Source: Halothiobacillus diazotrophicus
GTDB taxonomy: Bacteria; Pseudomonadota; Gammaproteobacteria; Halothiobacillales; Halothiobacillaceae
Assembly: GCF_001663815.1 (NCBI RefSeq)
Contig: NZ_CP016027.1
Span: forward strand, 868,001 to 932,000
Direction of reading: 5' to 3'
Length of the DNA: 64,000 nucleotides
Shown here: piece after piece, positions 1 through 64,000 of the stretch
How positions within the stretch are numbered: the first letter of the stretch is position 1
Layout: every line of letters starts with the position of its first letter
Program-made: the position numbers and the translations under genes
The notes under the pieces: generated by a model
Told to the model about the DNA's origin: nothing
Seen by the model: the letters and a program-made list of their open reading frames with translations, nothing else
Database searches by the model: none

Positions 1-229
1 CCCGACGCAGGCGCGGAATCCCCTTGGATTGGGAATAACGGTGCGTATCGCCGCGCCGCGCCGCTTCGACGAGCTTTTCCACGATATGCGGCGGCGTCGG
101 CTGATCGGGGTTACCCATGCCGAAATCGATGATGTCCTCACCGTCCGCTCGCGCCTTCGCCTTCAATTCACCAATGATGTTAAATACGTACGGCGGCAAG
201 CGCTTGATGCGGGCAAATTGGTCGTTCAC
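1..229 (-). CDS. Class I/II aminotransferase (AlaC/DapC-like), N-terminal part
   Basis: Runs off the left edge of the window, so only the first ~76 codons are seen. Starts with GTG at 229, preceded by AGGA about 7 bases upstream. The peptide opens [20 protein letters not shown] and continues with [20 protein letters not shown] and a [14 protein letters not shown] segment. These are the N-terminal arm and substrate-loop signatures of PLP-dependent fold type I aminotransferases of the AlaC / LL-diaminopimelate aminotransferase group. Alanine transaminase (pyruvate/glutamate) is the usual assignment in gammaproteobacteria. The PLP lysine lies outside the window, so substrate specificity cannot be judged. 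Confidence 0.85.
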
Positions 230-610
230 GATGTTCCTGCAAGTCTACTGAGGCTAAAAGAGCGTATGGGTGATTCGGGCCGCCGGACCGGCGCCCGATT
301 GAACCGGATACAATAAATAGCCGCCCACCCAGTGTCAATTAACGCACGCTCAATCGGGGGGCGGACAACCAAAGACCGAGGAAAGATGGGGCGACGGATG
401 ATTTCAATTGGGTAAAAACCTGTCTCCGGGTAGGCATGGTATTCCGCTGTGTCGCCCATTTAGCGTTCGTGCAAGCTTTCTCATGAGTGCTGCAGTAGAG
501 GGGCCAGGAAATACTCGATCACCCGGCGCTGACCGGTCTGAGAAATTGGGGACATAGGAAATAGGGAGACAGACCACGATTTAAATCCGATCTGGGATCA
601 TTGACCCCAA
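230..610. other. Intergenic stretch with transposon-end-like motifs
   Basis: No convincing gene on either strand. From about 540 the sequence carries AATTGGGGACATAGG and GGAGACAGACCACGATTTA, followed by TGACCCCAATTATT at 601-614. Motifs of this kind commonly flank REP-associated tyrosine (Y1) transposase genes in gammaproteobacteria; here no transposase is present. The last motif is one arm of the inverted-repeat element found repeatedly in the next 4.5 kb. It supplies the stop codon of the toxin stub at 611-916. Confidence 0.5.
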
Positions 611-916
611 TTATTCAGGATCTAAGAAAGGTTCCGTTCCTCTGACCGCCAAGGTGAATTCGCCTGTAACACCACCGGAGACATCTAGACGTTCAAATAG
701 CGTCGCAGATAGACCAGTCAGTGTATTGGGCTGATGATCAACCACTCGCCATTGCGTGACAAATTCGGCGGCTTGGGTCGGGGAGAATCCTTTCGCAATT
801 AGAGCAGCTCGCACCTTATCAAGATCGAAGGATCCATCTGCTTTCTTGGCAGCTTGTAAATTGGCATAACTGGTTTCAGATACTGAAGAACTCAAAAACA
901 GGTCACTAACTTCCAT
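611..916 (-). pseudogene. N-terminal stub of a lipase-like (alpha/beta hydrolase) toxin, copy 1
   Basis: About 101 codons starting at ATG 916, three bases after the stop of the membrane gene upstream (TGAAATG). The conserved core reads QWRVVDHQPNTL..GLSATLFERL..GEFTLAVRGTEPF. This is the N-terminal region of large hydrolase toxins with a Mbeg1/DUF2974-like fold, in which 'RGTE' is followed by a nucleophile elbow several dozen residues later. Here the frame ends right after RGTEPFLDPE because a TAA is provided by the inverted-repeat element (GAATAATTGGGGTCA on the coding strand), so no catalytic serine remains. This is the longest of four such stubs. It could instead be a functional short protein, but homology to a longer N-terminus makes truncation more likely. 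Confidence 0.6.
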
Positions 917-917
917 T

Positions 918-1517
918 TCACTTACTCCCAAACTCTTTAATAGATCCAAGGTATCCGTTAAATTTAATTTGCTGAGACTGATCACTGCTTTCACATGAAT
1001 CAATTTTCAACCAGAACTTATAATCCCTAAAATCTCTAATACCCGTTTCAATGCTGCCAATATCCGTATCGAAATTCACATATTTGACTAACACTTCGCC
1101 TGTTCTAATATCTACAATGCGATTTTCCGTCTCACGAATATGCAGCAGGCGGTACCTCGTTGTGATATCCCAGACAAAACGCTGATTCAACACATATCTC
1201 CGTGTATTTCCCTGCTCAATAGCCATTAGGCTTTTGTCTGGAACCAATGTTTTCAAAACACCAGGATTTTCAGCCTTCCATTCTTCCAACGTCTTGTACT
1301 GAGTAAAACCACCTTGCGTGGCGCAGTAGTAACACTGCAAAACCACAGTCGGGACAAAGTCCCAAAACACGGGCAAATACACCAGCAATCCAGCGATCAA
1401 TCCCCAGAGTTTGGGATTGTGGCCAGATCTTCTCGCCAGATGCGCACCAAAGCGTGCGGCCAGTACAATCAGAAAGGTGTAGCCAGCAAGAAAACCGAGA
1501 TAGAGTAAGCCGATCAC
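918..1517 (-). CDS. Membrane immunity-like protein, type A
   Basis: 199 residues. Two hydrophobic segments at the N-terminus (roughly 3-25 and 37-56) are followed by a ~140-residue soluble region with DFVPTVVLQCYYCATQGGF, a GEVLVKYVNFDTD segment and a C-terminal Cys. It is paralogous to the genes at 2251, 3261 and 4247. The first ~75 residues are almost identical to the 4247 copy, while the rest diverges. Each paralogue sits directly upstream of, and is coupled to, a toxin N-terminus, the arrangement expected for an immunity protein with its effector. Immunity function is inferred from context only; I do not recognise a named family. Confidence 0.7.
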   Translation of the reverse strand: MIGLLYLGFLAGYTFLIVLAARFGAHLARRSGHNPKLWGLIAGLLVYLPVFWDFVPTVVLQCYYCATQGGFTQYKTLEEWKAENPGVLKTLVPDKSLMAIEQGNTRRYVLNQRFVWDITTRYRLLHIRETENRIVDIRTGEVLVKYVNFDTDIGSIETGIRDFRDYKFWLKIDSCESSDQSQQIKFNGYLGSIKEFGSK

Positions 1518-1633
1518 GTCGTTAACCCATGCCTAGGTGAGTTTCGTGGCCCCGAGTAATCACACACATTTAGCGCCGTCTTGAAGTAGGCAGAATCAGG
1601 ACAATTTCGGTCAGGACTATTGTGACAATTGAC

Positions 1634-1765
1634 AATTGCGGTCAGAGTAAAATTAATCATAACTTCAACTCCCTGGGCTTCCGCCCTCGCTGTTTTGTTC
1701 AGTCCGTTGCCCTGTCAATCGGGCGACTTCTTCTTTGTAGCGGTAATTTCACTCTGACCCCAATT
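1634..1765. repeat. Inverted-repeat (MITE-like) element, copy a
   Basis: A 132-bp unit. The left arm is AATTGCGGTCAGAGTAAAAT and the right arm is the near-perfect reverse complement, ending ACTCTGACCCCAATT. The interior (CTCCCTGGGCTTCCGCCCTC ... TTGTTCAGTCCGTTGCCCTG) is shared with copies b and e. No coding potential is apparent. Arms of this type are seen around Y1 transposases, so a non-autonomous derivative of such an element is the likeliest identity (inference). Confidence 0.7.
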
Positions 1766-1842
1766 ATTAAGCACACCGACCTCCTTGGGTTTCTGCCATG
1801 AAATTGGGGACCAGCCGCGGTTTAATTCGATCCCCCATGGAC

Positions 1843-1974
1843 AATTGCGGTCAGAGTAAAATTAATCATAACTTCATCTCCCTGGGCTTCCGCCCTCGCT
1901 GTTTTGTTCAGTCCGTTGCCCTGTCAATCGTGCCACTTCTTCTTTGTAGCGGTAATTTTACTCTGACCCCAATT
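1843..1974. repeat. Inverted-repeat (MITE-like) element, copy b
   Basis: 132 bp, almost identical to copy a, with arms AATTGCGGTCAGAGTAAAAT and TTTTACTCTGACCCCAATT. The right arm directly abuts, and supplies the TAA stop of, the toxin stub at 1973-2254. A second motif, AAATTGGGGACCAGCCGCGG, lies just before it at 1801-1820 and resembles the partner motif seen near 542. Confidence 0.75.
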
Positions 1975-2254
1975 ATTCATACTGCCCTTTATTGAAACCC
2001 GACACGGGGTCATCGGTTAAGCGCCGAAACAAGGTACCGGAATATCCGGTACCGGTATTTGGTAGATGACCGCCGGAAACCACTTCCCAATTCGTAGTAA
2101 ATTCGGTGGCTTGGGATTCACTGAAACCAGTTTTCCCCAAAGCCTTAATTACATCATCCTTTCCAATTATAACTTGGGATTTATCTGCGTCCCATAGATT
2201 TGCATAACTCGCTTCAGCCAGTTCAGCCAATTCAAAAAACTTTGAGGTATTCAT
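1973..2254 (-). pseudogene. N-terminal stub of a lipase-like toxin, copy 2
   Basis: 93 residues. Start codon ATG 2254 overlaps the stop of the upstream membrane gene (ATGA at 2251-2254), so the two are translationally coupled. The helical N-terminus (FFELAELAEASYANLWDADK) leads into GFSESQATEFTTNWEVVSGG and GYSGTLFRRL, aligning with copy 1 (GFSPTQAAEFVTQWRVV, GLSATLFERL). The frame stops a few residues before the RGTE motif because the inverted-repeat arm contributes GAATAATTGGGG. Not a complete enzyme. Confidence 0.6.
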
Positions 2255-2859
2255 TCTTCCAAACTCCCCTTCAATGAGTTTTTAAAACCAAGCATCAAAC
2301 TTTCATTCATATCCCCTCCCGCGCAATGCGGGCTATACAACCAAAACTTCCATCCCTGCCACGACCCAGTCGGCCGAATCTGCGAACTAGCGAAATCAAC
2401 ATATTTCGCCAGAACCTCACCGGTTTTTACATCGACAAACTTCTGCTCTTCTCGCCACAAATTAAGTGGATGAGGGCCAGAATTTTTCACCACCCACCGA
2501 AAACGGTCATTCGTAAAAAATACGAAGGTATAGTTACCGCTATCAGTACTCCCTTCAAAAGTGTGAGGAGCATTCTTTGGGGAAACCAAAGTCTCCAATA
2601 CCCCGGGATTTTCCTTTTCCCACTGCTCTGGAGTTTTATAAACCCAGAAGCCCCCTTCGGTGTTGCAGGCGTACTGGTGCATGGCAACCGTGGGTATCCA
2701 GTCCCAGAATACGAGGTTGTACATCATCAATGCGGCGACCCAACCCCATACCCAGCCGCGACCACCGTATTTTTTGGCGGTTTTCCGCGCCAACTGCACC
2801 ACAATCAGGCTGATGATCAGATAGCCGATCATGATCGCAAGTATGACTAGACCCGCCAT
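2251..2859 (-). CDS. Membrane immunity-like protein, type B
   Basis: 202 residues. N-terminal hydrophobic segment ~2-22 and a second ~37-55, followed by WDWIPTVAMHQYACNTEGGF, a variable middle and a conserved C-terminal half (DVKTGEVLAKYVDF, WKFWLYSPHCAG). Nearly identical to the 3261-3869 gene except in the central ~40 residues (N-T-E-G-G-F through D-R-F-R-W), where substitutions cluster. Concentrated central variation between otherwise identical copies is what specificity-determining immunity regions look like. Coupled by ATGA to the toxin stub at 1973-2254. Specific function unknown. Confidence 0.7.
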   Translation of the reverse strand: MAGLVILAIMIGYLIISLIVVQLARKTAKKYGGRGWVWGWVAALMMYNLVFWDWIPTVAMHQYACNTEGGFWVYKTPEQWEKENPGVLETLVSPKNAPHTFEGSTDSGNYTFVFFTNDRFRWVVKNSGPHPLNLWREEQKFVDVKTGEVLAKYVDFASSQIRPTGSWQGWKFWLYSPHCAGGDMNESLMLGFKNSLKGSLEE

Positions 2860-2958
2860 TTAATGCGTGCTCCGGTTTGAAGAATAAAAAGAACAAGTGG
2901 ATTCAGCGCAAAATGAAGCACTTTTCCCCTCCTTGGGTTACCGACATGCATTAGGGAC

Positions 2959-3160
2959 AATTGGGGTCAGAGTAAAATTAATCATAACTTCATCTCACTG
3001 GCCTTCCGCCCTCGCCGTTTAGTCACCATCCGGAACTCGGACAATCTTGCTAATGCCGAAACTCCTCCCAAGAAAGGCTTGTAAAACTCAGAAGTCGGTA
3101 ATTTTACTCTGACTCAAATTATTTCAGAAGTCGGTAATTTTACTCTGACCCAAATTATTT
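2959..3160. repeat. Inverted-repeat element, copy c, with duplicated right end
   Basis: Left arm AATTGGGGTCAGAGTAAAAT at 2959. The interior differs from copies a and b after CCCTCGCCGTTTAGTCACCA. The right arm (TCGGTAATTTTACTCTGAC) occurs twice in tandem, around 3095-3120 and 3132-3160, which suggests a slipped or nested duplication. A further arm fragment, TTGACTCTGACCCC, follows at 3169 and lies inside the truncated toxin stub. Confidence 0.65.
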
Positions 3161-3165
3161 TTGGA

Positions 3166-3264
3166 TCATTGACTCTGACCCCATCGATTTTTATCTGCGT
3201 CCCATAGATTTGCATAACTCGCTTCAGCCAGCTCAGCCAATTCAAAAAACTTTGAGGTATTCAT
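3166..3264 (-). pseudogene. N-terminal stub of a lipase-like toxin, copy 3 (32 residues)
   Basis: Starts ATG 3264, overlapping the stop of the 3261-3869 gene. Its first ~25 residues (FFELAELAEASYANLWDADK) are the same as in copy 2. The frame then enters inverted-repeat arm sequence and reads NRWGQSQ before TGA at 3166. This is the same gene type as copy 2, truncated about 60 residues earlier. A residual fragment rather than a folded protein. Confidence 0.6.
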
Positions 3265-3869
3265 TCTTCCAAACTCCCTTTCAATGAGTTTTTAAAACCA
3301 CGCATCAAACTTTTATTCATATCCCCTCCCGCGCAATGCGGGCTATACAACCAAAACTTCCATCCCTGCCACGACCCAGTCGGCCGAATCTGCGAACTAG
3401 CGAAATCAACATATTTCGCCAGAACCTCACCGGTTTTTACATCGACAAACTTCTGCTCTTCTCGCCACAAATTAAGTGGATGAGGGCCAGATCGCTTGAC
3501 AACCCATCTAAACCTTTGATTTGTTATATAAGTATCTGTATAATTGCCACTATCTGTACTCCCTTCAAAAGTATTGCGCGCACCTTTTGGGGAAACTAGC
3601 GTCTCAAATACCCCCGGGTTCTCCTTAATCCACTCTTCCCGCGATTTGTAAACCCAGAACCCCGCCTCGGTCGTACAGTAGTATTTATGCATGACGACCG
3701 TAGGGATCCAGTCCCAGAATACGAGGTTGTACATCACCAATGCGGCGACCCAACCCCATACCCAGCCGCGACCACCGTACTTTTTGGCGGTTTTCCGTGC
3801 CAGCTGAACCACAATCAGGCTGATGATCAGATAGACGATCATGATCGCAAGTATGACTAGACCCGCCAT
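3261..3869 (-). CDS. Membrane immunity-like protein, type B'
   Basis: 202 residues. A recent duplicate of the 2251-2859 gene: the N-terminal ~60 residues and the last ~70 residues are essentially identical, while the centre differs (CTTEAGFWVYKSREEWIKEN; TDTYITNQRFRWVV). Same topology: two N-terminal membrane segments and a soluble domain with a conserved SPHCAGGDMN tail. Coupled by ATGA to the 32-residue toxin stub. Retention of an intact frame while the adjacent toxin is gone fits an orphan immunity gene (inference). Confidence 0.7.
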   Translation of the reverse strand: MAGLVILAIMIVYLIISLIVVQLARKTAKKYGGRGWVWGWVAALVMYNLVFWDWIPTVVMHKYYCTTEAGFWVYKSREEWIKENPGVFETLVSPKGARNTFEGSTDSGNYTDTYITNQRFRWVVKRSGPHPLNLWREEQKFVDVKTGEVLAKYVDFASSQIRPTGSWQGWKFWLYSPHCAGGDMNKSLMRGFKNSLKGSLEE

Positions 3870-3968
3870 TTAATGCGTGCTCCGGTTTGAAGAATAAAAA
3901 GAACAATTGGATTCAGCGCAAAATGACGCACATTCCCCCTCCTTGGGTTACCGACATGCATTAGGGAC

Positions 3969-4130
3969 AATTGGGGTCAGAGTAAAATAAAGCATAACTT
4001 CATCTCCCTGGCCTTCCGCCCTCGCCGTTTAGTCACCATCCGGAACTCGGACAATCTTGCTAATGCCGAAACTCCTCCCAAGAAAGGCTTGCAAAACTCA
4101 GAAGTCGGTAATTTTACTCTGACCCAAATT
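3969..4130. repeat. Inverted-repeat element, copy d
   Basis: Left arm AATTGGGGTCAGAGTAAAAT at 3969, right arm TCGGTAATTTTACTCTGACC ending near 4130. The interior matches copy c. It is followed by two tandem CTCTGACCCCATCGATTT fragments (4147-4182) that form the 3' end of toxin stub 4. Confidence 0.65.
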
Positions 4131-4139
4131 ATTTTTGGA

Positions 4140-4250
4140 TCATTGACTCTGACCCCATCGATTTCTCTGACCCCATCGATTTCCTTTACTGAAATCTGCA
4201 TATGCCGCCTCAGAAAGCATTGCTGACTCAAGCAGTGTGAATGTACTCAT
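4140..4250 (-). pseudogene. N-terminal stub of a lipase-like toxin, copy 4 (36 residues)
   Basis: Starts ATG 4250, overlapping the upstream stop by ATGA. Reads MSTFTLLESAMLSEAAYADF, typical of the very N-terminus of these hydrolase toxins. It then falls into a duplicated element fragment that translates as NRWGQ twice before TGA at 4140. A different toxin lineage from copies 2 and 3 but truncated in the same way. Confidence 0.55.
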
Positions 4251-4852
4251 TTTTCAAACTCCTTTTGATATTGGAATAGATATTTTTGTCGATAAAAAAC
4301 TCTTTCTCCTCGAAAACCACAAGAACCGCACGAGCCAATATTCAACCAGAACTTGTAGTCTCGAAAATCTCTAATACCAGTTTCAACACTGCCGACATCC
4401 GTATCGAAATTCACATATTGGGCCATCAACTCGCCTGTTTTAATATCTATAATGCGATCTTCTCGCTCGCGAATATGCAGTAGGCGGTAAGATGTTGTGA
4501 CATCCCAGACGAATCGTTGATTCAGCATGTAGCGTCGTATATTTGGTTTTAGTAAAGTTGCCGCACTCTGGCTAGGAACCAACGTTTCCGAAACACCAGG
4601 ATTTTCCCGTTTCCATTTGTCCAACGTCTTGTACTGAGTAAAACCACCTTGCGTGGCGCAGTAGTAACACTGCAAAACCACAGTCGGGACAAAATCCCAA
4701 AAAACGGGCAAATACACCAGCAATCCAGCGATCAATCCCCAGAGTTTGGGATTGTGGCCAGATCTTCTCGCCAGATGCGCGCCAAAGCGTGCGGCCAGCA
4801 CAATCAGAAAGATGTAGCCAGCAAGAAAACCGAGATAGAGTAAGCCGATCAC
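4247..4852 (-). CDS. Membrane immunity-like protein, type A'
   Basis: 201 residues. The first ~75 residues match the 918-1517 gene (hydrophobic segments ~3-25 and 37-56, then DFVPTVVLQCYYCATQGGF), after which the sequence diverges (RENPGVSETLVPSQSAATLL). The C-terminal SCGSCGFRG adds extra cysteines. Four paralogues in the order A', B', B, A, each followed by a toxin stub, imply serial duplication of immunity-toxin units. No named family recognised. Confidence 0.7.
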   Translation of the reverse strand: MIGLLYLGFLAGYIFLIVLAARFGAHLARRSGHNPKLWGLIAGLLVYLPVFWDFVPTVVLQCYYCATQGGFTQYKTLDKWKRENPGVSETLVPSQSAATLLKPNIRRYMLNQRFVWDVTTSYRLLHIREREDRIIDIKTGELMAQYVNFDTDVGSVETGIRDFRDYKFWLNIGSCGSCGFRGERVFYRQKYLFQYQKEFEK

Positions 4853-4947
4853 ATCGTTAACCCATGCCTAAGTGAGTTTCGTGGCCCCGAATAATCACGC
4901 ACATTTAGCGCCGTCTTGAAGTAGGCAAAATAGGTTCGAGATAAGAC

Positions 4948-5050
4948 AATTGCGGTCAGAGTAAAATTAATCATAACTTCATTTCCCTGGGCTTCCGCCC
5001 TCGCTGTTTTGTTCAGTCCGTTGCCCTGTCAATCGGGCGACTTCTTCCTT
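4948..5050. repeat. Inverted-repeat element, copy e, right end missing
   Basis: Left arm AATTGCGGTCAGAGTAAAAT and the shared interior (CTGGGCTTCCGCCCTCGCTG ... TTGCCCTGTCAATCGGGCGA) are present. The sequence departs from copies a and b after about 5050, and no right arm is found. The following 130 bp hold no recognisable gene; TTGGGGACAGAGCACGATTT-like sequence occurs at 5163-5183. Confidence 0.6.
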
Positions 5051-5185
5051 GAAGCGATCATCCCCCAAGGCCATGTCGGTTGATTGCCGAACGCATGACG
5101 TCTGTTTGGGATCAACGTGCGCCTGGAACAGGCTATGGTAAGCCCCCAATCTTTCTTTCCAAACTGGGGACAGAGCACGATTTAT

Positions 5186-5419
5186 TTACCCCACCTTTCG
5201 ACAGTCGCCCGTATCACAAGGAACCACTTCGTACGAACAACCCTGTCTCGTAAAATGATGGTCCACGCATAAATTATCCCCAGATAATTCCCTATTTCGG
5301 TTATACCCTAGCGAACCATTTTCGATGCCCCAAGTCTTTTCACGTTGCAACGCTAACAATACAGGTGCTATCAAATCAACAAGATAGAAACAAAAGCCCG
5401 AAATAACACGATAAAACAT
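5186..5419 (-). CDS. Hypothetical protein, possibly a fragment
   Basis: A 77-residue frame with one N-terminal hydrophobic segment (ISGFCFYLVDLIAPVLLAL) and a Cys-rich tail (CVDHHF, CSYEVVPCDTGDC). No good ribosome-binding site lies before the ATG, and the 3' end abuts a transposon-end-like motif. It could be the remnant of another small membrane gene of the toxin region, or spurious. The next 210 bases (5420-5631) show nothing recognisable. Confidence 0.3.
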   Translation of the reverse strand: MFYRVISGFCFYLVDLIAPVLLALQREKTWGIENGSLGYNRNRELSGDNLCVDHHFTRQGCSYEVVPCDTGDCRKVG

Positions 5420-5631
5420 GGGTTTATTCTGGATACAAGGCGATTAACCCAGTTAACTACCAGGGCATTGCATCACCAATATGACAATTAGGTGACGGCA
5501 CCAATGGGCGAATCAGGGGCGGTGAATACAGGATGCGTCACGGATGGGCGAGTGGCAGAAAGGGCAATTCTCCCTCAAACCACAATCATCGTGCTGCCCC
5601 GGCAGCGGATTCGATCTTTACACACCGCCAA

Positions 5632-5819
5632 TTAGTCCTGGAGAAGCGGGCTAAATTTTTGAACGGCTGCACCGCCATGAATCAGCAGTGACTCGATATC
5701 GGCCAGCAGGCCGGCCCAGGAGTAATTGCCGATGCCGCTTTGCTTTTATCGTCAAAGCGCCTGCCTCCATCCAGATCCTGCGCCGCTGCAGTCGGAATCT
5801 GGATTTCCCGAATCTTCAT
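5632..5819 (-). pseudogene. RelE/ParE-type toxin remnant, frameshifted
   Basis: Begins ATG 5819, overlapping the antitoxin stop (ATGA). Frame 1 reads MKIREIQIPTAAAQDLDGGR and then loses register. The continuation in another frame reads GIGNYSWAGLLADIESLLIH, a typical RelE/ParE helix (compare GIGNYF..SLLADIESL in functional relatives), and ends at TAA 5632. Restoring one G in GCGGC near 5760 would join the frames. The C-terminal strand with catalytic residues is also missing, so this is a dead toxin. Confidence 0.7.
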
Positions 5820-6015
5820 TTTTCCCCGTTGGATTTCAGTTCGGCCAAAGAAATGAAGGCTGCCTGACCGGATGCAATTTTTTCCCGCCGAGCTTGCAGA
5901 ATCTCATCGTGCCAAACCGGCGAGACAGGTTCATGTGCCGCGTGCGTGCATCCCACAGGGCTTCCATCGTCTGCAACTGCTCTTGCGCGGTCATCTTTTC
6001 AATATCGATCGTATT
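5816..6015 (-). pseudogene. Addiction-module antitoxin remnant (PF09720-like), frameshifted
   Basis: N-terminal piece IDIEKMTAQEQLQTMEALWD matches the start of short unstable antitoxins that pair with RelE/ParE toxins. After ALWDA the frame shifts; the other frame supplies PVWHDEILQARREKIASGQA and FISLAELKSNGEK-stop, the usual C-terminus. Two extra bases near 5935 explain the break. No clear ATG/GTG remains at the expected start (ATACG ATC). Together with the toxin it is a decayed type II module lying just downstream of lepB. Confidence 0.7.
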
Positions 6016-6077
6016 CGCGGTGACTCCTGATCGGGGTTGTCCACGCGTTCTGCTCGATCCCATGCCGCTTACTTCGC

Positions 6078-6977
6078 TCAATCCAATACCTGCCCCAAAC
6101 GAGACCAGCGCACCCCGCCCTCTCCCCAGGAAAACCAGATTTGTCTTGCTTTGCCGACGACGTCGCGCAGGGGAACGGTGCCGAACGTACGGGAATCCGT
6201 GGCCGCGCTCCGGTTATCGCCCAGAACATAGACCTGCCCCGGCGGCACGGTGGTATCGATGTCGGTTGCCGGACTCGCATCTTGCCACTCGACCTGCCAG
6301 TGTCGCTGGCCTTCGGCTTCGGTCACCCGGGTCATCTGTTGTTCGGTTTGCGTGCGTACCGTCAACGGCTGCCCATTGACCGTAACGGCCTGGCCCTTGA
6401 TCTGCACACGATCGCCCGGAAGCCCGATAATGCGCTTGATGTAATAGCGTGTCCGGTTGTTAGGATAGACGAAGACCGCAATGTCGCCGCGTTGTACGGC
6501 GGTGTGGCAGCCGGGGCAGTTATAGCGTTTGTCGGCGAAAATGAAATCGTGCGGTTCGATGGTCGGCATCATGCTGGCGCTGGGCACGGTGAATGCCTCG
6601 ACCTGATGGGCGCGAACGTAGCCGGTGAGTAACGGCACCGCCAAAATGTCGCACAGAATGAAGACCAGGACATAGACGCTGCTCACCTGCCAGGGCGCCC
6701 GAACATAGGTCGAGCGCGCGCGGGCGCCCCGCCAGGCATCCCAAAGCCCGTACACCCAGACGCTCAGCGTCAGGATCAGGCCCAGGACAAGCATGGGCAT
6801 CATCCACGCCGAAGGCAGGTACAGCGCAATCAACACCACGCCAGGAATGCTGAGCAATGAAAAGGCGAGAAACAGCCAGATGGCCTTGTTGACCTCGCCG
6901 TTGTAGAGCTGGCCGAAGCCGGGCAGGATCAGCGACATCAGAACCGCATATAAGGGTCGACGGGGTGCATTGTTCAT
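6078..6977 (-). CDS. lepB: Signal peptidase I (S26 family) with N-terminal multi-TM extension
   Basis: 299 residues from the ATG at 6977, chosen because AAGGAG lies 9 bases upstream. It removes signal peptides from exported proteins at the inner membrane. The C-terminal half has the serine nucleophile in VPSASMMPT (Ser135), the lysine base in YYIKRIIGLPGD (Lys181) and the GDNRSAATDSRTFG box. The N-terminal ~120 residues contain three or four hydrophobic segments including LPGFGQLYNGEVNKA, a TM2/DUF5683-like motif, rather than the usual two. A CPGC pair at 154-157 is an uncommon addition. The sigma factor and its partner lie just upstream on the same strand, so co-regulation is possible. Confidence 0.9.
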   Translation of the reverse strand: MNNAPRRPLYAVLMSLILPGFGQLYNGEVNKAIWLFLAFSLLSIPGVVLIALYLPSAWMMPMLVLGLILTLSVWVYGLWDAWRGARARSTYVRAPWQVSSVYVLVFILCDILAVPLLTGYVRAHQVEAFTVPSASMMPTIEPHDFIFADKRYNCPGCHTAVQRGDIAVFVYPNNRTRYYIKRIIGLPGDRVQIKGQAVTVNGQPLTVRTQTEQQMTRVTEAEGQRHWQVEWQDASPATDIDTTVPPGQVYVLGDNRSAATDSRTFGTVPLRDVVGKARQIWFSWGEGGVRWSRLGQVLD

Positions 6978-7057
6978 CAAGGGGTACTCCTTAAATTCAT
7001 CATTCATTCACGGAATTCGGCGAAAAAGCCGGCAAAGAATCCGGTCATCGCTGCCTA

Positions 7058-7300
7058 TCAATTGGCGCTGGTCGCCATCCAGATGCCGAAGACGAACCCG
7101 AGCAATTGCAACAGGCCCACGGCCGCGCCACCGGCCAGGGCCAATCCGGCCAGCCAGTGCGTCGCTTTGGGCGATGGCCGCGCAGGAACCCGCGCGGCCG
7201 GGTCGGGCAGTTCGCGAATCCGGGCCATGACGGTGCGCTCGAAGTCATCCGGCACATTCAGAAGATCGCGTGCCAACAGCCGATCCAATTCATCATTCAT
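7058..7300 (-). CDS. Small membrane protein coupled to ECF sigma factor (anti-sigma-like?)
   Basis: 80 residues from ATG 7300; the start lies inside the 3' end of the sigma gene (stop at 7293), so translation is coupled. The N-terminal part (MNDELDRLLARDLLNVPDDF) is acidic and helical, followed by a Pro-rich linker and one hydrophobic segment (WLAGLALAGGAAVGLLQLLG). Position and topology (short cytoplasmic helix plus one TM) resemble a minimal anti-sigma factor, but no zinc-binding or ZAS motif is present. That role is inference. Confidence 0.7.
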   Translation of the reverse strand: MNDELDRLLARDLLNVPDDFERTVMARIRELPDPAARVPARPSPKATHWLAGLALAGGAAVGLLQLLGFVFGIWMATSAN

Positions 7301-7853
7301 CGTTGTTCTCCAGAAATTCCACGCCCAGTAATTCACGCAGTTTTTGTCGTGCCCGATGCAATCGGGTCTTGATGGCACCGGTAGAAACCCCTTCAATCCG
7401 GCCGATCGCGGACAAATCCAGGTCTTCGATATACGCCAGCGCCAGAACGCTCCGATCGGCCAAGGGCAATTGGCGTAGCGCCGCTTGGAGCAACTGGTGT
7501 TGCTCGTGTATCAACCATTGGTTCAGAGGGACGGGCTGAGTGCTTGGGTGATCGGGGAGATCATCCCCCATCAGGATTTCGTGACGCGCGGCGGGGCGAT
7601 TCAGTTCGTTCAGCGCCCGATTTCGGGCCAGGGTGAATAACCAGGTGGAAAAGGCCGCCCGTTGCGGATCGTAATCACCGAGTTTTTGCCATGCCCGCAA
7701 GAAGGTTTCCTGCGCCAGATCTTCAGCCTGGGCTTGAGAAAAGCCCATCCGCCCCAGAAAACCGAACAGGGGTCGCTGGAAGTGGCGCAGCACGACGGCA
7801 AATGCGTCGTGATCACCGGAGATGCTTCGCTCGACCAGGCCGTTGATGTCCAC
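7293..7853 (-). CDS. ECF (sigma-70 family) RNA polymerase sigma factor
   Basis: About 186 residues from GTG 7853 (GGAAG five bases upstream); in-frame codons extend further upstream. Region 2: FLGRMGFSQAQAEDLAQETF followed by LRAWQKL and AAFSTWLFTLARNRALNELN. Region 4: LPLADRSVLALAYIEDLDLS and GVSTGAIKTRLHRARQKLRE. This is the two-domain layout of extracytoplasmic-function sigma factors of the RpoE/SigW type. The small membrane gene overlapping its 3' end is a plausible regulator. The target regulon cannot be told from the window. Confidence 0.9.
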   Translation of the reverse strand: MDINGLVERSISGDHDAFAVVLRHFQRPLFGFLGRMGFSQAQAEDLAQETFLRAWQKLGDYDPQRAAFSTWLFTLARNRALNELNRPAARHEILMGDDLPDHPSTQPVPLNQWLIHEQHQLLQAALRQLPLADRSVLALAYIEDLDLSAIGRIEGVSTGAIKTRLHRARQKLRELLGVEFLENNDE

Positions 7854-7973
7854 AGATGCTTCCGATAGGTGGGTTCGTCTTTTATACAGGCCGAACGGGA
7901 AAAGGTTACCTATCGGATAGATCGGCAGGAGATACCGGGCGGCAAACCATCGCCGTGGCGGCAATCGGCCCGG

Positions 7974-8420
7974 CTATAAGCGCGGCCCGCCCCGACGATG
8001 TTTGATCCGTTTCAGCAAGGTCAGGCTATCCACGCTCAGAATATGCGCGCGCGTGAAAATCTGTTCGCGCACGAATTCATGCAGACGCTCGTAGGTATCG
8101 GTCAGCGCATGGACGTGCAGACTCTTCATGTCGCTCATGATGTAGAGACTGGCGATTTCCGGCTGATCCGCCAGCTCGTCGGCGATTTGCTCGATCCCCT
8201 GCGGCGCGACTTTGATGTCCAGGAAGGTCGACACGGTTTTGCCCATCTTTTCCGGATTGATGACTGCGGTGAACTGTTCGATCACGCCCTCGTCCTGAAG
8301 CGCCTGGACGCGATCGCGCACATGCGCGCGGGTGACGCCCAGCCGACGGGCGATTTCGGCAAAGGACATTCGCCCGTTCTTGATGAGCAGACTGACGATT
8401 TCGGTATCCAATCGATTCAT
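7974..8420 (-). CDS. Lrp/AsnC-family transcriptional regulator
   Basis: 148 residues from ATG 8420, chosen for GGAGG seven bases upstream. N-terminal winged helix (DTEIVSLLIKNGRMSFAEIA RRLGVTRAHVRDRVQALQDE, split here) and a C-terminal AsnC/RAM effector domain. Lrp-like proteins bind amino acids and control their metabolism. It is divergent from the TRAP/gamma-glutamyltransferase operon, separated by 377 bp that contain a sigma-54 promoter, so that operon is its likely target (inference). Confidence 0.9.
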   Translation of the reverse strand: MNRLDTEIVSLLIKNGRMSFAEIARRLGVTRAHVRDRVQALQDEGVIEQFTAVINPEKMGKTVSTFLDIKVAPQGIEQIADELADQPEIASLYIMSDMKSLHVHALTDTYERLHEFVREQIFTRAHILSVDSLTLLKRIKHRRGGPRL

Positions 8421-8797
8421 GATGCCCTCCATTTTATGCGCCATAATGGTGCAAATGTTCGATCATGGCGCGTTTTCATACAAACAAGGTGATCGGACGC
8501 ACCTCAAGCATGCTTTCGAACGAGTTTAGCAAGGCATGACTTTACAAACGAACGGAATTTCGAAATCCAGCTGACAAACGAACGTTAACCACTCTCGACC
8601 CGCCGAAAAAATGAATCGGATCGAGTGCACTCCTGTAAATAGCCCCCAGGAATACCTTCCTGTTTTATCATTTAGTTTCATGATGTTAGATAGCTTCATC
8701 CAAATTGGCACGACCATTGCTGTAGAAACATCACATCCGAACGGTTGTAAACCCAGATTAATTCTGTAGTGCACTTAACTCACGATGGAGTACCAAG
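8421..8797. other. Divergent regulatory region between Lrp gene and TRAP operon
   Basis: No credible gene. AT-rich relative to its surroundings. It contains the sigma-54 promoter at 8705-8721 reading toward the TRAP operon. GAGTACCAAG precedes the dctP start at 8798. Space for enhancer or Lrp sites exists at 8430-8690, but I cannot assign any specific operator by eye. Confidence 0.6.
8705..8721 (+). promoter_or_regulatory. Sigma-54 (RpoN) promoter, -24/-12
   Basis: TTGGCACGACCATTGCT matches the -24/-12 consensus TGGCACG-N4-TTGCW with exact GG and GC spacing (GG at 8707-8708, GC at 8719-8720). Predicted start of transcription is about 8732, leaving a ~65-base leader before dctP. RpoN promoters need an enhancer-binding activator, which is not encoded nearby. 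Confidence 0.85.
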
Positions 8798-9889
8798 ATG
8801 AGCAACAAACGGCGTGATTTTCTGAAAACCAGCGGCGCTCTTGCCGGTGGCATGTTGATGGCCCCCGCCATTGCCAAGGCGGATTCCAGCAAGACCTTTA
8901 CCCTGAAGATGACCAGCGCCTATCCGGCCGGTTCTCCGTTTTACAGCGTCGGCCCAGGCAGTGCGACCGACTTTTGCCAACGCGTCGAAGCCATGTCCGG
9001 CGGGCGCCTGAAGATCAAGTTCTATGCCGCTGGCGAACTGATCCCTGCCCTGGCCGGTTTCGATGCCGTTCGTGAAGGCACCGTGGACATGAACTGGGGC
9101 AACGCCTACTTCTGGGCAGGCAAATCCTTTGCGGCACAGTTCTTCACCAACGTGCCCTTCGGCATGGACCCGCTGGCCACCAATGCCTGGCTCTATGACG
9201 GCGACGGTCAGAAACTCTGGGACGAAGTCTACAAGCCGTTCGGCGTCAAGGCGTTCGCTGCAGGCAATACCGGCATGCAGATGACGGGCTGGTTCCGCAA
9301 GCCGATCGAATCCATCGAGGATTTCAAGGGACTGCGCATGCGTATCCCGGGCCTCGCCGGCAAGGTTTACGAACAGCTCGGCGTCAGCGTCAAACTGCTG
9401 CCCGGCGGGGAAATCTTCCCGGCACTGCAGCGGGGCGTCATCGATGCGGCCGAGTTCGTGGGGCCGTACCTGGATCGCAAGCTCGGCCTGATGAACGGCG
9501 CCAAGTACTACTACACCCCGGGTTGGCACGAGCCGAACAACGTGACCGAACTGCTGATCGGTCAGAAAGTCTGGGACTCACTGCCGAAGGATCTGCAGGC
9601 CGTTATCGAGAATGCTGCCGCTGCGTGCAATCAGATCAGCTTTGCCTGGTGTAACGCGAACAATGCCGAAGCGCTCAAGGATCTCGTGGACAACCACGGT
9701 GTTCAGGTCAAGACGCTCAAGCCCGAGATCATCAAGAAGCTGCGCGAGGTCACCTTCGATACGCTGGATACGCTGACGGCCAAGCAACCGGAAGCCAAGA
9801 AGGTGTACGAGAACTATTTCGCCTTCAAGAAGCGGGCAGACAGCTGGCTGAACATCAGCGAGCAGGTCGTGCTCACGGAAAATCTGTGA
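8798..9889 (+). CDS. TRAP transporter solute-binding protein (DctP family), Tat-exported
   Basis: 363 residues. The N-terminus has a twin-arginine motif (RRDFLK at 5-10) and a hydrophobic stretch ending MAPAIAKA, so export by Tat to the periplasm is expected. The mature domain has DctP-family features: MSGGRLKIKFYAAGELIPAL, GMQMTGWFRKPIESIEDFKG LRMRIPG and PGGEIFPALQRGVIDAAEFV (split). It captures an organic or amino acid-like anion for the DctQ/DctM pair downstream. Ligand unknown; linkage to gamma-glutamyltransferase suggests a gamma-glutamyl or keto acid substrate. A paralogue lies at 61746-62885. Confidence 0.9.
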   Translation: MSNKRRDFLKTSGALAGGMLMAPAIAKADSSKTFTLKMTSAYPAGSPFYSVGPGSATDFCQRVEAMSGGRLKIKFYAAGELIPALAGFDAVREGTVDMNWGNAYFWAGKSFAAQFFTNVPFGMDPLATNAWLYDGDGQKLWDEVYKPFGVKAFAAGNTGMQMTGWFRKPIESIEDFKGLRMRIPGLAGKVYEQLGVSVKLLPGGEIFPALQRGVIDAAEFVGPYLDRKLGLMNGAKYYYTPGWHEPNNVTELLIGQKVWDSLPKDLQAVIENAAAACNQISFAWCNANNAEALKDLVDNHGVQVKTLKPEIIKKLREVTFDTLDTLTAKQPEAKKVYENYFAFKKRADSWLNISEQVVLTENL

Positions 9890-9909
9890 GTGCCCTACGG
9901 TAGATTGTC

Positions 9910-10512
9910 ATGACGCATCCTGAAACTTCGCTGCCCCCGGCCCAGGCTCCGGGCAGCGCGACCTCGGATCCATCCGGCGCCCCGCGCTGGATCAATGGCG
10001 CGGCCCGCTGGGGCCGACGCCTGGACCGGGTCATCGAACTCATCGGCCAGACAACCGCCTGGCTGACCCTATTACTGGTTCTGCTGGTCGCCTTCGACGT
10101 CGGCGCACGCTATCTCTTTCACGTGAGTTGGGTGCCCGAACAGGAATTCGAATGGCACGTGCTGGCAGTCATCGCCCTGATCGCCGCTTCGTTCACCCTG
10201 CAACAGGGGGAGCATGTGCGCGTCGACGTGTTCTATCAGCACTACAGCGAACATGTAAAACGCTGGCTCGACGTCCTGTTACCCATCGTCATCGTGGTAC
10301 CGGTCGGCCTCTTCATCGCCTACATGTCGCTGCATTTCGTTGAAATGTCCTACGCCATCAACGAAGGCTCCCCGGATCCCGGCGGTTTGCCGGACCGCTG
10401 GCTGCTCAAGGCGTTCGTACCCATTGGGTTTGCCCTGGTGGCCCTTCAAGGGGTTGCCATGTTCCTCCTGGCCCTGGTCAACCTGTACACACACCCACAA
10501 CAGGAGCACTGA
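9910..10512 (+). CDS. TRAP transporter small permease (DctQ family)
   Basis: 200 residues with four hydrophobic segments (about 43-62, 78-98, 117-140, 165-185). Contains VPEQEFEWHVLAVIALIAAS, typical of DctQ, which scaffolds the large permease. A 32-residue N-terminal Pro/Ala-rich tail precedes the first helix. Lies 20 bp after dctP and 2 bp before dctM, consistent with one operon. Confidence 0.9.
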   Translation: MTHPETSLPPAQAPGSATSDPSGAPRWINGAARWGRRLDRVIELIGQTTAWLTLLLVLLVAFDVGARYLFHVSWVPEQEFEWHVLAVIALIAASFTLQQGEHVRVDVFYQHYSEHVKRWLDVLLPIVIVVPVGLFIAYMSLHFVEMSYAINEGSPDPGGLPDRWLLKAFVPIGFALVALQGVAMFLLALVNLYTHPQQEH

Positions 10513-10514
10513 TC

Positions 10515-11837
10515 ATGGGTCTGGAAATTCTTGCCATCATCATGGTGGTCTCCTTGTTTGCGCTGATTCTGGCCGGCATACCCGTGCCGTTCGCCCTGGC
10601 GGTCAGCGGCATCCTGTTCGGACTGGTGGGCTTCGGCACGGATCTGTTCAACCTGATCCCGATGCGCATTTATGGCGTCGCCACCAACTACACGATGCTG
10701 GCGATTCCCCTGTTCATTTTCATGGGGGTGCTCCTCGAAAAATCCCGGCTGGCCGAACGGATGCTCGACGTCATCGGACACATGTCCGGCAAGCGCTCCG
10801 GCGGCATGGCGATCGCGATCATTCTGGTCGGCGTGCTCATGGGCGCCTCCACCGGCATCGTGGCCGCCACCGTCGTCACGGTCGGTCTCATCAGCCTGCC
10901 GACCCTGCTGCGTCGCAACTACGACAAGCGTTTGGCGTGCGGCACCATCTGCGCGGCCGGCACCCTCGGACAGATCATTCCGCCAAGCCTGGTGCTGATC
11001 ATCCTGTCGGATATTTCCGGCACCTCGATCGGTTCGCTGTTCGCGGCGGCACTGATCCCGGGACTCATGCTGGCCGGACTCTATCTGCTGTACATCTGGG
11101 TCATGGCTCGGCTCCGGCCGCAAACCATGCCGCCCATTCCCCAGGATGAACGGGACGCCATGCCGACGAGCCAAGTCTGGCTCGATCTGCTGAAAGTCGT
11201 GCTTCCGCCGATCGCCCTCGTCTTCGCCGTACTCGGATCGATCATCGGCGGCATCGCGGCACCGACCGAGGCCGCATCGATGGGTGCTCTGGGCGCGCTG
11301 CTGCTCGTCGTACTCTCAGGCCGGTACAGCTTCTCCGTGCTTCGAGAAACGGTGATCTCCACGTTCAAGATCACCGGCATGACGCTCTTCGTGATGATGA
11401 TGGCGCAGATCTTCAGCCTCAGTTTCCGAGGCCTTGGCGGCGACGATCTGATCGACTCGCTGTTCGCCTTCCTGCCGGGCGGCGTCTGGGGTGCCCTCAT
11501 CTTCATGATGGTGCTGCTGTTCTTCCTCGGCTTCTTCCTGGACTGGATCGAGATCTCCTACATCGTCCTGCCCCTGATGCTGCCGTTCTTCCAGCATGCC
11601 GGCGTGGATATCGTCTGGCTCTCCATCCTGGTGGCGATGAACCTGCAGATGTCCTTCCTGACACCACCTTTCGGCTGGTCCCTGTTCTACCTCAAGGGTG
11701 TGGCGCCCAAGGAAGTGAAAACCCAGGACATCTACCTCGGCGTGCTGCCCTTCATCGGCATCCAGGCCCTGGCACTGACCCTGGTGATCGTGTTCCCGAA
11801 AATTGCCACCTGGCTCCCGGGCGTGGTGGGCTGGTAA
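10515..11837 (+). CDS. TRAP transporter large permease (DctM family)
   Basis: 440 residues, about 12 hydrophobic segments, full length for DctM. Signature stretches GIPVPFALAVSGILFGLVGF, FMGVLLEKSRLAERMLDVIG, IIPPSLVLIILSDISGTSIG and LTPPFGWSLFYLKGVAP match the sodium-coupled elevator permeases. It moves substrate delivered by DctP. Its stop is followed 37 bp later by the gamma-glutamyltransferase start. Confidence 0.93.
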   Translation: MGLEILAIIMVVSLFALILAGIPVPFALAVSGILFGLVGFGTDLFNLIPMRIYGVATNYTMLAIPLFIFMGVLLEKSRLAERMLDVIGHMSGKRSGGMAIAIILVGVLMGASTGIVAATVVTVGLISLPTLLRRNYDKRLACGTICAAGTLGQIIPPSLVLIILSDISGTSIGSLFAAALIPGLMLAGLYLLYIWVMARLRPQTMPPIPQDERDAMPTSQVWLDLLKVVLPPIALVFAVLGSIIGGIAAPTEAASMGALGALLLVVLSGRYSFSVLRETVISTFKITGMTLFVMMMAQIFSLSFRGLGGDDLIDSLFAFLPGGVWGALIFMMVLLFFLGFFLDWIEISYIVLPLMLPFFQHAGVDIVWLSILVAMNLQMSFLTPPFGWSLFYLKGVAPKEVKTQDIYLGVLPFIGIQALALTLVIVFPKIATWLPGVVGW

Positions 11838-11874
11838 TGTCCGCCGCCACATTCGGAACAAGAAGGAAAACCTC

Positions 11875-13473
11875 ATGTTGAAATCGACACTGGCCAATCG
11901 AGGCATGGTGGTCGCACCCCACCATCTCGCGGCACAGGCCGGACTTTCCGTTCTCCGCGACGGCGGCAACGCTCTGGAAGCCGCCGTCGCCACGGCCGCC
12001 GCATTGGCCGTGGTCTACCCGCACATGACCGGTATCGGCGGTGATGCCTTCTGGCTGTTCAAGTCGCCCGGCAGTGCACCGGTCAGCATCGATGGTGCCG
12101 GACGACTGGCGATGGAGCTCGATGCCTGCTTCTACAACGAACATGGCTACGATGCGATTCCGACGCGGGGCCCGCTGGCTGCCAACAGCGTGGCCGGCGC
12201 GGTCTCCGCCTGGGACAAGGCACTGGATTACAGTACCCGACTCTGGCAAGGACGGATGCCTCTGTCCCGAATTCTTGCCGATGCGATCACCTACGCCGAA
12301 ACGGGCTACCCGGTCACCGAGTCCCAGGCACGGACAACAAGCGAGCGCACGCAGGAGCTCCGCGAGATACCGGGTTTCGCAGCCGTATTCCTCGATCAGG
12401 GCCTGTCACGACCGATCGGCGCGACCGAACGCAATCCGGCGCTGGCTGAAACCTTGAGACAGATCGCGCGTCACGGATCGGGCACGTTCTATCGCGGGGA
12501 ACTGGCCACCATCATCAGCGACGAGCTCTGGCGCATCGGCAGCCCGGTACGCAAACGGGATCTCTACCCGCACCAGGCGGATTTCGTCACGCCACTGACC
12601 ACCAATTTTGCCGGGGGTCAGATCTACAACACGGCCCCGCCGTCGCAAGGTCTGGCATCCCTGATGATCCTGGCGCTGTTCGAGCGGGCGGGCGGATTGG
12701 AGACAGAGCCGGACAGCCCCGAATACATCCACCTGCTGGTCGAGGCGACCAAGCTTACCTTCCAGACCCGGGATCGGTACGTGAGCGATCCGCAGGACAT
12801 GTCGATTCCCGCCAGCGAGTTGCTCAGCGACGAGCGACTCGATGCCCTCGCGGCCAAGATTCGTCCGGACAGCACCCTGCCCTGGCGCGGCCCCGGCGAC
12901 CCCGGAGATACCACCTGGTTCGGCGTGGTCGACAGCGAAGGGCGTGCCGTCTCGGCCATCCAGAGCCTCTATCACGAATACGGCAGCGGCGTGGTCCTCC
13001 AGGACACAGGTATCGTCTGGCAGAACCGGGGCATCAGTTTCTCCCTGCAACCGGATACGCCCCGCAGCATCGCACCGGCGCGCAAACCGTTTCACACCCT
13101 CAACCCGGCCCTGGCCGAACTGAAGGATGGTCGAACCCTGGTGTACGGCAGCATGGGCGGCGATGGCCAACCGCAAACCCAGGCCGCCCTGCTCAGCCGC
13201 ATTGCCGGATTCGATGTCGGCCCGCAGGACGCGATCACGCGGCCGCGCTGGCTGCTGGGCAGAACCTGGGGCAACCCCTCCACCTCCCTGAAGCTGGAGA
13301 ACCGGTTCCCGCAGGCCACCGTCGAGGCCCTGGCCCGACTGGGCCATGACGTCGAGCCCGTCGGCGCCTTCGATGAAATGGTCGGCCATGCAGGCGCCAT
13401 CAGCCGGAGGACGGACGGACTGCTCGAAGGCGGATTCGATCCGCGCAGCGACGGTTGTGTCGCGGCCTATTGA
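11875..13473 (+). CDS. Gamma-glutamyltransferase family protein
   Basis: 532 residues from ATG 11875 (AAGGAAAACCTC upstream). N-terminal NRGMVVAPHHLAAQAGLSVL and GGNALEAAVATAAALAVVYP, then MTGIGGDAFWLF, are family hallmarks. The self-processing threonine lies in GDPGDTTWFGVVDSEG, followed by GSGVVLQDTGIVWQNRG and GSMGGDGQPQTQ. Members split or transfer gamma-glutamyl groups from glutathione and related compounds. No signal peptide is visible, so it is probably cytoplasmic, unlike periplasmic E. coli Ggt, and may act on substrate brought in by the TRAP system. Confidence 0.88.
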   Translation: MLKSTLANRGMVVAPHHLAAQAGLSVLRDGGNALEAAVATAAALAVVYPHMTGIGGDAFWLFKSPGSAPVSIDGAGRLAMELDACFYNEHGYDAIPTRGPLAANSVAGAVSAWDKALDYSTRLWQGRMPLSRILADAITYAETGYPVTESQARTTSERTQELREIPGFAAVFLDQGLSRPIGATERNPALAETLRQIARHGSGTFYRGELATIISDELWRIGSPVRKRDLYPHQADFVTPLTTNFAGGQIYNTAPPSQGLASLMILALFERAGGLETEPDSPEYIHLLVEATKLTFQTRDRYVSDPQDMSIPASELLSDERLDALAAKIRPDSTLPWRGPGDPGDTTWFGVVDSEGRAVSAIQSLYHEYGSGVVLQDTGIVWQNRGISFSLQPDTPRSIAPARKPFHTLNPALAELKDGRTLVYGSMGGDGQPQTQAALLSRIAGFDVGPQDAITRPRWLLGRTWGNPSTSLKLENRFPQATVEALARLGHDVEPVGAFDEMVGHAGAISRRTDGLLEGGFDPRSDGCVAAY

Positions 13474-13523
13474 CCAACCTGAAACCCATCGATCAACCCA
13501 ACCAAGCGCCAAGGTCCCTCAAC

Positions 13524-14351
13524 GTGGATAGCAACCTGATCATTCTCATTCCACTTCTGCTCGTCGCCGGTGCCGTCGGCGGGCTGCTCGCCGGACTGCT
13601 GGGCGTCGGCGGCGGCATCGTGCTCGTGCCGATTCTCTATCACATCTACACCGGGCTCGGCATGAGCGCCGAACTGGCCATGCCGCTCTCCGTCGGCACG
13701 TCCCTCTCAACCATCATCTTCACGTCCCTGATGTCGGCGAGAAGTCATTATCGACGGGGCAACATCGATCTCGAACTCATCCGGCGCTGGGCACTCTGGA
13801 TCATCGTCGGGGTCATGCTCGGCACCACCCTGGGCTCGATCGTCCCCGGTGCGACCCTGAAAACCCTGTTCGGCGGTCTGTTGACCATCGTCGCCCTGCA
13901 CATGTTCTGGACCGTTCTACGCAAACCGCGACTGGCCGACCAACTACCCAGTCACCCGATCCAGTCGGCCATCGCCACCGGCGTCGGCAGTCTTGCCTCC
14001 ATGTTGGGTATCGGCGGCGGAACCCTGGTGGTCCCCATCCTGAACCTGTTCGACTACCCGATCCATCGGGCTGTCGGGTCCGCCTCGCTCGTCGGTTTCA
14101 TCATCAGCGTTCCTGCCACCCTGGGTTATATCTATTCGGGCTGGCACGTGCCGAACCTGCCGGTCGGATCAACGGGGTACGTGAACTGGCTGGCCTTTGC
14201 CCTGCTGGTACCGGCCACCATGAGTTTCGCGCCACTGGGCGCGCGGCTCTGCCATCGGCTGGATGTCCCGAGACTCAAGCAGGTCTTTTCCGTCTTCCTG
14301 CTGCTCATCGGCTTGAAGATGTTGGGTCTGCTTCCCGGCCTATCAGGATAA
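13524..14351 (+). CDS. TauE/SafE-family membrane transporter
   Basis: About 275 residues from GTG 13524; an alternative in-frame start at 13455 would overlap the gamma-glutamyltransferase gene by 19 bp. Eight hydrophobic segments with two copies of the family repeat (GLLAGLLGVGGGIVLVPILY and SLASMLGIGGGTLVVPILNL). TauE/SafE proteins export or import sulfite, sulfonates and small organosulfur anions. As last gene of the TRAP-GGT operon it could export a by-product of sulfur-containing substrate breakdown (inference). Confidence 0.85.
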   Translation: MDSNLIILIPLLLVAGAVGGLLAGLLGVGGGIVLVPILYHIYTGLGMSAELAMPLSVGTSLSTIIFTSLMSARSHYRRGNIDLELIRRWALWIIVGVMLGTTLGSIVPGATLKTLFGGLLTIVALHMFWTVLRKPRLADQLPSHPIQSAIATGVGSLASMLGIGGGTLVVPILNLFDYPIHRAVGSASLVGFIISVPATLGYIYSGWHVPNLPVGSTGYVNWLAFALLVPATMSFAPLGARLCHRLDVPRLKQVFSVFLLLIGLKMLGLLPGLSG

Positions 14352-14526
14352 ATCTGCCAACGCACCGTCATCAGCGAGGTTGCGACCAACAATAAATCAC
14401 TTCGCAATAGGTAAACCGTGCAAAATCAATAATCTGCTTATTGTTAAGGCACCTAGACGATCTCTTCGTACGGTCACCAGAAATTGCGTATGATCGTTTT
14501 GCCTCACAATCAAACAGGAGAGATCG

Positions 14527-14934
14527 ATGGCCACACCTATTCAAGAATTGCGTGGAATCACGGATGCGATGGTTGCAGGATTCAAGAAAGCGGGAATCAA
14601 TAATTCGGATACTTTGATCGACGCGATTGCCCTGCCGGCCGGCCGCAAGCAATGGGCCGAAAAGCTGGGCGTCACGACTGCCGAAGTGCTGGAACTGGCC
14701 AACCGGGCCGACCTGGCACGCATCAAGGGCATTGGTGGCGTATTCGGTGATTTGCTCGAGATGTCCGGCGTGGATACGGTCAAGGAACTGGCTCACCGCC
14801 GTCCTGACAACCTCCAGGCGAAGATGGTCGAAATCAATACCGAGAAAAAGCTCTCCGGTCGCAACCCCTCCTTGAAGGATTGTGAATCCTGGGTCAGCCA
14901 AGCCAAGGAACTGGGCGGCAAGATCACCTATTGA
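14527..14934 (+). CDS. DUF4332 (helix-hairpin-helix) protein
   Basis: 135 residues, cytoplasmic. Two helix-hairpin-helix-like units: ELRGITDAMVAGFKKAGINN near the N-terminus and LARIKGIGGVFGDLLEMSGV around 65-85. The overall pattern (IKGIG..Y..LL...GV.TV.EL..R.P..L) is that of DUF4332, thought to bind nucleic acid non-specifically. CAGGAGAGATCG gives a good ribosome site. Stand-alone gene closed by the terminator at 14980-14997. Biological role unknown. Confidence 0.85.
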   Translation: MATPIQELRGITDAMVAGFKKAGINNSDTLIDAIALPAGRKQWAEKLGVTTAEVLELANRADLARIKGIGGVFGDLLEMSGVDTVKELAHRRPDNLQAKMVEINTEKKLSGRNPSLKDCESWVSQAKELGGKITY

Positions 14935-14971
14935 TCGTTGACCAGGCGATTCCGACGAGGGCGTCGCGAGA

Positions 14972-15003
14972 AACAAAAAAAGCACCGAAAGGTGCTTTTT
15001 TTT
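14972..15003. terminator. Bidirectional rho-independent terminator
   Basis: Stem AAGCACC-GAAA-GGTGCTT with an A-tract on the left and a run of eight T on the right. It serves the DUF4332 gene on the plus strand and thrC on the minus strand. Confidence 0.9.
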
Positions 15004-15020
15004 GGGTTCACGAATTCTGC

Positions 15021-16184
15021 TTACATGAAGCCGAGAATCGCACCACGCACGGAATCCAGATTGGCATCGATCGTCAGCATACGTGCCTTTTCGACGCCCT
15101 CGGCCTCGCCCTGACATTGGGCGATGGCCGTATCCGGATCCTTGAGGCCGTTGCCGGTCAGGGTCAGCACGACGGTCGCGCCCTCCTCGATCTTGCCCGC
15201 CTGGATATCCTTGATCAGGCCCGCCAGCGAAGCTGCCGATGCCGGTTCGCAGAAGATGCCTTCATATTGGGTCAACATGCGCTGCGCCGCGAGAATCTCC
15301 AGGTCGGTCACTTCGGCGAACCAGCCGCCCGACTCGGACATGACCTTCCAGGCACGATCCCAGCTCTGGGGATGACCGATGCGGATGGCCGTGGCCACGG
15401 TCTCGGGATGATCGACCATCGCCCCGCGGATGAACGGCGCCGAACCGGCCGCCTGATAACCAATCATCTTCGGCCGATGCTGGCAGAGCATACCCTGAGC
15501 ATATTGGCAGGCACCCTCGCAGAAGGCGCAGCTATCGGTGACGTGGCCGCCCGGCGCCGTGCAGGATTCGCTGTAGCCAATCCAGTGTGCCGTGATGTTG
15601 CCGGCGTTGCCGACGGGCAGGCAGTGGTAGTCCGGGGCACGGCCCAGTTCGTCGATGATCTCGAAAGCCGCGGTTTTCTGGCCTTGCAGGCGGAAAGGGT
15701 TGATCGAGTTGACGATGGTGACCGGCGCATGATCGGCCACTTCCTTGACGAGGCGCATACCGTCGTCGAAGTTGCCACGGATCTGCAGGGTCGTGGCGCC
15801 GTACATCATGGCCTGGGCCAGCTTACCCATGGCGATCTTGCCGTCGGGGATCAGCACGAACGCGGTGATGCCGGCACGGGCCGCATAGGCCGCAGCGGCG
15901 GCGGACGTATTGCCCGTCGACGCACAGATCACGGCCTTGGAACCCGCTTCGACGGCCTTGGTCACCGCCATGGTCATCCCGCGGTCCTTGAACGAACCCG
16001 TCGGGTTCAGACCCTCGTACTTGACGTAGATGTCGACGGAGCGGCCCAGTTTGGCCGGAATGTTCTGCAATCGGATCAGCGGGGTATTGCCCTCGCCCAG
16101 ACTGATGACAGGGGTCGTGTCGGTGACCGGGAGACGATCACGGTAACGGTCGATCAGACCGGTGTAACGGTTGGCTTGCGACAT
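15021..16184 (-). CDS. thrC: Threonine synthase with a Cys-rich insert
   Basis: 387 residues from ATG 16184. Converts O-phosphohomoserine to threonine, PLP-dependent. PLP lysine in GSFKDRGM (Lys66), phosphate-binding [15 protein letters not shown], and [12 protein letters not shown]. Between residues ~204 and 238, where relatives have a short linker before the [11 protein letters not shown] motif, this protein carries cysteines at about 208, 219, 222, 226 and 234 (spacing C-X10-C-X2-C-X3-C-X7-C). This looks like a metal- or Fe-S-binding loop, or a disulfide-rich insertion. The rest of the enzyme is standard, so catalytic activity is expected. Any regulatory role of the insert is inference. 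Confidence 0.93.
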
Positions 16185-16355
16185 GGTGGCAACGGTTCCC
16201 AAAATGAAAAGACGGAGAGAAATTGAAGACGGAAATGCGGCACATTTTACGCATGTCGCCCGAGGATTGCAGCGAATTGTTCGGAACGGCGTGCCCGGAT
16301 GGGTGCCGAGCGCAGCGACTCAGAGCCTGAGCGTCATCCCGGTCCGGTATCGCGA

Positions 16356-17099
16356 CTAGATGTGATACTGCAGCATGCGAACGATCAAACGACGAACATC
16401 TTGCATGGCAATGCCCAGGGTACGATTGATCTCGTCCATGTCGACCCGGCCATCACCCTGAAGACCGGCAGCCCAGTTGGCCACCACGTTCAGGCTCGCG
16501 TACCGCAGATCGCTCTCCCGAGCCAGCACGGCCTCGGGCATGCCGGTCATCCCCACGACGTCGCATCCGTCCCGGGAAAGACGCCGGATTTCCGCAGCGG
16601 TTTCGAACCGCGGCCCCTGAGTCGCTGCATAGGTGCCACCGTCGATCATCGGAATGGACAGTGCTGCCCCCGCTTCGAGGAACGCTGCACGCAGCTCGGG
16701 ATCGTAGGGATGGGTGAAATCCACATGGGTCACGGATTCGAGATCGCCCTCGAAAAAGGTGGACGGCCGCCCCCAGGTGTAATCGATCAGTTGGTCCGGC
16801 ACGCAGAGACTGCCGGGTTTCATCGCCGCACTGATGCCCCCGACCGCCGACACAGCCAGAATCCGGGCCGCACCCATCTCACGTAGCGCCCAGATATTCG
16901 CCCGATAGTTGATTTCGTGCGGTGCGATCCGGTGGTTGTAGCCATGGCGGGGCAGAAACAGGATTTCGTGCCCCCCCATGCGCCCGATGGTCACGGGCCC
17001 CGAAGGTTCGCCGTAGGGCGTGGAAACCACCTGATGACGGATCTCCGTCATGCCTTCGAGCTGGCTCAAGCCCGTTCCGCCGATAATGGCCAGATTCAT
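16356..17099 (-). CDS. S-methyl-5'-thioinosine phosphorylase (MTAP/PNP family)
   Basis: 247 residues. Phosphate-binding start AIIGGTGLSQLEGM, then FLPRHGYNHRIAPHEINYRA NIWALREMGAARILAVSAVGGI (split here) and the nucleoside region QGPRFETAAEIRRLSRDGCD followed by VVGMTGMPEAVLARE. Resembles the Pseudomonas enzyme that phosphorolyses methylthioinosine formed by deamination of methylthioadenosine. Methylthioadenosine phosphorylase is the alternative. Lies 12 bp from hpt and close to nagZ, a cluster order also known in Pseudomonas. Confidence 0.88.
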   Translation of the reverse strand: MNLAIIGGTGLSQLEGMTEIRHQVVSTPYGEPSGPVTIGRMGGHEILFLPRHGYNHRIAPHEINYRANIWALREMGAARILAVSAVGGISAAMKPGSLCVPDQLIDYTWGRPSTFFEGDLESVTHVDFTHPYDPELRAAFLEAGAALSIPMIDGGTYAATQGPRFETAAEIRRLSRDGCDVVGMTGMPEAVLARESDLRYASLNVVANWAAGLQGDGRVDMDEINRTLGIAMQDVRRLIVRMLQYHI

Positions 17100-17111
17100 G
17101 TCGCGCCCCGC

Positions 17112-17699
17112 TCAGTGCGATTCCGGCAGGGCATAGATGCCCGCCACGTTCCGGAAAAAACCGTGATAATCCATGCCTTCGCCGAAGATGTACCGGTCGG
17201 GCACCGACAGGCCCACGAAGTCCGCCTTCATGTTGGGCACCTTGCGATCATGCAGCTTGTCCGTCGCCACGGCGATCCATACCTTGCGCGCACCAGCCGC
17301 CTCGCACCAGTCGCGAACCGCTTTCAGGGTATGACCCTCATCCAGGATATCGTCGAGGATGAGAACATCCCGCCCGGTAAGGAGCATGTCCGGCTGTGCC
17401 AGCCACTTCAATGCCCCACCGGAAGTCGAACCCCGATAGCGCGTGGCATGCAGGTAGCTCACCTCCAGGGGAAAACGCAACCGACTGAGCAACTGACCAC
17501 TCACGATCAGCCCCCCATTCATCACGGCCAGCACGATGGGCAGACGCTCAGACAGGGATTGGGTGATTTCCTGAGCCATCCGGTCATAGATCGCCTGCAT
17601 TTCCGCTTCCGTCACCAGCACATCGCAGCTGGCCAGCAGTGCATTCAACTCCGTGACACGCTCGATGGTGCGTCGATCCGCTTCGAGCTCGTTGCTCAT
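17112..17699 (-). CDS. hpt: Hypoxanthine-guanine phosphoribosyltransferase
   Basis: 195 residues from ATG 17699 (GGAGGAATCT upstream). The PRPP-binding loop is VLILDDILDEGHTLKAV. PIVLAVMNGGLIVSGQLLSR near residue 60 and DFVGLSVPDRYIFGEGMDYH at the C-terminus match 6-oxopurine PRTases. It salvages hypoxanthine and guanine, the products released by the phosphorylase encoded downstream, so the two genes form a purine-salvage pair. Confidence 0.9.
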   Translation of the reverse strand: MSNELEADRRTIERVTELNALLASCDVLVTEAEMQAIYDRMAQEITQSLSERLPIVLAVMNGGLIVSGQLLSRLRFPLEVSYLHATRYRGSTSGGALKWLAQPDMLLTGRDVLILDDILDEGHTLKAVRDWCEAAGARKVWIAVATDKLHDRKVPNMKADFVGLSVPDRYIFGEGMDYHGFFRNVAGIYALPESH

Positions 17700-17712
17700 A
17701 GATTCCTCCCAC

Positions 17713-18786
17713 TCACTCTTCATTCAAAAACCAGCCCGTTTCGGTATTCGCATCATACAGACGTTCGACCCAGGTCCGCGCTTCGGCGAAGCGCGGGTCC
17801 TTCTCCAGTTGTTCCACCGTCGGCGGGTGCGCGTGACCATGGGCCAGCAGATGCGCCAGACGTGCCTCGCGGACCGGATCGGCCGGATATTCCCGACAGG
17901 CCAACACCCGATCCACCCAGTCCGGATGATTGCAGATCAACGCCATGTCGCATCCTGCGGCCAGAGCGGCATCGACCCGATCTTCGATTTCCCCGCCCGC
18001 CTCGGCGGCCGCCATGGTCAGATCGTCCGTGAACACGGCACCCTGATAGCGCCATTGCTCACGTAACATGCGCGAGATCCAGACCGATGAAAACCCGGCC
18101 GGCAGACTATCGACCGCCGGATAGATCACGTGGGCCGCCATCAGGGCAGGCACGTATCGCTCGATCAGTGCCAGGAAGGGTCGCAAATCCTCACGCTCGA
18201 TGGTTTCGAGCGTACGGCGATCGACCGGATGGGCAATATGAGAGTCCTCCGCGATCGAGCCATGACCGGGGAAGTGCTTGCCCACCGCCGCCATGCCCGC
18301 GTCCTTCATGCCGCCGATCCAGGCGATCGCCAAGGCGGCGACCGCGGCGGGTTCGCGCGCGAACGCCCGATCGCCGATCACACCGCTGACGCCGCGATTG
18401 AGATCCAACACCGGCGCAAAGCTGAGATCCACACCGACCTGCCGTAATTGGACGGCCATCAACCAGCCCAGGGATCGCGCCGCCTCCAGACCGGCCTGTC
18501 GATCCTTGGCGAATACCTCGCCCAGGCGCCCCATCGGCGGCAGATGGATGAAGCCCTGGTCGCGAAAACGCTGCACCCGGCCACCCTCCTGATCGACGGC
18601 GATGAGCAGGTGCGGATGGCGCAGCGCCCGGATTTCGGCCGTCAGTGCCGCCAGTTGCTCGGGCGACTCATAATTACGGGCAAACAGGATCACGCCACCC
18701 ACGGAAGGATGACGCAAACGACTCCGTTCGCCTTCCGTCAGGGCCAACCCGGCCACATCCACCATCAAGGGCCCCAAAGCCGTCAT
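17713..18786 (-). CDS. nagZ: Beta-N-acetylglucosaminidase
   Basis: 357 residues, glycoside hydrolase family 3. Early GVILFARNYESPEQL, the catalytic His/Asp loop in VGKHFPGHGSIAEDSHIAHP, and the nucleophile aspartate in GAVFTDDLTMAAAE. NagZ removes GlcNAc from anhydromuropeptides in the cytoplasm during cell-wall recycling. Its start follows, by about 60 bp, a terminator on the same strand (18850-18878), so it probably has its own promoter or is read through. Confidence 0.93.
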   Translation of the reverse strand: MTALGPLMVDVAGLALTEGERSRLRHPSVGGVILFARNYESPEQLAALTAEIRALRHPHLLIAVDQEGGRVQRFRDQGFIHLPPMGRLGEVFAKDRQAGLEAARSLGWLMAVQLRQVGVDLSFAPVLDLNRGVSGVIGDRAFAREPAAVAALAIAWIGGMKDAGMAAVGKHFPGHGSIAEDSHIAHPVDRRTLETIEREDLRPFLALIERYVPALMAAHVIYPAVDSLPAGFSSVWISRMLREQWRYQGAVFTDDLTMAAAEAGGEIEDRVDAALAAGCDMALICNHPDWVDRVLACREYPADPVREARLAHLLAHGHAHPPTVEQLEKDPRFAEARTWVERLYDANTETGWFLNEE

Positions 18787-18849
18787 TTCCGCTCACCCTG
18801 CATCGCCAAACCGCGCTCCAAAACAAGAAAATCCAAGATAAAAATAACA

Positions 18850-19020
18850 AGAAAAAAAGGCACCCGAAACGGGTGCCCAACAATAACAGGAGGAGTCAGA
18901 CGCTGCCATGCTGAAGCGGCCCAGCTGCACCGGGGTATTGATGCATCGTGACACGCTGGCGTGGCAAACAATGTATTGCGACAACCGTGCCAACACGGGA
19001 ACAACAGCATCCACATGAAT
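18850..19020 (-). ncRNA. Candidate small RNA with Rho-independent terminator
   Basis: The ~690-bp gap between nagZ and the decarboxylase gene has no convincing protein gene. On the minus strand a TATAAC box (19032-19027) would start transcription near 19020. A perfect hairpin GGCACCC-GTTTC-GGGTGCC at 18878-18859 followed by a T-run at 18858-18852 would end it. Just before the hairpin the RNA contains CUCCUCCU, complementary to Shine-Dalgarno sequences, a common seed of regulatory sRNAs. No homology claim is made. Alternatively this is a leader/attenuator. Confidence 0.4.
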
Positions 19021-19476
19021 AGTTTTGTTATAAAACAGCACCTTGTGAAATTAGAAAAAGCGAGGAGCAGAAAACTGACCAAACACGTCATGCCTCGTTT
19101 TATGGCAAACGCCCGCCCTTGAGCACCATCACTGCGCAGAACGTACCGGAAAACCCTGCCAGGCCGAGCTTTCACCAGCCTTGCGATGAACATCGTCCGG
19201 CCGCAGACATCGCGCATTGTTGGCGTCACTCACGCGGCAAAAAGCCAGAACGTCGCCCCCCTTCAACCCTGGCAGGCTTTGGGCAATTCTGACGAGGATC
19301 CAGGGTCTTAGGTTCGACCACGGCGTATCCGCGGAATCTATGTACCGTATTTCAATAATTCGTCACAGGAAATGCTCAAAATTGGGGTTTGGCTGCGTTA
19401 GAATGCCCCTTCTTTTGGTGTACCCGTGGCGATTCGCCGCACCCGTTTTCACAGACACCAGCATAGGAAACCTCAT
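19021..19476. other. Upstream region of the decarboxylase gene
   Basis: No gene supported. It contains the presumed promoters of the candidate sRNA (minus) and of the decarboxylase (plus). AATTGGGGTTTGGCTGCGTTAGAAT at 19380-19404 has an imperfect -10-like end (TAGAAT), but the -35 spacing is poor, so no promoter is called. Confidence 0.4.
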
Positions 19477-21741
19477 ATGTTGTTCCGTTTCCCCATCGTC
19501 ATCATCGACGAAGATTTCCGTTCAGAAAATGCATCCGGCCTCGGCGTTCGCGCGCTGGCCGATGCCATCCGTGCCGAGGGTGAAGAAGTACTGGGGGTCA
19601 CGAGCTATATCGACCTCGCCTCCTTCGCCCAGCAACAGAGCCGGGTTTCTGCGTTCATCGTGTCGATCGACGACGAGGAATTCCACACCATGGGGGAAAA
19701 CGACGTCGATGAAGAGCTGCCGGTCATCGTGCAGCTCCAGAAGTTCATTCGGGAGATCCGTTTCCGCAACGCGGACATCCCGATCTTCCTGTACGGGGAA
19801 ACGCGCACCAGTCGCCATCTGCCGAATTCCGTCCTCAAGGAACTGCACGGCTTCATCCACATGTTCGAGGACACGCCGGAATTCGTCGCGCGACATGTGA
19901 TCCGCGAGGCGCGTGCCTACCTCAGTTCGCTGGCGCCGCCGTTCTTCAGCGCCCTCACCGGCTATGCGGCGGACGGCTCCTATTCCTGGCATTGCCCGGG
20001 CCACTCGGGCGGCGTGGCCTTCCTGAAAAGCCCGGTCGGCCAGATGTTCCACCAGTTCTTCGGGGAAAACCTGCTGCGCGCCGACGTCTGCAACGCCGTG
20101 GACGAACTGGGCCAGCTGCTCGACCACACCGGTCCCGTGGCCGCCTCCGAGCGCAATGCCGCCCGTATTTTCAACGCCGACCACCTGTTCTTCGTGACCA
20201 ACGGCACCTCCACCTCCAACCGCATGGTGTGGAACTCGAACGTCGCACCGGGCGATATCGTGGTGGTCGACCGCAACTGCCACAAGTCGATCCTGCACTC
20301 GATCATCCTCACCGGGGCGATCCCGGTGTTCCTGATGCCCACCCGCAACCACTACGGCATCATCGGCCCGATTCCGCAAAGCGAGTTCAGCATCGAGAAC
20401 ATCCACGCGAAGATTGAGGCGCATCCTTTCGCATCGCAGGCCGAGAACAAGAACCCGCGCATCCTCACGATCACCCAATCCACCTATGACGGGGTCATCT
20501 ACAACGTCGAGGAAATCAAGCACCAGCTCGACGGCCACGTGGATAACCTGCATTTCGACGAAGCCTGGCTGCCGCACGCGGCATTCCACGATTTCTACGG
20601 CGACTACCACGCCATCGGCGCCGACCGCCCGCGTTGCAGCCAGTCCGTGATCTATTCCACGCAATCGACCCACAAGATGCTGGCCGGTCTCTCCCAGGCC
20701 TCGCAGGTGCTCGTTCAGGACAGCAAGGCCAACCTGTTCGACCGCGACGTATTCAATGAAGCCTATCTGATGCACTCCTCCACCTCGCCGCAGTACGCGA
20801 TCATCGCCTCCTGCGACGTGGCCGCCGCCATGATGGAGCCGCCGGGCGGCACCGCCTTGGTCGAGGAATCGATTTTCGAGGCGCTCGATTTCCGCCGCGC
20901 CATGCGCAAGGTCGACGAGGAATACGGCGACGACTGGTGGTTCAAGGTCTGGGGCCCGGACACCCTGGCCGAGGAAGGCATCGGTTCCCAGGAAGACTGG
21001 ATGATCTGCGCCAAGGACACCTGGCACGGTTTCGACAACATGACCGATCGGTTCAACATGCTCGATCCGATCAAGGCCACGGTCATCACCCCCGGCCTGA
21101 ACATCAACGGCGACTTCGACGAAACCGGCATCCCCGCCGCCATCGTCACCAAGTACCTGGCCGAGCATGGCGTCGTGGTCGAAAAGACCGGGCTCTACAG
21201 CTTCTTCATCATGTTCACCATCGGCATCACCAAGGGCCGCTGGAACACCCTGCTGGCCGCCCTGCAACAGTTCAAGGACGAATACACCAAGAACCAGCCG
21301 CTGTGGCGCATCCTGCCGGATTTCGTCGCCAAGCATCCGCGCTATGAGCGGATGGGCCTGCGCGATCTCTGCGACCAGCTGCACAACCTCTACAAGCAGA
21401 GCGACGTCGCCCGCCTGACCACCGAGATGTACCTCTCCACCATGGAACCGGCCATGCGCCCGGCGGACGCCTGGGCGAAAATGGCCCGCAAGCAGATCGA
21501 CCGCGTGCCCATCGACGAACTGGAAGGCCGCATCACCGCCTCCCTGGTCACGCCCTACCCGCCCGGCATCCCTTTGCTGATTCCCGGCGAACGCTTCAAC
21601 AAGGTCATCGTCAACTACCTGAAGTTCGCCCGGGATTTCAACCGGCAGCTGCCTGGCTTCGAGACCGATGTCCATGGCCTCATCGCCGAAGACACCGAAT
21701 TCGGCAAGCGCTACTTCGTGGATTGCGTCCGGGACGACTAA
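19477..21741 (+). CDS. Orn/Lys/Arg decarboxylase (fold type I PLP, group III)
   Basis: 754 residues from ATG 19477 (ATAGGAAACCTCAT upstream). The N-terminal receiver-like 'wing' domain (IVIIDEDFRSENASGLGVRA) is followed by the PLP domain with HCPGHSGGVAFLKSPVGQMF, FFVTNGTSTSNRMVWNSNVA, LHFDEAWLPHAAFH and the Schiff-base lysine in STQSTHKMLAGLSQ. It decarboxylates a basic amino acid to a diamine or agmatine, giving polyamine precursors and acid resistance. Length fits LdcA/AdiA-type enzymes; choice between lysine and arginine cannot be made by eye. Followed by a strong terminator. Confidence 0.9.
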   Translation: MLFRFPIVIIDEDFRSENASGLGVRALADAIRAEGEEVLGVTSYIDLASFAQQQSRVSAFIVSIDDEEFHTMGENDVDEELPVIVQLQKFIREIRFRNADIPIFLYGETRTSRHLPNSVLKELHGFIHMFEDTPEFVARHVIREARAYLSSLAPPFFSALTGYAADGSYSWHCPGHSGGVAFLKSPVGQMFHQFFGENLLRADVCNAVDELGQLLDHTGPVAASERNAARIFNADHLFFVTNGTSTSNRMVWNSNVAPGDIVVVDRNCHKSILHSIILTGAIPVFLMPTRNHYGIIGPIPQSEFSIENIHAKIEAHPFASQAENKNPRILTITQSTYDGVIYNVEEIKHQLDGHVDNLHFDEAWLPHAAFHDFYGDYHAIGADRPRCSQSVIYSTQSTHKMLAGLSQASQVLVQDSKANLFDRDVFNEAYLMHSSTSPQYAIIASCDVAAAMMEPPGGTALVEESIFEALDFRRAMRKVDEEYGDDWWFKVWGPDTLAEEGIGSQEDWMICAKDTWHGFDNMTDRFNMLDPIKATVITPGLNINGDFDETGIPAAIVTKYLAEHGVVVEKTGLYSFFIMFTIGITKGRWNTLLAALQQFKDEYTKNQPLWRILPDFVAKHPRYERMGLRDLCDQLHNLYKQSDVARLTTEMYLSTMEPAMRPADAWAKMARKQIDRVPIDELEGRITASLVTPYPPGIPLLIPGERFNKVIVNYLKFARDFNRQLPGFETDVHGLIAEDTEFGKRYFVDCVRDD

Positions 21742-21765
21742 GCGCCATCCCGCGCCCAAAACACC

Positions 21766-21797
21766 AAACCCCGGCATCGACCGGGGTTTGTTTTTCC
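21766..21797 (+). terminator. Rho-independent terminator after the decarboxylase gene
   Basis: Stem AAACCCCGG-CATCGA-CCGGGGTTT followed by GTTTTTCC. Confidence 0.9.
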
Positions 21798-21927
21798 TTG
21801 AGGGTGTCTCTGCATCACGACATGGCTGGGACGTACTCGCTCCCGATGATCATTGCGTACTCAGGCCACTCAGTAGCTGAGCCCCTCCCTACCGAAGCCC
21901 CGCAAACTTCGATACAATGCGCCGCCT

Positions 21928-22014
21928 GCCCGGATGGTGAAACTGGTAGACACAAGAGACTTAAAATCTCTCGATCGAAAGATCGTGCCGGTTCGATTCC
22001 GGCTCCGGGCACCA
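21928..22014 (+). tRNA. tRNA-Leu (anticodon UAA)
   Basis: 87 nt including encoded CCA. Acceptor stem GCCCGGA pairs with TCCGGGC. The anticodon stem-loop AGAGA-CTTAAAA-TCTCT gives anticodon TAA. The long variable arm (CGATCGAAAGATCG) is typical of leucine tRNAs, and the T-loop GGTTCGATTCC is intact. The accessory region starts immediately downstream, consistent with use of this tRNA as an integration site, although no duplicate of its 3' end was found elsewhere in the window. Confidence 0.97.
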
Positions 22015-22174
22015 ATTAATTCAACATGTTATCTAATCACTGGCGATCATTCGCAATCAGCAACAATCCCTTATCGCCACAAGAAACTGTGGGGGAATTG
22101 TGGCAAGTCCTTCCCATCTAAGCTTCCTATATACACAGGCATCGAAAGCCAATGACTCTTCCTAGACATGGAGG

Positions 22175-22606
22175 GTGATTAGGACTCAGGTCAGGCTGAC
22201 TGGCATCACAGGTGCATTCCGGGGGTTGGCGGTACTTGCCGGGGGCGTCAGTATTGTTTTTCTGCCAACGGCTGGTGTAAACCGAGAAGAAATGAAGCAG
22301 TGGCTGAATCAGTTCCAATGGAACGATGAACAGGACAAGTCCAGCGAGTGTGGAATTAAGCCGGATACAGTATGGCAAAGCTTGATATCCAATGAACTAC
22401 CTCCTTCAGTTTTATGGACACCCGCAAATAACCATGCCGAAAAAAATTGGCGAATAGTTATCGACTTCGCAGCGAATCATGGACTCACCCCAGATCAAGT
22501 GGTTGTAATGCTTAGAAACGCACTTATTCAAACCAAAAATTCAGGAACAGTTACAGAGCTTGGCGATACTGCAACTGATCCATCGGCGACCCTCTACGAA
22601 TACTAA
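22175..22606 (+). CDS. Hypothetical protein at the island edge
   Basis: Frame of 143 codons with GTG start; a shorter version starting at MKQWLNQFQW (22292) is possible. AT-richer than its neighbours. The N-terminal hydrophobic stretch (GLAVLAGGVSIVFLP) may be untranslated. The body contains TVWQSLISNELPPSVLW and IVIDFAANHGLTPDQVVVML, which look like ordinary folded protein. It precedes the cyclic-oligoadenylate module by 80 bp on the same strand, so it could belong to it. I do not recognise the family. The 160 bp between tRNA and this gene contain GTGGGGGAATTGTGG-like sequence often seen at integrase att regions, but no integrase. Confidence 0.4.
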   Translation: MIRTQVRLTGITGAFRGLAVLAGGVSIVFLPTAGVNREEMKQWLNQFQWNDEQDKSSECGIKPDTVWQSLISNELPPSVLWTPANNHAEKNWRIVIDFAANHGLTPDQVVVMLRNALIQTKNSGTVTELGDTATDPSATLYEY

Positions 22607-22687
22607 ACGTGCTGCAAGCTTGCGGTAATCGGAACCTGAATAAAACCCGCTATTATCCACCGCACTATCACGACTTGAGCGCTTCCC

Positions 22688-23065
22688 ATGGTCTATTTGT
22701 TGAATGCCCCGGTTCTCACCGCCTACGGCACCTACCAGTTTCTGGGACCCATTTCCTCCTTTGAAGCCCGTAAACGTCTGGATGGTCAAGTTGTGTCGTC
22801 AGCTATTGGTCATGAAGGAACCGCCAGTTTGCTGAGCAAAATTCTAGAGCGATCTGTTCAAATGAAACGCATCAGTGTTCAACTTCACCCGGGGGATAGC
22901 GCACTGGTATTTCGTCTGCTCGAACGACTGCCCGAGGGGGTCATATTAAGTACCGAGGAACTCGAAACCATCCCCTATGAGCTCGGATGGCTGCAACTGA
23001 TCTCTCAGGGGAATCGGTCGCCCCATAATAATTTTGAAGATATGCCCAGGAGGGGTTTGAAATGA
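22688..23065 (+). CDS. crn2: DUF1874 family ring nuclease (Crn2 / AcrIII-1-like)
   Basis: 125 residues. Opens MVYLLNAPVLTAYGTYQF and contains VSSAIGHEGTASLLSKIL, ISVQLHPGDSALVFRLLERL and ETIPYELGWL, the DUF1874 signature. Viral AcrIII-1 and bacterial Crn2 of this fold degrade cyclic tetra-adenylate. The catalytic histidine is His42 (IGHEGT), with Arg76 and Glu79 in FRLLER spaced as in the viral enzyme. The overlap with the next gene (ATGA at 23062-23065) places it in one transcript with two CARF proteins, so its role is presumably to switch off type III CRISPR signalling. The C-terminal ~18 residues are an extension. Confidence 0.88.
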   Translation: MVYLLNAPVLTAYGTYQFLGPISSFEARKRLDGQVVSSAIGHEGTASLLSKILERSVQMKRISVQLHPGDSALVFRLLERLPEGVILSTEELETIPYELGWLQLISQGNRSPHNNFEDMPRRGLK

Positions 23066-24189
23066 ACGACATTCATATCAAGAAACGCATTCTGCTCTGC
23101 GTAACGGGCATGTCCCCCCAGGTAATGACGGAAACCCTGTATGCGCTGGCAGTAAACCCGGAGGCGGGTCAAGGAGCCTGGATACCCAACGAGGTACACA
23201 TCATCACGACCGCGAGTGGCGCAGATCAGGCCCGCCTGAATCTGCTATCGCAGGACACGGGCTGGTTTAAGAAACTCTGCGATGATTACAGCCTACCGCC
23301 CATCGCTTTCGGTTCGTCGCACATCCACTGCATCACGGACGAGGCGGGCCAGGTCCTAGATGACATCCGCACACCCGCCGACAACGAGGCGGCGGCCAAC
23401 AGCATTGCCGAACTCGTGCGGGATCTCACCCATGACCCGAACAGCGCACTACATGTCTCCCTCGCCGGTGGAAGAAAGACCATGGGCTATTACACCGGCT
23501 ATGCCCTATCCCTGTACGGACGGCCGCAGGACCAGCTCTCGCACATTCTCGTGAGTGCTCCCTACGAGAGCCACCCGGAGTTCTACTACCCGACGCCCTA
23601 CCCCCGGATCATCCAGAGCCGTGAACCCAAACCCCGTGCGTTCAACTGCGCCGACGCCACGATCCAACTGGCTCATATCCCCTTCGTCCGGTTGCGTGAA
23701 GGCATGCCGCATCGCCTGCTGGACGGGAAGGCCAACTTCACCGAAACGGTCAAGCTGGCCAATCTCGCCCATGAGCCAGCCACCCTCCGAATCAACCAGT
23801 CCCGGGAGGCCCGGGGCATACGCGTCAATGGCATTCCCGTCCCACTCACCGACACCCCCTTCGCCCTCCTGTACTGGCTGGCAAGGCGGGCGAACAGCGA
23901 GAACCCGGAAGTCGACTGGATAGAACATGCCGAGTTCCTGGAGCACGTCACCAAGCTGTACGGGAAGGACAGCCACATTTACGAGGAAGTCGAGCGTGCG
24001 CTCAGATCCTGCCGGGGCGACGAAGAACAGATCAAGAAATACTTCCAACCCATCAAGTCGCGCATGAACACCATTCTCAAGGAGGAACTCGGCGCCACGC
24101 TCGCGGCGCGATGCCAAAGTCCCAAATCCAGTCGAGGGGGTGGAAATCGGCTCCCGGAAGATCTGACGATCATTTTCGACAACAACTGA
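23062..24189 (+). CDS. CARF-domain protein, NE0113/TIGR02584 family (CRISPR ring nuclease/Csm6-annotated)
   Basis: 375 residues. N-terminal CARF domain with LLCVTGMSPQVMTETLYALA (11-30), EVHIITTASG (44-53) and SLAGGRKTMGYYTGYALSLY (133-152), the hallmark motif of this family. The C-terminal part (~250-375) is helical and basic and looks like a winged helix (TPFALLYWLA, then VERALRSCRG and KSRMNTILKEELG). No HEPN or PD-DExK nuclease motif is visible. Proteins of this family accompany type III systems and are annotated as Csm6 or ring nuclease. Binding of cyclic oligoadenylate is expected from the CARF fold; effector or degrading activity is unproven. Confidence 0.85.
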   Translation: MNDIHIKKRILLCVTGMSPQVMTETLYALAVNPEAGQGAWIPNEVHIITTASGADQARLNLLSQDTGWFKKLCDDYSLPPIAFGSSHIHCITDEAGQVLDDIRTPADNEAAANSIAELVRDLTHDPNSALHVSLAGGRKTMGYYTGYALSLYGRPQDQLSHILVSAPYESHPEFYYPTPYPRIIQSREPKPRAFNCADATIQLAHIPFVRLREGMPHRLLDGKANFTETVKLANLAHEPATLRINQSREARGIRVNGIPVPLTDTPFALLYWLARRANSENPEVDWIEHAEFLEHVTKLYGKDSHIYEEVERALRSCRGDEEQIKKYFQPIKSRMNTILKEELGATLAARCQSPKSSRGGGNRLPEDLTIIFDNN

Positions 24190-24204
24190 CGGGAGCAATC
24201 CGAA

Positions 24205-25425
24205 GTGCCCACAACATTACTGACGCTGCTCGGCAAAGGTCGGGACAACCCCCAAACCGGCTACCGGGATGCCACCTATGATTTTCCGGATGGGCAGGCG
24301 CGCAAGACGCCCTACTTCGGGCTGGCCCTCGCGGACTATCTGGGCCCCGAGCACGTCGTCATCCTCGGCACCGCCGGCAGCATGTGGGGCGCCCTGCTTG
24401 AACACCACACCGCCCAGGATGCCGATGAGCACCTGCGCCTTGAACTCATGGAAGCCGAGGCAGAAGGCCGGGTCACCCAGACATTGCTGGATCAGGTTGC
24501 CCCATTGTTCCGAGCGGCACTGGGCCATCAGATAAACCCCCGCCTGGTACCTGCGGGCAGCAGCCCCGAAGAGCAGATCGAGATTCTCAGCACCATCGCC
24601 GAGCAACTGGGGAAACAGCAGCACAGCATCCATTTCGATCTCACCCACGGCTTTCGCCATCTCGGCATGATCGGCTTTCTTTCCGCCTTCATGATCGAGC
24701 GCCTGCGCCAACAGATACAGGTCGAAGGGCTCTGGTACGGCGCGCTGGACATGACCCGGAACGGCATCACGCCGGTGCTTCGCCTGGATGGACTCAACGC
24801 CGTGCAGCAGTGGGTGAGTGCGCTGGACAAATTTGACGTTAGCGGCGATTACGGCGTGTTTACCCCGTTGCTACAGGCCGATGGCCTCCCCGAAGGGGCG
24901 GCTCAGTGCCTGATCAAGGCAGCCCATTTTGAGCGCATCAGCAATATTTCCAATGCCGCGAGCCAACTTCGCACGGTCATCCAGGCCCTCAAGGAGCCCC
25001 TTGGCGGCGCTAGCTCGCTTTTTCAGGAAACCCTGCACAAGCGACTGTCCTGGGCAAGCAAGGATAACCTCGCCGAACAACAACGCCTGCTTGCCCAACG
25101 AGCGCTGGACCGGGGGGACGCCCTGCGCGCCGCCATCCTGGGACTAGAGGCACTAATCACCCACCTGTGCCTGGAACAAAACTACGATCCCCTGAATTAT
25201 CAGGACCGCGAAAACATCGGTGCCGAGTTTCAGGGGCAAATCCGGGCCGGTGAGCATCCGCAATGGCTGAAAAAAGCCTACTGGACCCTGAATGATCTGC
25301 GTAACTCCATGGCACATGGCACCCGGCCGAAACATCCCGACAACCAGAAACTCATGCAGAATCCCGAACGCTTGATCAGTGGATTGCAAAGCATTCTCAG
25401 CACCCTGACCAACCACATGCGCTGA
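24205..25425 (+). CDS. csx1: CARF-HEPN ribonuclease, Csx1/TIGR02221-like
   Basis: 406 residues from GTG 24205 (GGGAG upstream). N-terminal CARF: TLLGKGRDNPQTGYRDATYD, HVVILGTAGSMWGALLE and the ligand-contact motif HFDLTHGFRHLGMIGFLSAF (~143-162). The C-terminal HEPN domain carries the catalytic R-X4-H motif in DLRNSMAHGTRPK (Arg366, His371). When cyclic oligoadenylate binds the CARF dimer the HEPN sites cut single-stranded RNA non-specifically. This is the only evident effector RNase of the module. It lies 15 bp after the NE0113-family gene, in one operon with crn2. Confidence 0.9.
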   Translation: MPTTLLTLLGKGRDNPQTGYRDATYDFPDGQARKTPYFGLALADYLGPEHVVILGTAGSMWGALLEHHTAQDADEHLRLELMEAEAEGRVTQTLLDQVAPLFRAALGHQINPRLVPAGSSPEEQIEILSTIAEQLGKQQHSIHFDLTHGFRHLGMIGFLSAFMIERLRQQIQVEGLWYGALDMTRNGITPVLRLDGLNAVQQWVSALDKFDVSGDYGVFTPLLQADGLPEGAAQCLIKAAHFERISNISNAASQLRTVIQALKEPLGGASSLFQETLHKRLSWASKDNLAEQQRLLAQRALDRGDALRAAILGLEALITHLCLEQNYDPLNYQDRENIGAEFQGQIRAGEHPQWLKKAYWTLNDLRNSMAHGTRPKHPDNQKLMQNPERLISGLQSILSTLTNHMR

Positions 25426-25494
25426 GAAGTCGGCCATGGGAAAATCGGTGGTTCATCCGGGGCCATCGCAGCGGCGCCTCCGGCGCACCCGGAT

Positions 25495-25522
25495 CGGGGC
25501 AAGCGGAAACTCGCTTGCCCCG
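25495..25522. other. GC-rich hairpin between csx1 and the HTH gene
   Basis: CGGGGCAAGCG-GAAAC-TCGCTTGCCCCG forms a perfect 11-bp stem. No T-run follows, so it is not a canonical terminator. It may be a REP-like element or an mRNA processing or stability structure. Confidence 0.45.
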
Positions 25523-25577
25523 GTCGAGGGGCCGCACACTGCGACCGACCACAGCAGATCGAGGAAGGTACGGACGA

Positions 25578-25931
25578 ATGAACCAACAATCCGGTCATAT
25601 CACCCCAGCCGGCGGAAACATATTCGAGGATCTGGGCTTTGACACCGCCGCCGCCCTGCAGACCGAGTCGCGGCGCCTTGTGGCCCAACAGCAGGCCATT
25701 CGGGACAGCCTCATGGCCGCACTGCTCACAGGGATCGACGCGCAGGGGCTCACGCCTGGCGAAACGGCCTCCCTGCTGGGACTCGGCCGCACCCGGCTCA
25801 CCGAGCTGAGGCAATGCAGAACTGACAGATTCACCATCGACGAGCTGGTCCGCCTCCTGCTGCGAACCGGGCTGAGGGTGCATTTCGAGGTCTCCCTCCC
25901 CACGGAAGCCGCAAAACATGAAACCGGGTGA
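25578..25931 (+). CDS. XRE/HigA-like antitoxin-type transcriptional regulator (orphan)
   Basis: 117 residues from ATG 25578. Begins with a conserved HITPAGGNIFEDLGFD segment, followed by helix-turn-helix QGLTPGETASLLGLGRTRLT ELRQCRTDRFTIDELVRLLL (split) and a beta-strand tail GLRVHFEVSLP. This architecture is that of antitoxins which pair with RelE/HigB-like toxins, whose gene normally precedes. No toxin is encoded within the preceding ~150 bp, so it is an orphan, perhaps recruited to regulate the adjacent CARF operon (inference). Confidence 0.8.
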   Translation: MNQQSGHITPAGGNIFEDLGFDTAAALQTESRRLVAQQQAIRDSLMAALLTGIDAQGLTPGETASLLGLGRTRLTELRQCRTDRFTIDELVRLLLRTGLRVHFEVSLPTEAAKHETG

Positions 25932-26114
25932 CGGGTACCGTTCATGCCGGTGTAACGATACTATCCGGGCCTCACCGATCAAGGGTATTCAAGCGGTGGG
26001 CATGGCCCTCGCCCGCCGGCAGAATGGTCGGTTCACCAAGACGAACGCTGCGCCATGAACCTCGCACCCAAGCCGAATGGCAGGGGCCGAGGGATACCGG
26101 GATCGCCAGAATGG

Positions 26115-26246
26115 TTAAGGCCGGCGCAGGTGCTTTACCGCCCACTGGCGCAGCGGTTTTCGATACCTGCTTGCGAAGTGCACGGCCATGGCCAGCCCCA
26201 GGCCGACCAGAGAGACGACGATCACCGCTTCGTGGTTAATGTGCAT
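26115..26246 (-). CDS. 43-residue single-pass membrane protein
   Basis: ATG 26246 with GGGAG eight bases upstream. Acidic/His N-terminus (MHINHEA), one transmembrane helix (VIVVSLVGLGLAMAVHF) and a basic tail ending AVKHLRRP. It resembles in layout and tail the 40-residue protein at 46122-46244 (tail HLARHLRKPD), on the other side of the CRISPR locus. No known family. Small but with a proper ribosome site and typical topology, so probably real. Confidence 0.5.
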   Translation of the reverse strand: MHINHEAVIVVSLVGLGLAMAVHFASRYRKPLRQWAVKHLRRP

Positions 26247-26522
26247 GGCACGGACTCCCGCCTGGATTGAGGATGCTCGGAATGGACACCCCTTCCACAT
26301 TACCTGAAGTTCACGAGATGCCGAGAAAAAACCCGGGACCATGATTTGGCGGCATCCCGCCCGGAGCGGGTACGGAGCCTCCCCACCGGCCCCTGCTCAA
26401 AGGGATTTAGATGCCTCATGTCAGGCACTTGGCATCGAATAATCATGCATCTGCTGACTGCGCTCCTGCAGAAAATTGTGCACAGCGCTGACGCTGGAAC
26501 AGGTCACAGGGAGTCGAAATAC
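26247..26522. other. Gene-poor stretch with a possible relic CRISPR repeat
   Basis: No supported gene. At 26391-26413 CCCCTGCTCAAAGGGATTTAGAT matches the last 22 bases of the array repeat (CCCTGCTTAAAGGGATTAAG-AC) at 19 of 22 positions, in plus-strand crRNA orientation; the upstream half of the repeat is not preserved. Could be a relic repeat or chance similarity. Confidence 0.3.
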
Positions 26523-27638
26523 TCAATTGGCAGAGGAAGCGCAGCAGTTGCATGCCTTGAAACCAATCTTTTGCAAGAGCTCGTCTCCGAATTCCAGGTC
26601 CGGGTTGAATCTGACCATGAAATAGGTCTTGAGATCTGTTTTGAGCTGTTCCTTCAGGTTGTGCCATTGATCAACGATTCGCCGTGCCCCTTCATCATCG
26701 ATGTGCACCGCTCCATCCTTGACCTTGTGAGTGCAGTTTCCATAAGCGCAAACAATCGCGATATTTTCCCGTCTGAAGTCCAGCATTTCCCGAATTTTGG
26801 TGTCGATGGCCTTCTTTATTTCGGAAATACGGGGGTTTTGCTCTACGGTTATACCCGAGTTCGATGCCGAGAGTTCCTCGGTTGGGCTGGCGTTCCGTAG
26901 GCGGAATCTAATCGACATCCGAACCACAAATTGATGAGGGTCTGATTGAAGCAGATCTATGTTGTCCCTGAACCATGCACGGAAATCATCCATAGCCTTC
27001 GGTCCCCTTGCAATAATCTCCACGGGAATCCTGTAATTCAGGTAGTTTGCCCGAAGTTTCGGGCATGCGTAATCCTGATGGTAGGCAGGATTTCTTCCCG
27101 GAAATACCAGAAAGCTATTGGTGCGCCGATTCGTGGCGACATGCTTGTAGAAGTAATCTATGAAGAACTCCGGGTTCTCGTAGAAAGAACGCGCGGCAGC
27201 TAGCCAGCGTTGTTCCTGTATGGACAGCATCCAGAGCGACATGTCGTAAAGATTCCCCAGATACAGTTTATGCAGCTTGGCTCGATCGATGCCCGGTACA
27301 AGCCTTTTAGCATTAAATTGTGTGATGTACACCAGCACGATGAAACCCCAATTAATAGGTTGAGGCTTATCGTAATCGCGTACAGGTCATGGGTAATGGG
27401 CCGCAAGCTTGCGGCGCGCAAGGGCGTGGATCTTGGAATGGATTGGGATGTTGTGGCGGTTGTCACAAGGACGGATGTATACATCGATGGCGCATCATTG
27501 GATCCCGGAGATTCCCCGCGTACGAAATACATCCCTGGCATGGCCGATCACGGGAAGGTTGGTCGGAAAAGACTCGCTTACCATACCCATCATTCTCACC
27601 TGAGGCGGAATCCGATCGACTTCGGCCTCACCCGACAT
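26523..27638 (-). pseudogene. Hypothetical protein gene with two in-frame TGA codons
   Basis: A single reading frame of 372 codons from ATG 27638 (MSGEAEVDRIPPQVRMMGMV) to the stop at 26523, interrupted only by TGA at 27497-27495 (codon 48, ...SGIQ-TGA-CAIDVYI...) and at 27389-27387 (codon 84, ...AAHYP-TGA-PVRDYD...). Both sides of each TGA read as normal protein (DVYIRPCDNRHNIPIHSKIH, KPQPINWGFIVLVYITQFNA), so this is one gene, not two. CGA to TGA transitions are the simplest explanation. The region after 27338 (about 271 residues with Cys pairs ACPKL, YGNC, ACNCC) could still be made from a GTG. I do not recognise the family. Confidence 0.65.
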
Positions 27639-27644
27639 GAATTT

Positions 27645-28101
27645 CTATAATCGTAAAGCCCCTTGAATGTCTTTCAGAAGATTCCTTAGTGACCCTGGGT
27701 ACATCCAGACCATGCCCATCAGCAGGTAGAGGAAGGATGAGGCAAACGCGTTGGCCGGACGCATGAACAAGGCTTCGGGATTGACCATGGACCAGTACAG
27801 CCAGTAACAGCCAGTAACAGCCGTCAATGCTAAACCAGGCGAAGAACAGTGCCAATGGGATCATCTTCCAATTCAGCCGACGGATTACATGAATAAACCA
27901 AGGGGCCGTCAGGTAAGTCAAGATTGCCATGGTGAAGCTAACACCAACATCCCAATCGGGCGCAGGCATGACCACAGACCCAATCAGAAGAAGGGCGATC
28001 CCCACAGCCAGGGAGCCCAACTTCCATGGACGTAAAAATTCCCTTGACCAATGGATGCTCGTATTACCTTTGCCATATGAAGCAATCATGTAGCCCCCCA
28101 T
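27645..28101 (-). pseudogene. Four-TM membrane protein gene frameshifted by a 10-bp tandem duplication
   Basis: Starts at ATG 28101 or 28089 (MIASYGKGNTSIHWSREFLR) and encodes hydrophobic segments LGSLAVGIALLLIGSVVMP, FTMAILTYLTAPWFIHVI and MIPLALFFAWF. At 27801-27820 the 10-mer CCAGTAACAG is present twice in tandem. Removing one copy joins the frame to GCYWLYWSMVNPEALFMRPA and NAFASSFLYLLMGMVWMYPG, ending at 27645. The duplication therefore knocked out the gene recently. It lies 6 bp from the TGA-interrupted gene, and both are probably part of the same decaying unit. Confidence 0.75.
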
Positions 28102-28267
28102 GGTGATCTGTTCCGCCCATCCAAGGTAAAAGAGTAAATCGATTCCTATAAGCCCAAGCCGCCAACTATAAGGAGCTTTTGCAAGTTATATCGAAGGCAC
28201 GGTTTCGCATCAGATCACGGGATAATTGGCGTCACCCAATTTTCGTCCGGATAAGCCATCATCATGT

Positions 28268-28871
28268 GTCTTAATCCCTTTAAGCAGGGAGGGTCGGTTC
28301 GGACATTCGAATCAATGGCGAGTGGTACAATGCTTCTGGTCTTAATCCCTTTAAGCAGGGAGGGTCGGTTCGGACCCAATTCATCGGCGCCAAAGAGGCA
28401 TGGGGATGTCTTAATCCCTTTAAGCAGGGAGGGTCGGTTCGGACGCGCAGCGCGCCGACGAGGGCCGATAGAATGACGTCTCAATCCCTTTAAGCAGGGA
28501 GGGTCGGTTCGGACCGATCGATGTTCGCGGAGCAAGCCTGACATGCCGTGTCTTAATCCCTTTAAGCAGGGAGGGTCGGTTCGGACTGTAGCGGTTCAAC
28601 CGTCCCAACAGGACACAACCGTCTTAATCCCTTTAAGCAGGGAGGGTCGGTTCGGACAGAGACCATTCCGGTCAATGGTTCGGTTGAAAAGGTCTTAATC
28701 CCTTTAAGCAGGGAGGGTCGGTTCGGACGGATTCCTGTTTAACAACCGTCCATTTAGGACATGTCTTAATCCCTTTAAGCAGGGAGGGTCGGTTCGGACC
28801 GAGACAGGAGATACGAACATGAGCAGCGTCATGTGTCTTAATCCCTTTAAGCAGGGAGGGTCGGTTCGGAC
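28268..28871 (-). CRISPR. CRISPR array 1: 9 repeats, 8 spacers
   Basis: 37-bp repeat; plus-strand form begins GTCTTAATCCCTTTAAGCAG and ends GGAGGGTCGGTTCGGAC. Repeats start at 28268, 28339, 28408, 28478 (one T to C change), 28550, 28621, 28692, 28763 and 28835; spacers are 32-35 bp and all different. Transcription is inferred on the minus strand because the conserved leader lies at the right end (28872 on) and the minus-strand repeat ends in GGGATTAAGAC, giving an 8-nt ATTAAGAC handle as usual for type III/Cas6 crRNAs. The newest spacers are therefore at the right end. Confidence 0.97.
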
Positions 28872-29040
28872 TGCTGTCATATTTCCAAATGATTTCGAAT
28901 CAATGGCTTGGCGCGGATTTTTTCCGCACCAAAATGAGGCAAAAAAGTTAGCTTTTTTGAGCCGTCGTTCTTGCTGGATTTTGAAAGATTCCGAACCGGT
29001 TGCGCATCCGAACCGTCCCCTAACTCTACCCGCCGCCCTG
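28872..29040 (-). promoter_or_regulatory. CRISPR leader of array 1
   Basis: About 165 bp starting TGCTGTCATATTTCCAAATG directly after the last repeat, nearly identical to the sequence after array 2 (35484 on) and clearly related to the one beside array 3. It includes GCGCGGATTTTTTCCGCACC (a short inverted repeat) and AAAATGAGGCAAAAAAGTTA. Conservation next to three arrays marks it as the leader that holds the crRNA promoter and adaptation signals. Confidence 0.85.
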
Positions 29041-29185
29041 CCCCTCGGCAAGCGGTTCGTTCCCGGCCCGATAGACCGATCGGGGTAACCCGCCCCTTGC
29101 TCGCCAGCGTCTCGCCAATCGCCGCCCCGCTTGCGGCCCAACGTCCCGCACGCTCCTGACGGTTCGCCCCAGCCGCAACGGGCAC

Positions 29186-29329
29186 TCACGTCATCAATCA
29201 CGTCATCAATCACGTCATCAATCACGTCATCAATCACGTCATCAATCACGTCATCAATCACGTCATCAATCACGTCATCAATCACGCCATCAATCACGCC
29301 ATCAATCACGCCATCAATCACGCCATCAA
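29186..29329. repeat. 12-bp tandem repeat (minisatellite), 12 units
   Basis: Eight perfect units of TCACGTCATCAA followed by four units of TCACGCCATCAA and a partial unit. It sits between the leader of array 1 and the start of the envelope operon. No gene is supported in 29041-29534; frames through the repeat give Ser-Ile-Thr-Ser or Val-Ile-Asp-Asp repeats, which are unlikely to be real protein. Possibly a repeated protein-binding site or a slippage-prone spacer. Confidence 0.9.
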
Positions 29330-29534
29330 TCACGCCGGACCGGCTCGGTGGGCCAACCGGGCTTGCAAGCTTGCCCCACGGGATCCCCCGGGCGCATCCG
29401 GGAACAATGCCTTTCATCAGGAACGCGGCCGGCGCTTCCGCTTCGCCGGAACCATGCCGGCCAGGGCAATGGATCGGTCGATATTCACCCGCCCCGCCAC
29501 GGACCCGCCAATACACGAAAGGTAGTACACCACC

Positions 29535-29861
29535 ATGCACAGTTCACGAATTGACAGGCACACGACCAACCCGCTCCCACACGCCCCGGTGTTCCGTGCG
29601 CTGCCGGTCCTGCTGGTCACCCTGGCCCTGGGCGGCTGTGCCACGCCCGAGGGATACCGGCCCCACCCGGGATTCCGCTGGCAGCCGGTGGGCATCAACG
29701 CCGAGGGCTGCACCCTCTACACCAAGGTCGCCACCCGCCCCGGCACGGTGGTGGATGCCGCCTTGTGGGTCCGCACGCCCGACGGGGCCCATGTGCTCGA
29801 CCCGACTGCCTGCCACGGGGCAACCGGGGAGCGCCCGAACAACGGCCGACACGACCAGTAA
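29535..29861 (+). CDS. Small lipoprotein, first gene of the inter-array operon
   Basis: 108 residues. Hydrophobic signal (ALPVLLVTLALGGC) with lipobox LGGC and Cys35 as predicted lipidation site. The mature part is about 74 residues (TPEGYRPHPGFRWQPVGINA ... HVLDPTACHGATG) with no recognised domain. 30 bp before the S8 protease gene and in the same direction. Probably a periplasmic or outer-membrane-anchored partner of the products downstream (inference from position). Confidence 0.65.
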   Translation: MHSSRIDRHTTNPLPHAPVFRALPVLLVTLALGGCATPEGYRPHPGFRWQPVGINAEGCTLYTKVATRPGTVVDAALWVRTPDGAHVLDPTACHGATGERPNNGRHDQ

Positions 29862-29891
29862 CCACCGACACACCGACCAGGAGTCCCGACA

Positions 29892-31391
29892 ATGAACGCG
29901 AAGAATCTGCTGACCCTTGCCCTCCTTGCCACGACCGCCGCCACCCTCGCCGGCTGCGGTGGTGGTTCCTCCACGCCGCCGGACACCGGGAGCTATGTCC
30001 CCAATCCGGCACCGACTCCGGCGCCGACCTACCCGACCAACAGCGGGCGGGTGACGGTCACAAGCGATTATGCCGGTGCGCCGGCTCAAAGCGTGACCGT
30101 GGCCGTTCTGGACTCCGGCATCAACAGCCAGCACCAGGAATTCACCGACAACGGCGGCAAGAACGGCGTCGGTGGCGCGATTGTCAGCGGCGGGATCAAC
30201 ACGGTCAACGCTTATGACAATGCCTATCCGACACTGCCCCAGACCAGCGGCAATCTGGACACGACCAACTACCAGTGGAATTCCAGCCAGTACAGCAACG
30301 AGTCCTACCACGGCAACTTCGTCGCCTCGATCATCGCCGGGGCACATACCGGCTATTCCGGGGATGCCAGCCTGTATATCGAGAAAATCACCGGCTACGG
30401 CACGGCAAGCGCCAATGTGATCGACTTTGGCTTCTCGGACGCCGCCAACAACGGGGCTCAGTTCGCAAACCTCTCGTTTGGGTACGACCCGATCAGCGAA
30501 TATCAGCAGACAGCGAACTACGAAAATTCCGTCAACGGGTATCAAGGAACCGTCCGCAATGCGACCGATGCCGACTGGGTTTCGTGGCAGAACACGATCA
30601 GCCATGGCCTCGGCATGGTGGTGAGCGCGGGGAACAATTCCTTGAACTTTTCGACCTCTCACGCCACGGCGGCTGGCTGGAATGTCAACAATCCGCTGTA
30701 CAAGCAAGTCCTGATCGTTGGCGCTTTGTCCTCGGACAACAGCACCCTGGCCTCCTACTCGAACTACGCCGGGGATGATCCGAACGTCCAGGCTCGCTTC
30801 ATCACGGCAGTCGGCACCAACACCGGTGCCGACCCGAGCACCAACACAAAGTATGGGCAGTTCATGGGGACCTCCTCGGCGGCCCCCATCGTCACCGCCG
30901 CAGCCGCCACGCTGAAGTCCTACTGGTCGTTCATGACCCCGGCCCAGGTAGAACAGCGTTTGCTGGACACCGCCGACAAGAACTTCAACAGCCTGTGGAA
31001 CCAGAACAACTGCGGCACCTCTGGCGCCCTGAACTGCGGCAGCTACTACTACGGTTCGGGGCGGCTTGATCTGAACGCGGCCATGCAGCCGGCTGGCGTG
31101 GTCGTGACCACGACCGCCGCCTCGGTGCCGACCAGCGCCTCCGCACAGTCTGCCCCGGCAGCCGCAACCGGTATATCCGTCCCGGCCTCTCTGGCCCCGG
31201 TTGCCGCCTCGGTCAAGGCCGCCTCGGTGGGTGTCCAGGGATTCGACGCCATCGGTCGCAACTACACCCTGAACCTCGCGCCCTCGGTGAGCACCTTTGC
31301 CGACCCGACGCAGACGGTGAGCTACAAGATGACCGGCTTCGCGGCGAAGTTCATGCAGTCGGGTCAACCGTTCAAGACGCTGGACCAGTAA
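29892..31391 (+). CDS. Subtilisin-like (S8) serine protease lipoprotein
   Basis: 499 residues, AGGAG eight bases before ATG. Lipobox LAGC (Cys22), then a Gly/Ser/Pro linker. Catalytic triad visible: Asp74 in VAVLDSGINSQH, His140 in ESYHGNFVASIIAG, Ser328 in MGTSSAAPIVTAAAATL; oxyanion Asn in VSAGNNS. The C-terminal ~130 residues are Ala/Ser-rich and include FDAIGRNYTLNLAPSVSTFA, similar to the segment that links the protease to the beta-barrel in S8 autotransporters. Here the chain stops, and a barrel-like sequence is encoded separately 62 bp downstream. Envelope-anchored protease; substrate unknown. Confidence 0.88.
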   Translation: MNAKNLLTLALLATTAATLAGCGGGSSTPPDTGSYVPNPAPTPAPTYPTNSGRVTVTSDYAGAPAQSVTVAVLDSGINSQHQEFTDNGGKNGVGGAIVSGGINTVNAYDNAYPTLPQTSGNLDTTNYQWNSSQYSNESYHGNFVASIIAGAHTGYSGDASLYIEKITGYGTASANVIDFGFSDAANNGAQFANLSFGYDPISEYQQTANYENSVNGYQGTVRNATDADWVSWQNTISHGLGMVVSAGNNSLNFSTSHATAAGWNVNNPLYKQVLIVGALSSDNSTLASYSNYAGDDPNVQARFITAVGTNTGADPSTNTKYGQFMGTSSAAPIVTAAAATLKSYWSFMTPAQVEQRLLDTADKNFNSLWNQNNCGTSGALNCGSYYYGSGRLDLNAAMQPAGVVVTTTAASVPTSASAQSAPAAATGISVPASLAPVAASVKAASVGVQGFDAIGRNYTLNLAPSVSTFADPTQTVSYKMTGFAAKFMQSGQPFKTLDQ

Positions 31392-31453
31392 GCGCCCAGC
31401 GCGCAGTAGCCCGGCTCTGCCGGGCAGGATGGGCGAAACAGAGGACAAGAGAC

Positions 31454-32374
31454 ATGGCAGCCATCATTCACCAGATGATCGACTACAACAGCGCAGGACA
31501 ACCCGCGATGGCCTATGTCGAGGCCGTGGCCGCCCGCCCCGAAGTGGGCAGCAGCTTCGCCGCTTTCCACTTCACCAAGGGCCGCGCCCTGCCGGGCGAG
31601 CCGGGGACCGACCTGCCCGTGGCCCTGGTGACGTTCAACGGGGCCGGCCCACTGGCCGGGATCGTTCAGAACGCCGATGGGGTGTCCTCGACGATGCGCA
31701 GCGGCCCGGTGTTCGTCAAGAATACGGCCTGGTCCGGCAACGCCGGGCGCGCCGACCTGACCGGCAACGACACGGTGATGCAGTTCGGTTCGGCCATTGG
31801 CGTGGATTTCACCGACACCGTGCAAGTTCGGGCCGAGCAGGTCCGGGCCACGGAAAGCCGCGGCTTTCTCGGTGCCATCGGCACCGGGGGGTTCAGCACC
31901 TCTGGCGGGGCCACCCTGCAACTCACCGGGCTGTCTCTGCGCCTGCACGGCACCACCCGTTTCGGTCGTCTGGGGCTGTTCGCCACCTACCGGCAGGGCA
32001 CGGCCCGGTCGGCTTACGCCAACTCGCTGCTCTCGCGGATCGACGCGAAGCTCACGCAGGCAGCCAGCGGGGTCTGGTGGCAGGACGGTCGCAACGCCGC
32101 CGCACTCGTCGTCAGCCAACCGCTGGGCATCACCGGGGGCGACATGAGCCTGAAGCTCGCCTCCGGCCGCACGGACGCCGGGGCGGTCACGTACAACACC
32201 CCGACCGTGAACCTGACCGGCATCCGTCAGGTGAACGTCGAAGCCGGGTTCACCCACTACATTAACAATCAGGTGAAAGTGGGCCTGAACCTGATCTACG
32301 TGCAGCACCCGAGCAACCAGCCTGGGTTGAATCACGACGCCGGGGCCATGCTGCTGATGGGGGCAAGACTGTGA
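31454..32374 (+). CDS. Autotransporter beta-barrel-like protein split from the S8 protease
   Basis: 306 residues, AGAGGACAAGAGAC before ATG. Glycine- and aromatic-rich alternating pattern with AALVVSQPLGITGGDMSLKL, VEAGFTHYINNQVKVGLNLI and a C-terminal HDAGAMLLMGARL ending hydrophobic/aromatic. This is the usual sequence style of the C-terminal barrel of S8-family autotransporters (VSQPLRVESG..., ...HDAAVGLRYRL). No signal peptide is visible, which is odd for an outer-membrane barrel. Family assignment rests on motif memory. The stop overlaps the next start (GTGA). Confidence 0.55.
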   Translation: MAAIIHQMIDYNSAGQPAMAYVEAVAARPEVGSSFAAFHFTKGRALPGEPGTDLPVALVTFNGAGPLAGIVQNADGVSSTMRSGPVFVKNTAWSGNAGRADLTGNDTVMQFGSAIGVDFTDTVQVRAEQVRATESRGFLGAIGTGGFSTSGGATLQLTGLSLRLHGTTRFGRLGLFATYRQGTARSAYANSLLSRIDAKLTQAASGVWWQDGRNAAALVVSQPLGITGGDMSLKLASGRTDAGAVTYNTPTVNLTGIRQVNVEAGFTHYINNQVKVGLNLIYVQHPSNQPGLNHDAGAMLLMGARL

Positions 32375-32985
32375 ATGACCTCTCCGCCATCTGCTACGCC
32401 AACCTCGTGGGGCTCATGCTGATCCCGCTGGCTTGGTGGCAATTCGCCCACGCCCGCGACAAGCGTGCGTTCCTGGCGCTCAATGTCGGCACCTGTCTGG
32501 TCGTGGCAGCTTCCTTCGCCCTGGTCGGGCAACAGACCGCGGCAGCGGTTTCCCTGGCCGCCGCCACCACCAGCCTGGGGCAGTATGTGTTGGCCGAACG
32601 CTCGCCCTTCCTTCGCGCAGGGGTGGCGCTGGCCTCCATTTCCGGTGCGCTGACACTTGCCTTCCCGCACGATCTGTTCGCCTGGCTGGCTGCCTTCGGC
32701 TATGCCTGGGTGCGGGTGGCGGAAGCCAGTCGAGAGTCCCTGATGCGCACCATGTACGTCCTCTCCCCGGCTCTCTGGGCGCTGCTCTCGCTGCATGCGC
32801 AAAGCTACACCCTGGCCACGGTAGATCTGGTCGGGCTCTTTCTGTCCATCCGCTGGGTGGTCACCCGCCTGGAGCGCCTGGAGCGCCGGTTAGACACACA
32901 GGCCGGCGAACCGCACGCCCCGCATCCGACCCGCACCAAGGCGGATGCCCCAGCCGTACCGCCAACCCGCCGGCAGACGGCATGA
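32371..32985 (+). CDS. Multi-pass inner-membrane protein (YgjV-like)
   Basis: 204 residues from GTG 32371, coupled to the preceding gene by a GTGA overlap. About six hydrophobic segments (including YANLVGLMLIPLAWWQFAHA, NVGTCLVVAASFALVG, ALASISGALTLAF, MYVLSPALWALLSLHA, TVDLVGLFLSIRWVV) then a hydrophilic, Pro-rich 40-residue C-tail. Size and spacing resemble the Imp-YgjV family of unknown function; this match is tentative. Confidence 0.6.
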   Translation: MNDLSAICYANLVGLMLIPLAWWQFAHARDKRAFLALNVGTCLVVAASFALVGQQTAAAVSLAAATTSLGQYVLAERSPFLRAGVALASISGALTLAFPHDLFAWLAAFGYAWVRVAEASRESLMRTMYVLSPALWALLSLHAQSYTLATVDLVGLFLSIRWVVTRLERLERRLDTQAGEPHAPHPTRTKADAPAVPPTRRQTA

Positions 32986-33001
32986 CTCCGGAGACCCGCC
33001 C

Positions 33002-34093
33002 ATGATCATCCCCAGGGACCGAACCTATTTCCACCACCAGTTGTTGATGGGCCGCCTGCGCCTGCTCAGAAATCAGCGACAATTCCTCTGGCTCGGGACC
33101 CTTACCCTGATCTGGCTTGCGGCCGTCGCCGTCTATTCCCGTTTCCAGTCTGCCCCGCCCCCCGGAACGCTCGAGTTCGTCAGCCTCGTTCTGTTTCTGA
33201 CGCTCGTCGACATGTATCTCTATGGGCAATTGCACACACAGTGGCGTCGCCGCAGCGAACTCCGGCAACGGATTGACGAAATTCGGGCACTCGTTCACCC
33301 GGTGGGCGATGCCGATACACCGATCCGGGATAGGGGATCCTGGTGTCGGGCTGGTGATCGGACAAACCGTAGCGGGACGACCAAACCGTTCGGCTGGCCG
33401 CGGAAATCCACCGGGCACTCGGTGACGAAGGCGAAGCTGCTCGCCCTGCGCGCGCGACTCCCGGTATTCGGCCTGGCCAGCGCGCTCGCCCCGGACACCC
33501 TGAAACCGGTGCCGTCCACGTACCTGGATGCCGAAGGCCGAAACTGGACCCGCCTCGATCACGAACCGACCGGCCCGTTCGGCCCCCTGCTGGCCGCCCT
33601 GGAAATGCGCGACATGGCGCTGTACGCGGAAGACCGGCGCCGGGCAGGCCGGCACCTTGGCGCGGCGATACGGGGGGTGCCGCTGGCCGTGCTGCGCGCC
33701 CTGGGTCAGCCGGATCGTCTGGTGAACGCCCTGGTCGGTGCGCCGGGCATCGAGGGAAGCTGGACGTTCAGCACCGAGGCAGGCAAGACCTGCCGGATTC
33801 CCGTCGGGCGTATCGGCGGCGCGCACCTGGTGTTCGTCCGCCATGTACAGGAAACTGACACCCGGGGCGCCTCGCGCCTGATTATTGAACAGGTGATCAC
33901 GGATCGTCGGCTGGTCATCCTGGATGTAGCGCGCTTCGAGGTGTTCACCCGCGCCACATCGCTGCCCCTGTATTTTCGCGATACCCGGGTGGCGATTCCG
34001 CCGGATGCCCCCGTCCTGATACCCCAGTCGCAACCCGATCGCCCCATCGTCGCACTGGGGGAGGCTGCCCTGGCGTACGAGATCGAATTCTGA
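33002..34093 (+). CDS. Membrane-anchored protein of unknown function
   Basis: 363 residues from ATG 33002 (GGAG eight bases upstream). Two transmembrane helices near the N-terminus (LWLGTLTLIWLAAVAVYSRF; LEFVSLVLFLTLVDMYLYGQ) followed by a ~290-residue soluble domain. Residues ~105-145 (ADTPIRDRGSWCRAGDRTNR and onward) are unusually polar and basic and might reflect compensated frameshifts. The rest (LLAALEMRDMALYAEDRRRA, IIEQVITDRRLVILDVARFE) looks normal. No family recognised. Part of the inter-array operon. Confidence 0.6.
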   Translation: MIIPRDRTYFHHQLLMGRLRLLRNQRQFLWLGTLTLIWLAAVAVYSRFQSAPPPGTLEFVSLVLFLTLVDMYLYGQLHTQWRRRSELRQRIDEIRALVHPVGDADTPIRDRGSWCRAGDRTNRSGTTKPFGWPRKSTGHSVTKAKLLALRARLPVFGLASALAPDTLKPVPSTYLDAEGRNWTRLDHEPTGPFGPLLAALEMRDMALYAEDRRRAGRHLGAAIRGVPLAVLRALGQPDRLVNALVGAPGIEGSWTFSTEAGKTCRIPVGRIGGAHLVFVRHVQETDTRGASRLIIEQVITDRRLVILDVARFEVFTRATSLPLYFRDTRVAIPPDAPVLIPQSQPDRPIVALGEAALAYEIEF

Positions 34094-34209
34094 ACGGTTT
34101 CGCCGGGCCACGCCCCGCGCGGACGCCTGCGATCCGGCGACGGTTCTGATACCTTCACGCCTGGCGATGTCGTGGACAATGCGCCCCGCCTGCAAACCCG
34201 GAGACAACG

Positions 34210-34539
34210 ATGGAACACAAGATCCCGACCTACCTCGTCATCACGATACTTTTGCTCCTCTTGGCTTGGTTGACCGCCTGGGCGATCCCGCGCATCCCCC
34301 GCTTGCCCCGGGCACGATGGCTACGAATGATGCAGGCCATGAGCAATCGGATCATCTTCGCCGGGTTGGCCGTCATGCTGGCCCCGTGGCTGTTCGGGGT
34401 GCTTCGGACGACCCCGTTCAATCTGCCCACGGCACTCGGCGGCATCGGTCTGATCGTGCTTGGCCTGCTGCTTTCCGCCTGGACATCACGGCAGACCTCC
34501 GGACATCAGCCCGAAGGAGCAGGAAAGGAATGCGACTGA
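34210..34539 (+). CDS. Small two- or three-TM membrane protein
   Basis: 109 residues, GGAGACAACG before ATG. Hydrophobic segments at ~8-28 (YLVITILLLLLAWLTAWAIP), ~49-66 and ~75-92, with a basic loop RIPRLPRARWLRMM. Its stop overlaps a short ATG-initiated frame. No recognised family; co-oriented with the other envelope genes. Confidence 0.6.
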   Translation: MEHKIPTYLVITILLLLLAWLTAWAIPRIPRLPRARWLRMMQAMSNRIIFAGLAVMLAPWLFGVLRTTPFNLPTALGGIGLIVLGLLLSAWTSRQTSGHQPEGAGKECD

Positions 34540-34552
34540 TGCACCGACTCTC

Positions 34553-34687
34553 ATGCCACGGGTAGGCTGGCTGCCCAGGGTTGTTGCCCTGGCTGCTGCC
34601 CTGGCTGCTGCCCTGGCTTGCTGGCCCGTCGACGAGGACGAGAGGGTGGCAGAGACCCTGGAACGGAAAAAAGGCATAACGCGATGA
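34553..34687 (+). CDS. 44-residue exported or membrane peptide
   Basis: Begins MPRVGWLPRVVALAAALAAA and continues LACWPVDEDERVAETLERKK. A signal-like hydrophobic stretch ends ALAC, an imperfect lipobox, followed by a charged helix. The DNA in the hydrophobic part is a 12-bp tandem repeat (CTGGCTGCTGCC). Its TGA overlaps the ATG of the next gene (ATGA at 34684), indicating coupling, which supports it being translated. Confidence 0.4.
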   Translation: MPRVGWLPRVVALAAALAAALACWPVDEDERVAETLERKKGITR

Positions 34688-34953
34688 GCGGATTGATCCT
34701 GGAAGTGCTGATTCTGCTTGTCCTGGTCGTCGCATCGGCCCTGGGGCTGAGTTACGTCGTGACGCTCAATGAAAAGCGGGTAAAGCAACAGCTCGATGAA
34801 CAGCGCCGGGCGCGCATTCAGGCGGAGTCTGGCCCGGCCAATGACGCAGTCGCTCCGAACCCTCGGCCTCATGGTTCACGGCCTCATGGTTCACGGCTTC
34901 ATGGCTCACGGCTTCATGACCGGGGGCCTCATGACCCGGGGCATCAAGGCTGA
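34684..34953 (+). CDS. Small membrane protein with PHGSR repeat tail
   Basis: 89 residues. N-terminal transmembrane helix (LILEVLILLVLVVASALGLS), a charged helix (NEKRVKQQLDEQRRARIQAE) and a C-terminal tail made of imperfect five-residue repeats (RPHGS, RLHGS, RLHDR, GPHDP) encoded by a 15-bp tandem repeat at 34861-34935. His-rich repeats could bind metal or membranes. Last gene before array 2. Confidence 0.5.
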   Translation: MSGLILEVLILLVLVVASALGLSYVVTLNEKRVKQQLDEQRRARIQAESGPANDAVAPNPRPHGSRPHGSRLHGSRLHDRGPHDPGHQG

Positions 34954-35093
34954 ACATCGAATACCAGCGAGCAACGGACGGCGGATAAAATCCCCGGACT
35001 TCAGGAGCATGATCATGGGCCGGCAAAAGGCCCCGGTCAGTCACTTGCGGCCTGAACAGTCCGACCCATCAATCCGGACAGGTACTCGGCAAC

Positions 35094-35483
35094 GACTAAA
35101 TCCCTTTAAGCAGGGAGGGTCGGTTCGGACAGCTCCGGCTGCGCCAGCGTTTCACCTGTCCAGTCTTAATCCCTTTAAGCAGGGAGGGTCGGTTCGGACA
35201 CACCTCACAAACCTCTTCGGTAACGTACAGTATGTCTTAATCCCTTTAAGCAGGGAGGGTCGGTTCGGACCGACTGCGAAGGGGGATCTGTGAGCCTGCC
35301 TTACGTCTTAATCCCTTTAAGCAGGGAGGGTCGGTTCGGACAAGTGCCGGGCGCGCATATCGAACAAACAGAGAAGTCTTAATCCCTTTAAGCAGGGAGG
35401 GTCGGTTCGGACCCGCAACGGCTGTCAAGTACAGCGCAAACGAACTGTCTTAATCCCTTTAAGCAGGGAGGGTCGGTTCGGAC
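35094..35483 (-). CRISPR. CRISPR array 2: 6 repeats, 5 spacers
   Basis: Same 37-bp repeat as array 1. Repeats at 35094 (degenerate, two changes near its left end), 35163, 35234, 35305, 35376 and 35447. The degenerate copy is at the leader-distal end, as expected for an old terminal repeat. The leader begins at 35484, so transcription is again on the minus strand, toward the envelope operon. Spacers 32-34 bp, none shared with array 1. Confidence 0.97.
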
Positions 35484-35690
35484 TGCTGTCATATTTCCAA
35501 ACGATTTCGAATCAATGGCTTGGCGCGGATTTTTTCCGCACCAAAATGAGGCGAAAAAGTTAGCTTTTTTGAGCCGTCGTTCTTGCTGGATTTTGAAAGA
35601 TTCCGAACCGGTTGCGCATCCGAACCGTCCCCTACTGTACCTGCCGCCCTGCCCTACCGCAAGCGGGTGGCCGCCGATACCGAGAACGGT
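35484..35690 (-). promoter_or_regulatory. CRISPR leader of array 2
   Basis: TGCTGTCATATTTCCAAACG onward is the same ~160 bp found beside array 1, with only a few base differences up to CCGAACCGTCCCCTA. After ~35650 it runs into a short hairpin (GATACCGAGAACGGTATC) that can end the convergent or upstream transcript, then into the 3' end of cmr6. Confidence 0.85.
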
Positions 35691-35699
35691 ATCGGGGCG

Positions 35700-36911
35700 T
35701 TATTCCTCCCCTCGAAGCACCCGGATGGCTTCCTGAATCTGCTGCTTGCGTTCCTTTTTCCCCGGCGTGCCCCATTGCCGGGTCAGGGTCTCGGCCAGCA
35801 GGTCGCCGGCCGCCCGGCGGCTGCGCGGATCCGTCCACGCCAGCACGCGCTCCATGAAGGCCAGCCGCTCGCGCTCGAAATTGCCGCCTGGCTGATAGGG
35901 ACGCTGGCGTGCTTCCGCGAACCCTGCACGGAAGGCCTCGACCTCGGTCAGGTCCTGCTCATGCGCCTTGTCTTCCGGGGAAAGCGTCGCCTTGCGTGCC
36001 GTTTCGGCCCGTTCACTGGCCCTCCGGGTCCGCTCCGCCTCCAGACGCGCCTCGGACTCGACATCGCGGTACAGTGCGCCATACCCGGTGGCGGTCTTGC
36101 CGCCGGCGCCGGACTCCGTCAGGGCACGGGTCAGGGCATCGGCGACGTCTGCCAGATCGATGCCGGTCGCTGCCCCGGTCGCGCCCGGGCGCAAACAGAA
36201 CCCGAACTGCAGTTCGATATCCCGGGCAGCCAGAAAGGGCACGGGCACGGGCTGGTGCCAGTCGGCCGGCACCGCATCGGGTCCGGGGACCTTGTCGCCC
36301 CGGGCATACCATTGCCCCATGTGGGGGGTCATGACATCGACACTGAGGGTGACGGGCCTGACAGGCAGCGCGTCGAAGAACACCAGCGCCCCGCGCTGGG
36401 TGGCTTCCTGCGCATCAGGGACCTTGTTGGGGTCCTTGTCGGCACTGCCGAACCACTGGCGCAACAGACCGCGAAGTTCCGCCCCTTCCGCATCCAGATG
36501 CGTTTCAATGTAGCTGCGCAGCAGGCCCTTGACCGCCGCGCCGCTGAGGTAAGGCACACCAAGCGTGGGATGCCAGGCAAAGCCGTTCTCCACCGGATGG
36601 GGATTGCCCATGCCGGTCACGAGATGCCCGCCCGAGTGGAAGCGCAGCACCTGCCCTCCCAGGCCACCGACCAGTTCCGCCAGGGCGGCATTGTGCCGCT
36701 CCAGCGCCGGGGCACTGCCGGCCTCCCTGCCATGGAACTCGCTCAGAAGCCAGTGGGTGTTACCCTGTTTGTCCTGATTGCCCCGAGGCTTGAGTACGGC
36801 CCAGGTGGCGGAATCGTACTGGTCGTAAAAGCGCTCGAACCAAAGACCTCGATGCGCCTCGTCCGGGCAGGACCCGGGCAGGTCGCCCTGACCGTAAATC
36901 GGCGCAGTCAT
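35700..36911 (-). CDS. cmr6: Type III-B RAMP protein Cmr6
   Basis: 403 residues. Core RAMP region contains WHPTLGVPYLSGAAVKGLLR SYIE (split), RGALVFFDALPVRPVTLSVD and MTPHMGQWYARGDKVPGPDA, standard for Cmr6, which caps the belly end of the Cmr backbone. TGYGAL marks the RAMP glycine-rich loop. The C-terminal ~110 residues are charged and helical (ERTRRASERAETARKA). Last gene of the operon; start overlaps the cmr5 stop (ATGA). Confidence 0.93.
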   Translation of the reverse strand: MTAPIYGQGDLPGSCPDEAHRGLWFERFYDQYDSATWAVLKPRGNQDKQGNTHWLLSEFHGREAGSAPALERHNAALAELVGGLGGQVLRFHSGGHLVTGMGNPHPVENGFAWHPTLGVPYLSGAAVKGLLRSYIETHLDAEGAELRGLLRQWFGSADKDPNKVPDAQEATQRGALVFFDALPVRPVTLSVDVMTPHMGQWYARGDKVPGPDAVPADWHQPVPVPFLAARDIELQFGFCLRPGATGAATGIDLADVADALTRALTESGAGGKTATGYGALYRDVESEARLEAERTRRASERAETARKATLSPEDKAHEQDLTEVEAFRAGFAEARQRPYQPGGNFERERLAFMERVLAWTDPRSRRAAGDLLAETLTRQWGTPGKKERKQQIQEAIRVLRGEE

Positions 36912-37306
36912 GCACCACCTCCGGGTTGGGTCGTCTCCCCTTCATTCATGAAAGCCTTGGCGAATTTCTTGACCCAGTCCATCAGGGCCAGGGCCTCTGC
37001 CTGGGCCAGCCGGTAGGCATGCATGTCTCTGGAGATGACGCCATCGAGAAGATCCTTACAGCCGGCGTAAGGCTGGCCGGCCATACAGAGCCACTCTGAA
37101 AGCAGATCGTAAAGCTCACCATGCGGGTCGCCTTTGGCCCCTTTGGACTTGAAGAAGGCAGCCGCCTGCCCCAATCCATTCATGTGAATCATCGCAGGCA
37201 GACTGGCCGCGTAACTCTTGTATTCCTTCTGGCTGACCTTGCGCGACAGTGCCTGCTGTACCTGCGCCAGCGCGTACTTGGCGCGTTGCTGCTGAATGGT
37301 CTGCAT
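36908..37306 (-). CDS. cmr5: Type III-B small subunit Cmr5
   Basis: 132 residues, all-helical. MQTIQQQRAKYALAQVQQAL and YAASLPAMIHMNGLGQAAAF followed by FKSKG are the typical Cmr5 core; YDLLSEWLC and MDWVKKFAKAFM complete it. Small subunits line the target RNA channel. Sits 3 bp after cmr4 and overlaps cmr6. Confidence 0.95.
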   Translation of the reverse strand: MQTIQQQRAKYALAQVQQALSRKVSQKEYKSYAASLPAMIHMNGLGQAAAFFKSKGAKGDPHGELYDLLSEWLCMAGQPYAGCKDLLDGVISRDMHAYRLAQAEALALMDWVKKFAKAFMNEGETTQPGGGA

Positions 37307-37309
37307 CGC

Positions 37310-38188
37310 TTATTCACTCCCCTGGGTCTTGACGGCACACCAGCCCATGCCGACGGTCTCGTTGCCACCCATCTGGAGCCAGGGCTTTTCGTCGAACAGG
37401 CCGATGACGGCACCCAGAATATCCTGCGCACTCATGGCAGCCTCCCCGGCACGCGCCTTGTTCGCGCTCAGGCCCGCATAGAGCAAGGTTTCCGGCGGCA
37501 ACGTCTCCTCGTACCACAGCGCTCCGCCCCGCACGGTGCCGGTGGCGGAATCAATCGCGATATGGGCATTGACCGGCGTGGCGTGTTGCGCCAGGTGGGC
37601 AAACATGTCGTTGCTCACGACCACCAGTTGCCGTTCCAGGTCCTCCCTGATCTGGTCGCGGCTCATCAGGCCAGCCAGGGTATCGATCAGGCCATCAAGG
37701 TCCCGGGCCGTGGCACTGAATCGATACTCTTCGAGAAACAGCGCGGTATCCGGGGTCTGCTGCGGCACAATCGCGGCATCCTGCTGGATATCGGGCAGAT
37801 CGAAAGCGGGCACGGTGACGCCGAATCGGGCCGCATCGCTGCGATAACGCTGGAGAGCCGCCGGGCAGGTCACCCACTTGAACTGGGATGTCAGCGATCG
37901 GATGGGCAGGAGCAACAGGCGGGCATCGCTTACCAGCAAGGCCCCGGCATGATCGCTGGCGTGGTTGGTGTCGGGACCGAACACGAACCGGACGCTGTCG
38001 TTATCCTCACCGTATTGCGACTCGGCACGGGCGCGCAGCGCGCCCTTGAGGGAGGAACCGAAAACGCAGGGCCATCCGTTGTGGCCCTCCCGCTGGATCG
38101 GCAGATCAATGACGCCGGTGGTTGCGCCGATCCCGGCATGCAGGGAAGTTTGCGCGAACAGCCCGAAAATGACGTTTGCCTGTTGCAT
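37310..38188 (-). CDS. cmr4: Type III-B backbone RAMP protein Cmr4
   Basis: 292 residues from ATG 38188 (AAGGAAAACCTC upstream). GLFAQTSLHAGIGATTGVID and GWPCVFGSSLKGALRARAES are the Cmr4/Cas7 signature. Cmr4 subunits polymerise along the crRNA. The catalytic loop Asp that cuts target RNA every six nucleotides is expected near residue 27 (VID). The C-terminal QMGGNETVGMGWC glycine loop is intact. Confidence 0.95.
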   Translation of the reverse strand: MQQANVIFGLFAQTSLHAGIGATTGVIDLPIQREGHNGWPCVFGSSLKGALRARAESQYGEDNDSVRFVFGPDTNHASDHAGALLVSDARLLLLPIRSLTSQFKWVTCPAALQRYRSDAARFGVTVPAFDLPDIQQDAAIVPQQTPDTALFLEEYRFSATARDLDGLIDTLAGLMSRDQIREDLERQLVVVSNDMFAHLAQHATPVNAHIAIDSATGTVRGGALWYEETLPPETLLYAGLSANKARAGEAAMSAQDILGAVIGLFDEKPWLQMGGNETVGMGWCAVKTQGSE

Positions 38189-38229
38189 GAGGTTTTCCTT
38201 GAATCGTGAATGGGTTTTCGTGTTCGGGG

Positions 38230-39543
38230 TTACTGGTCCTGCCAAGGGCCAACCGCGAGGTGCCCGTAGCCGTATTCGGTTTGTACACCAATTTGTCGGT
38301 CGTGCAGGGCCTCACAGGCGGCCTGGACATCGCCTTCGACCGTGCAGAAAAACACGCTCCCCGCCGGGACAAAGCTCGTGACCGGGCGAGGAAGCTGATT
38401 GGTCATGTCCCAGCCTCCGCTTCTCAGGGCCTTGCCCGTGACGGCACCGTGGAGCGTCAGCGCGATGCCGTTCAGGGTGCCGGTCCAGACGGTAGGCGTG
38501 CCTGCTTCCCCCGATTCCTGCCGGGCAAAGCCCAGCCAGGCGCCCCCCGGCATGAGCAGCGGCGTGAGCAGGTACAGGGCGATCCCCTGGCCGGAGCCTG
38601 CCCCGGGCGCGGGGAGATCGACCGCTTTCTGCAGGACGCTCAGACGTGCGGCACGGCCCTCCCCGCCCAGACGGACCAGCGACTCGTTGGGCAGGCTGTC
38701 CGGCAACCCCGAAGCATCCACCTCGATACTCAGTGCCGGTTGGGGCCGGATATGGCGGGTCTGGTAGAGCATGCCTTCGATAACGGTACGCCTGCGGTTA
38801 TCCCGGGCAATGCCGACGCGGGACTCTCGGAAAAAAAGTTGGTCGGCGGTCCGGAGCTGCGCCGGGTCCGGGAGGTGCCCCGCCAGCACCCGGGCCAGTC
38901 CCTCGCGGGTCAGCCAGGTGTCTTCCATCGGTCTGGCCCCTCGGGCGTGCCTGTCCTCGGGTAGTGCCGGCAGGCGAACCCGTCTGCCCAGGTCACACCA
39001 GACCGGCGACTTGTCCAGGTGCAACGGGTAGATGCGTGCCGCCTCACCGGGCAGGTGCAGGGGCGCCGGCTTCCTGAGCAGGTGCAGGGGCGCCGGATAC
39101 AGGCGCTCGCCATTCAGGGCCAGCCAGACACCCCGGAAACTCAGGCTTCCGAGTTCCTCGTCGTAGCCGATGATCTGACGCAGGGAATGAGCGGGCTCCG
39201 CCCGATATGCCTGCCAATCCACCGCTGCCGATTCCCCGATCAGCGTCCGCACGGCCCCCGCAAGCGTGCGCATCGGTGGCGGAAAGACGCTCTGCAGTTC
39301 ACCCATGGCTTCCATCGGGCGGGATTCCCGGAAGAACAGCGTGTCTGCGGCATCGAAGGCCAGCGTGGCCCGCCCCGCCTTCAGCCCTAACTGGACAGGC
39401 GATGGCGGCCTGACCGCTTCGCCCGATGCGGCGCGGGCCATCCCGGTCCGAGGTTCCGGATTCTGTACCGCATTGTGCGCACCGGTTCCCGCAGGCTTTT
39501 TTTTGTCGTAGCGGATCGGTTTGTGCTTTTTATGCCCGGCCAT
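38230..39543 (-). CDS. cmr3: Type III-B Cmr3 with a basic N-terminal extension
   Basis: 437 residues. The Cmr3/Cas5-like core begins around residue 55 (AFDAADTLFFRESRPMEAMG), with MRTLAGAVRTLIGE and the final QTEYGYGHLAVG. Cmr3 holds the crRNA 5' handle next to Cmr2. Upstream of the core is a ~55-residue Lys/Arg/His-rich, probably disordered extension (MAGHKKHKPIRYDKKKPAGT) not usual in the family. Its ATG overlaps the cmr2 stop (TAATG), supporting this start. The extension may add RNA or DNA contacts (inference). Confidence 0.92.
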   Translation of the reverse strand: MAGHKKHKPIRYDKKKPAGTGAHNAVQNPEPRTGMARAASGEAVRPPSPVQLGLKAGRATLAFDAADTLFFRESRPMEAMGELQSVFPPPMRTLAGAVRTLIGESAAVDWQAYRAEPAHSLRQIIGYDEELGSLSFRGVWLALNGERLYPAPLHLLRKPAPLHLPGEAARIYPLHLDKSPVWCDLGRRVRLPALPEDRHARGARPMEDTWLTREGLARVLAGHLPDPAQLRTADQLFFRESRVGIARDNRRRTVIEGMLYQTRHIRPQPALSIEVDASGLPDSLPNESLVRLGGEGRAARLSVLQKAVDLPAPGAGSGQGIALYLLTPLLMPGGAWLGFARQESGEAGTPTVWTGTLNGIALTLHGAVTGKALRSGGWDMTNQLPRPVTSFVPAGSVFFCTVEGDVQAACEALHDRQIGVQTEYGYGHLAVGPWQDQ

Positions 39544-41450
39544 TACGCCACTCCCTTATGCGCCAAGAAACGAACGAGCAAGGCGGCATCCGCCTCGCGG
39601 ACCATTCTGCCCCACCGTTCGGGTTTCGGTTCGTCCGGATCCCGGATGACCGGAGTACATTGTTCCAGCAGTGGTTGGATGAACTGGCGGGCCTCCCCAC
39701 GGGTGGTGAGGCGGGATTTGCCCGAGTTCAGATACTCCATCGCCAGCACATCAGTGAGCACGGACCGGGCGTCGTCATCGCCGCCCTCGGTGGGCGCGAG
39801 GTCGGCAAGGCGCTCGACGATCTTGTAAATGAACTTGCCGGAAAACTGCGTGGATTCCTCACCCTCCAGGCGCAACTGCCCGGCAATTTCCTCGAGATAC
39901 GTCTTGTTGCTCTCCGGATTGAGGGCAATGCTCCAGGGCTGGGCCCATTCGATTTTCGAGCCCCCCGGTTTCCAGACACGAATGGCGAGGGCATCGCGCC
40001 CCCGCCCATCCTTGGCGAGCTCGTCCAGCAGGGGGTGGGCATCGCCCAGCACCTTGCCCAGCGGCATCCGAATGTGGGCAAACTCGATACCCCCCGACAG
40101 CGTGGTCGGTATGCCGGTGTCCCTGAAACAACCCAGATAGTGCGAGCGCAGCTCGGTCGCACACGGAATGGCGTCTTCCAGCGGCAATACCGCCAGTACG
40201 TCATCGCCTCCGGCATAAATCAGAAAGCCATTCCAGCGGTCCACGATATCCGGTGCCTGCCGTGTGAATTTTCGCAATCCATCCGCAATAGCTCGCTGCT
40301 TGCCGATATCGCTCATGTGAGACCCGAGCGAATCGCCATCCATCAACAGGATGGCGTAGAACGGCGAAACGGGATCGAGGCCGGCGCTTACTTCAACCCG
40401 TTTCAGCGCCTTCTGGGCCTTCTCGGCCAGAGCCCGGTCGGGAAAGAGATTCCGGTTTTCGAGCTGGCTGCTGTAGAACACATTGCCATCCAGAGACAGC
40501 AGGTGCTTGAAGTCACCGGCCCGGGGCTGCGCCCGCAAGCAACGAATAGTGGTCAGCCATTCCCCGTACTCGCCGCCGGTCAGTTCAGCGGCCGCCGCAT
40601 GGAATGCGCGCAGATCGTCGGCGTCGGCCTTTTCCAGAACATTTTTCAGCCAGGGCACGGCAGCCATGTACGCCACCGATGGGACACCGCTCGGCACCTC
40701 CCAGCCTTTCAGCTTCCAGCCCGACGGAAGCTGCGCGTCGAGGTGATGAAAATGCCGGCTGAAGCGGCGCTTCACGAAGGCAATTGCGCACAAGGCCTCG
40801 TTTTCCGCGAGATCACTGGTCATGCCGTTTTGGCCTTGCTCGCGCACGGCATCCCAGAACGCATTCATCTCCCGGCGATTGGGGGCAACCTGGCCGGAAA
40901 GCTCCTGCCAGCCTTCCATCATGGAACATTTGACGCCAGGTTCATCCGGCGGGGTGTGGGTACGCCAGTTCTTTCGTTTGTCGAGCGCCGCGCCATCCCC
41001 CTCATCGGGTGTAATGACCCAGCTCATATCCCAGAATCGCCCGATTTGACGATCCCATACCGCCCGCTGGACCGGACCGGCCACCTCGGACAGATCATGG
41101 GTCCATACGGTATCGGCCAACGCCTGCCAAGCCGCCTGCACCGCCCCGACGACCACGTCCGGATCAAAAGTCGCGGGATCGACAGCCGCCACGACCCCCT
41201 TGAACCGGTTGGGAATGCTGCCCTGCCGAGGCTGCCTGCCGGAACCCTTCCCCACCAGCCAGTTCATGTAATGGCCATCAGGCTCGGGGAAGGCCACATC
41301 GCCCCCCTGTCGACCGACCGCCTCGATGGCAACCGCCGACAACCAGGAAAGGATGAAGGAACCCGCCCAGAAATCACGGGTACGACGGGCCTGGGCCACA
41401 AAGCCCTGAACCGGCCCGAGGGTGAAGTGAAAGTAATGGGAAGTGCTCAT
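39543..41450 (-). CDS. cmr2: Type III-B large subunit Cmr2/Cas10 lacking the HD domain
   Basis: 635 residues, short for the family. It starts directly with HYFHFTLGPVQGFVAQARRT RDFWAGSFILSWLSAVAIEA (split), the region that normally follows the HD nuclease, so single-stranded DNA cleavage is not expected. The palm domain keeps LLMDGDSLGSHMSDIGKQ (~369-386) and the cyclase motif YAGGDDVLAVLP (GGDD 414-417), so cyclic oligoadenylate synthesis should be intact. This matches the presence of CARF proteins and a ring nuclease at 22.7-25.4 kb. Translation overlaps cmr1 (ATGA) and cmr3 (TAATG). Confidence 0.95.
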   Translation of the reverse strand: MSTSHYFHFTLGPVQGFVAQARRTRDFWAGSFILSWLSAVAIEAVGRQGGDVAFPEPDGHYMNWLVGKGSGRQPRQGSIPNRFKGVVAAVDPATFDPDVVVGAVQAAWQALADTVWTHDLSEVAGPVQRAVWDRQIGRFWDMSWVITPDEGDGAALDKRKNWRTHTPPDEPGVKCSMMEGWQELSGQVAPNRREMNAFWDAVREQGQNGMTSDLAENEALCAIAFVKRRFSRHFHHLDAQLPSGWKLKGWEVPSGVPSVAYMAAVPWLKNVLEKADADDLRAFHAAAAELTGGEYGEWLTTIRCLRAQPRAGDFKHLLSLDGNVFYSSQLENRNLFPDRALAEKAQKALKRVEVSAGLDPVSPFYAILLMDGDSLGSHMSDIGKQRAIADGLRKFTRQAPDIVDRWNGFLIYAGGDDVLAVLPLEDAIPCATELRSHYLGCFRDTGIPTTLSGGIEFAHIRMPLGKVLGDAHPLLDELAKDGRGRDALAIRVWKPGGSKIEWAQPWSIALNPESNKTYLEEIAGQLRLEGEESTQFSGKFIYKIVERLADLAPTEGGDDDARSVLTDVLAMEYLNSGKSRLTTRGEARQFIQPLLEQCTPVIRDPDEPKPERWGRMVREADAALLVRFLAHKGVA

Positions 41451-42526
41451 GCAAAGACCGCCGCTGGCAACTGTTCGAGGAATGCTTCCGCGAGCGGGAA
41501 CTCGACTGCGTTCAACTCGGGATCGAAATGGAATTCGGCGGGCAGGTACAGGACAGCGGCGGTGAACCGGTCCCCGATCGGATGTACATGAAACAGCAGG
41601 GGGCTTGCGCGTCGGTTGCTCCCTGCCTTTTCTTCCAGCGGTGACTTTTTTGCTCTCTTTGACTTTCTAAAGTCAATCGGGATACCGAAAACCCGCTTCC
41701 GGGCGCCACGAACCGGGCTATCCTTGGATCCACGATAGGTTTTGAATGCCTGGGCCAGCTCATTGTGAGCCTTGCGCGCCGATGAGGCAGGTTCACCGCT
41801 GATACCGAAGCGGGCCGCCGAGCTGAACGCCGTGAATGGCGGTAGCGCATGGGCCGATGTCGAACAATCCGGCCAAAGACGCCGCACCGCCTCCTGATAG
41901 GTGGCCACGTCATTGAAGCAGAGGGCGTGATGATCCAGCGACTCGATCGCCACGGCGCCAAAACCGCGCCGCGCGCGACTGCCCAATCCACCGAACAACC
42001 CCCATGCAGTAAGGCTATCCCGCAACTGCTGAAGAGCCGCCTCGCTAAGCCCCGGCAAAGCCAGCAACTCGACGGTAAACACCTGATTCTCCCTGATGTA
42101 CTCACGAGGAGGCTGATAATTGCCTTTGTCCACCTGACCACTCCCCCAAAGCCCCAGGCCGACATAGCTACTGCAATACTCGCTGCAGGGATTCTTGAGG
42201 GATACCTTCGGCCAATCGGCCGCTCGACTCAGTTCGTGCGGGTCGGAATGGACCCGCAAAGTGAACCGGGCTGCCTGCCCATTTTCTGCCGCCGAGCCGA
42301 ATAGCGCGGCTTCCTCAAGATGGAGTTGGTGGAGAGCAGCGGTATCTGAAGGTTCTGCGGATCGAAACCGGCTCCAGTTCAATGCCCGCCACCAGAAACG
42401 CAGCGCGCCCTTGACGGAAAGCGGGGAAATGGCCGATGCCTTCTGTTGGGCATCCCCGAGGAACATGGGCACCACGATGCGATAAGTCGCGGTAATCGAA
42501 GGGCAATCCTTGAACTTGAGCGGCAT
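41447..42526 (-). CDS. cmr1: Type III-B RAMP protein Cmr1
   Basis: 359 residues. ITATYRIVVPMFLGDAQQKA and SPLSVKGALRFWWRALNWSR are the Cmr1 N-terminal motifs; GLFGGLGSRARRGFGAVAIE is the glycine-rich RAMP loop. Cmr1 caps the 3' end of the crRNA in the complex. 34 bp after cas6 and overlapping cmr2. Confidence 0.95.
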   Translation of the reverse strand: MPLKFKDCPSITATYRIVVPMFLGDAQQKASAISPLSVKGALRFWWRALNWSRFRSAEPSDTAALHQLHLEEAALFGSAAENGQAARFTLRVHSDPHELSRAADWPKVSLKNPCSEYCSSYVGLGLWGSGQVDKGNYQPPREYIRENQVFTVELLALPGLSEAALQQLRDSLTAWGLFGGLGSRARRGFGAVAIESLDHHALCFNDVATYQEAVRRLWPDCSTSAHALPPFTAFSSAARFGISGEPASSARKAHNELAQAFKTYRGSKDSPVRGARKRVFGIPIDFRKSKRAKKSPLEEKAGSNRRASPLLFHVHPIGDRFTAAVLYLPAEFHFDPELNAVEFPLAEAFLEQLPAAVFA

Positions 42527-42560
42527 GCTTCGGGTTCCTCAATGTAAACAATGCTAGGGA

Positions 42561-43562
42561 TTATGCAGGAAACCACCCAGGAACGGCGCCCCAGCAAGCT
42601 TGCGAGCCCGATCGGTCGATCAGGGTAAACTGGCCGAGACCCTGCGTGACGGATTTGCCCACCTGCGTCCACTGCCCGATATAGAGCCAGGGCCACAACT
42701 CCCGCAGGCCGGGGCCGGACAGGTTGAACGAACCGACCAGCCCATCGAGCGGAATGCGTTGCGCCTGCCGGGCCGAATACCGTGCCCCTGTCTGCCAGCG
42801 CAGTTGCTCGGCGGATGAGGTCACCTCGTCGATGGCAGGCAGGGGCACGGGTGGCAAGGCGGCAGTGCCGTAACTCCAGTGCAGCAGCGTGATGCGCCGC
42901 AGGAGTGCACGCAGGAATTCGGCGGCGGAAAAATCCTCCACAGACATCACTCGCCCCTTGACCTGCAACCGCAGAGGGCTGAGCAACCGCACCTCCACGG
43001 CGTGCCCCCCAAACGGCGGCAAATCCGGCAGGGCATCGGCGGATAACCCATCCGGCAGACATGAAGCTGCCGCCGGGAAAATTCGGGCATGCGCCGAACG
43101 CAAACGATAGGCATGGCGAACCTTGCCGATACCGTTTCCGGCCGCCTGTTCCAGCACCGAAAGCATCAAGGGGGAATCGGCCACGGCCGGGGCGCCGAAC
43201 ACGCTGAACTCAAGCACGCCTGCCTCGACGGATGGCGCGTAAAACGCGAAGGGCATCGGGGGCGAGTCCGAAACGCCCAGCGGGGCGGGCTCAACTGGCG
43301 CCGCTGGTTCGAACCAGCGCGGATAGGCACAGCGCGGCTGTAACAGGCATGACGCACAGCTTGGCTGACCGGTCACGCATACCCTGTCCCGCAGTGTTTT
43401 CCCGAACACCGAACGCCACAGTGCTGCAGGAATGGGCGGCGTCTCATTGCCCTCGAACTCAAGACGCCAGCGCACGAAGGGCAAGGACCCGGGCAATTCC
43501 CCGATAGTGAGCGACGATTGCCGGCCCGGCCCGGTCACACCCAATTCTCTATGCCCCATCAT
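42561..43562 (-). CDS. cas6: CRISPR precrRNA-processing endoribonuclease Cas6 (RAMP family)
   Basis: 333 residues. A Cas6 of the type III-associated PF10040 kind: N-terminal RWRLEFEGNETPPIPAALWR, a cysteine cluster CVTGQPSCASCLLQPRC (~62-78) that can hold zinc, YRLRSAHARIFP, and the C-terminal glycine-rich YIGQWTQVGKSVTQGLGQFT. It cuts the repeat 8 nt from its 3' end to leave the ATTAAGAC handle. The start ATG overlaps the stop of the 59-residue frame upstream. Confidence 0.88.
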   Translation of the reverse strand: MMGHRELGVTGPGRQSSLTIGELPGSLPFVRWRLEFEGNETPPIPAALWRSVFGKTLRDRVCVTGQPSCASCLLQPRCAYPRWFEPAAPVEPAPLGVSDSPPMPFAFYAPSVEAGVLEFSVFGAPAVADSPLMLSVLEQAAGNGIGKVRHAYRLRSAHARIFPAAASCLPDGLSADALPDLPPFGGHAVEVRLLSPLRLQVKGRVMSVEDFSAAEFLRALLRRITLLHWSYGTAALPPVPLPAIDEVTSSAEQLRWQTGARYSARQAQRIPLDGLVGSFNLSGPGLRELWPWLYIGQWTQVGKSVTQGLGQFTLIDRSGSQACWGAVPGWFPA

Positions 43563-43738
43563 GTACCCACGTCAATGCCCGTCTCTGGCAAGAATATGAA
43601 AACCGGAGAACGAATAAACAGGTCGATGCTGACCATCATGACCGCACGACCGCCGGATTTGGCGCGCGGCCGATCCTGCAGCACGCCCCGCGTCTCGATC
43701 AGAATCCCCAGCACAAACTGCCATCCTCGCTTATCCAT
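43559..43738 (-). CDS. Small ORF between cas1 and cas6
   Basis: 59 codons, starting MDKRGWQFVLGILIETRGVL and ending PVFIFLPETGIDVGT, with its TGA overlapping the cas6 ATG (translational coupling). Its own ATG overlaps the stop of an even shorter frame (MLPVESDCPGCMELIDG) that has a strong GAGGAAGG site. No homologue recognised. It could be a real Cas accessory peptide, a coupling device for cas6 translation, or chance. The 247-bp gap it fills is unusual in this otherwise tightly packed operon. Confidence 0.35.
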   Translation of the reverse strand: MDKRGWQFVLGILIETRGVLQDRPRAKSGGRAVMMVSIDLFIRSPVFIFLPETGIDVGT

Positions 43739-43812
43739 CGATCAATTCCATACACCCCGGACAATCCGACTCAACGGGCAGCATGTCCTTCCTCGATTCC
43801 GACCACGGCAAA

Positions 43813-44826
43813 TCACCCGGCGTCGGGCAGTGCCCGGCGAAAATGAGCGACCAACAGCCGACATGCCGCAGCCAGTGATACGCCCGCAGCGGGATTATCG
43901 ACGTCCTGAAGCCCCACATCGGCGTCTACTACGGGTTGCCCTTGCCCGAGCACAACATGGATCATGCCATAGGCCGAACCGGAAGCGACCTGCCAACGCC
44001 GGTAAAATTGACTTCGTGCCGCCTTGCTCAAACGGCACCCATCCTGATCGGACACGCTGAAGTCGCCCGGCGAGAAATCGGATAACAAGCCCAATACGAA
44101 CACATCCACCAAGGCCCGCAATGGTTCAACAAGGTCCAGCGACAGAGCGGCCCGATTCGGCGCGGGCGCATGAAGAAACCCCAGGGCGGGATCCAGACCT
44201 TGGGCAATCACCTCATTGGCCATCGTTGCGGTCGCCAGGGTATAACCCAGGGACAGCAGCGCATTAACGGGATCCCTCGGTGGGCGGCGGTTGCGTCCGC
44301 TGAATCCCCAAATGGGGTCGATCGCCTTTCCTAGGGCGGAATACCAGGCGGCGGCTGCCGCACCCTCGATCCCGCGCATGGAATCAACCTCCCGAGCTTC
44401 CGCAAGCTGAATCAACGCCTGAGACTGTGCGGCATGCGCTCTTCCCGAGTGCTCGGCTGGCAGCATCGTGGCCGCTGCCGCACACACCGACAGCTTCATG
44501 TGCAATAACGCACGGACCATTTGCCTCTGCGCGTGCGCATCAAAGTACGCCGCATACTGCCGCAATCGCCAACCCACAAAATTCGTCAGGCCAGCACCGG
44601 CGAATGCGGGTGCCTGATGGCCTCTGCCAGCCAGCAGTACCGCCCCAATCCCTCGTTCCGCCAGAGCACGATACACATCGGACGCCACCGGTACAGTGCC
44701 TTGCACAACGACCTGGGAAAGCAGATTGAGGGGAACGCGCCGGAATCCGCCCTCGGCCAGCGTCACGCGAACGCTCTCCCCCTCTAGTGAAAGAGCGACG
44801 GCCTTGCGGTCAACGACAAGCAACAT
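43813..44826 (-). CDS. cas1: CRISPR integrase Cas1
   Basis: 337 residues from ATG 44826, overlapping the preceding cas2 by 17 bp. N-terminal beta domain (MLLVVDRKAVALSLEGESVR) and helical catalytic domain with metal-binding Glu in MRGIEGAAAAAWYSALGK, His in LGFLHAPAPNRAALSLDLVE and an acidic residue in EPLRALVDVFV. Cas1 with Cas2 inserts new spacers at the leader ends of the arrays. Confidence 0.95.
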   Translation of the reverse strand: MLLVVDRKAVALSLEGESVRVTLAEGGFRRVPLNLLSQVVVQGTVPVASDVYRALAERGIGAVLLAGRGHQAPAFAGAGLTNFVGWRLRQYAAYFDAHAQRQMVRALLHMKLSVCAAAATMLPAEHSGRAHAAQSQALIQLAEAREVDSMRGIEGAAAAAWYSALGKAIDPIWGFSGRNRRPPRDPVNALLSLGYTLATATMANEVIAQGLDPALGFLHAPAPNRAALSLDLVEPLRALVDVFVLGLLSDFSPGDFSVSDQDGCRLSKAARSQFYRRWQVASGSAYGMIHVVLGQGQPVVDADVGLQDVDNPAAGVSLAAACRLLVAHFRRALPDAG

Positions 44827-45223
44827 CGCTGATCGATCCTGCCAAGGTGAACCCGGTCCATTGGGGCAATCCACCAAGCAGATCGCCCCCCCGATCATCC
44901 AGTAGCATGGAGGCCAACTCATCCTGCCCGCTGCCCGCGGCTACCGGCAATTCACGGGACGATCGTATCTCAATCGGATCGGGAACCGGATAGCACCGTA
45001 GATCGTCCTCCCAGGCCAAACGTGAGCGGAGGCTAGCCAACAAGACGGAAAGTGATAGGTCATCCCCCCAAAAGAGATATACCGAACGCTGCACGGCCAG
45101 CGCCTGACGGGACACGACCCGATGGACCCGGTTCAGCCGCCGCGCATTCGAAATGTCGTAACACAAAAGATACCAGCGACGCGTGGTGGAATCGGACATA
45201 TCAACTTCCCGGGAGAAACTCAT
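44810..45223 (-). CDS. cas2: Second Cas2-like protein (longer form)
   Basis: 137 residues if started at ATG 45223, which overlaps the upstream cas2 stop (ATGA); ATG 45199 is an alternative. The ferredoxin-like core RRWYLLCYDISNARRLNRVH RVVSRQALAVQRSVYLFWGD (split) matches Cas2. The C-terminal ~60 residues (PVAAGSGQDELASMLLDDRG GDLLGG) are an extension not seen in ordinary Cas2. Tandem with another cas2, an unusual arrangement; it may form a heterodimer or carry a separate function. Confidence 0.85.
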   Translation of the reverse strand: MSFSREVDMSDSTTRRWYLLCYDISNARRLNRVHRVVSRQALAVQRSVYLFWGDDLSLSVLLASLRSRLAWEDDLRCYPVPDPIEIRSSRELPVAAGSGQDELASMLLDDRGGDLLGGLPQWTGFTLAGSISDVACR

Positions 45224-45504
45224 GCGATCTCGATGACCTCGTCCGACAACAGGGTCGCCTGAGCCGATCCGACACAGTCCGGACGGGCTTTCGGACGAAT
45301 CCAGGTCATCAGCACATGATCCGTTCGCGGATCGATCAGTGCACACAGCTCAGAAAAAAGCTGTTGTGCCTCCCGGTGCGTGAGCCGGCATTCATGCACG
45401 GATTTCTGCCCATCGACTCGCCACCCCAGCAGCAACCGCAATGCCCGTCGTCGGATGGCGGCATCCCGAATGTCGTAACAAATCAGAGCGGGTCTACGCT
45501 TCAT
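45220..45504 (-). CDS. cas2: CRISPR-associated Cas2
   Basis: 94 residues, standard Cas2 length. RPALICYDIRDAAIRRRALR begins with the beta-strand and Asp that define the family, then GQKSVHECRLTHREAQQLFS ELCALIDPRTDHVLMTWIRP (split). First gene of the cas/cmr operon. The upstream 310 bp hold the leader of array 3, reading in the opposite direction, so operon and array promoters are divergent. Confidence 0.93.
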   Translation of the reverse strand: MKRRPALICYDIRDAAIRRRALRLLLGWRVDGQKSVHECRLTHREAQQLFSELCALIDPRTDHVLMTWIRPKARPDCVGSAQATLLSDEVIEIA

Positions 45505-45654
45505 TCGGACAACTCCTCATTCCTGCCACAAAGCAGCATCCTCCCACCTCGGAAGACAACACGCCCGGATGGCAAGCTTGCGGGAAATCGCGCTTGCAGA
45601 ACCGGATGCGGTTGGTTAGATTTAGGGTTCGGAACTCGGACGGAGTACGATAAA

Positions 45655-45818
45655 GGTTCTTTGAAAATCGATGTTTGCGCTGGTTTTGCCACCGCACGAT
45701 CGCTACCGGTTCGGTACTCGGGTGGCCTATCGAAAAGGCTAATTTTTTTGCCTCATTTTGGTGCGGAAAAATTCCTCGCCAATCCATTGATTCAAAAATA
45801 GTTTGAAATATGACAGCA
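45655..45818 (+). promoter_or_regulatory. CRISPR leader of array 3
   Basis: Reverse-complement counterpart of the array 1 and 2 leaders: CCTCATTTTGGTGCGGAAAA and GAAATATGACAGCA adjoin the first repeat. More diverged than the other two leaders. The remaining 45505-45654 has no supported gene and probably holds the cas operon promoter. Confidence 0.8.
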
Positions 45819-45995
45819 GTCCGAACCGACCCTCCCTGCTTAAAGGGATTAAGACTAACTGTTCCATCATCGTTTCGATCCGACGTTCGTCCGAACCGAC
45901 CCTCCCTGCTTAAAGGGATTAAGACGCGTGGTTGTGCTTCATTTGGGATTCGGTGGGGGTCCGAACCGACCCTCCCTGGTTAAAGGGATCAAGAT
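45819..45995 (+). CRISPR. CRISPR array 3: 3 repeats, 2 spacers
   Basis: Repeats at 45819 and 45889 are perfect in crRNA sense (GTCCGAACCGACCCTCCCTG, ending AAAGGGATTAAGAC); the third at 45959 is degenerate (GG for GC, ATCAAGAT end) and marks the leader-distal end. Orientation is opposite to arrays 1 and 2. Spacers are 33 bp. Confidence 0.95.
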
Positions 45996-46121
45996 ATGTG
46001 CAGGATACGTAGCGAGTCATTGAGCCTTACCTTGCCTGCCGGACCATGGATCGGTGGATAGTTTGGAAAATTGGGCTGCCGGCCCCGCGCGATACCTGCC
46101 CTCGAAGCGATGGAGGCGATG

Positions 46122-46244
46122 ATGTACCCCATTGAGCATGCACCCCTGATCGCCCTCGGCGGGTTGCTGGTTCTGGCCGTAATCGCCCATATCCTGCTCA
46201 GGGCGCTGAACCATCTGGCACGCCACCTGCGCAAGCCAGATTAA
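46122..46244 (+). CDS. 40-residue single-pass membrane protein
   Basis: GGAGG five bases before the second of two ATG codons. MYPIEHAPLIALGGLLVLAV leads into IAHILLRALNHLARHLRKPD: a short acidic/His N-terminus, one membrane helix and a basic tail. Layout and tail resemble the 43-residue protein at 26115-26246. Lies just outside array 3, 126 bp from its last repeat. Family unknown. Confidence 0.5.
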   Translation: MYPIEHAPLIALGGLLVLAVIAHILLRALNHLARHLRKPD

Positions 46245-46627
46245 GTGGCCGCCAGGGGCCAGAACATGGGCGCGGCGCCATCACGAGTCCGGAGTAACCG
46301 ATGATCGGGCATGCCATTGGCCGGATTGACCCCGCCGAACGAAACAGCCTCGAGGAGGTCATCATCAAAACTGTTTCTTGATGATCTCGCGCTCGTTTGA
46401 GAGCGTTTCTGTTTCTAGAACTTCTGGTTGTGTTGATGTACGGTCAATTCTTGGCCTCTCATCTTTCTCGCGACCTCGGTCATTAAAAAACTTCTTACGC
46501 CTGCTCTTTTTCCCGGGAATGCTCCTAAACATGTAGGGTCTCTATCCTCCTCGACATCATTGGTTGCGAAAGGGACCATTACCTGCGAATATTGAACTTA
46601 ATGGTTTTAAATGGAATCACTAAACTA
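46245..46627. other. Gene-poor stretch after array 3
   Basis: A 26-codon frame at 46301-46381 (MIGHAIGRIDPAERNSLEEV) with GGAG upstream could be the truncated start of a lost gene. After 46382 the sequence is AT-rich with no supported gene. The boundary may mark an old recombination point of the CRISPR locus. Confidence 0.4.
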
Positions 46628-46969
46628 ATGAGCATACGGCTTCCCCCTCCCCCTCCAGATCAGATGCCGACGCATTTCATGACCGATGAAGAAATTCTAA
46701 AAGCCATGGGCGAGCGGATCACTCGGCACAGGCTAGCGCAAAATATCACCCAAGAGGACTTAGCAGTCCACGCCGGGGTATCTCGGTCAAGCGTCCGGGC
46801 CATCGAGCGGGGTGATGCTGTGAACATGGCCATTATCGTAAAGGTTCTTCGCAGCCTTCGACTTCTGCACCACTTCTTTGCATCAATTCCTGAAATAGAG
46901 GTGGACATGCATTGGTTCATCAAGAACCAACCACCTGAACGCAAGCGTGCTAGAAAGGAAAAATCATAA
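46628..46969 (+). CDS. XRE-family (HipB-like) transcriptional regulator, orphan
   Basis: 113 residues from ATG 46628; a start at 46679 (MTDEEILKAMGERI) would give a more typical length. Helix-turn-helix: ERITRHRLAQNITQEDLAVH then AGVSRSSVRAIERGDAVNM, followed by a conserved helical tail. Such proteins often precede hipA or another toxin gene; here the next 280 bp hold only a terminator, so the partner is missing. Confidence 0.75.
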   Translation: MSIRLPPPPPDQMPTHFMTDEEILKAMGERITRHRLAQNITQEDLAVHAGVSRSSVRAIERGDAVNMAIIVKVLRSLRLLHHFFASIPEIEVDMHWFIKNQPPERKRARKEKS

Positions 46970-47129
46970 ATACGGTCATTTGCGTACAGCTATGGGCGCA
47001 AGAGGTCGGTACAATCGTTCGAACAGACAAATACACACCCCCAAAACGGATTCATGCAGTACTTGGGATTTCCTTGTATTTGACCCCATGGAGGTTGCTC
47101 ATGTCTAGGCGTTATCGGAAGAACTGCTC

Positions 47130-47156
47130 AACCCCACCTTGGTGGGGTTTCTTGTT
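47130..47156 (+). terminator. Rho-independent terminator-like hairpin
   Basis: AACCCCACC-TT-GGTGGGGTT followed by TCTTGTTT at 47130-47156. It is the only structured element in the 278-bp gap 46970-47247 and would end the XRE gene transcript or that of a deleted gene. Confidence 0.65.
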
Positions 47157-47247
47157 TAAAAGAAGCTAGAGACCAAACATGATTGAAGCAATATTGGGTG
47201 GATAAAGTTAAGGTGTTCTAGTCCGCTACCAACAAAAGGGATTAATC

Positions 47248-47463
47248 ATGGCCGTTGTTGAAAATCGCGAGCGTTCCTTTCAATGCCCAGAAATAAAAAG
47301 GGAAGTTTTATGCTCTGAATATTTGGTCGAAATAGCAGAAAATCAAACAGGTCATGGGACAAAAACCCTGCGACTCTGGAGGGCAGATGATTGCTCAGGA
47401 AAATATTACTGTAACAAGTTCAATTCGGACAGTTGCCCACTTTCAAAACCCCGATCTTCATAA
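47248..47463 (+). CDS. Cys-rich hypothetical small protein
   Basis: 71 residues starting MAVVENRERSFQCPEIKREV, with cysteines at about 13, 22, 49, 55 and 63 (DDCSGKYYCNKFNSDSCPLS). The spacing suggests metal binding or disulfides. Ribosome site weak (AAAGGGATTAATC). Convergent with the hsdR remnant, 9 bp away. No family recognised. Confidence 0.4.
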   Translation: MAVVENRERSFQCPEIKREVLCSEYLVEIAENQTGHGTKTLRLWRADDCSGKYYCNKFNSDSCPLSKPRSS

Positions 47464-47472
47464 GATACGGCA

Positions 47473-48922
47473 TTACCCAACCCACGCCTCACTCAACGCC
47501 TCCGCCTGCTTGAGCACCAGTGTCACCGCTTCTTCCTGCTTGTCTGGTGGGTACTTGTACTTACGCAGAATCCGCTTGACCATGAGCCTGAGACTGGCGC
47601 GAACGCTCTCGCGCACCGACCAGTCGATCGAAACATTTTTCCGCAGACTCTCGGTCAATTCGTGCGCGATCTTCTTCAGGGTTTCGTCATTAAGCTCCCG
47701 AACGGCTGATTCGTTATCCGCCAAGGCGTCGTAAAAGCGAATTTCATCCTCGGTCAGGCCAAGCACTTCACCCCGATTCGCCGCCTCCTTGAACTTGTGT
47801 GCCATCGCGATCAGCTCTTCGATCACCTGCGCGGTCTCGATAGCACGATTCTGGTAGCGCGCAATCACATTGGTGAGCATCTCGGAGAACTTGCGGTCTT
47901 GAACCACATTGCCGGCAAAACGGGATTTGATCTCGCCCTCCAGCAGCCGCTCCAGCAATTCGACCGCGAGGTTCTTTTCCGGGAGGTTTCGAACTTCTGC
48001 GAGGAATGCCTCGTCGAGAATCCCGATATTGGGTTTATCAAGCCCTACGGCCGCGAAGACGTCGACCACCTCCCCGGACACCACGGCTGAATCGATAATT
48101 TGGCGTATCGCCATATCGCGTTCCGCATCGCTGCGCTTCTTGTCGGTGATATCCCGCTTGGTCAGGATGACCCGCACGGCCTGCATGAAAGCCACCTCTT
48201 CACGCAGTGCCTGGGCCTCGTCGAGCGTCCCGCACAAGGAGAATGCCTTGGTCATGGCCAGAGACGTGTCGGCAAAACGCTTCTTGCCATCCTTGAGGCC
48301 GAGGACATGGTTGGCAGCTCCGGCCAGGCGCTTGTGGCTTGCGGTCAGGAAATCGCTGTAGTCGTAGCCGTGCAGCAGACTTCGGAGTACATCGAGCTTC
48401 TCTTCAAGCAGCGCATAGGCCTCATGAACATCGACTGTCGGCCGCCCCCGCCCGTGACTGGCGGTGTACTCCTTGAGCGCACTCTTCAGCTCGTTGCCGA
48501 TCCCGATGTAATCGACCACGAGGCCGCCCTGCTTGTCCTTGAAGACTCGATTGACCCGGGCTATGGCCTGCATCAGGTTGTGGCCCTTCATCGGCTTGTC
48601 GACATACAGGGTGTGCACACAGGGAGCATCGAAACCGGTCAGCCACATATCCCGCACAATGACCATCCGCAAGGGGTCGTTTTCATCCTTGAATCGCTTT
48701 TCAAGCCGCTTTTTGTTCTGGTGGCTGTAGATGTGAGGACGGAGCAATGCCTTGTCGCTGGCCGAACCGGTCATGACGATCTTGATCGCCCCCTGTTCTG
48801 GGTCGTCACTGTGCCAGTCGGGGCGAAGCTTGATGATCTCGTTGTAGAGGTGAACACAGATTTCGCGGCTCATGGCCACCACCATGGCCTTTCCGCTTTG
48901 CGCCTGATTGCGTTCATCGAAG
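47473..48922 (-). pseudogene. hsdR: Type I restriction enzyme R subunit, C-terminal half only
   Basis: About 483 codons of native sequence. It starts inside helicase domain 2 ([60 protein letters not shown] and [17 protein letters not shown]) and runs through the normal C-terminal helical region to a stop. The N-terminal endonuclease and first helicase domain (about 600 residues) are absent. The break is exactly at the terminal inverted repeat of the IS3-family element (48923), which supplies the first few codons of the open frame. hsdM and hsdS are not in the window. Confidence 0.9.
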
Positions 48923-48985
48923 TGAATCGCCACCAGATTGCTAGCCACCTTTCAGCCATCCAGAATGGTTATCAGAGAGGTACTC

Positions 48986-49264
48986 ATGAGCAGCAAGCGT
49001 TATCCCGAAGAATTCAAACGTGAAGCGGTCCGGCAGGTAACGGATCGTGGTCACAGCGTGGCCCAGGTTGCCGATCGATTGGGCGTCACGACCCACAGCC
49101 TGTATGCCTGGATCAAGAAGTACGGCCCACGGTCCGATGAGTATCAGGTCAAGGCCGATGACCAAGCTGAAATCCGCCGCCTGCAAAAGGAACTCAAGCG
49201 AGTCACGGAGGAGCGCGACATCCTAAAAAAGGCAGCGGCGTACTTCGCCAAGGAATCCGGGTGA
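48986..49264 (+). CDS. IS3-family transposase OrfA
   Basis: 92 residues from ATG 48986. HTH_Tnp_1 domain: SSKRYPEEFKREAVRQVTDR, VADRLGVTTHSLYAWIKKYG, and a C-terminal leucine-zipper helix EIRRLQKELKRVTEERDILK. It binds the IS ends and pairs with OrfB, whose start overlaps by four bases; a -1 frameshift would give the fused transposase. Confidence 0.93.
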   Translation: MSSKRYPEEFKREAVRQVTDRGHSVAQVADRLGVTTHSLYAWIKKYGPRSDEYQVKADDQAEIRRLQKELKRVTEERDILKKAAAYFAKESG

Positions 49265-50133
49265 GGTACGCCTTTATTGCGGAACATCGTAAGCAGTGGG
49301 CTGTGCGACGGCTATGCGCCTTACTGGATGTGCATCCGAGCGGGTTCTACGCCTGGATGCGCGCACCACGGTCTGCACGAAGTCGCGAGGATGACCGCTT
49401 ATCGGGGCTGATCAAACAGTTCTGGCTAGAGTCGGGGGCCGTCTATGGCTATCGCAAGATTCACAGCGATCTACGTGAGGTTGGCGAGACATGCGGTCCC
49501 AACCGCGTGCATCGCCTCATGCGCGGAGCAGGTATACGGGCACAGGTGGGTTATCGAAAACCACGACACAGGGCCGGCACTGTCCACCAGGTCACCCCAA
49601 ATCGTCTGCAGCGTCAGTTCAACCCGGAGGCACCGAACGAGGGCTGGGTGACTGACATCACGCATATCCGTACCCACGAGGGCTGGTTGTATCTGGCGGT
49701 GGTACTGGATTTGTTCTCGCGCCGGGTCATCGGTTGGTCCATGCAATCACGGATTACCCGAGATTTGGTGCTGGATGCGTTGTTGATGGCCGTATGGCGG
49801 CGCAAACCCACCGGCAAGGTGGTGGTGCATTCGGATCAAGGCAGCCAATACACCAGTCACGACTGGAGTGCGTTTCTGAGAGCCCACGGGCTGGAGGGCA
49901 GCATGAGCCGGCGCGGCAATTGCCACGACAATGCGGTCGCGGAAAGCTTCTTTCAGCTACTGAAACGTGAGCGGGTAAAACGGAAAATCTACAACACACG
50001 AGACGAAGCCCGGGCTGACATCTTCGATTACATCGAGATGTTCTATAACACCCGACGTCGTCATGGTTCTAACGAATTGATGTCGCCTGTAGACTACGAG
50101 CGGCGTCACCACGAACGGTTGGAATGTGTCTAG
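49261..50133 (+). CDS. IS3-family transposase OrfB (DDE integrase core)
   Basis: 290 residues. HTH_21 region (SGAVYGYRKIHSDLREVGET) then rve core with first Asp in GWVTDITHIRTHEGWLYLAV, second Asp in VVHSDQGSQYTSHDW and Glu in NAVAESFFQLLKRERVKRKI. All three catalytic residues are present, so the element looks capable of movement. Confidence 0.93.
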   Translation: MRYAFIAEHRKQWAVRRLCALLDVHPSGFYAWMRAPRSARSREDDRLSGLIKQFWLESGAVYGYRKIHSDLREVGETCGPNRVHRLMRGAGIRAQVGYRKPRHRAGTVHQVTPNRLQRQFNPEAPNEGWVTDITHIRTHEGWLYLAVVLDLFSRRVIGWSMQSRITRDLVLDALLMAVWRRKPTGKVVVHSDQGSQYTSHDWSAFLRAHGLEGSMSRRGNCHDNAVAESFFQLLKRERVKRKIYNTRDEARADIFDYIEMFYNTRRRHGSNELMSPVDYERRHHERLECV

Positions 50134-50289
50134 GGAATTGGTGGCGATTCAGTATGAAGCGATGGATGAGAATTGTTAACCGCATCCACTCGGGGAATGA
50201 CGCCACGCAATGTGGATTCGTCACACCAGTATCGATGCGGCGACCGGTGCAATCCGCCATACTGGACCGATCATCCTCAGGAGCATTGC

Positions 50290-50934
50290 ATGGAAAAACA
50301 GACCGAAGAGATCCTCGAACGCATCCGCGTCCTCCAGGAAGAACTCGAAACCGAATACCGAAAATCCATGGACGCCTTCGAGCAACGCCGCGCGGAACTG
50401 GCCGACGAGTTCCTCCTGCAGCAACGCCGATACAAGACCGGACTGCTGCGCTTTCTGAGCCGGGCGAATCCCCTGGTGGTTCTGACCGCCCCCATCATCT
50501 ACCTGGGCTGGATTCCCTTCCTGCTGATGGATCTGTTCGTCACCCTCTATCAAGCCATCTGCTTCCCGGTGTACCGCATTCCCAAGGTACGCCGAGCCGA
50601 TTACGTCGTATTTGGCCGGGAGCATCTGCCCTATCTGAACTTCATCGAGAAATTCAACTGCCTGTACTGCTCCTACGGCAACGGCGTAGCCGCCTATACG
50701 CGCGAGGTCGCCAGCCGCACGGAACAATACTGGTGCCCGATCAAGTACGACCGCCGGGTTCGTCTACCGCGCGATCGCTACCCGAATTACTTCGATTACG
50801 GCGATGCGGAGGCCTACCGGCAGGGACTGGCACGTTTACGTCGCCAGTACGGCAGTGACGACGACCTGCATCCCGATCACGCCCCCAGCCCCCGTACGCA
50901 GGCTGCGGACACGGACTCAGAGGACAAATCCTGA
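50290..50934 (+). CDS. Conserved membrane protein with coiled coil and CLYC motif
   Basis: 214 residues from ATG 50290. N-terminal coiled coil (TEEILERIRVLQEELETEYR and on to ~50), two hydrophobic segments (FLSRANPLVVLTAPIIYLGW; FLLMDLFVTLYQAICFPVYR), then a conserved cytoplasmic part with EKFNCLYCSYGNGVAAYTRE and EQYWCPIKYDRR. The CxxC plus third Cys suggests metal binding. A conserved protein of unknown function. The ~140 bp between the IS and this gene have no feature. Confidence 0.75.
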   Translation: MEKQTEEILERIRVLQEELETEYRKSMDAFEQRRAELADEFLLQQRRYKTGLLRFLSRANPLVVLTAPIIYLGWIPFLLMDLFVTLYQAICFPVYRIPKVRRADYVVFGREHLPYLNFIEKFNCLYCSYGNGVAAYTREVASRTEQYWCPIKYDRRVRLPRDRYPNYFDYGDAEAYRQGLARLRRQYGSDDDLHPDHAPSPRTQAADTDSEDKS

Positions 50935-52155
<1,221 letters not shown>

Positions 52156-52186
52156 CCGACTTCGATTCCGCAACCCAAAGCGAAAA

Positions 52187-52216
52187 AGAGCCCCGATTAT
52201 TGTCGGGGCTCTTTCG
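52187..52216. terminator. Bidirectional terminator between hemB and the chemoreceptor
   Basis: AGAGCCCCGA-TTATTG-TCGGGGCTCT flanked by an A-run on the left and TTTCG on the right; serves hemB (plus) and the chemoreceptor (minus). Confidence 0.88.
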
Positions 52217-52270
52217 TTTGCCGGGGAAACCCAGCGCCGACCCCGAATGGGGTCCGGACACTCGCGAATA

Positions 52271-53914
52271 TCAGAGGCGGAACTGCCCGATCTTGCTCTG
52301 CAGACTTTCGGCCAGTCGCGCCAGCTCCTCGGAGGCGATCCGGGTCTGGCTCGCGCCTTGGGCGGACTGTTCGCTGATGGAGGAGATTTTCTGCACGTTG
52401 CGGTTCATCTCCTCGGTCACGGCGCTCTGTTCCTCGGCAGCGCTCGCGATCTGGAAGTTCAGATCGTTGATGGTCTGGACCGAGTCGGTGATCATCTGCA
52501 AGGACTGCTCGGTCTCGTGCATCGCCTCGATGCTGACGCCCACCTGGGTCTTGCCCTGCTCCATCGCCGTCACGGCGGCCACCGAACCGGTCTGAAGCCG
52601 TTCGATCATCTGGCGGATTTCCTCCGTCGAACCCTGGGTCCGCGATGCGAGCGAGCGCACCTCTTCCGCCACCACGGCGAAGCCGCGGCCATGCTCCCCG
52701 GCTCGCGCCGCCTCGATCGCCGCGTTCAATGCCAGCAGATTGGTCTGTTCGGCGATCGCCCGGATCACGTCCAGCACCTTGCCGATCTCGCGGGACTCGC
52801 CTTCCAGCTTGGTGATGGCCGCGGCGACGTCATCCACGTTGCGCGCGAGCTGATTGATCGTGGCCACGGAGCGGGTCACCACGGTCTGGCCGGTACCCGC
52901 CGCGTTGTTGGCCGCCGTGGCCGCACCGGAGGCATCCGCCGCGTTGCGGGCGATATCCTGCACGGTGGCGCTCATCTCGTTCATCGCCGTGGCGACCATC
53001 TCGATTTCCTGCTGTTGCTGACGAACGCCGGTATCGGTCTGCAGGGATACCGCCGAGGTTTCTTCCGCCGCCGCCGCCAGTTGGGTCGAGGCACCGCCGA
53101 TGGATTTGAGCGTCTGCCGCAGGGCCTCCCGGGCGTTGTTCATGTGCACCAGGATATCGGCAATCTCGTCCTTGGTATTGATTGTGATCGGCCGATCCAG
53201 CTCACCCTTGGTAAAGGCGATCGCCATCTGATCGGCAGCACGGAGCCCCTTGCCGATCTCCCGGATGACCCAGCCGCCAATACCCGCCATCATGATAATC
53301 GCGAGAATCATGACGCCGATATAGATGATCTTGTCCCGTTCGACTTCATCATGGGTTCGCTTTGTTTCGTTGCGCAGATTGTTGGCCAAGCGATTCTGAT
53401 AAGAAGTGGCTGTCTGGGAAAACTCGGGCATCTTCGCCACGACATTCTCTGCCAATGTATCGTTGGCATGATCGTAATCGCCGTTCTTCAGTTGCTCGAT
53501 CAACGGTACGATCCCCGTTTCGATCAACGCCTTTTCGGCGTTCAACAAAGCCATGCGCTCGTCATTCGACTCTTTGGTTCGATGCTGGATCTCAGCAAGT
53601 TCCTTGTTGATCGCCTCCAGCTTCGCCAGATCGGCGTTCATGACCTCAACGTGGTAACTCACCGGATGGGTCAGGTGCGTATGAGCTGCCGCAGACTTGG
53701 GATCGTGCTGGAGTGCCAGCATAGACTGGATGATGATCCGGTTGACCAAACGTACCGAGTTCCCCGTCAGCAAGGCGGGCGTGACGCGCATCACATCATT
53801 CTTCTCGGCCCGGACCTGTGCCGCATGCTCGTTGTACATGCCGAAGGCACCGATCCCAAGCATCATCACAATCGCCACGACGGCCAGAAGCATCAACTTC
53901 AGTTTAATTGTCAT
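52271..53914 (-). CDS. Methyl-accepting chemotaxis protein 1
   Basis: 547 residues, GGGAGTTAAG before ATG. One N-terminal helix ([20 protein letters not shown]), a periplasmic four-helix-type sensor (~30-190), a second TM ([20 protein letters not shown]), HAMP, and a signalling domain with tip motif [20 protein letters not shown]. The signalling half is nearly identical to the neighbour at 54282-55925 while the sensor differs, so the two should detect different ligands but feed the same CheA/CheW. Preceded by a sigma-28 promoter. Confidence 0.95.
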
Positions 53915-53979
53915 CTTAACTCCCTAAGAAACAGCACTTTTATTATCCAACACGCCGAAAACCAGACGCTCTATCAGGG

Positions 53980-54006
53980 TTATCGACCACCGAGCAGGAA
54001 ACTTGA
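53980..54006 (-). promoter_or_regulatory. Sigma-28 (FliA) promoter of chemoreceptor 1
   Basis: On the minus strand TCAAGTTT, 11 bases, then GTCGATAA: one mismatch in each half from TAAAGTTT-N11-GCCGATAA, with exact spacing. About 65 bp before the ATG at 53914. Confidence 0.8.
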
Positions 54007-54201
54007 CCGCCGGTTCACAGGGCGTCGCCCCGTCAGACCGATGGTAACGCCTAGCACGAAAGATACCGCACATAATTTACCTACTATACCCAGGGGTAAG
54101 ACGAGCAGCCACATCCGTGCTGTTTGGATCGTGGCGACAAGGTCTCCAGAAATCCCCCCCGATACATCACGATCTAAAGAAGGTGACATTTCTCGACGGA
54201 C

Positions 54202-54233
54202 AAAAAAATCCCGATATAAATCGGGATTTTTTT
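54202..54233. terminator. Bidirectional terminator
   Basis: AAAAAAATCCCGA-TATAAA-TCGGGATTTTTTT, a perfect palindrome with T-runs on both strands, 49 bp past the end of chemoreceptor 2. The rest of 53915-54281 shows only the promoter above and no gene. Confidence 0.9.
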
Positions 54234-54281
54234 GATCCAACCGGAACCCACGCATGCACTGCCAGGGTATATACGGCACGC

Positions 54282-55925
54282 TTACAATCGGAACTTTCCG
54301 ATTTTGGCCTGAAGGCTTTCGGCCAGTCGTGCCAGTTCTTCGGAGGCAATCCGGGTCTGACTTGCACCTTCGGCGGACTGATGACTGATATTGGAAATCT
54401 TCTGCACATTGCGGTTGATTTCCTCCGTCACGGCGCTCTGTTCCTCGGCAGCGCTCGCGATCTGGAAGTTCAGATCGTTGATGGTCTGGACCGAAGTCGT
54501 GATCATCTGCAGGGACTGCTCGGTCTCGTGCATCGCCTCGATACTCACGCCCACCTGGGTCTTGCCCTGCTCCATCGCCGTCACCGCCGCCACCGAACCG
54601 GCCTGCAGCCGCTCGATCATCTGGCGGATTTCTTCCGTCGACCCCTGGGTCCGCGAAGCGAGCGAACGCACTTCTTCCGCCACCACGGCAAAGCCGCGAC
54701 CATGCTCCCCGGCTCGCGCCGCCTCGATCGCCGCGTTCAATGCCAGCAGATTGGTCTGTTCGGCAATCGCCCGGATCACGTCCAGCACCTTGCCGATTTC
54801 GCGGGACTCGCCTTCCAGCTTGGTAATGGCGGTGGCCACGTCATCCACATTGCGCGCCAATTGGTTGATCGTGGCCACGGAGCGGGTCACCACGGTCTGG
54901 CCGGTACCCGCCGCGTTGTTGGCCGCCGTGGCCGCACCGGAGGCATCCGCCGCGTTGCGGGCGATATCCTGCACGGTGGCGCTCATCTCGTTCATCGCCG
55001 TGGCGACCATCTCGACTTCCTGCTGCTGCTGACGAACGCCGGTATCGGTCTGCAGGGACACCGCCGAGGTTTCCTCCGCCGCGGCCGCCAGCTGGGTCGA
55101 GGCACTGCCGATGGCCTTGAGCGTCTGCCGCAGGGCCTCCCGGGCGTTGTTCATGTGCGCCAGAATGTCCGCAATCTCGTCCTTGGTGTCCGTCATGACG
55201 GCACGGTCCAACTCCCCCTTGCTGAACGCGATCGCCACTTGGTCCGCGGCACGCAGGCCCAGCGCGATCTCGCGAATCACCCAGTACCCGAAGCCGACGA
55301 ACAGAGCGACGGAAAAGATCATCAAACCGACGATGATGAAGATATCGGTCTTGACCGTTTCCTCCGTTGCAACGACTTCCTTGGAAAGATTCGTGGACAA
55401 GCGATCCTGATAGGCACTCGCCATCTTGGTGAACTCATCCATTCGCGCAAGCACCTGGGAATCCAACGTCGTCTTGGCCTGTTCGAAGTCCTTGTTTTTC
55501 AATTGTTCGAGCATCGGCTTGATCCCTTCCTCGATCATCGCCGATTCGACTTTCAACAATGTCTCGCGCTGAACGTTGGCGGACTCGGTACGATGATGCA
55601 CCCTGGCCAGAGCCGCGTTTTTTTCCTCCAGAAGTTCCAGGAACTTTCCTAATTTATCAATGTGATAACTCAGTGGGTGAGGCAGATTCGGATAGGTGGC
55701 AGAAATGCGGGGATCGTGCTGCAGTGCCATCAGCGACTGGACGATAATCCGCGTCATGGCCCGGGTTGACTCCGCGGTCAGCAGCGCGGGCTTGACGCGT
55801 AGGGTGTCGTTCTTCTGGGCACGTGCCAATGCGGAGGTCTCGTTGTGGATGCCATAACCGCCCACAGCGAGCAACAGCACGATGGCCACTGCCGACAACA
55901 ATATCAATTTGGTTTTGATTTTCAT
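54282..55925 (-). CDS. Methyl-accepting chemotaxis protein 2
   Basis: 547 residues, the same length and domain order as the neighbour: TM1 ([20 protein letters not shown]), periplasmic helical sensor, TM2 ([20 protein letters not shown]), HAMP and signalling domain. From residue ~235 to the end only scattered differences separate the two receptors, whereas the sensor halves share far fewer residues. Recent duplication with sensor divergence, or gene conversion of the signalling half, would explain this. Has its own sigma-28 promoter. Confidence 0.95.
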
Positions 55926-55982
55926 TTCTACCCCTTTACACGCAAGATGCCAACCATTTGGTTTTTAATTATTATTTCGCCA

Positions 55983-56009
55983 TTATCGGCGTGCGATGAA
56001 TTTACTTGA
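55983..56009 (-). promoter_or_regulatory. Sigma-28 (FliA) promoter of chemoreceptor 2
   Basis: Minus strand reads TCAAGTAA, 11 bases, GCCGATAA: perfect -10 and near-consensus -35 for the flagellar sigma factor, about 60 bp before the ATG at 55925. The 56010-56122 region holds nothing else recognisable. Confidence 0.85.
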
Positions 56010-56122
56010 GCGATGCAAGAGGGCCCTCGAGGATCAACACTCGTGAAGCCGCAGCGACAAGCGACAAGCGACCAGCCCTCACCGATCTACGCTCAGCGAT
56101 ATGCACTTTCCGGTTCGGCATC

Positions 56123-56147
56123 AAAAAAACCCCGCTGAGCGGGGCCT
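56123..56147 (-). terminator. Terminator of the cytochrome c' gene
   Basis: On the minus strand GGCCCCGCTCAGCGGGGTTT followed by a T-run. Confidence 0.85.
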
Positions 56148-56200
56148 TCATCCAATGCCGCGTTTTCACACGCGGCGCAACCATGGGTTCGAATCAGGAA

Positions 56201-56668
56201 TTATTCGGACTTGGAACGGAAGCTGTCGTGACACTGCTTGCAGGAACCGGCCGTTTCCTTGAATTTCGGCCCGATGGCGCTCATATCGCCAGTCTTGGCT
56301 GCGACAACCAGTGCCTCGGATGCCTTCTGGAAGTCCGCAATATCCTTCTTGAATTCTTCTGGCTTGCTCCAGATCTCTGCCTTGGCGTGGGTAGGACCTG
56401 CCAATTCATCGGAACCTTTCGGGAAACCATCGGCGGTCAACGTGCTCATGTAATGGACGGTTTCGGCCATTTTCAGGAATTCCGCCTTGTCGAAAGGCAT
56501 TTCCTTCTTGACCATCGCAGCCATCTTCTTGAAGTTGTATCCGGTCACTTCCATCATGGACTCGCGGTATTTGATGGCATCGGTCATAGCATCCGCATAC
56601 GCCACGCTGCCGGCTGCCACGGACAAACCAATCACCGCCGCAATTACTGATTTCGTCAAACGCATCAT
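56201..56668 (-). CDS. Cytochrome c'
   Basis: 155 residues with a Sec signal peptide (VIAAVIGLSVAAGSVAYADA). The mature domain is a four-helix bundle with the heme motif CKQCHDSFR near the C-terminus, where class II cytochromes c keep it. These periplasmic proteins bind NO and protect against nitrosative stress. GGAGAGAC precedes two adjacent ATG codons (56668 or 56665). Single gene with its own terminator. Confidence 0.93.
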   Translation of the reverse strand: MMRLTKSVIAAVIGLSVAAGSVAYADAMTDAIKYRESMMEVTGYNFKKMAAMVKKEMPFDKAEFLKMAETVHYMSTLTADGFPKGSDELAGPTHAKAEIWSKPEEFKKDIADFQKASEALVVAAKTGDMSAIGPKFKETAGSCKQCHDSFRSKSE

Positions 56669-56885
56669 GTCTCTCCTTCATTCCAAAAACCGGTTGAACG
56701 GAACAGAGCGGCGGATTGCCGCACCCGCCAAAAGTATAGGGAATCGGTTGGGAATGCAAAGCATCTTGAAGCGCCTGGGTCGACAACGCCCCATTCACCC
56801 CTCGCAACCGACTGAAACCCCGCTTTTCCAAACCGATTTTCCTACCTAGAATAGGCGGCAAATCAACCGCCCGAAGGGAAAATGC

Positions 56886-57515
56886 ATGGCTTGCGAATGT
56901 GCCCAGGTTTCCGTACAAACTCAACAGGAGCGCCAGACATTACGTGTCGCGCTGGCACTCAACGCCATGATGTTCGTCGTGGGACTCGCTGCCGGCCTTT
57001 GGGCCGAATCGACCGGCCTGCTCGCCGATGCCCTGGACATGCTGGCCGATGCTTCCGCCTACACGCTGGCGCTCCTGGCCGTTTCCCGCGGCCTCGCCTT
57101 CAAGAAAAATGCCGCCCGCTGGAGCGGTGTGCTTCTGCTGATTCTCGGCGCGGGTATCGTGTTCGACGTATTCCGGCGCGGTGTCTTCGGCAGTGAGCCG
57201 GAAGGGATGATCATGATAGTGTTTTCAGCGATTTCCCTGGTCGTCAACGTCACCGTGCTCAAACTGCTGGGGAAGTTTCGCGACGGCGAGGTCCATCTGC
57301 GCGCCACCTGGGTCTTTACCCGAATGGACGTGCTCGCGAATCTCGGGGTGTTCGCCTCCGGGGTGATCGTCATGCTCACCCATCTGCGCTACGCCGACCT
57401 TGCGATCGGCCTGATCATCGGTCTGTATGTCATGAAGGAAGCACGCGATATCCTGCGCGACGCGTCCGCCACGGAAACGCCAACCTGTTCCAGCAATGGC
57501 TCAGTGCCCTCCTGA
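56886..57515 (+). CDS. Cation diffusion facilitator-like membrane protein
   Basis: 209 residues, shorter than typical CDF transporters (~300) because the cytoplasmic C-terminal domain is missing. Five or six hydrophobic segments; ESTGLLADALDMLADASAYT and FTRMDVLANLGVFASGVIVM carry the acidic metal-site residues expected of the family. Starts with a Cys-containing MACECAQVSV. Likely exports Zn, Co or Ni (inference). Its 3' end overlaps the convergent ubiA gene by 15 bp. Confidence 0.85.
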   Translation: MACECAQVSVQTQQERQTLRVALALNAMMFVVGLAAGLWAESTGLLADALDMLADASAYTLALLAVSRGLAFKKNAARWSGVLLLILGAGIVFDVFRRGVFGSEPEGMIMIVFSAISLVVNVTVLKLLGKFRDGEVHLRATWVFTRMDVLANLGVFASGVIVMLTHLRYADLAIGLIIGLYVMKEARDILRDASATETPTCSSNGSVPS

Positions 57516-58391
57516 ATCGAAGGCATACCCCAGGACCAGCGCGATCATCACCAGAGCGCCGAAGACGTTGTTTCGCTTGAAGGCCTGCACGCTATCGTTC
57601 AACGTTCGTGATCGGGCCCCCGCAAGAATCCAGATGGCGGCCAACGCAGCCAGGACAAGCCCCCCGGCATAAGCGAGCCCCAGGTTCAGCCAGATGCCCA
57701 GCGCCGCGAGCAGACCCAGGGTCAACACATAAAGGAAACCCACCGCCAGAAGATCGTATCGACCGAACAGGATGGCCGTCGACTTGACGCCGATCTGCTC
57801 GTCGTAGGGCCGGTCCGCGATCGCGTACAGGGTATCGTAGGCCACGGTCCAGGCCATGTTCGCCGCAAAGAGCAGCCAGGCCTCCGGTGGTAACGAGCCC
57901 GCCTGGGCGGCAAAGGCCATGGGAATGCTCCAGCCAAACGCCAGGCCGAGCTGCACCTGCGGCAGATGATGGAATCGCTTGCCCAGCGGATAGGTGGCCG
58001 CCAACACGACAGCGACGAGCGAGAGGGCAATCGTCATCCGGTTCAACTGCAGGACCAGCACCAGCGCCACCAGCAGCAGGACGAAAAACGCCGCGATCGC
58101 TTCGCGCGGCCGGAGCGCGCCGGTCGCCAGCGGACGGTTCTGCGTCCGGGCCACATGGCCATCGACATGACGGTCCGCATAATCGTTGATCGCACAACCG
58201 GCCGAACGCATCACGATCACGCCCAGGGTGAATATTCCCATCAGAAACAGACTCGGTGCCCCCTTCCCCGCCACCCACAGTGCCCAGTAGGTCGGCCAGA
58301 GCAACAGGAAGATGCCAATGGGGCGGTTCAGACGGGTCAGGGCCAGATAGGCGGATAGTTTCTGCTGCCAGGCTGCCAAAATTGCGCTCAC
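57501..58391 (-). CDS. ubiA: 4-hydroxybenzoate octaprenyltransferase
   Basis: 296 residues, about nine TM helices. Prenyl-diphosphate motifs CAINDYADRHVDGHVARTQN and DRPYDEQIGVKSTAILFGRY. Attaches the polyprenyl tail to 4-hydroxybenzoate in ubiquinone synthesis at the inner membrane. Confidence 0.95.
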   Translation of the reverse strand: MSAILAAWQQKLSAYLALTRLNRPIGIFLLLWPTYWALWVAGKGAPSLFLMGIFTLGVIVMRSAGCAINDYADRHVDGHVARTQNRPLATGALRPREAIAAFFVLLLVALVLVLQLNRMTIALSLVAVVLAATYPLGKRFHHLPQVQLGLAFGWSIPMAFAAQAGSLPPEAWLLFAANMAWTVAYDTLYAIADRPYDEQIGVKSTAILFGRYDLLAVGFLYVLTLGLLAALGIWLNLGLAYAGGLVLAALAAIWILAGARSRTLNDSVQAFKRNNVFGALVMIALVLGYAFDSGGH

Positions 58392-58466
58392 TCGGGTTTA
58401 TTTGGTCGTGCGGGGTTCCGATCGGCTAAACTTCGCTTTTTAGCGATCAGATCGTTGAGGAAGTGG

Positions 58467-59018
58467 ATGATACGAAATTTCGCACAGAAATCCCCGATTC
58501 TCGGAGCCGACGTCTGGATCGACGACACGGCATTGGTCATCGGAGACGTGATTCTGGCCGAAGGCGTTTCAGTCTGGCCCATGAGCGTCCTGCGCGGCGA
58601 CGTGAACCAGATACAGATCGGCCAGGATACGAACCTGCAGGATGGCGTGATCGTCCACGTAAACCAGCCCAGCGCGCGTCATCCCGACGGATCGCGCTGC
58701 GTCGTCGGCGACGCAGTCACCGTGGGCCATCGGGCCACCCTGCATGCCTGCACCATCGGCAACCTCGTCCTGGTCGGCATGGGTGCCATCGTGCTGGATG
58801 ATGTCGTCGTCGAGGACGAAGTCATCATCGGTGCAGGCAGCGTGGTATCACCGGGAAAGACCCTGGAAAGCGGCTTTCTCTACCTCGGCACCCCCGCCCG
58901 AAAGGTGCGTCCCCTGACCGAAGAGGAACGGGCCTATCTGCCGGAATCGGCACGGATGTACCGACAACTGGCCCGGGCTCATGTCGATTCAAAGCCGATG
59001 GACGCAACGGCCCGATGA
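58467..59018 (+). CDS. Gamma-carbonic anhydrase family protein
   Basis: 183 residues from ATG 58467 (GAGGAAG upstream). Left-handed beta-helix of hexapeptide repeats (VSVWPMSVLRGDVNQIQIGQ; NLQDGVIVHVNQ). Three metal-binding histidines: VIVHVN, VTVGHRATLHACTIGN. Homologues such as YrdA may be carbonic anhydrases or acyl transferases; activity not certain. Confidence 0.9.
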   Translation: MIRNFAQKSPILGADVWIDDTALVIGDVILAEGVSVWPMSVLRGDVNQIQIGQDTNLQDGVIVHVNQPSARHPDGSRCVVGDAVTVGHRATLHACTIGNLVLVGMGAIVLDDVVVEDEVIIGAGSVVSPGKTLESGFLYLGTPARKVRPLTEEERAYLPESARMYRQLARAHVDSKPMDATAR

Positions 59019-59084
59019 CCCGGAACGGCACGCCGATAACCTGCGGCACCCGGGCCCCGAGTCCCATACCGGCAACCTTCACAG

Positions 59085-59774
59085 ATGGCTGAACGCATCA
59101 TGACCAGCACCGCCTACGAGGATTATCTGAAGGCCATCTTCAAACTGGCGGAACAGACGCCCGATCAGCCTGCGAGCACCTCGGCCATTGCCGAACGGCT
59201 GGGCATTGCCCAGGCTTCCGTCACGGCGATGCTCAAACGCCTCGGCAACGATGGCCTGATCGACTACGAGCGCTATCAGGGGGCCCGCCTGACGCCGGCG
59301 GGCCGCGCCATCGCGGTGGACATGATCCGCCGGCACCGTGTCATCGAGACCTTTCTGGTGAACAATCTCGACGTGCCGCTGGCCGAAGTCGATGCCGAGG
59401 CGGAAATTCTGGAGCATGCGTTCTCCAGCGCGCTGATCGACCGCCTATGGCGCCATCTCGGCAAGCCCGAGTTCGACCCGCACGGCGCCCCGATTCCGGC
59501 GGTGGCCGAAGCCCCGATCGAGCGTCGCGATCTCGTCGCGCTGAGCGATCTCGCCCCCGGGGAACCGGCGACGATCGTCCGCCTGTCCGCCCAAAATGCC
59601 GGGCAACTTCAGGTGCTGACCCACCTGGGCCTGGTACCGGGTCAACCGATCAAACGCACCCCCACCTCGCCCGGCTCCACCGATGTCCTGCTCCTCCTCG
59701 GACGCCAGCAATGCGCCGTGGGCCAGGAACTGGCGGAAACCGTCTGGGTGCTCAGAGCGAAAAAGACGACCTGA
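59085..59774 (+). CDS. DtxR/MntR-family metal-dependent repressor
   Basis: 229 residues; MTSTAYEDYLKAIFKLAEQT at codon 6 may be the true start (59100). Winged helix TSAIAERLGIAQASVTAMLK, dimerisation domain RHRVIETFLVNNLDVPLAEV with metal ligands around EAEILEHAFS, and a C-terminal FeoA/SH3-like domain (LAPGEPATIVRLSAQNAGQL). Iron- or manganese-responsive control is expected. Targets are not identified; the adjacent kup gene is convergent. Confidence 0.9.
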   Translation: MAERIMTSTAYEDYLKAIFKLAEQTPDQPASTSAIAERLGIAQASVTAMLKRLGNDGLIDYERYQGARLTPAGRAIAVDMIRRHRVIETFLVNNLDVPLAEVDAEAEILEHAFSSALIDRLWRHLGKPEFDPHGAPIPAVAEAPIERRDLVALSDLAPGEPATIVRLSAQNAGQLQVLTHLGLVPGQPIKRTPTSPGSTDVLLLLGRQQCAVGQELAETVWVLRAKKTT

Positions 59775-59796
59775 TTCTGCTTGACAGACCTGCGCC

Positions 59797-61686
59797 TTAG
59801 CGGGACAGAACGATCTGGGCCCCCAATTCCACCACCATGTTGGGTGGAATATTGAAATAACTCACCACGCTACCCGCATTTCTGAACATACCGATGAACA
59901 GTTGCTGTCGCCAGCGGGACATAGGCGCATGTCGGCCTGGAATGAGCGTTTCCCGACCCACGAAATAGGAGGTCGTCATGGGAGAAGCCGGCAGGCCGTA
60001 CTGCGCTGCCGCCTGAGCCAATGCCTGAGGGATATCCGGCGTATCCTTGAACCCGTAGCTGACGACCAGTCGGTGGAAGCCGTTCGGCAATTCCTGATAC
60101 GCCAATCGCGCAGTCTCCGGGAGCGAAGGCACATCCAGAAAACGGACGCAAAGCACGACGACATGCTCATGGCAGATCTTGTTGTGTTTGAGGTTATGCA
60201 GCAGGGCGTGCGGAACCCCATCCGGATTGCTGGTCAAAAAGACCCCTGTTCCGGCCACGCGCGTAATCTGCTCATGGCCCAAAGCGGCTGCGAAATCGCA
60301 CACACTCAATGCATCCTGCTGCAACTTCAGCCGCAGCCAGTCTCGTCCCTGCTTCCAGGTCGTCATCAATACGAACAGGGTGACTGCCGTCGACAGCGGT
60401 AACCACCCGCCTTCTTCGACCTTGACAAGATTGGCGGCAAAAAATGCCAGGTCGACCACAATGAACATCAGTACGAGCAATATGGCCTTGACCCAACCGA
60501 GATGCCACAAACGGCTGACCACGATCAACGCCAGTGCGGACGTAATGACCATCGTCCCCGTCACCGCGATGCCATAGGCCGTTGCCAGATTCGACGAACT
60601 TTGGAAACCCAGTACCAGAACGATGACAGCCAGCAGGAGAATCCAGTTGATGACCGGAATGAATATCTGTCCCTGCTGATCGTGCGATGTCTGCAGGATA
60701 TTCAGTCTGGGAATATACCCGAGCTGCATTCCCTGTCGCGTGATGGAAAAGGCCCCGGAAATCACGGCCTGGGATGCGATCACGGTCGCAGCCGTCGACA
60801 GTCCGACCAGAGCGAACAGCGCCCAGGCAGGCGCCAACTGGAAAAACGGGTTCGTCATCTCACCCGCATGAGTCAGCATCAGGGCCCCCTGACCAAAATA
60901 ATTGAGGACCAATGCAGGCAGTACCAGCACGAACCAGGCCAGCTGAATGGGGAACCGGCCGAAGTGCCCCATATCCGCATACAAGGCTTCGGCCCCGGTC
61001 ACGGCGAGCACGACGCCCCCAAGGGACAGAAATCCCGCCCATGGGGATTCCTCGATGAATGCAGCAGCATAAATGGGATTCAATGCAGACAATATGCCGG
61101 GCGCGCGCGCGATTCCGATCACGCCCAGTGCGGCGAGTGTCAGAAACCAGAGCACCATGATCGGGCCGAACCAACGGCCGATACCCGCCGTTCCCCGACG
61201 CTGGAAAGCGAACAGGAACCAGAGAATGACCAAGGTAGCAGGCACGACGAAAGGTTTGAGATCCTGATGGACGACCTCCAGCCCTTCCACGGCCGAAAGC
61301 ACCGAAATTGCCGGTGTAATCGCACTGTCCGCATAGAACAGAGCGGCACCGAGTATACCCAAGGTCAGCACACCGCCCCCAAGACGCGAGTGCGATTGCA
61401 GGGAGCGCTGTGCCAGCGCCATCAAGGCCATGATCCCACCCTCCCCCTGATTGTCTGCGCGCATGACGAACACCACGTACTTGATCGAAACGACGATCAT
61501 CAGCGACCAGAAAATCAGGGAAAGAACGCCCAGGATATGGGCAGGATCGGTAGCGATCGGGTGACCACCCTCATTGAAAACCGCGTTCAGGGTATACAGG
61601 GGACTTGTTCCGATATCCCCATAAACGACACCCGTTGCAAGAACGGCCAAGCGTCCCCGGCCGGCAATCACAGAAACGACACGCAT
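59797..61686 (-). CDS. kup: Low-affinity potassium transporter Kup
   Basis: 629 residues, about 12 TM helices plus a C-terminal cytoplasmic domain. GVVYGDIGTSPLYTLNAVFN, DNQGEGGIMALMALAQRS, FYADSAITPAISVLSAVEGL and VTGTMVITSALALIVVSRLW are family signatures. Proton-coupled K+ uptake at the inner membrane. Confidence 0.96.
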   Translation of the reverse strand: MRVVSVIAGRGRLAVLATGVVYGDIGTSPLYTLNAVFNEGGHPIATDPAHILGVLSLIFWSLMIVVSIKYVVFVMRADNQGEGGIMALMALAQRSLQSHSRLGGGVLTLGILGAALFYADSAITPAISVLSAVEGLEVVHQDLKPFVVPATLVILWFLFAFQRRGTAGIGRWFGPIMVLWFLTLAALGVIGIARAPGILSALNPIYAAAFIEESPWAGFLSLGGVVLAVTGAEALYADMGHFGRFPIQLAWFVLVLPALVLNYFGQGALMLTHAGEMTNPFFQLAPAWALFALVGLSTAATVIASQAVISGAFSITRQGMQLGYIPRLNILQTSHDQQGQIFIPVINWILLLAVIVLVLGFQSSSNLATAYGIAVTGTMVITSALALIVVSRLWHLGWVKAILLVLMFIVVDLAFFAANLVKVEEGGWLPLSTAVTLFVLMTTWKQGRDWLRLKLQQDALSVCDFAAALGHEQITRVAGTGVFLTSNPDGVPHALLHNLKHNKICHEHVVVLCVRFLDVPSLPETARLAYQELPNGFHRLVVSYGFKDTPDIPQALAQAAAQYGLPASPMTTSYFVGRETLIPGRHAPMSRWRQQLFIGMFRNAGSVVSYFNIPPNMVVELGAQIVLSR

Positions 61687-61745
61687 AGAACCTCACGCGC
61701 CAAGAAGGGATAGTGAAAACCGAACAGGAATTTTAAGCCAATATA

Positions 61746-62885
61746 TCAGCTCTTTGCCTGACCGTCCCGCGCGGCGAGGAAGCTCTGGGTGGACAGATCC
61801 GTCCACGGCCGGACATCCGCCAGGAAGGCCATGACCGAGGCATAGACTTTCTGGGCGGTGGCATCCTTCGCGGCCAGTTCTTCCATGACTGTTTTCGTCG
61901 TGGATTTCAGCGCAGAAAGAATTTCCGGTGAGAAATAACGCAGCTGAACCCCATGGTCGTTGATCAGGGTCTTCAGGGATTCGTTGTTGCGCGCCGTCAA
62001 CTCGGAAAGCATGTCGGCATTGGCCATGCGGCAAGCCGCTTTCACGATATGCTGCAGATCGGTCGGCAACGCCTCGTAAGCCTTCTTGTTGATGATCGCT
62101 TCCATGGTCGAACCGGGTTCCTGCCAGCCCGGGGCATAGTAGTACTTGGCGGCACGATAGAAGCCGAACGCGAGATCGTTGTACGGACCGACCCATTCGG
62201 CGGCATCGATCGTGCCGTCGTTCAGCGCCTGGAACAGTTCGCCGCCGGGCGTGTTGACCACGGTGACGCCCAGACGACGCAGCACCTCGCCGCCGATGCC
62301 CGGCATCCGCATTTTCAAGCCCTTGAAGTCCGCCAGCGTCTCGATGGGCTTGCGGAACCAGCCGCCCATCTGCACGCCGGTATTCCCGGCCGGCTGGGGA
62401 ATCACGCCAAACGGCGCATAGGTCTCTTCCCAGAGCTTCAGGCCGTCGCCGTAATACAGCCAGCTGTTCATTTCATCGGCGGTCAGACCGAAGGGGATGG
62501 AGGTAAAAAACGGCGCAGCGGGAATCTTGCCCTGCCAGTAGTAGGCACCGCCGTGCCCCATCTGGGCCGTACCGGCGCGAACGGCATCGAACACCTCCAG
62601 CGCGGGCACGATCTCGCCGGCACCATAGACCTCGATCTTGAGCCGGCCGTTGGACAGTTCTTCCGCATAACGGGCGATGTTGTTCGCGCCGGTGCCCAGA
62701 CCGGGAAAATTCTTCGGCCAGGTCGTGACCATCTTCCACTGGATGGTCTCTGCCGGCTTGGCCGCCGCAGCAGAGGCGGCAGGGGTCGAATCGCCGCTCT
62801 GCTTGTTCTGATTGCAACCGGTCAGAGTCATGCCGGCGGCCAGTGCGCCGGCACTGCCGATGGTAAGAAATTCGCGACGCTTCAT
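61746..62885 (-). CDS. Orphan TRAP solute-binding lipoprotein (DctP family)
   Basis: 379 residues. Twin-arginine motif RREFLTIGSAG and lipobox LTGC (Cys24) followed by a Ser/Ala/Pro linker, so a Tat-exported lipoprotein. The body aligns with the 8798-9889 protein (FTSIPFGLTADEMNSWLYYG versus FTNVPFGMDPLATNAWLYDG; GVQMGGWFRKPIETLADFKG). No DctQ/DctM genes lie beside it in the window, so it may deliver a second ligand to the permease at 9.9-11.8 kb or to one elsewhere. Confidence 0.92.
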   Translation of the reverse strand: MKRREFLTIGSAGALAAGMTLTGCNQNKQSGDSTPAASAAAAKPAETIQWKMVTTWPKNFPGLGTGANNIARYAEELSNGRLKIEVYGAGEIVPALEVFDAVRAGTAQMGHGGAYYWQGKIPAAPFFTSIPFGLTADEMNSWLYYGDGLKLWEETYAPFGVIPQPAGNTGVQMGGWFRKPIETLADFKGLKMRMPGIGGEVLRRLGVTVVNTPGGELFQALNDGTIDAAEWVGPYNDLAFGFYRAAKYYYAPGWQEPGSTMEAIINKKAYEALPTDLQHIVKAACRMANADMLSELTARNNESLKTLINDHGVQLRYFSPEILSALKSTTKTVMEELAAKDATAQKVYASVMAFLADVRPWTDLSTQSFLAARDGQAKS

Positions 62886-62952
62886 GTGCTGAGTCCTTGT
62901 TATTGATGAATTTATGAATAATTGAACGAAAATGGGGTGACGGCGACGACGA

Positions 62953-64000
62953 TCAGATCGCCGTCAGATTGGCATAGCTGAGAATCAGCCATTTGCTGCC
63001 TTCGATGCCGAAATTTACCAGCACGCGCGTGCTGGCTCCACTGCCCTCGTGGTCGATGATGGTTCCCTCGCCAAACTTGGCGTGACGCACGGCCTGACCG
63101 ATCGACCAGCCGCCCTCCTCCGTCGTCGTCGGTCGGGGCGGCAGACCGGACGGTGCCTGACGGGTCTGAAAGCTCTGGCTGGCACGCGGACGGATTTCAT
63201 GGATGAGATCCGGCGGCAGTTCGCCGAGAAATCGCGAGGGCACGGGAAACATCTGCCGGCCATGCAGGCGCCGGGACTCGGCCGAAGTCAACGTGAGGGT
63301 CTTCTGCGCGCGGGTGATGCCCACGTAACACAGCCGACGCTCCTCTTCGAGGCGTCCCGGCTCGTCGAGGGCCATCTGGTGGGGAAACAGCCCCTCCTCC
63401 ATGCCGACGAGAAAGACATGGGGGAATTCCAGCCCCTTGGCCGCATGCAGCGTCATCAACTTCACGCAATCCTCCCACTCGGCGCCCTGGGCATCGCCGG
63501 CATCCAGGCTCGTCTGGCTCAGGAAGGCATCGAGCTCGCTCATGCCCGCCGCCGTCTCGGGATCGAAATCGAAACTCCGGGCGGCGCTGACCAGTTCGTC
63601 CAGGTTCTCAAGGCGGGCCTCGCCCCGTTCGCGATCCCGATCCTTCTGCTGCAGGTCACGCAACCCGCTCGCCTCGATGACCCGCGCCACCCGGTCCGCC
63701 AGAGTCTCGTTCGCCGTCTCGACCGACAGGCCCTCGATCAATTGCATGAACTTGGTCAGCGATCCGGATGCCCGGGGGGCGAGTTGACCTTGGGCCACGG
63801 CGTACTGCGCCGCCTGCCACAGCGGTTCCTGTCGCGCCCGGGCAAGTTCGCGCAACTGCATGATCGTCTTGTCGCCCAGGCCGCGGGCGGGCGTGTTGAC
63901 CACCCGCTCGAAGGCGGCATCGTCCCCCCGGTTGGCCATCAGTCGCAGATACCCCAGAGCATCGCGGATCTCGGCCCGGTCGAAGAACCGCAGACCGCCA
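62953..64000 (-). CDS. uvrD: DNA helicase II UvrD, C-terminal part
   Basis: About 348 codons; continues beyond the right edge. GGLRFFDRAEIRDALGYLRL at the edge is helicase motif IV region; KLMTLHAAKGLEFPHVFLVG MEEGLFPHQ (split) is motif V, and EEERRLCYVGITRAQKTLTL is motif VI. The C-terminal Tudor-like domain (WSIGQAVRHAKFGEGTIIDH) is complete. Functions in nucleotide-excision and mismatch repair. Confidence 0.95.
   Translation of the reverse strand, partial: GGLRFFDRAEIRDALGYLRLMANRGDDAAFERVVNTPARGLGDKTIMQLRELARARQEPLWQAAQYAVAQGQLAPRASGSLTKFMQLIEGLSVETANETLADRVARVIEASGLRDLQQKDRDRERGEARLENLDELVSAARSFDFDPETAAGMSELDAFLSQTSLDAGDAQGAEWEDCVKLMTLHAAKGLEFPHVFLVGMEEGLFPHQMALDEPGRLEEERRLCYVGITRAQKTLTLTSAESRRLHGRQMFPVPSRFLGELPPDLIHEIRPRASQSFQTRQAPSGLPPRPTTTEEGGWSIGQAVRHAKFGEGTIIDHEGSGASTRVLVNFGIEGSKWLILSYANLTAI

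Follow-up and report, generated by a model that had tools for sequence, protein, structure and literature searches.

An operon of predicted lipoprotein and membrane protein genes lies between two CRISPR arrays of Halothiobacillus diazotrophicus, which raises the question of whether it contributes to the CRISPR immunity encoded around it or is an unrelated neighbour. The window, i.e. the whole stretch of DNA that was analysed, comprised 64,000 nucleotides (positions 868001-932000) of the 2.91-Mb single-contig genome. Its features are given in Table 1, with coordinates relative to the first base of the window.

Table 1. Features of the type III-B locus, the CRISPR arrays and the intervening operon
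Feature	Position	Strand	Description
Type III signalling block	22688..25425	+	STIV-B116/Csx16-like, CARF5 (Cas_NE0113), Csx1 CARF-HEPN
CRISPR array 1	28268..28871	-	9 repeats, 8 spacers, leftward transcription; repeat read as GTCCGAACCGACCCTCCCTGCTTAAAGGGATTAAGAC
Leader 1	28872..29060	-	148/150 identical to leader 2, similarity decaying beyond
12-bp minisatellite	29186..29334		TCACGTCATCAA x12.4; between leader 1 and operon
g1	29535..29861	+	108 aa small lipoprotein, lipobox LGGC
g2	29892..31391	+	499 aa S8 subtilase lipoprotein, lipobox LAGC; triad motifs DSGI/HGN/GTSSAAP intact
g3	31454..32374	+	306 aa barrel-like protein, no signal peptide; homologous to C-terminal domain of fused S8 autotransporter-like proteins
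g4	32371..32985	+	204 aa membrane protein, overlaps g3 stop; weakly YgjV-like
g5	33002..34093	+	363 aa orphan; two predicted TM helices and soluble domain of about 260 aa
g6	34210..34539	+	109 aa, three hydrophobic segments
g7	34553..34687	+	44 aa ORF out of 12-bp tandem repeat; doubtful gene
g8	34684..34953	+	89 aa, one TM segment and repeat-encoded tail; doubtful gene
CRISPR array 2	35094..35483	-	6 repeats, 5 spacers; degenerate repeat at distal (left) end, 35094
Leader 2	35484..35697	-	Abuts cmr6 stop codon
Type III-B effector genes	35700..42526	-	cmr6-cmr5-cmr4-cmr3-cmr2(cas10)-cmr1-like RAMP; GGDD present in Cas10
cas6, cas1, cas2	42561..45346	-
CRISPR array 3	45819..45995	+	3 repeats, 2 spacers; opposite orientation, diverged leader

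A type III-B locus with three related arrays

The interval from an Orn/Lys/Arg decarboxylase gene (19426-21738) to hemB (51142) looks like a defence island, whose other members include a truncated type I restriction R gene and an IS3-type integrase (47476-50130). Synteny around hemB was examined, and the right side alone aligned with another Halothiobacillus genome, G019 (LH_M7), whose contig stops at that point.

Arrays 1 and 2 had been described as sharing repeat, leader and orientation, and each element of this description was borne out. The 37-nt repeat was present in 15 copies across the two co-oriented arrays, the chance expectation being none. Pairwise alignment of the two leaders gave 148 matches over the first 150 bases, 24 over the following 30 and about 60% identity thereafter. 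Together, the leader-proximal repeat and leader constitute a 189-nt direct repeat of 99% identity (28834-29022 and 35446-35634; spacing 6612). The initial framing of two arrays holds in that arrays 1 and 2 flank the operon, and is incomplete in that a third, inverted array carries the same repeat. The leader of array 3 has about 89 nt in common with leaders 1 and 2, at roughly 88% identity. As leaders 1 and 2 resemble one another much more than either resembles leader 3, a recent duplication or gene conversion would seem to have linked them. The degenerate repeat of array 2, in combination with a conserved leader on the right, places the leaders of arrays 1 and 2 at their high-coordinate ends; transcription of these arrays is therefore leftward, against the operon. 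All three arrays probably serve one III-B system.

Arrays 1 and 2 had no spacer in common. A search for self-targeting within the window yielded only chance-level matches of 11-15 nt, no phage match was obtained for any of the 15 spacers, and the two leader-proximal spacers compared with IMG/VR had no target there.

Six well-supported genes between arrays 1 and 2

The operon occupies the + strand between arrays 1 and 2 (29535-34953). Codon usage, trained on neighbouring known genes, supported g1-g6 on this strand over long antisense ORFs. Both g7 and g8 are largely built of 12- and 15-bp tandem repeats and are doubtful genes; the codon-usage score of g8 was near zero (0.03 per codon). Six of the eight genes originally assigned to the operon are hence backed by coding signal, the final two being repeat-derived. 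The accompanying statement that most of the genes are joined by overlaps or short gaps was confirmed, the overlaps being at g3/g4 and g7/g8.

The S8 domain of g2 was detected with Pfam (5.5e-29), and g4 gave a match to Imp-YgjV just under the cut-off (1e-4). The g5 gene occurred in one of the 369 genomes of the class, with no relative in these genomes, on plasmids or in viral contigs, and its structure model was too poor for use (pLDDT 41). The g3 barrel had no match on plasmids or viral contigs, and g4 had none in viral contigs. A scan of promoters and terminators for shared logic produced no more than chance.

The g1-g3 core occurs away from the III-B system

At the DNA level, the operon matched a second site in the same genome (1.551-1.553 Mb), 650 kb away. 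This paralogous locus encodes a lipoprotein, an S8 protease and a barrel in the same order, with identities of 33%, 63% and 53%, respectively; it adjoins an M90 peptidase gene, with MkoC on the far side. Two further copies of the module were found in G019, a 92% complete draft in which neither the CRISPR repeat of the window nor a match to its Cas10 was detected. Overall, the module was present in two of the 10 genus genomes, and the III-B locus and its repeat were absent from the other nine genus genomes searched.

The preliminary description named, as grounds against it, an operon common in relatives and unlinked to CRISPR together with the lack of a junction or regulatory link. Half of this applies to g1-g3, which are found at three loci away from the III-B system, whereas g4-g8 are absent from the other module copies and are orphans or have weak matches, without clear relatives. 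Since the core has copies at another site of this genome, and also in relatives without such CRISPR nearby, the operon is most likely an island neighbour and not CRISPR machinery. The reading that we favour, and consider likely, is that of a separate envelope module in a Halothiobacillus defence island, flanked by sister array-leader units and outside CRISPR immunity. The lack of clear relatives of g4-g8 counts against this reading and makes the operon unusual; these genes may have a locus-specific role. The draft status of G019 also counts against it.

An accessory role in type III immunity is improbable

The operon had also been proposed to serve the type III system as a functional accessory directed at the membrane. 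In one form of this reading g5 would sense a signal, and g2, g4 and g6 would damage or remodel the envelope of the infected cell. The setting is suggestive: the operon sits inside the III-B locus, four to six of its genes encode membrane proteins or lipoproteins, and Cas10 plausibly makes cyclic oligoadenylates, given its retained GGDD. Membrane effectors of type III systems are also known, i.e. Cam1, Csx23 and CorA (PMC11229360). Set against this, no CARF, SAVED or other type III domain was found in g1-g6 using Pfam, NCBIfam and PADLOC gave none for the operon proteins run against them, and the lipoprotein signal of g2 directs this protease out of the cytoplasm. The operon lies on the strand opposite to cmr and array transcription, so that it shares no transcript with cmr, and canonical CARF effectors (CARF5 and Csx1) are already in place to its left (23062-25425). 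Linkage to type III systems was not recurrent, as g1-g3 occur at the three other loci, away from this III-B system, and g5 in a single genome of the class. The soluble domain of g5, without known relatives, may hold a sensor of an unfamiliar type. Taken together, an accessory function is very unlikely, which takes away an appealing but weakly founded case for a novel CRISPR accessory system.

Origin of the position between the arrays

The other alternative raised at the outset, that array-leader units came to lie around a cassette unrelated to them, here by duplication, agrees with the data, from which the order of events cannot be fixed. The most economical explanation is that array-leader units were duplicated on either side of an unrelated operon of envelope genes.

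A more specific scenario is entry of the cassette by homologous recombination, whereby a circular or linear donor consisting of a leader-array end and the operon would have integrated into a resident array-leader, generating the 189-bp direct repeats and leaving the cassette still excisable. The presence of these near-identical repeats on both sides, 6.6 kb apart, is compatible with such an event, as are the sharp end of near-identity outside the leader and a GC3 for g1-g6 (0.77-0.87) slightly above that of most cas genes (0.64-0.79). This scenario is nevertheless unlikely. No integrase, other recombinase, transposase or terminal repeats were seen at the operon edges, where the direct repeats are the array-leaders themselves, and no empty site is available, the III-B locus and repeat being missing from the other nine genus genomes searched. 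Multiplication of arrays with unshared spacers is, moreover, common without any cargo (PMC12814883). Excision through recombination between the 189-bp repeats would be possible in principle.

A split autotransporter-like protease

Homologues of the g3 barrel were examined outside Halothiobacillus. Each of four sister-genus genomes has a single open frame of 775-830 codons, starting with a lipoprotein signal and an S8 domain, whose C-terminal part is the barrel, and a g1-type stretch was readable just upstream of the fused gene at at least two of these loci. A further 12 genomes of the class had distant homologues, again within open frames of 684-980 codons, and S8 was present in all six of those tested. 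The protease and barrel of Halothiobacillus are encoded by separate ORFs in different frames, the fused form being confined to genomes outside this genus. These homologues indicate that fusion is probably ancestral and that the split took place in Halothiobacillus alone.

The split barrel is maintained by purifying selection, as dN/dS between orthologous copies was 0.09 for the barrel; the value for the S8 protease was 0.07. The AlphaFold model of g3 was all-beta (pLDDT 72), and Foldseek retrieved outer-membrane barrels, including the EspP autotransporter (E about 4e-4), with TM-scores of only 0.33-0.5. A Pfam autotransporter domain was not detected in the barrel-like proteins. The C-terminal residue was L or I in the split barrels as opposed to F in the fused forms. 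The sequence gives no sign that g3 is exported: neither g3 nor its three closest homologues has a signal peptide or hydrophobic N-terminus, such that this feature is lacking in all four copies of the split barrel. The oddity of the locus is thus an autotransporter-like protease cut in two, with a conserved barrel half that has no visible way out of the cytoplasm.

A programmed frameshift that would fuse g2 and g3 was considered improbable and rejected as the main reading. In each of the four copies, the frame of the barrel extends without a stop into the protease gene upstream. Fusion would need a +1 shift in three copies but a -1 shift in that of the window; moreover, the barrel ATG follows Shine-Dalgarno-like sequences, and there is no evident slippery site.

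Module copies beside other defence genes

A defence system was located beside three of the four Halothiobacillus module copies, i.e. III-B in the window, MkoC at the paralogous locus of the same genome and Dsr1 at one of the G019 loci, a pattern noticed post hoc and in four loci only. This frequency is more than expected for an unrelated envelope gene and so counts against the favoured reading. At the paralogous locus, MkoC (Mokosh, 1326 bits) separates the barrel gene from the DsrE gene; in the orthologous G019 copy these two genes are direct neighbours, with nothing inserted. In the second G019 copy, Dsr1 lies downstream of the module.

These arrangements could mean that the S8/barrel module is a marker or a travelling companion of defence islands, with defence genes landing recurrently on its 3' side. 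The MkoC gene present at one of two orthologous loci and the downstream position of Dsr1 agree with this idea. We regard it as doubtful, as it draws on just four loci spotted after the fact, no insertion signature was visible by eye at the MkoC edges, and none of the 10 neighbours of the fused loci in the sister genus was a clear defence gene, one giving a weak Mads2 match. A still bolder reading takes the split lipidated subtilase autotransporter (i.e. a lipoprotein protease with an independently translated, signal-less barrel under selection), recurrently coupled to the antiphage systems III-B, Mokosh and Dsr1, as an envelope-level defence layer, for example one that processes surface phage receptors; this we hold to be very unlikely. 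If the recurrent defence-gene neighbourhood holds in more genomes, either a landing site or an envelope-level defence function would be implied.

A model for the locus and comparison with known systems

For the favoured reading of a separate envelope module, the following course of events can be envisaged. Arrays 1 and 2 would be sister array-leader units, either produced by duplication or made alike by gene conversion, with different spacers gained since. The g1-g3 core may derive from a two-gene unit comprising a small lipoprotein and a lipidated S8 protease joined in one protein to an outer-membrane-barrel-like domain. Within Halothiobacillus, the protease-barrel protein was probably split once, after which the module would have been copied or transferred to several places; shuffling within the island may then account for the position of the operon between the arrays. 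The g2 protein is predicted to undergo Sec export and lipidation and to be retained in the envelope, where, partnered by g1, it could cleave proteins of the envelope or the surface. The products of g4-g6 would be inner-membrane proteins co-transcribed with g2. The signal-less g3 most likely persists as a partner of g2 that is either intracellular or exported by an alternative route.

The arrangement of the arrays has parallels in multi-array Cas loci, in which several arrays with an identical consensus repeat occur at 19.3% of loci (PMC12814883). Arrays 1 and 2 resemble these array-leader paralogues in having the same repeat, the same leader and no spacers in common, and differ in that a 6-kb operon of unrelated genes separates them. 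The operon is similar to the Cam1, Csx23 and CorA genes in encoding membrane proteins beside a type III locus, and differs in that no cyclic-oligoadenylate-binding domain was detected and that the module also occurs unlinked to type III. Type III proteases, i.e. CalpL Lon-SAVED and SAVED-CHAT, bear SAVED sensor domains (PMC11229360); g2 is likewise a protease gene near type III genes, but its product is an exported lipoprotein subtilase without SAVED. The closest likeness of g1-g3 as modelled above is to NalP of Neisseria and SphB1 of Bordetella, which are lipidated subtilase autotransporters (PMC9977779) of type Va. Both a lipoprotein signal and an S8 domain are present in g2, and the fused homologues end, as NalP and SphB1 do, in a beta-barrel-like C-terminal domain, with a final F. 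The Halothiobacillus proteins depart from this type in that the protease and the barrel-like domain are encoded by two genes, the barrel being without a signal peptide.

Genomic surroundings of the S8/barrel module

The separate barrel gene, which lacks a signal peptide in its product, is one half of a probably once-fused S8 autotransporter-like protein and is under purifying selection. Two Halothiobacillus copies of the module outside the window, namely the paralogous locus in the same genome (L008) and one of the two copies of Halothiobacillus G019 (L030), each carry a defence gene directly downstream. In the other G019 copy (L028), which occupies the site orthologous to L008 and is without MkoC, the barrel gene adjoins a DsrE gene.

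Coordinates of module-associated genes, repeats and neighbouring features
Feature	Locus	Position	Remarks
Barrel half, separate gene	Window	31454-32374
	L008	8334-9245
	L028	13663-14574
	L030	728-1630
MkoC (Mokosh)	L008	9393-12929	Defence gene immediately 3' of module
Dsr1 (SIR2-type)	L030	2345-6154	Defence gene immediately 3' of module
Minisatellite	Window	29186-29334	Unit TCACGTCATCAA, ~12 copies; separates leader 1 from the first operon gene
Third CRISPR array	Window	45819-45995	Repeat as in arrays 1 and 2, inverted; leader diverged; beyond cas2
Type I restriction R subunit, C-terminal part, with IS3-type integrase	Window	47476-50130	The two genes adjoin
Diverged direct repeats (D3, D4, D6-D9, D11)	Window	1000-5100	Several, ~70-300 bp each
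Direct repeat, 300 bp, 88%	Window	52278-54588	Beside hemB; copy starts 2011 bp apart

A 14-nt stretch (GCCATTGATTCGAA) of the leader-distal spacer in CRISPR array 1 (spacer at window 28305-28338) also occurs in leaders 1 and 2, a match that could be due to chance. The restriction subunit beside the integrase is apparently truncated. Both copies of the 300-bp repeat match one and the same stretch of G019, and this repeat is consistent with a gene duplication.
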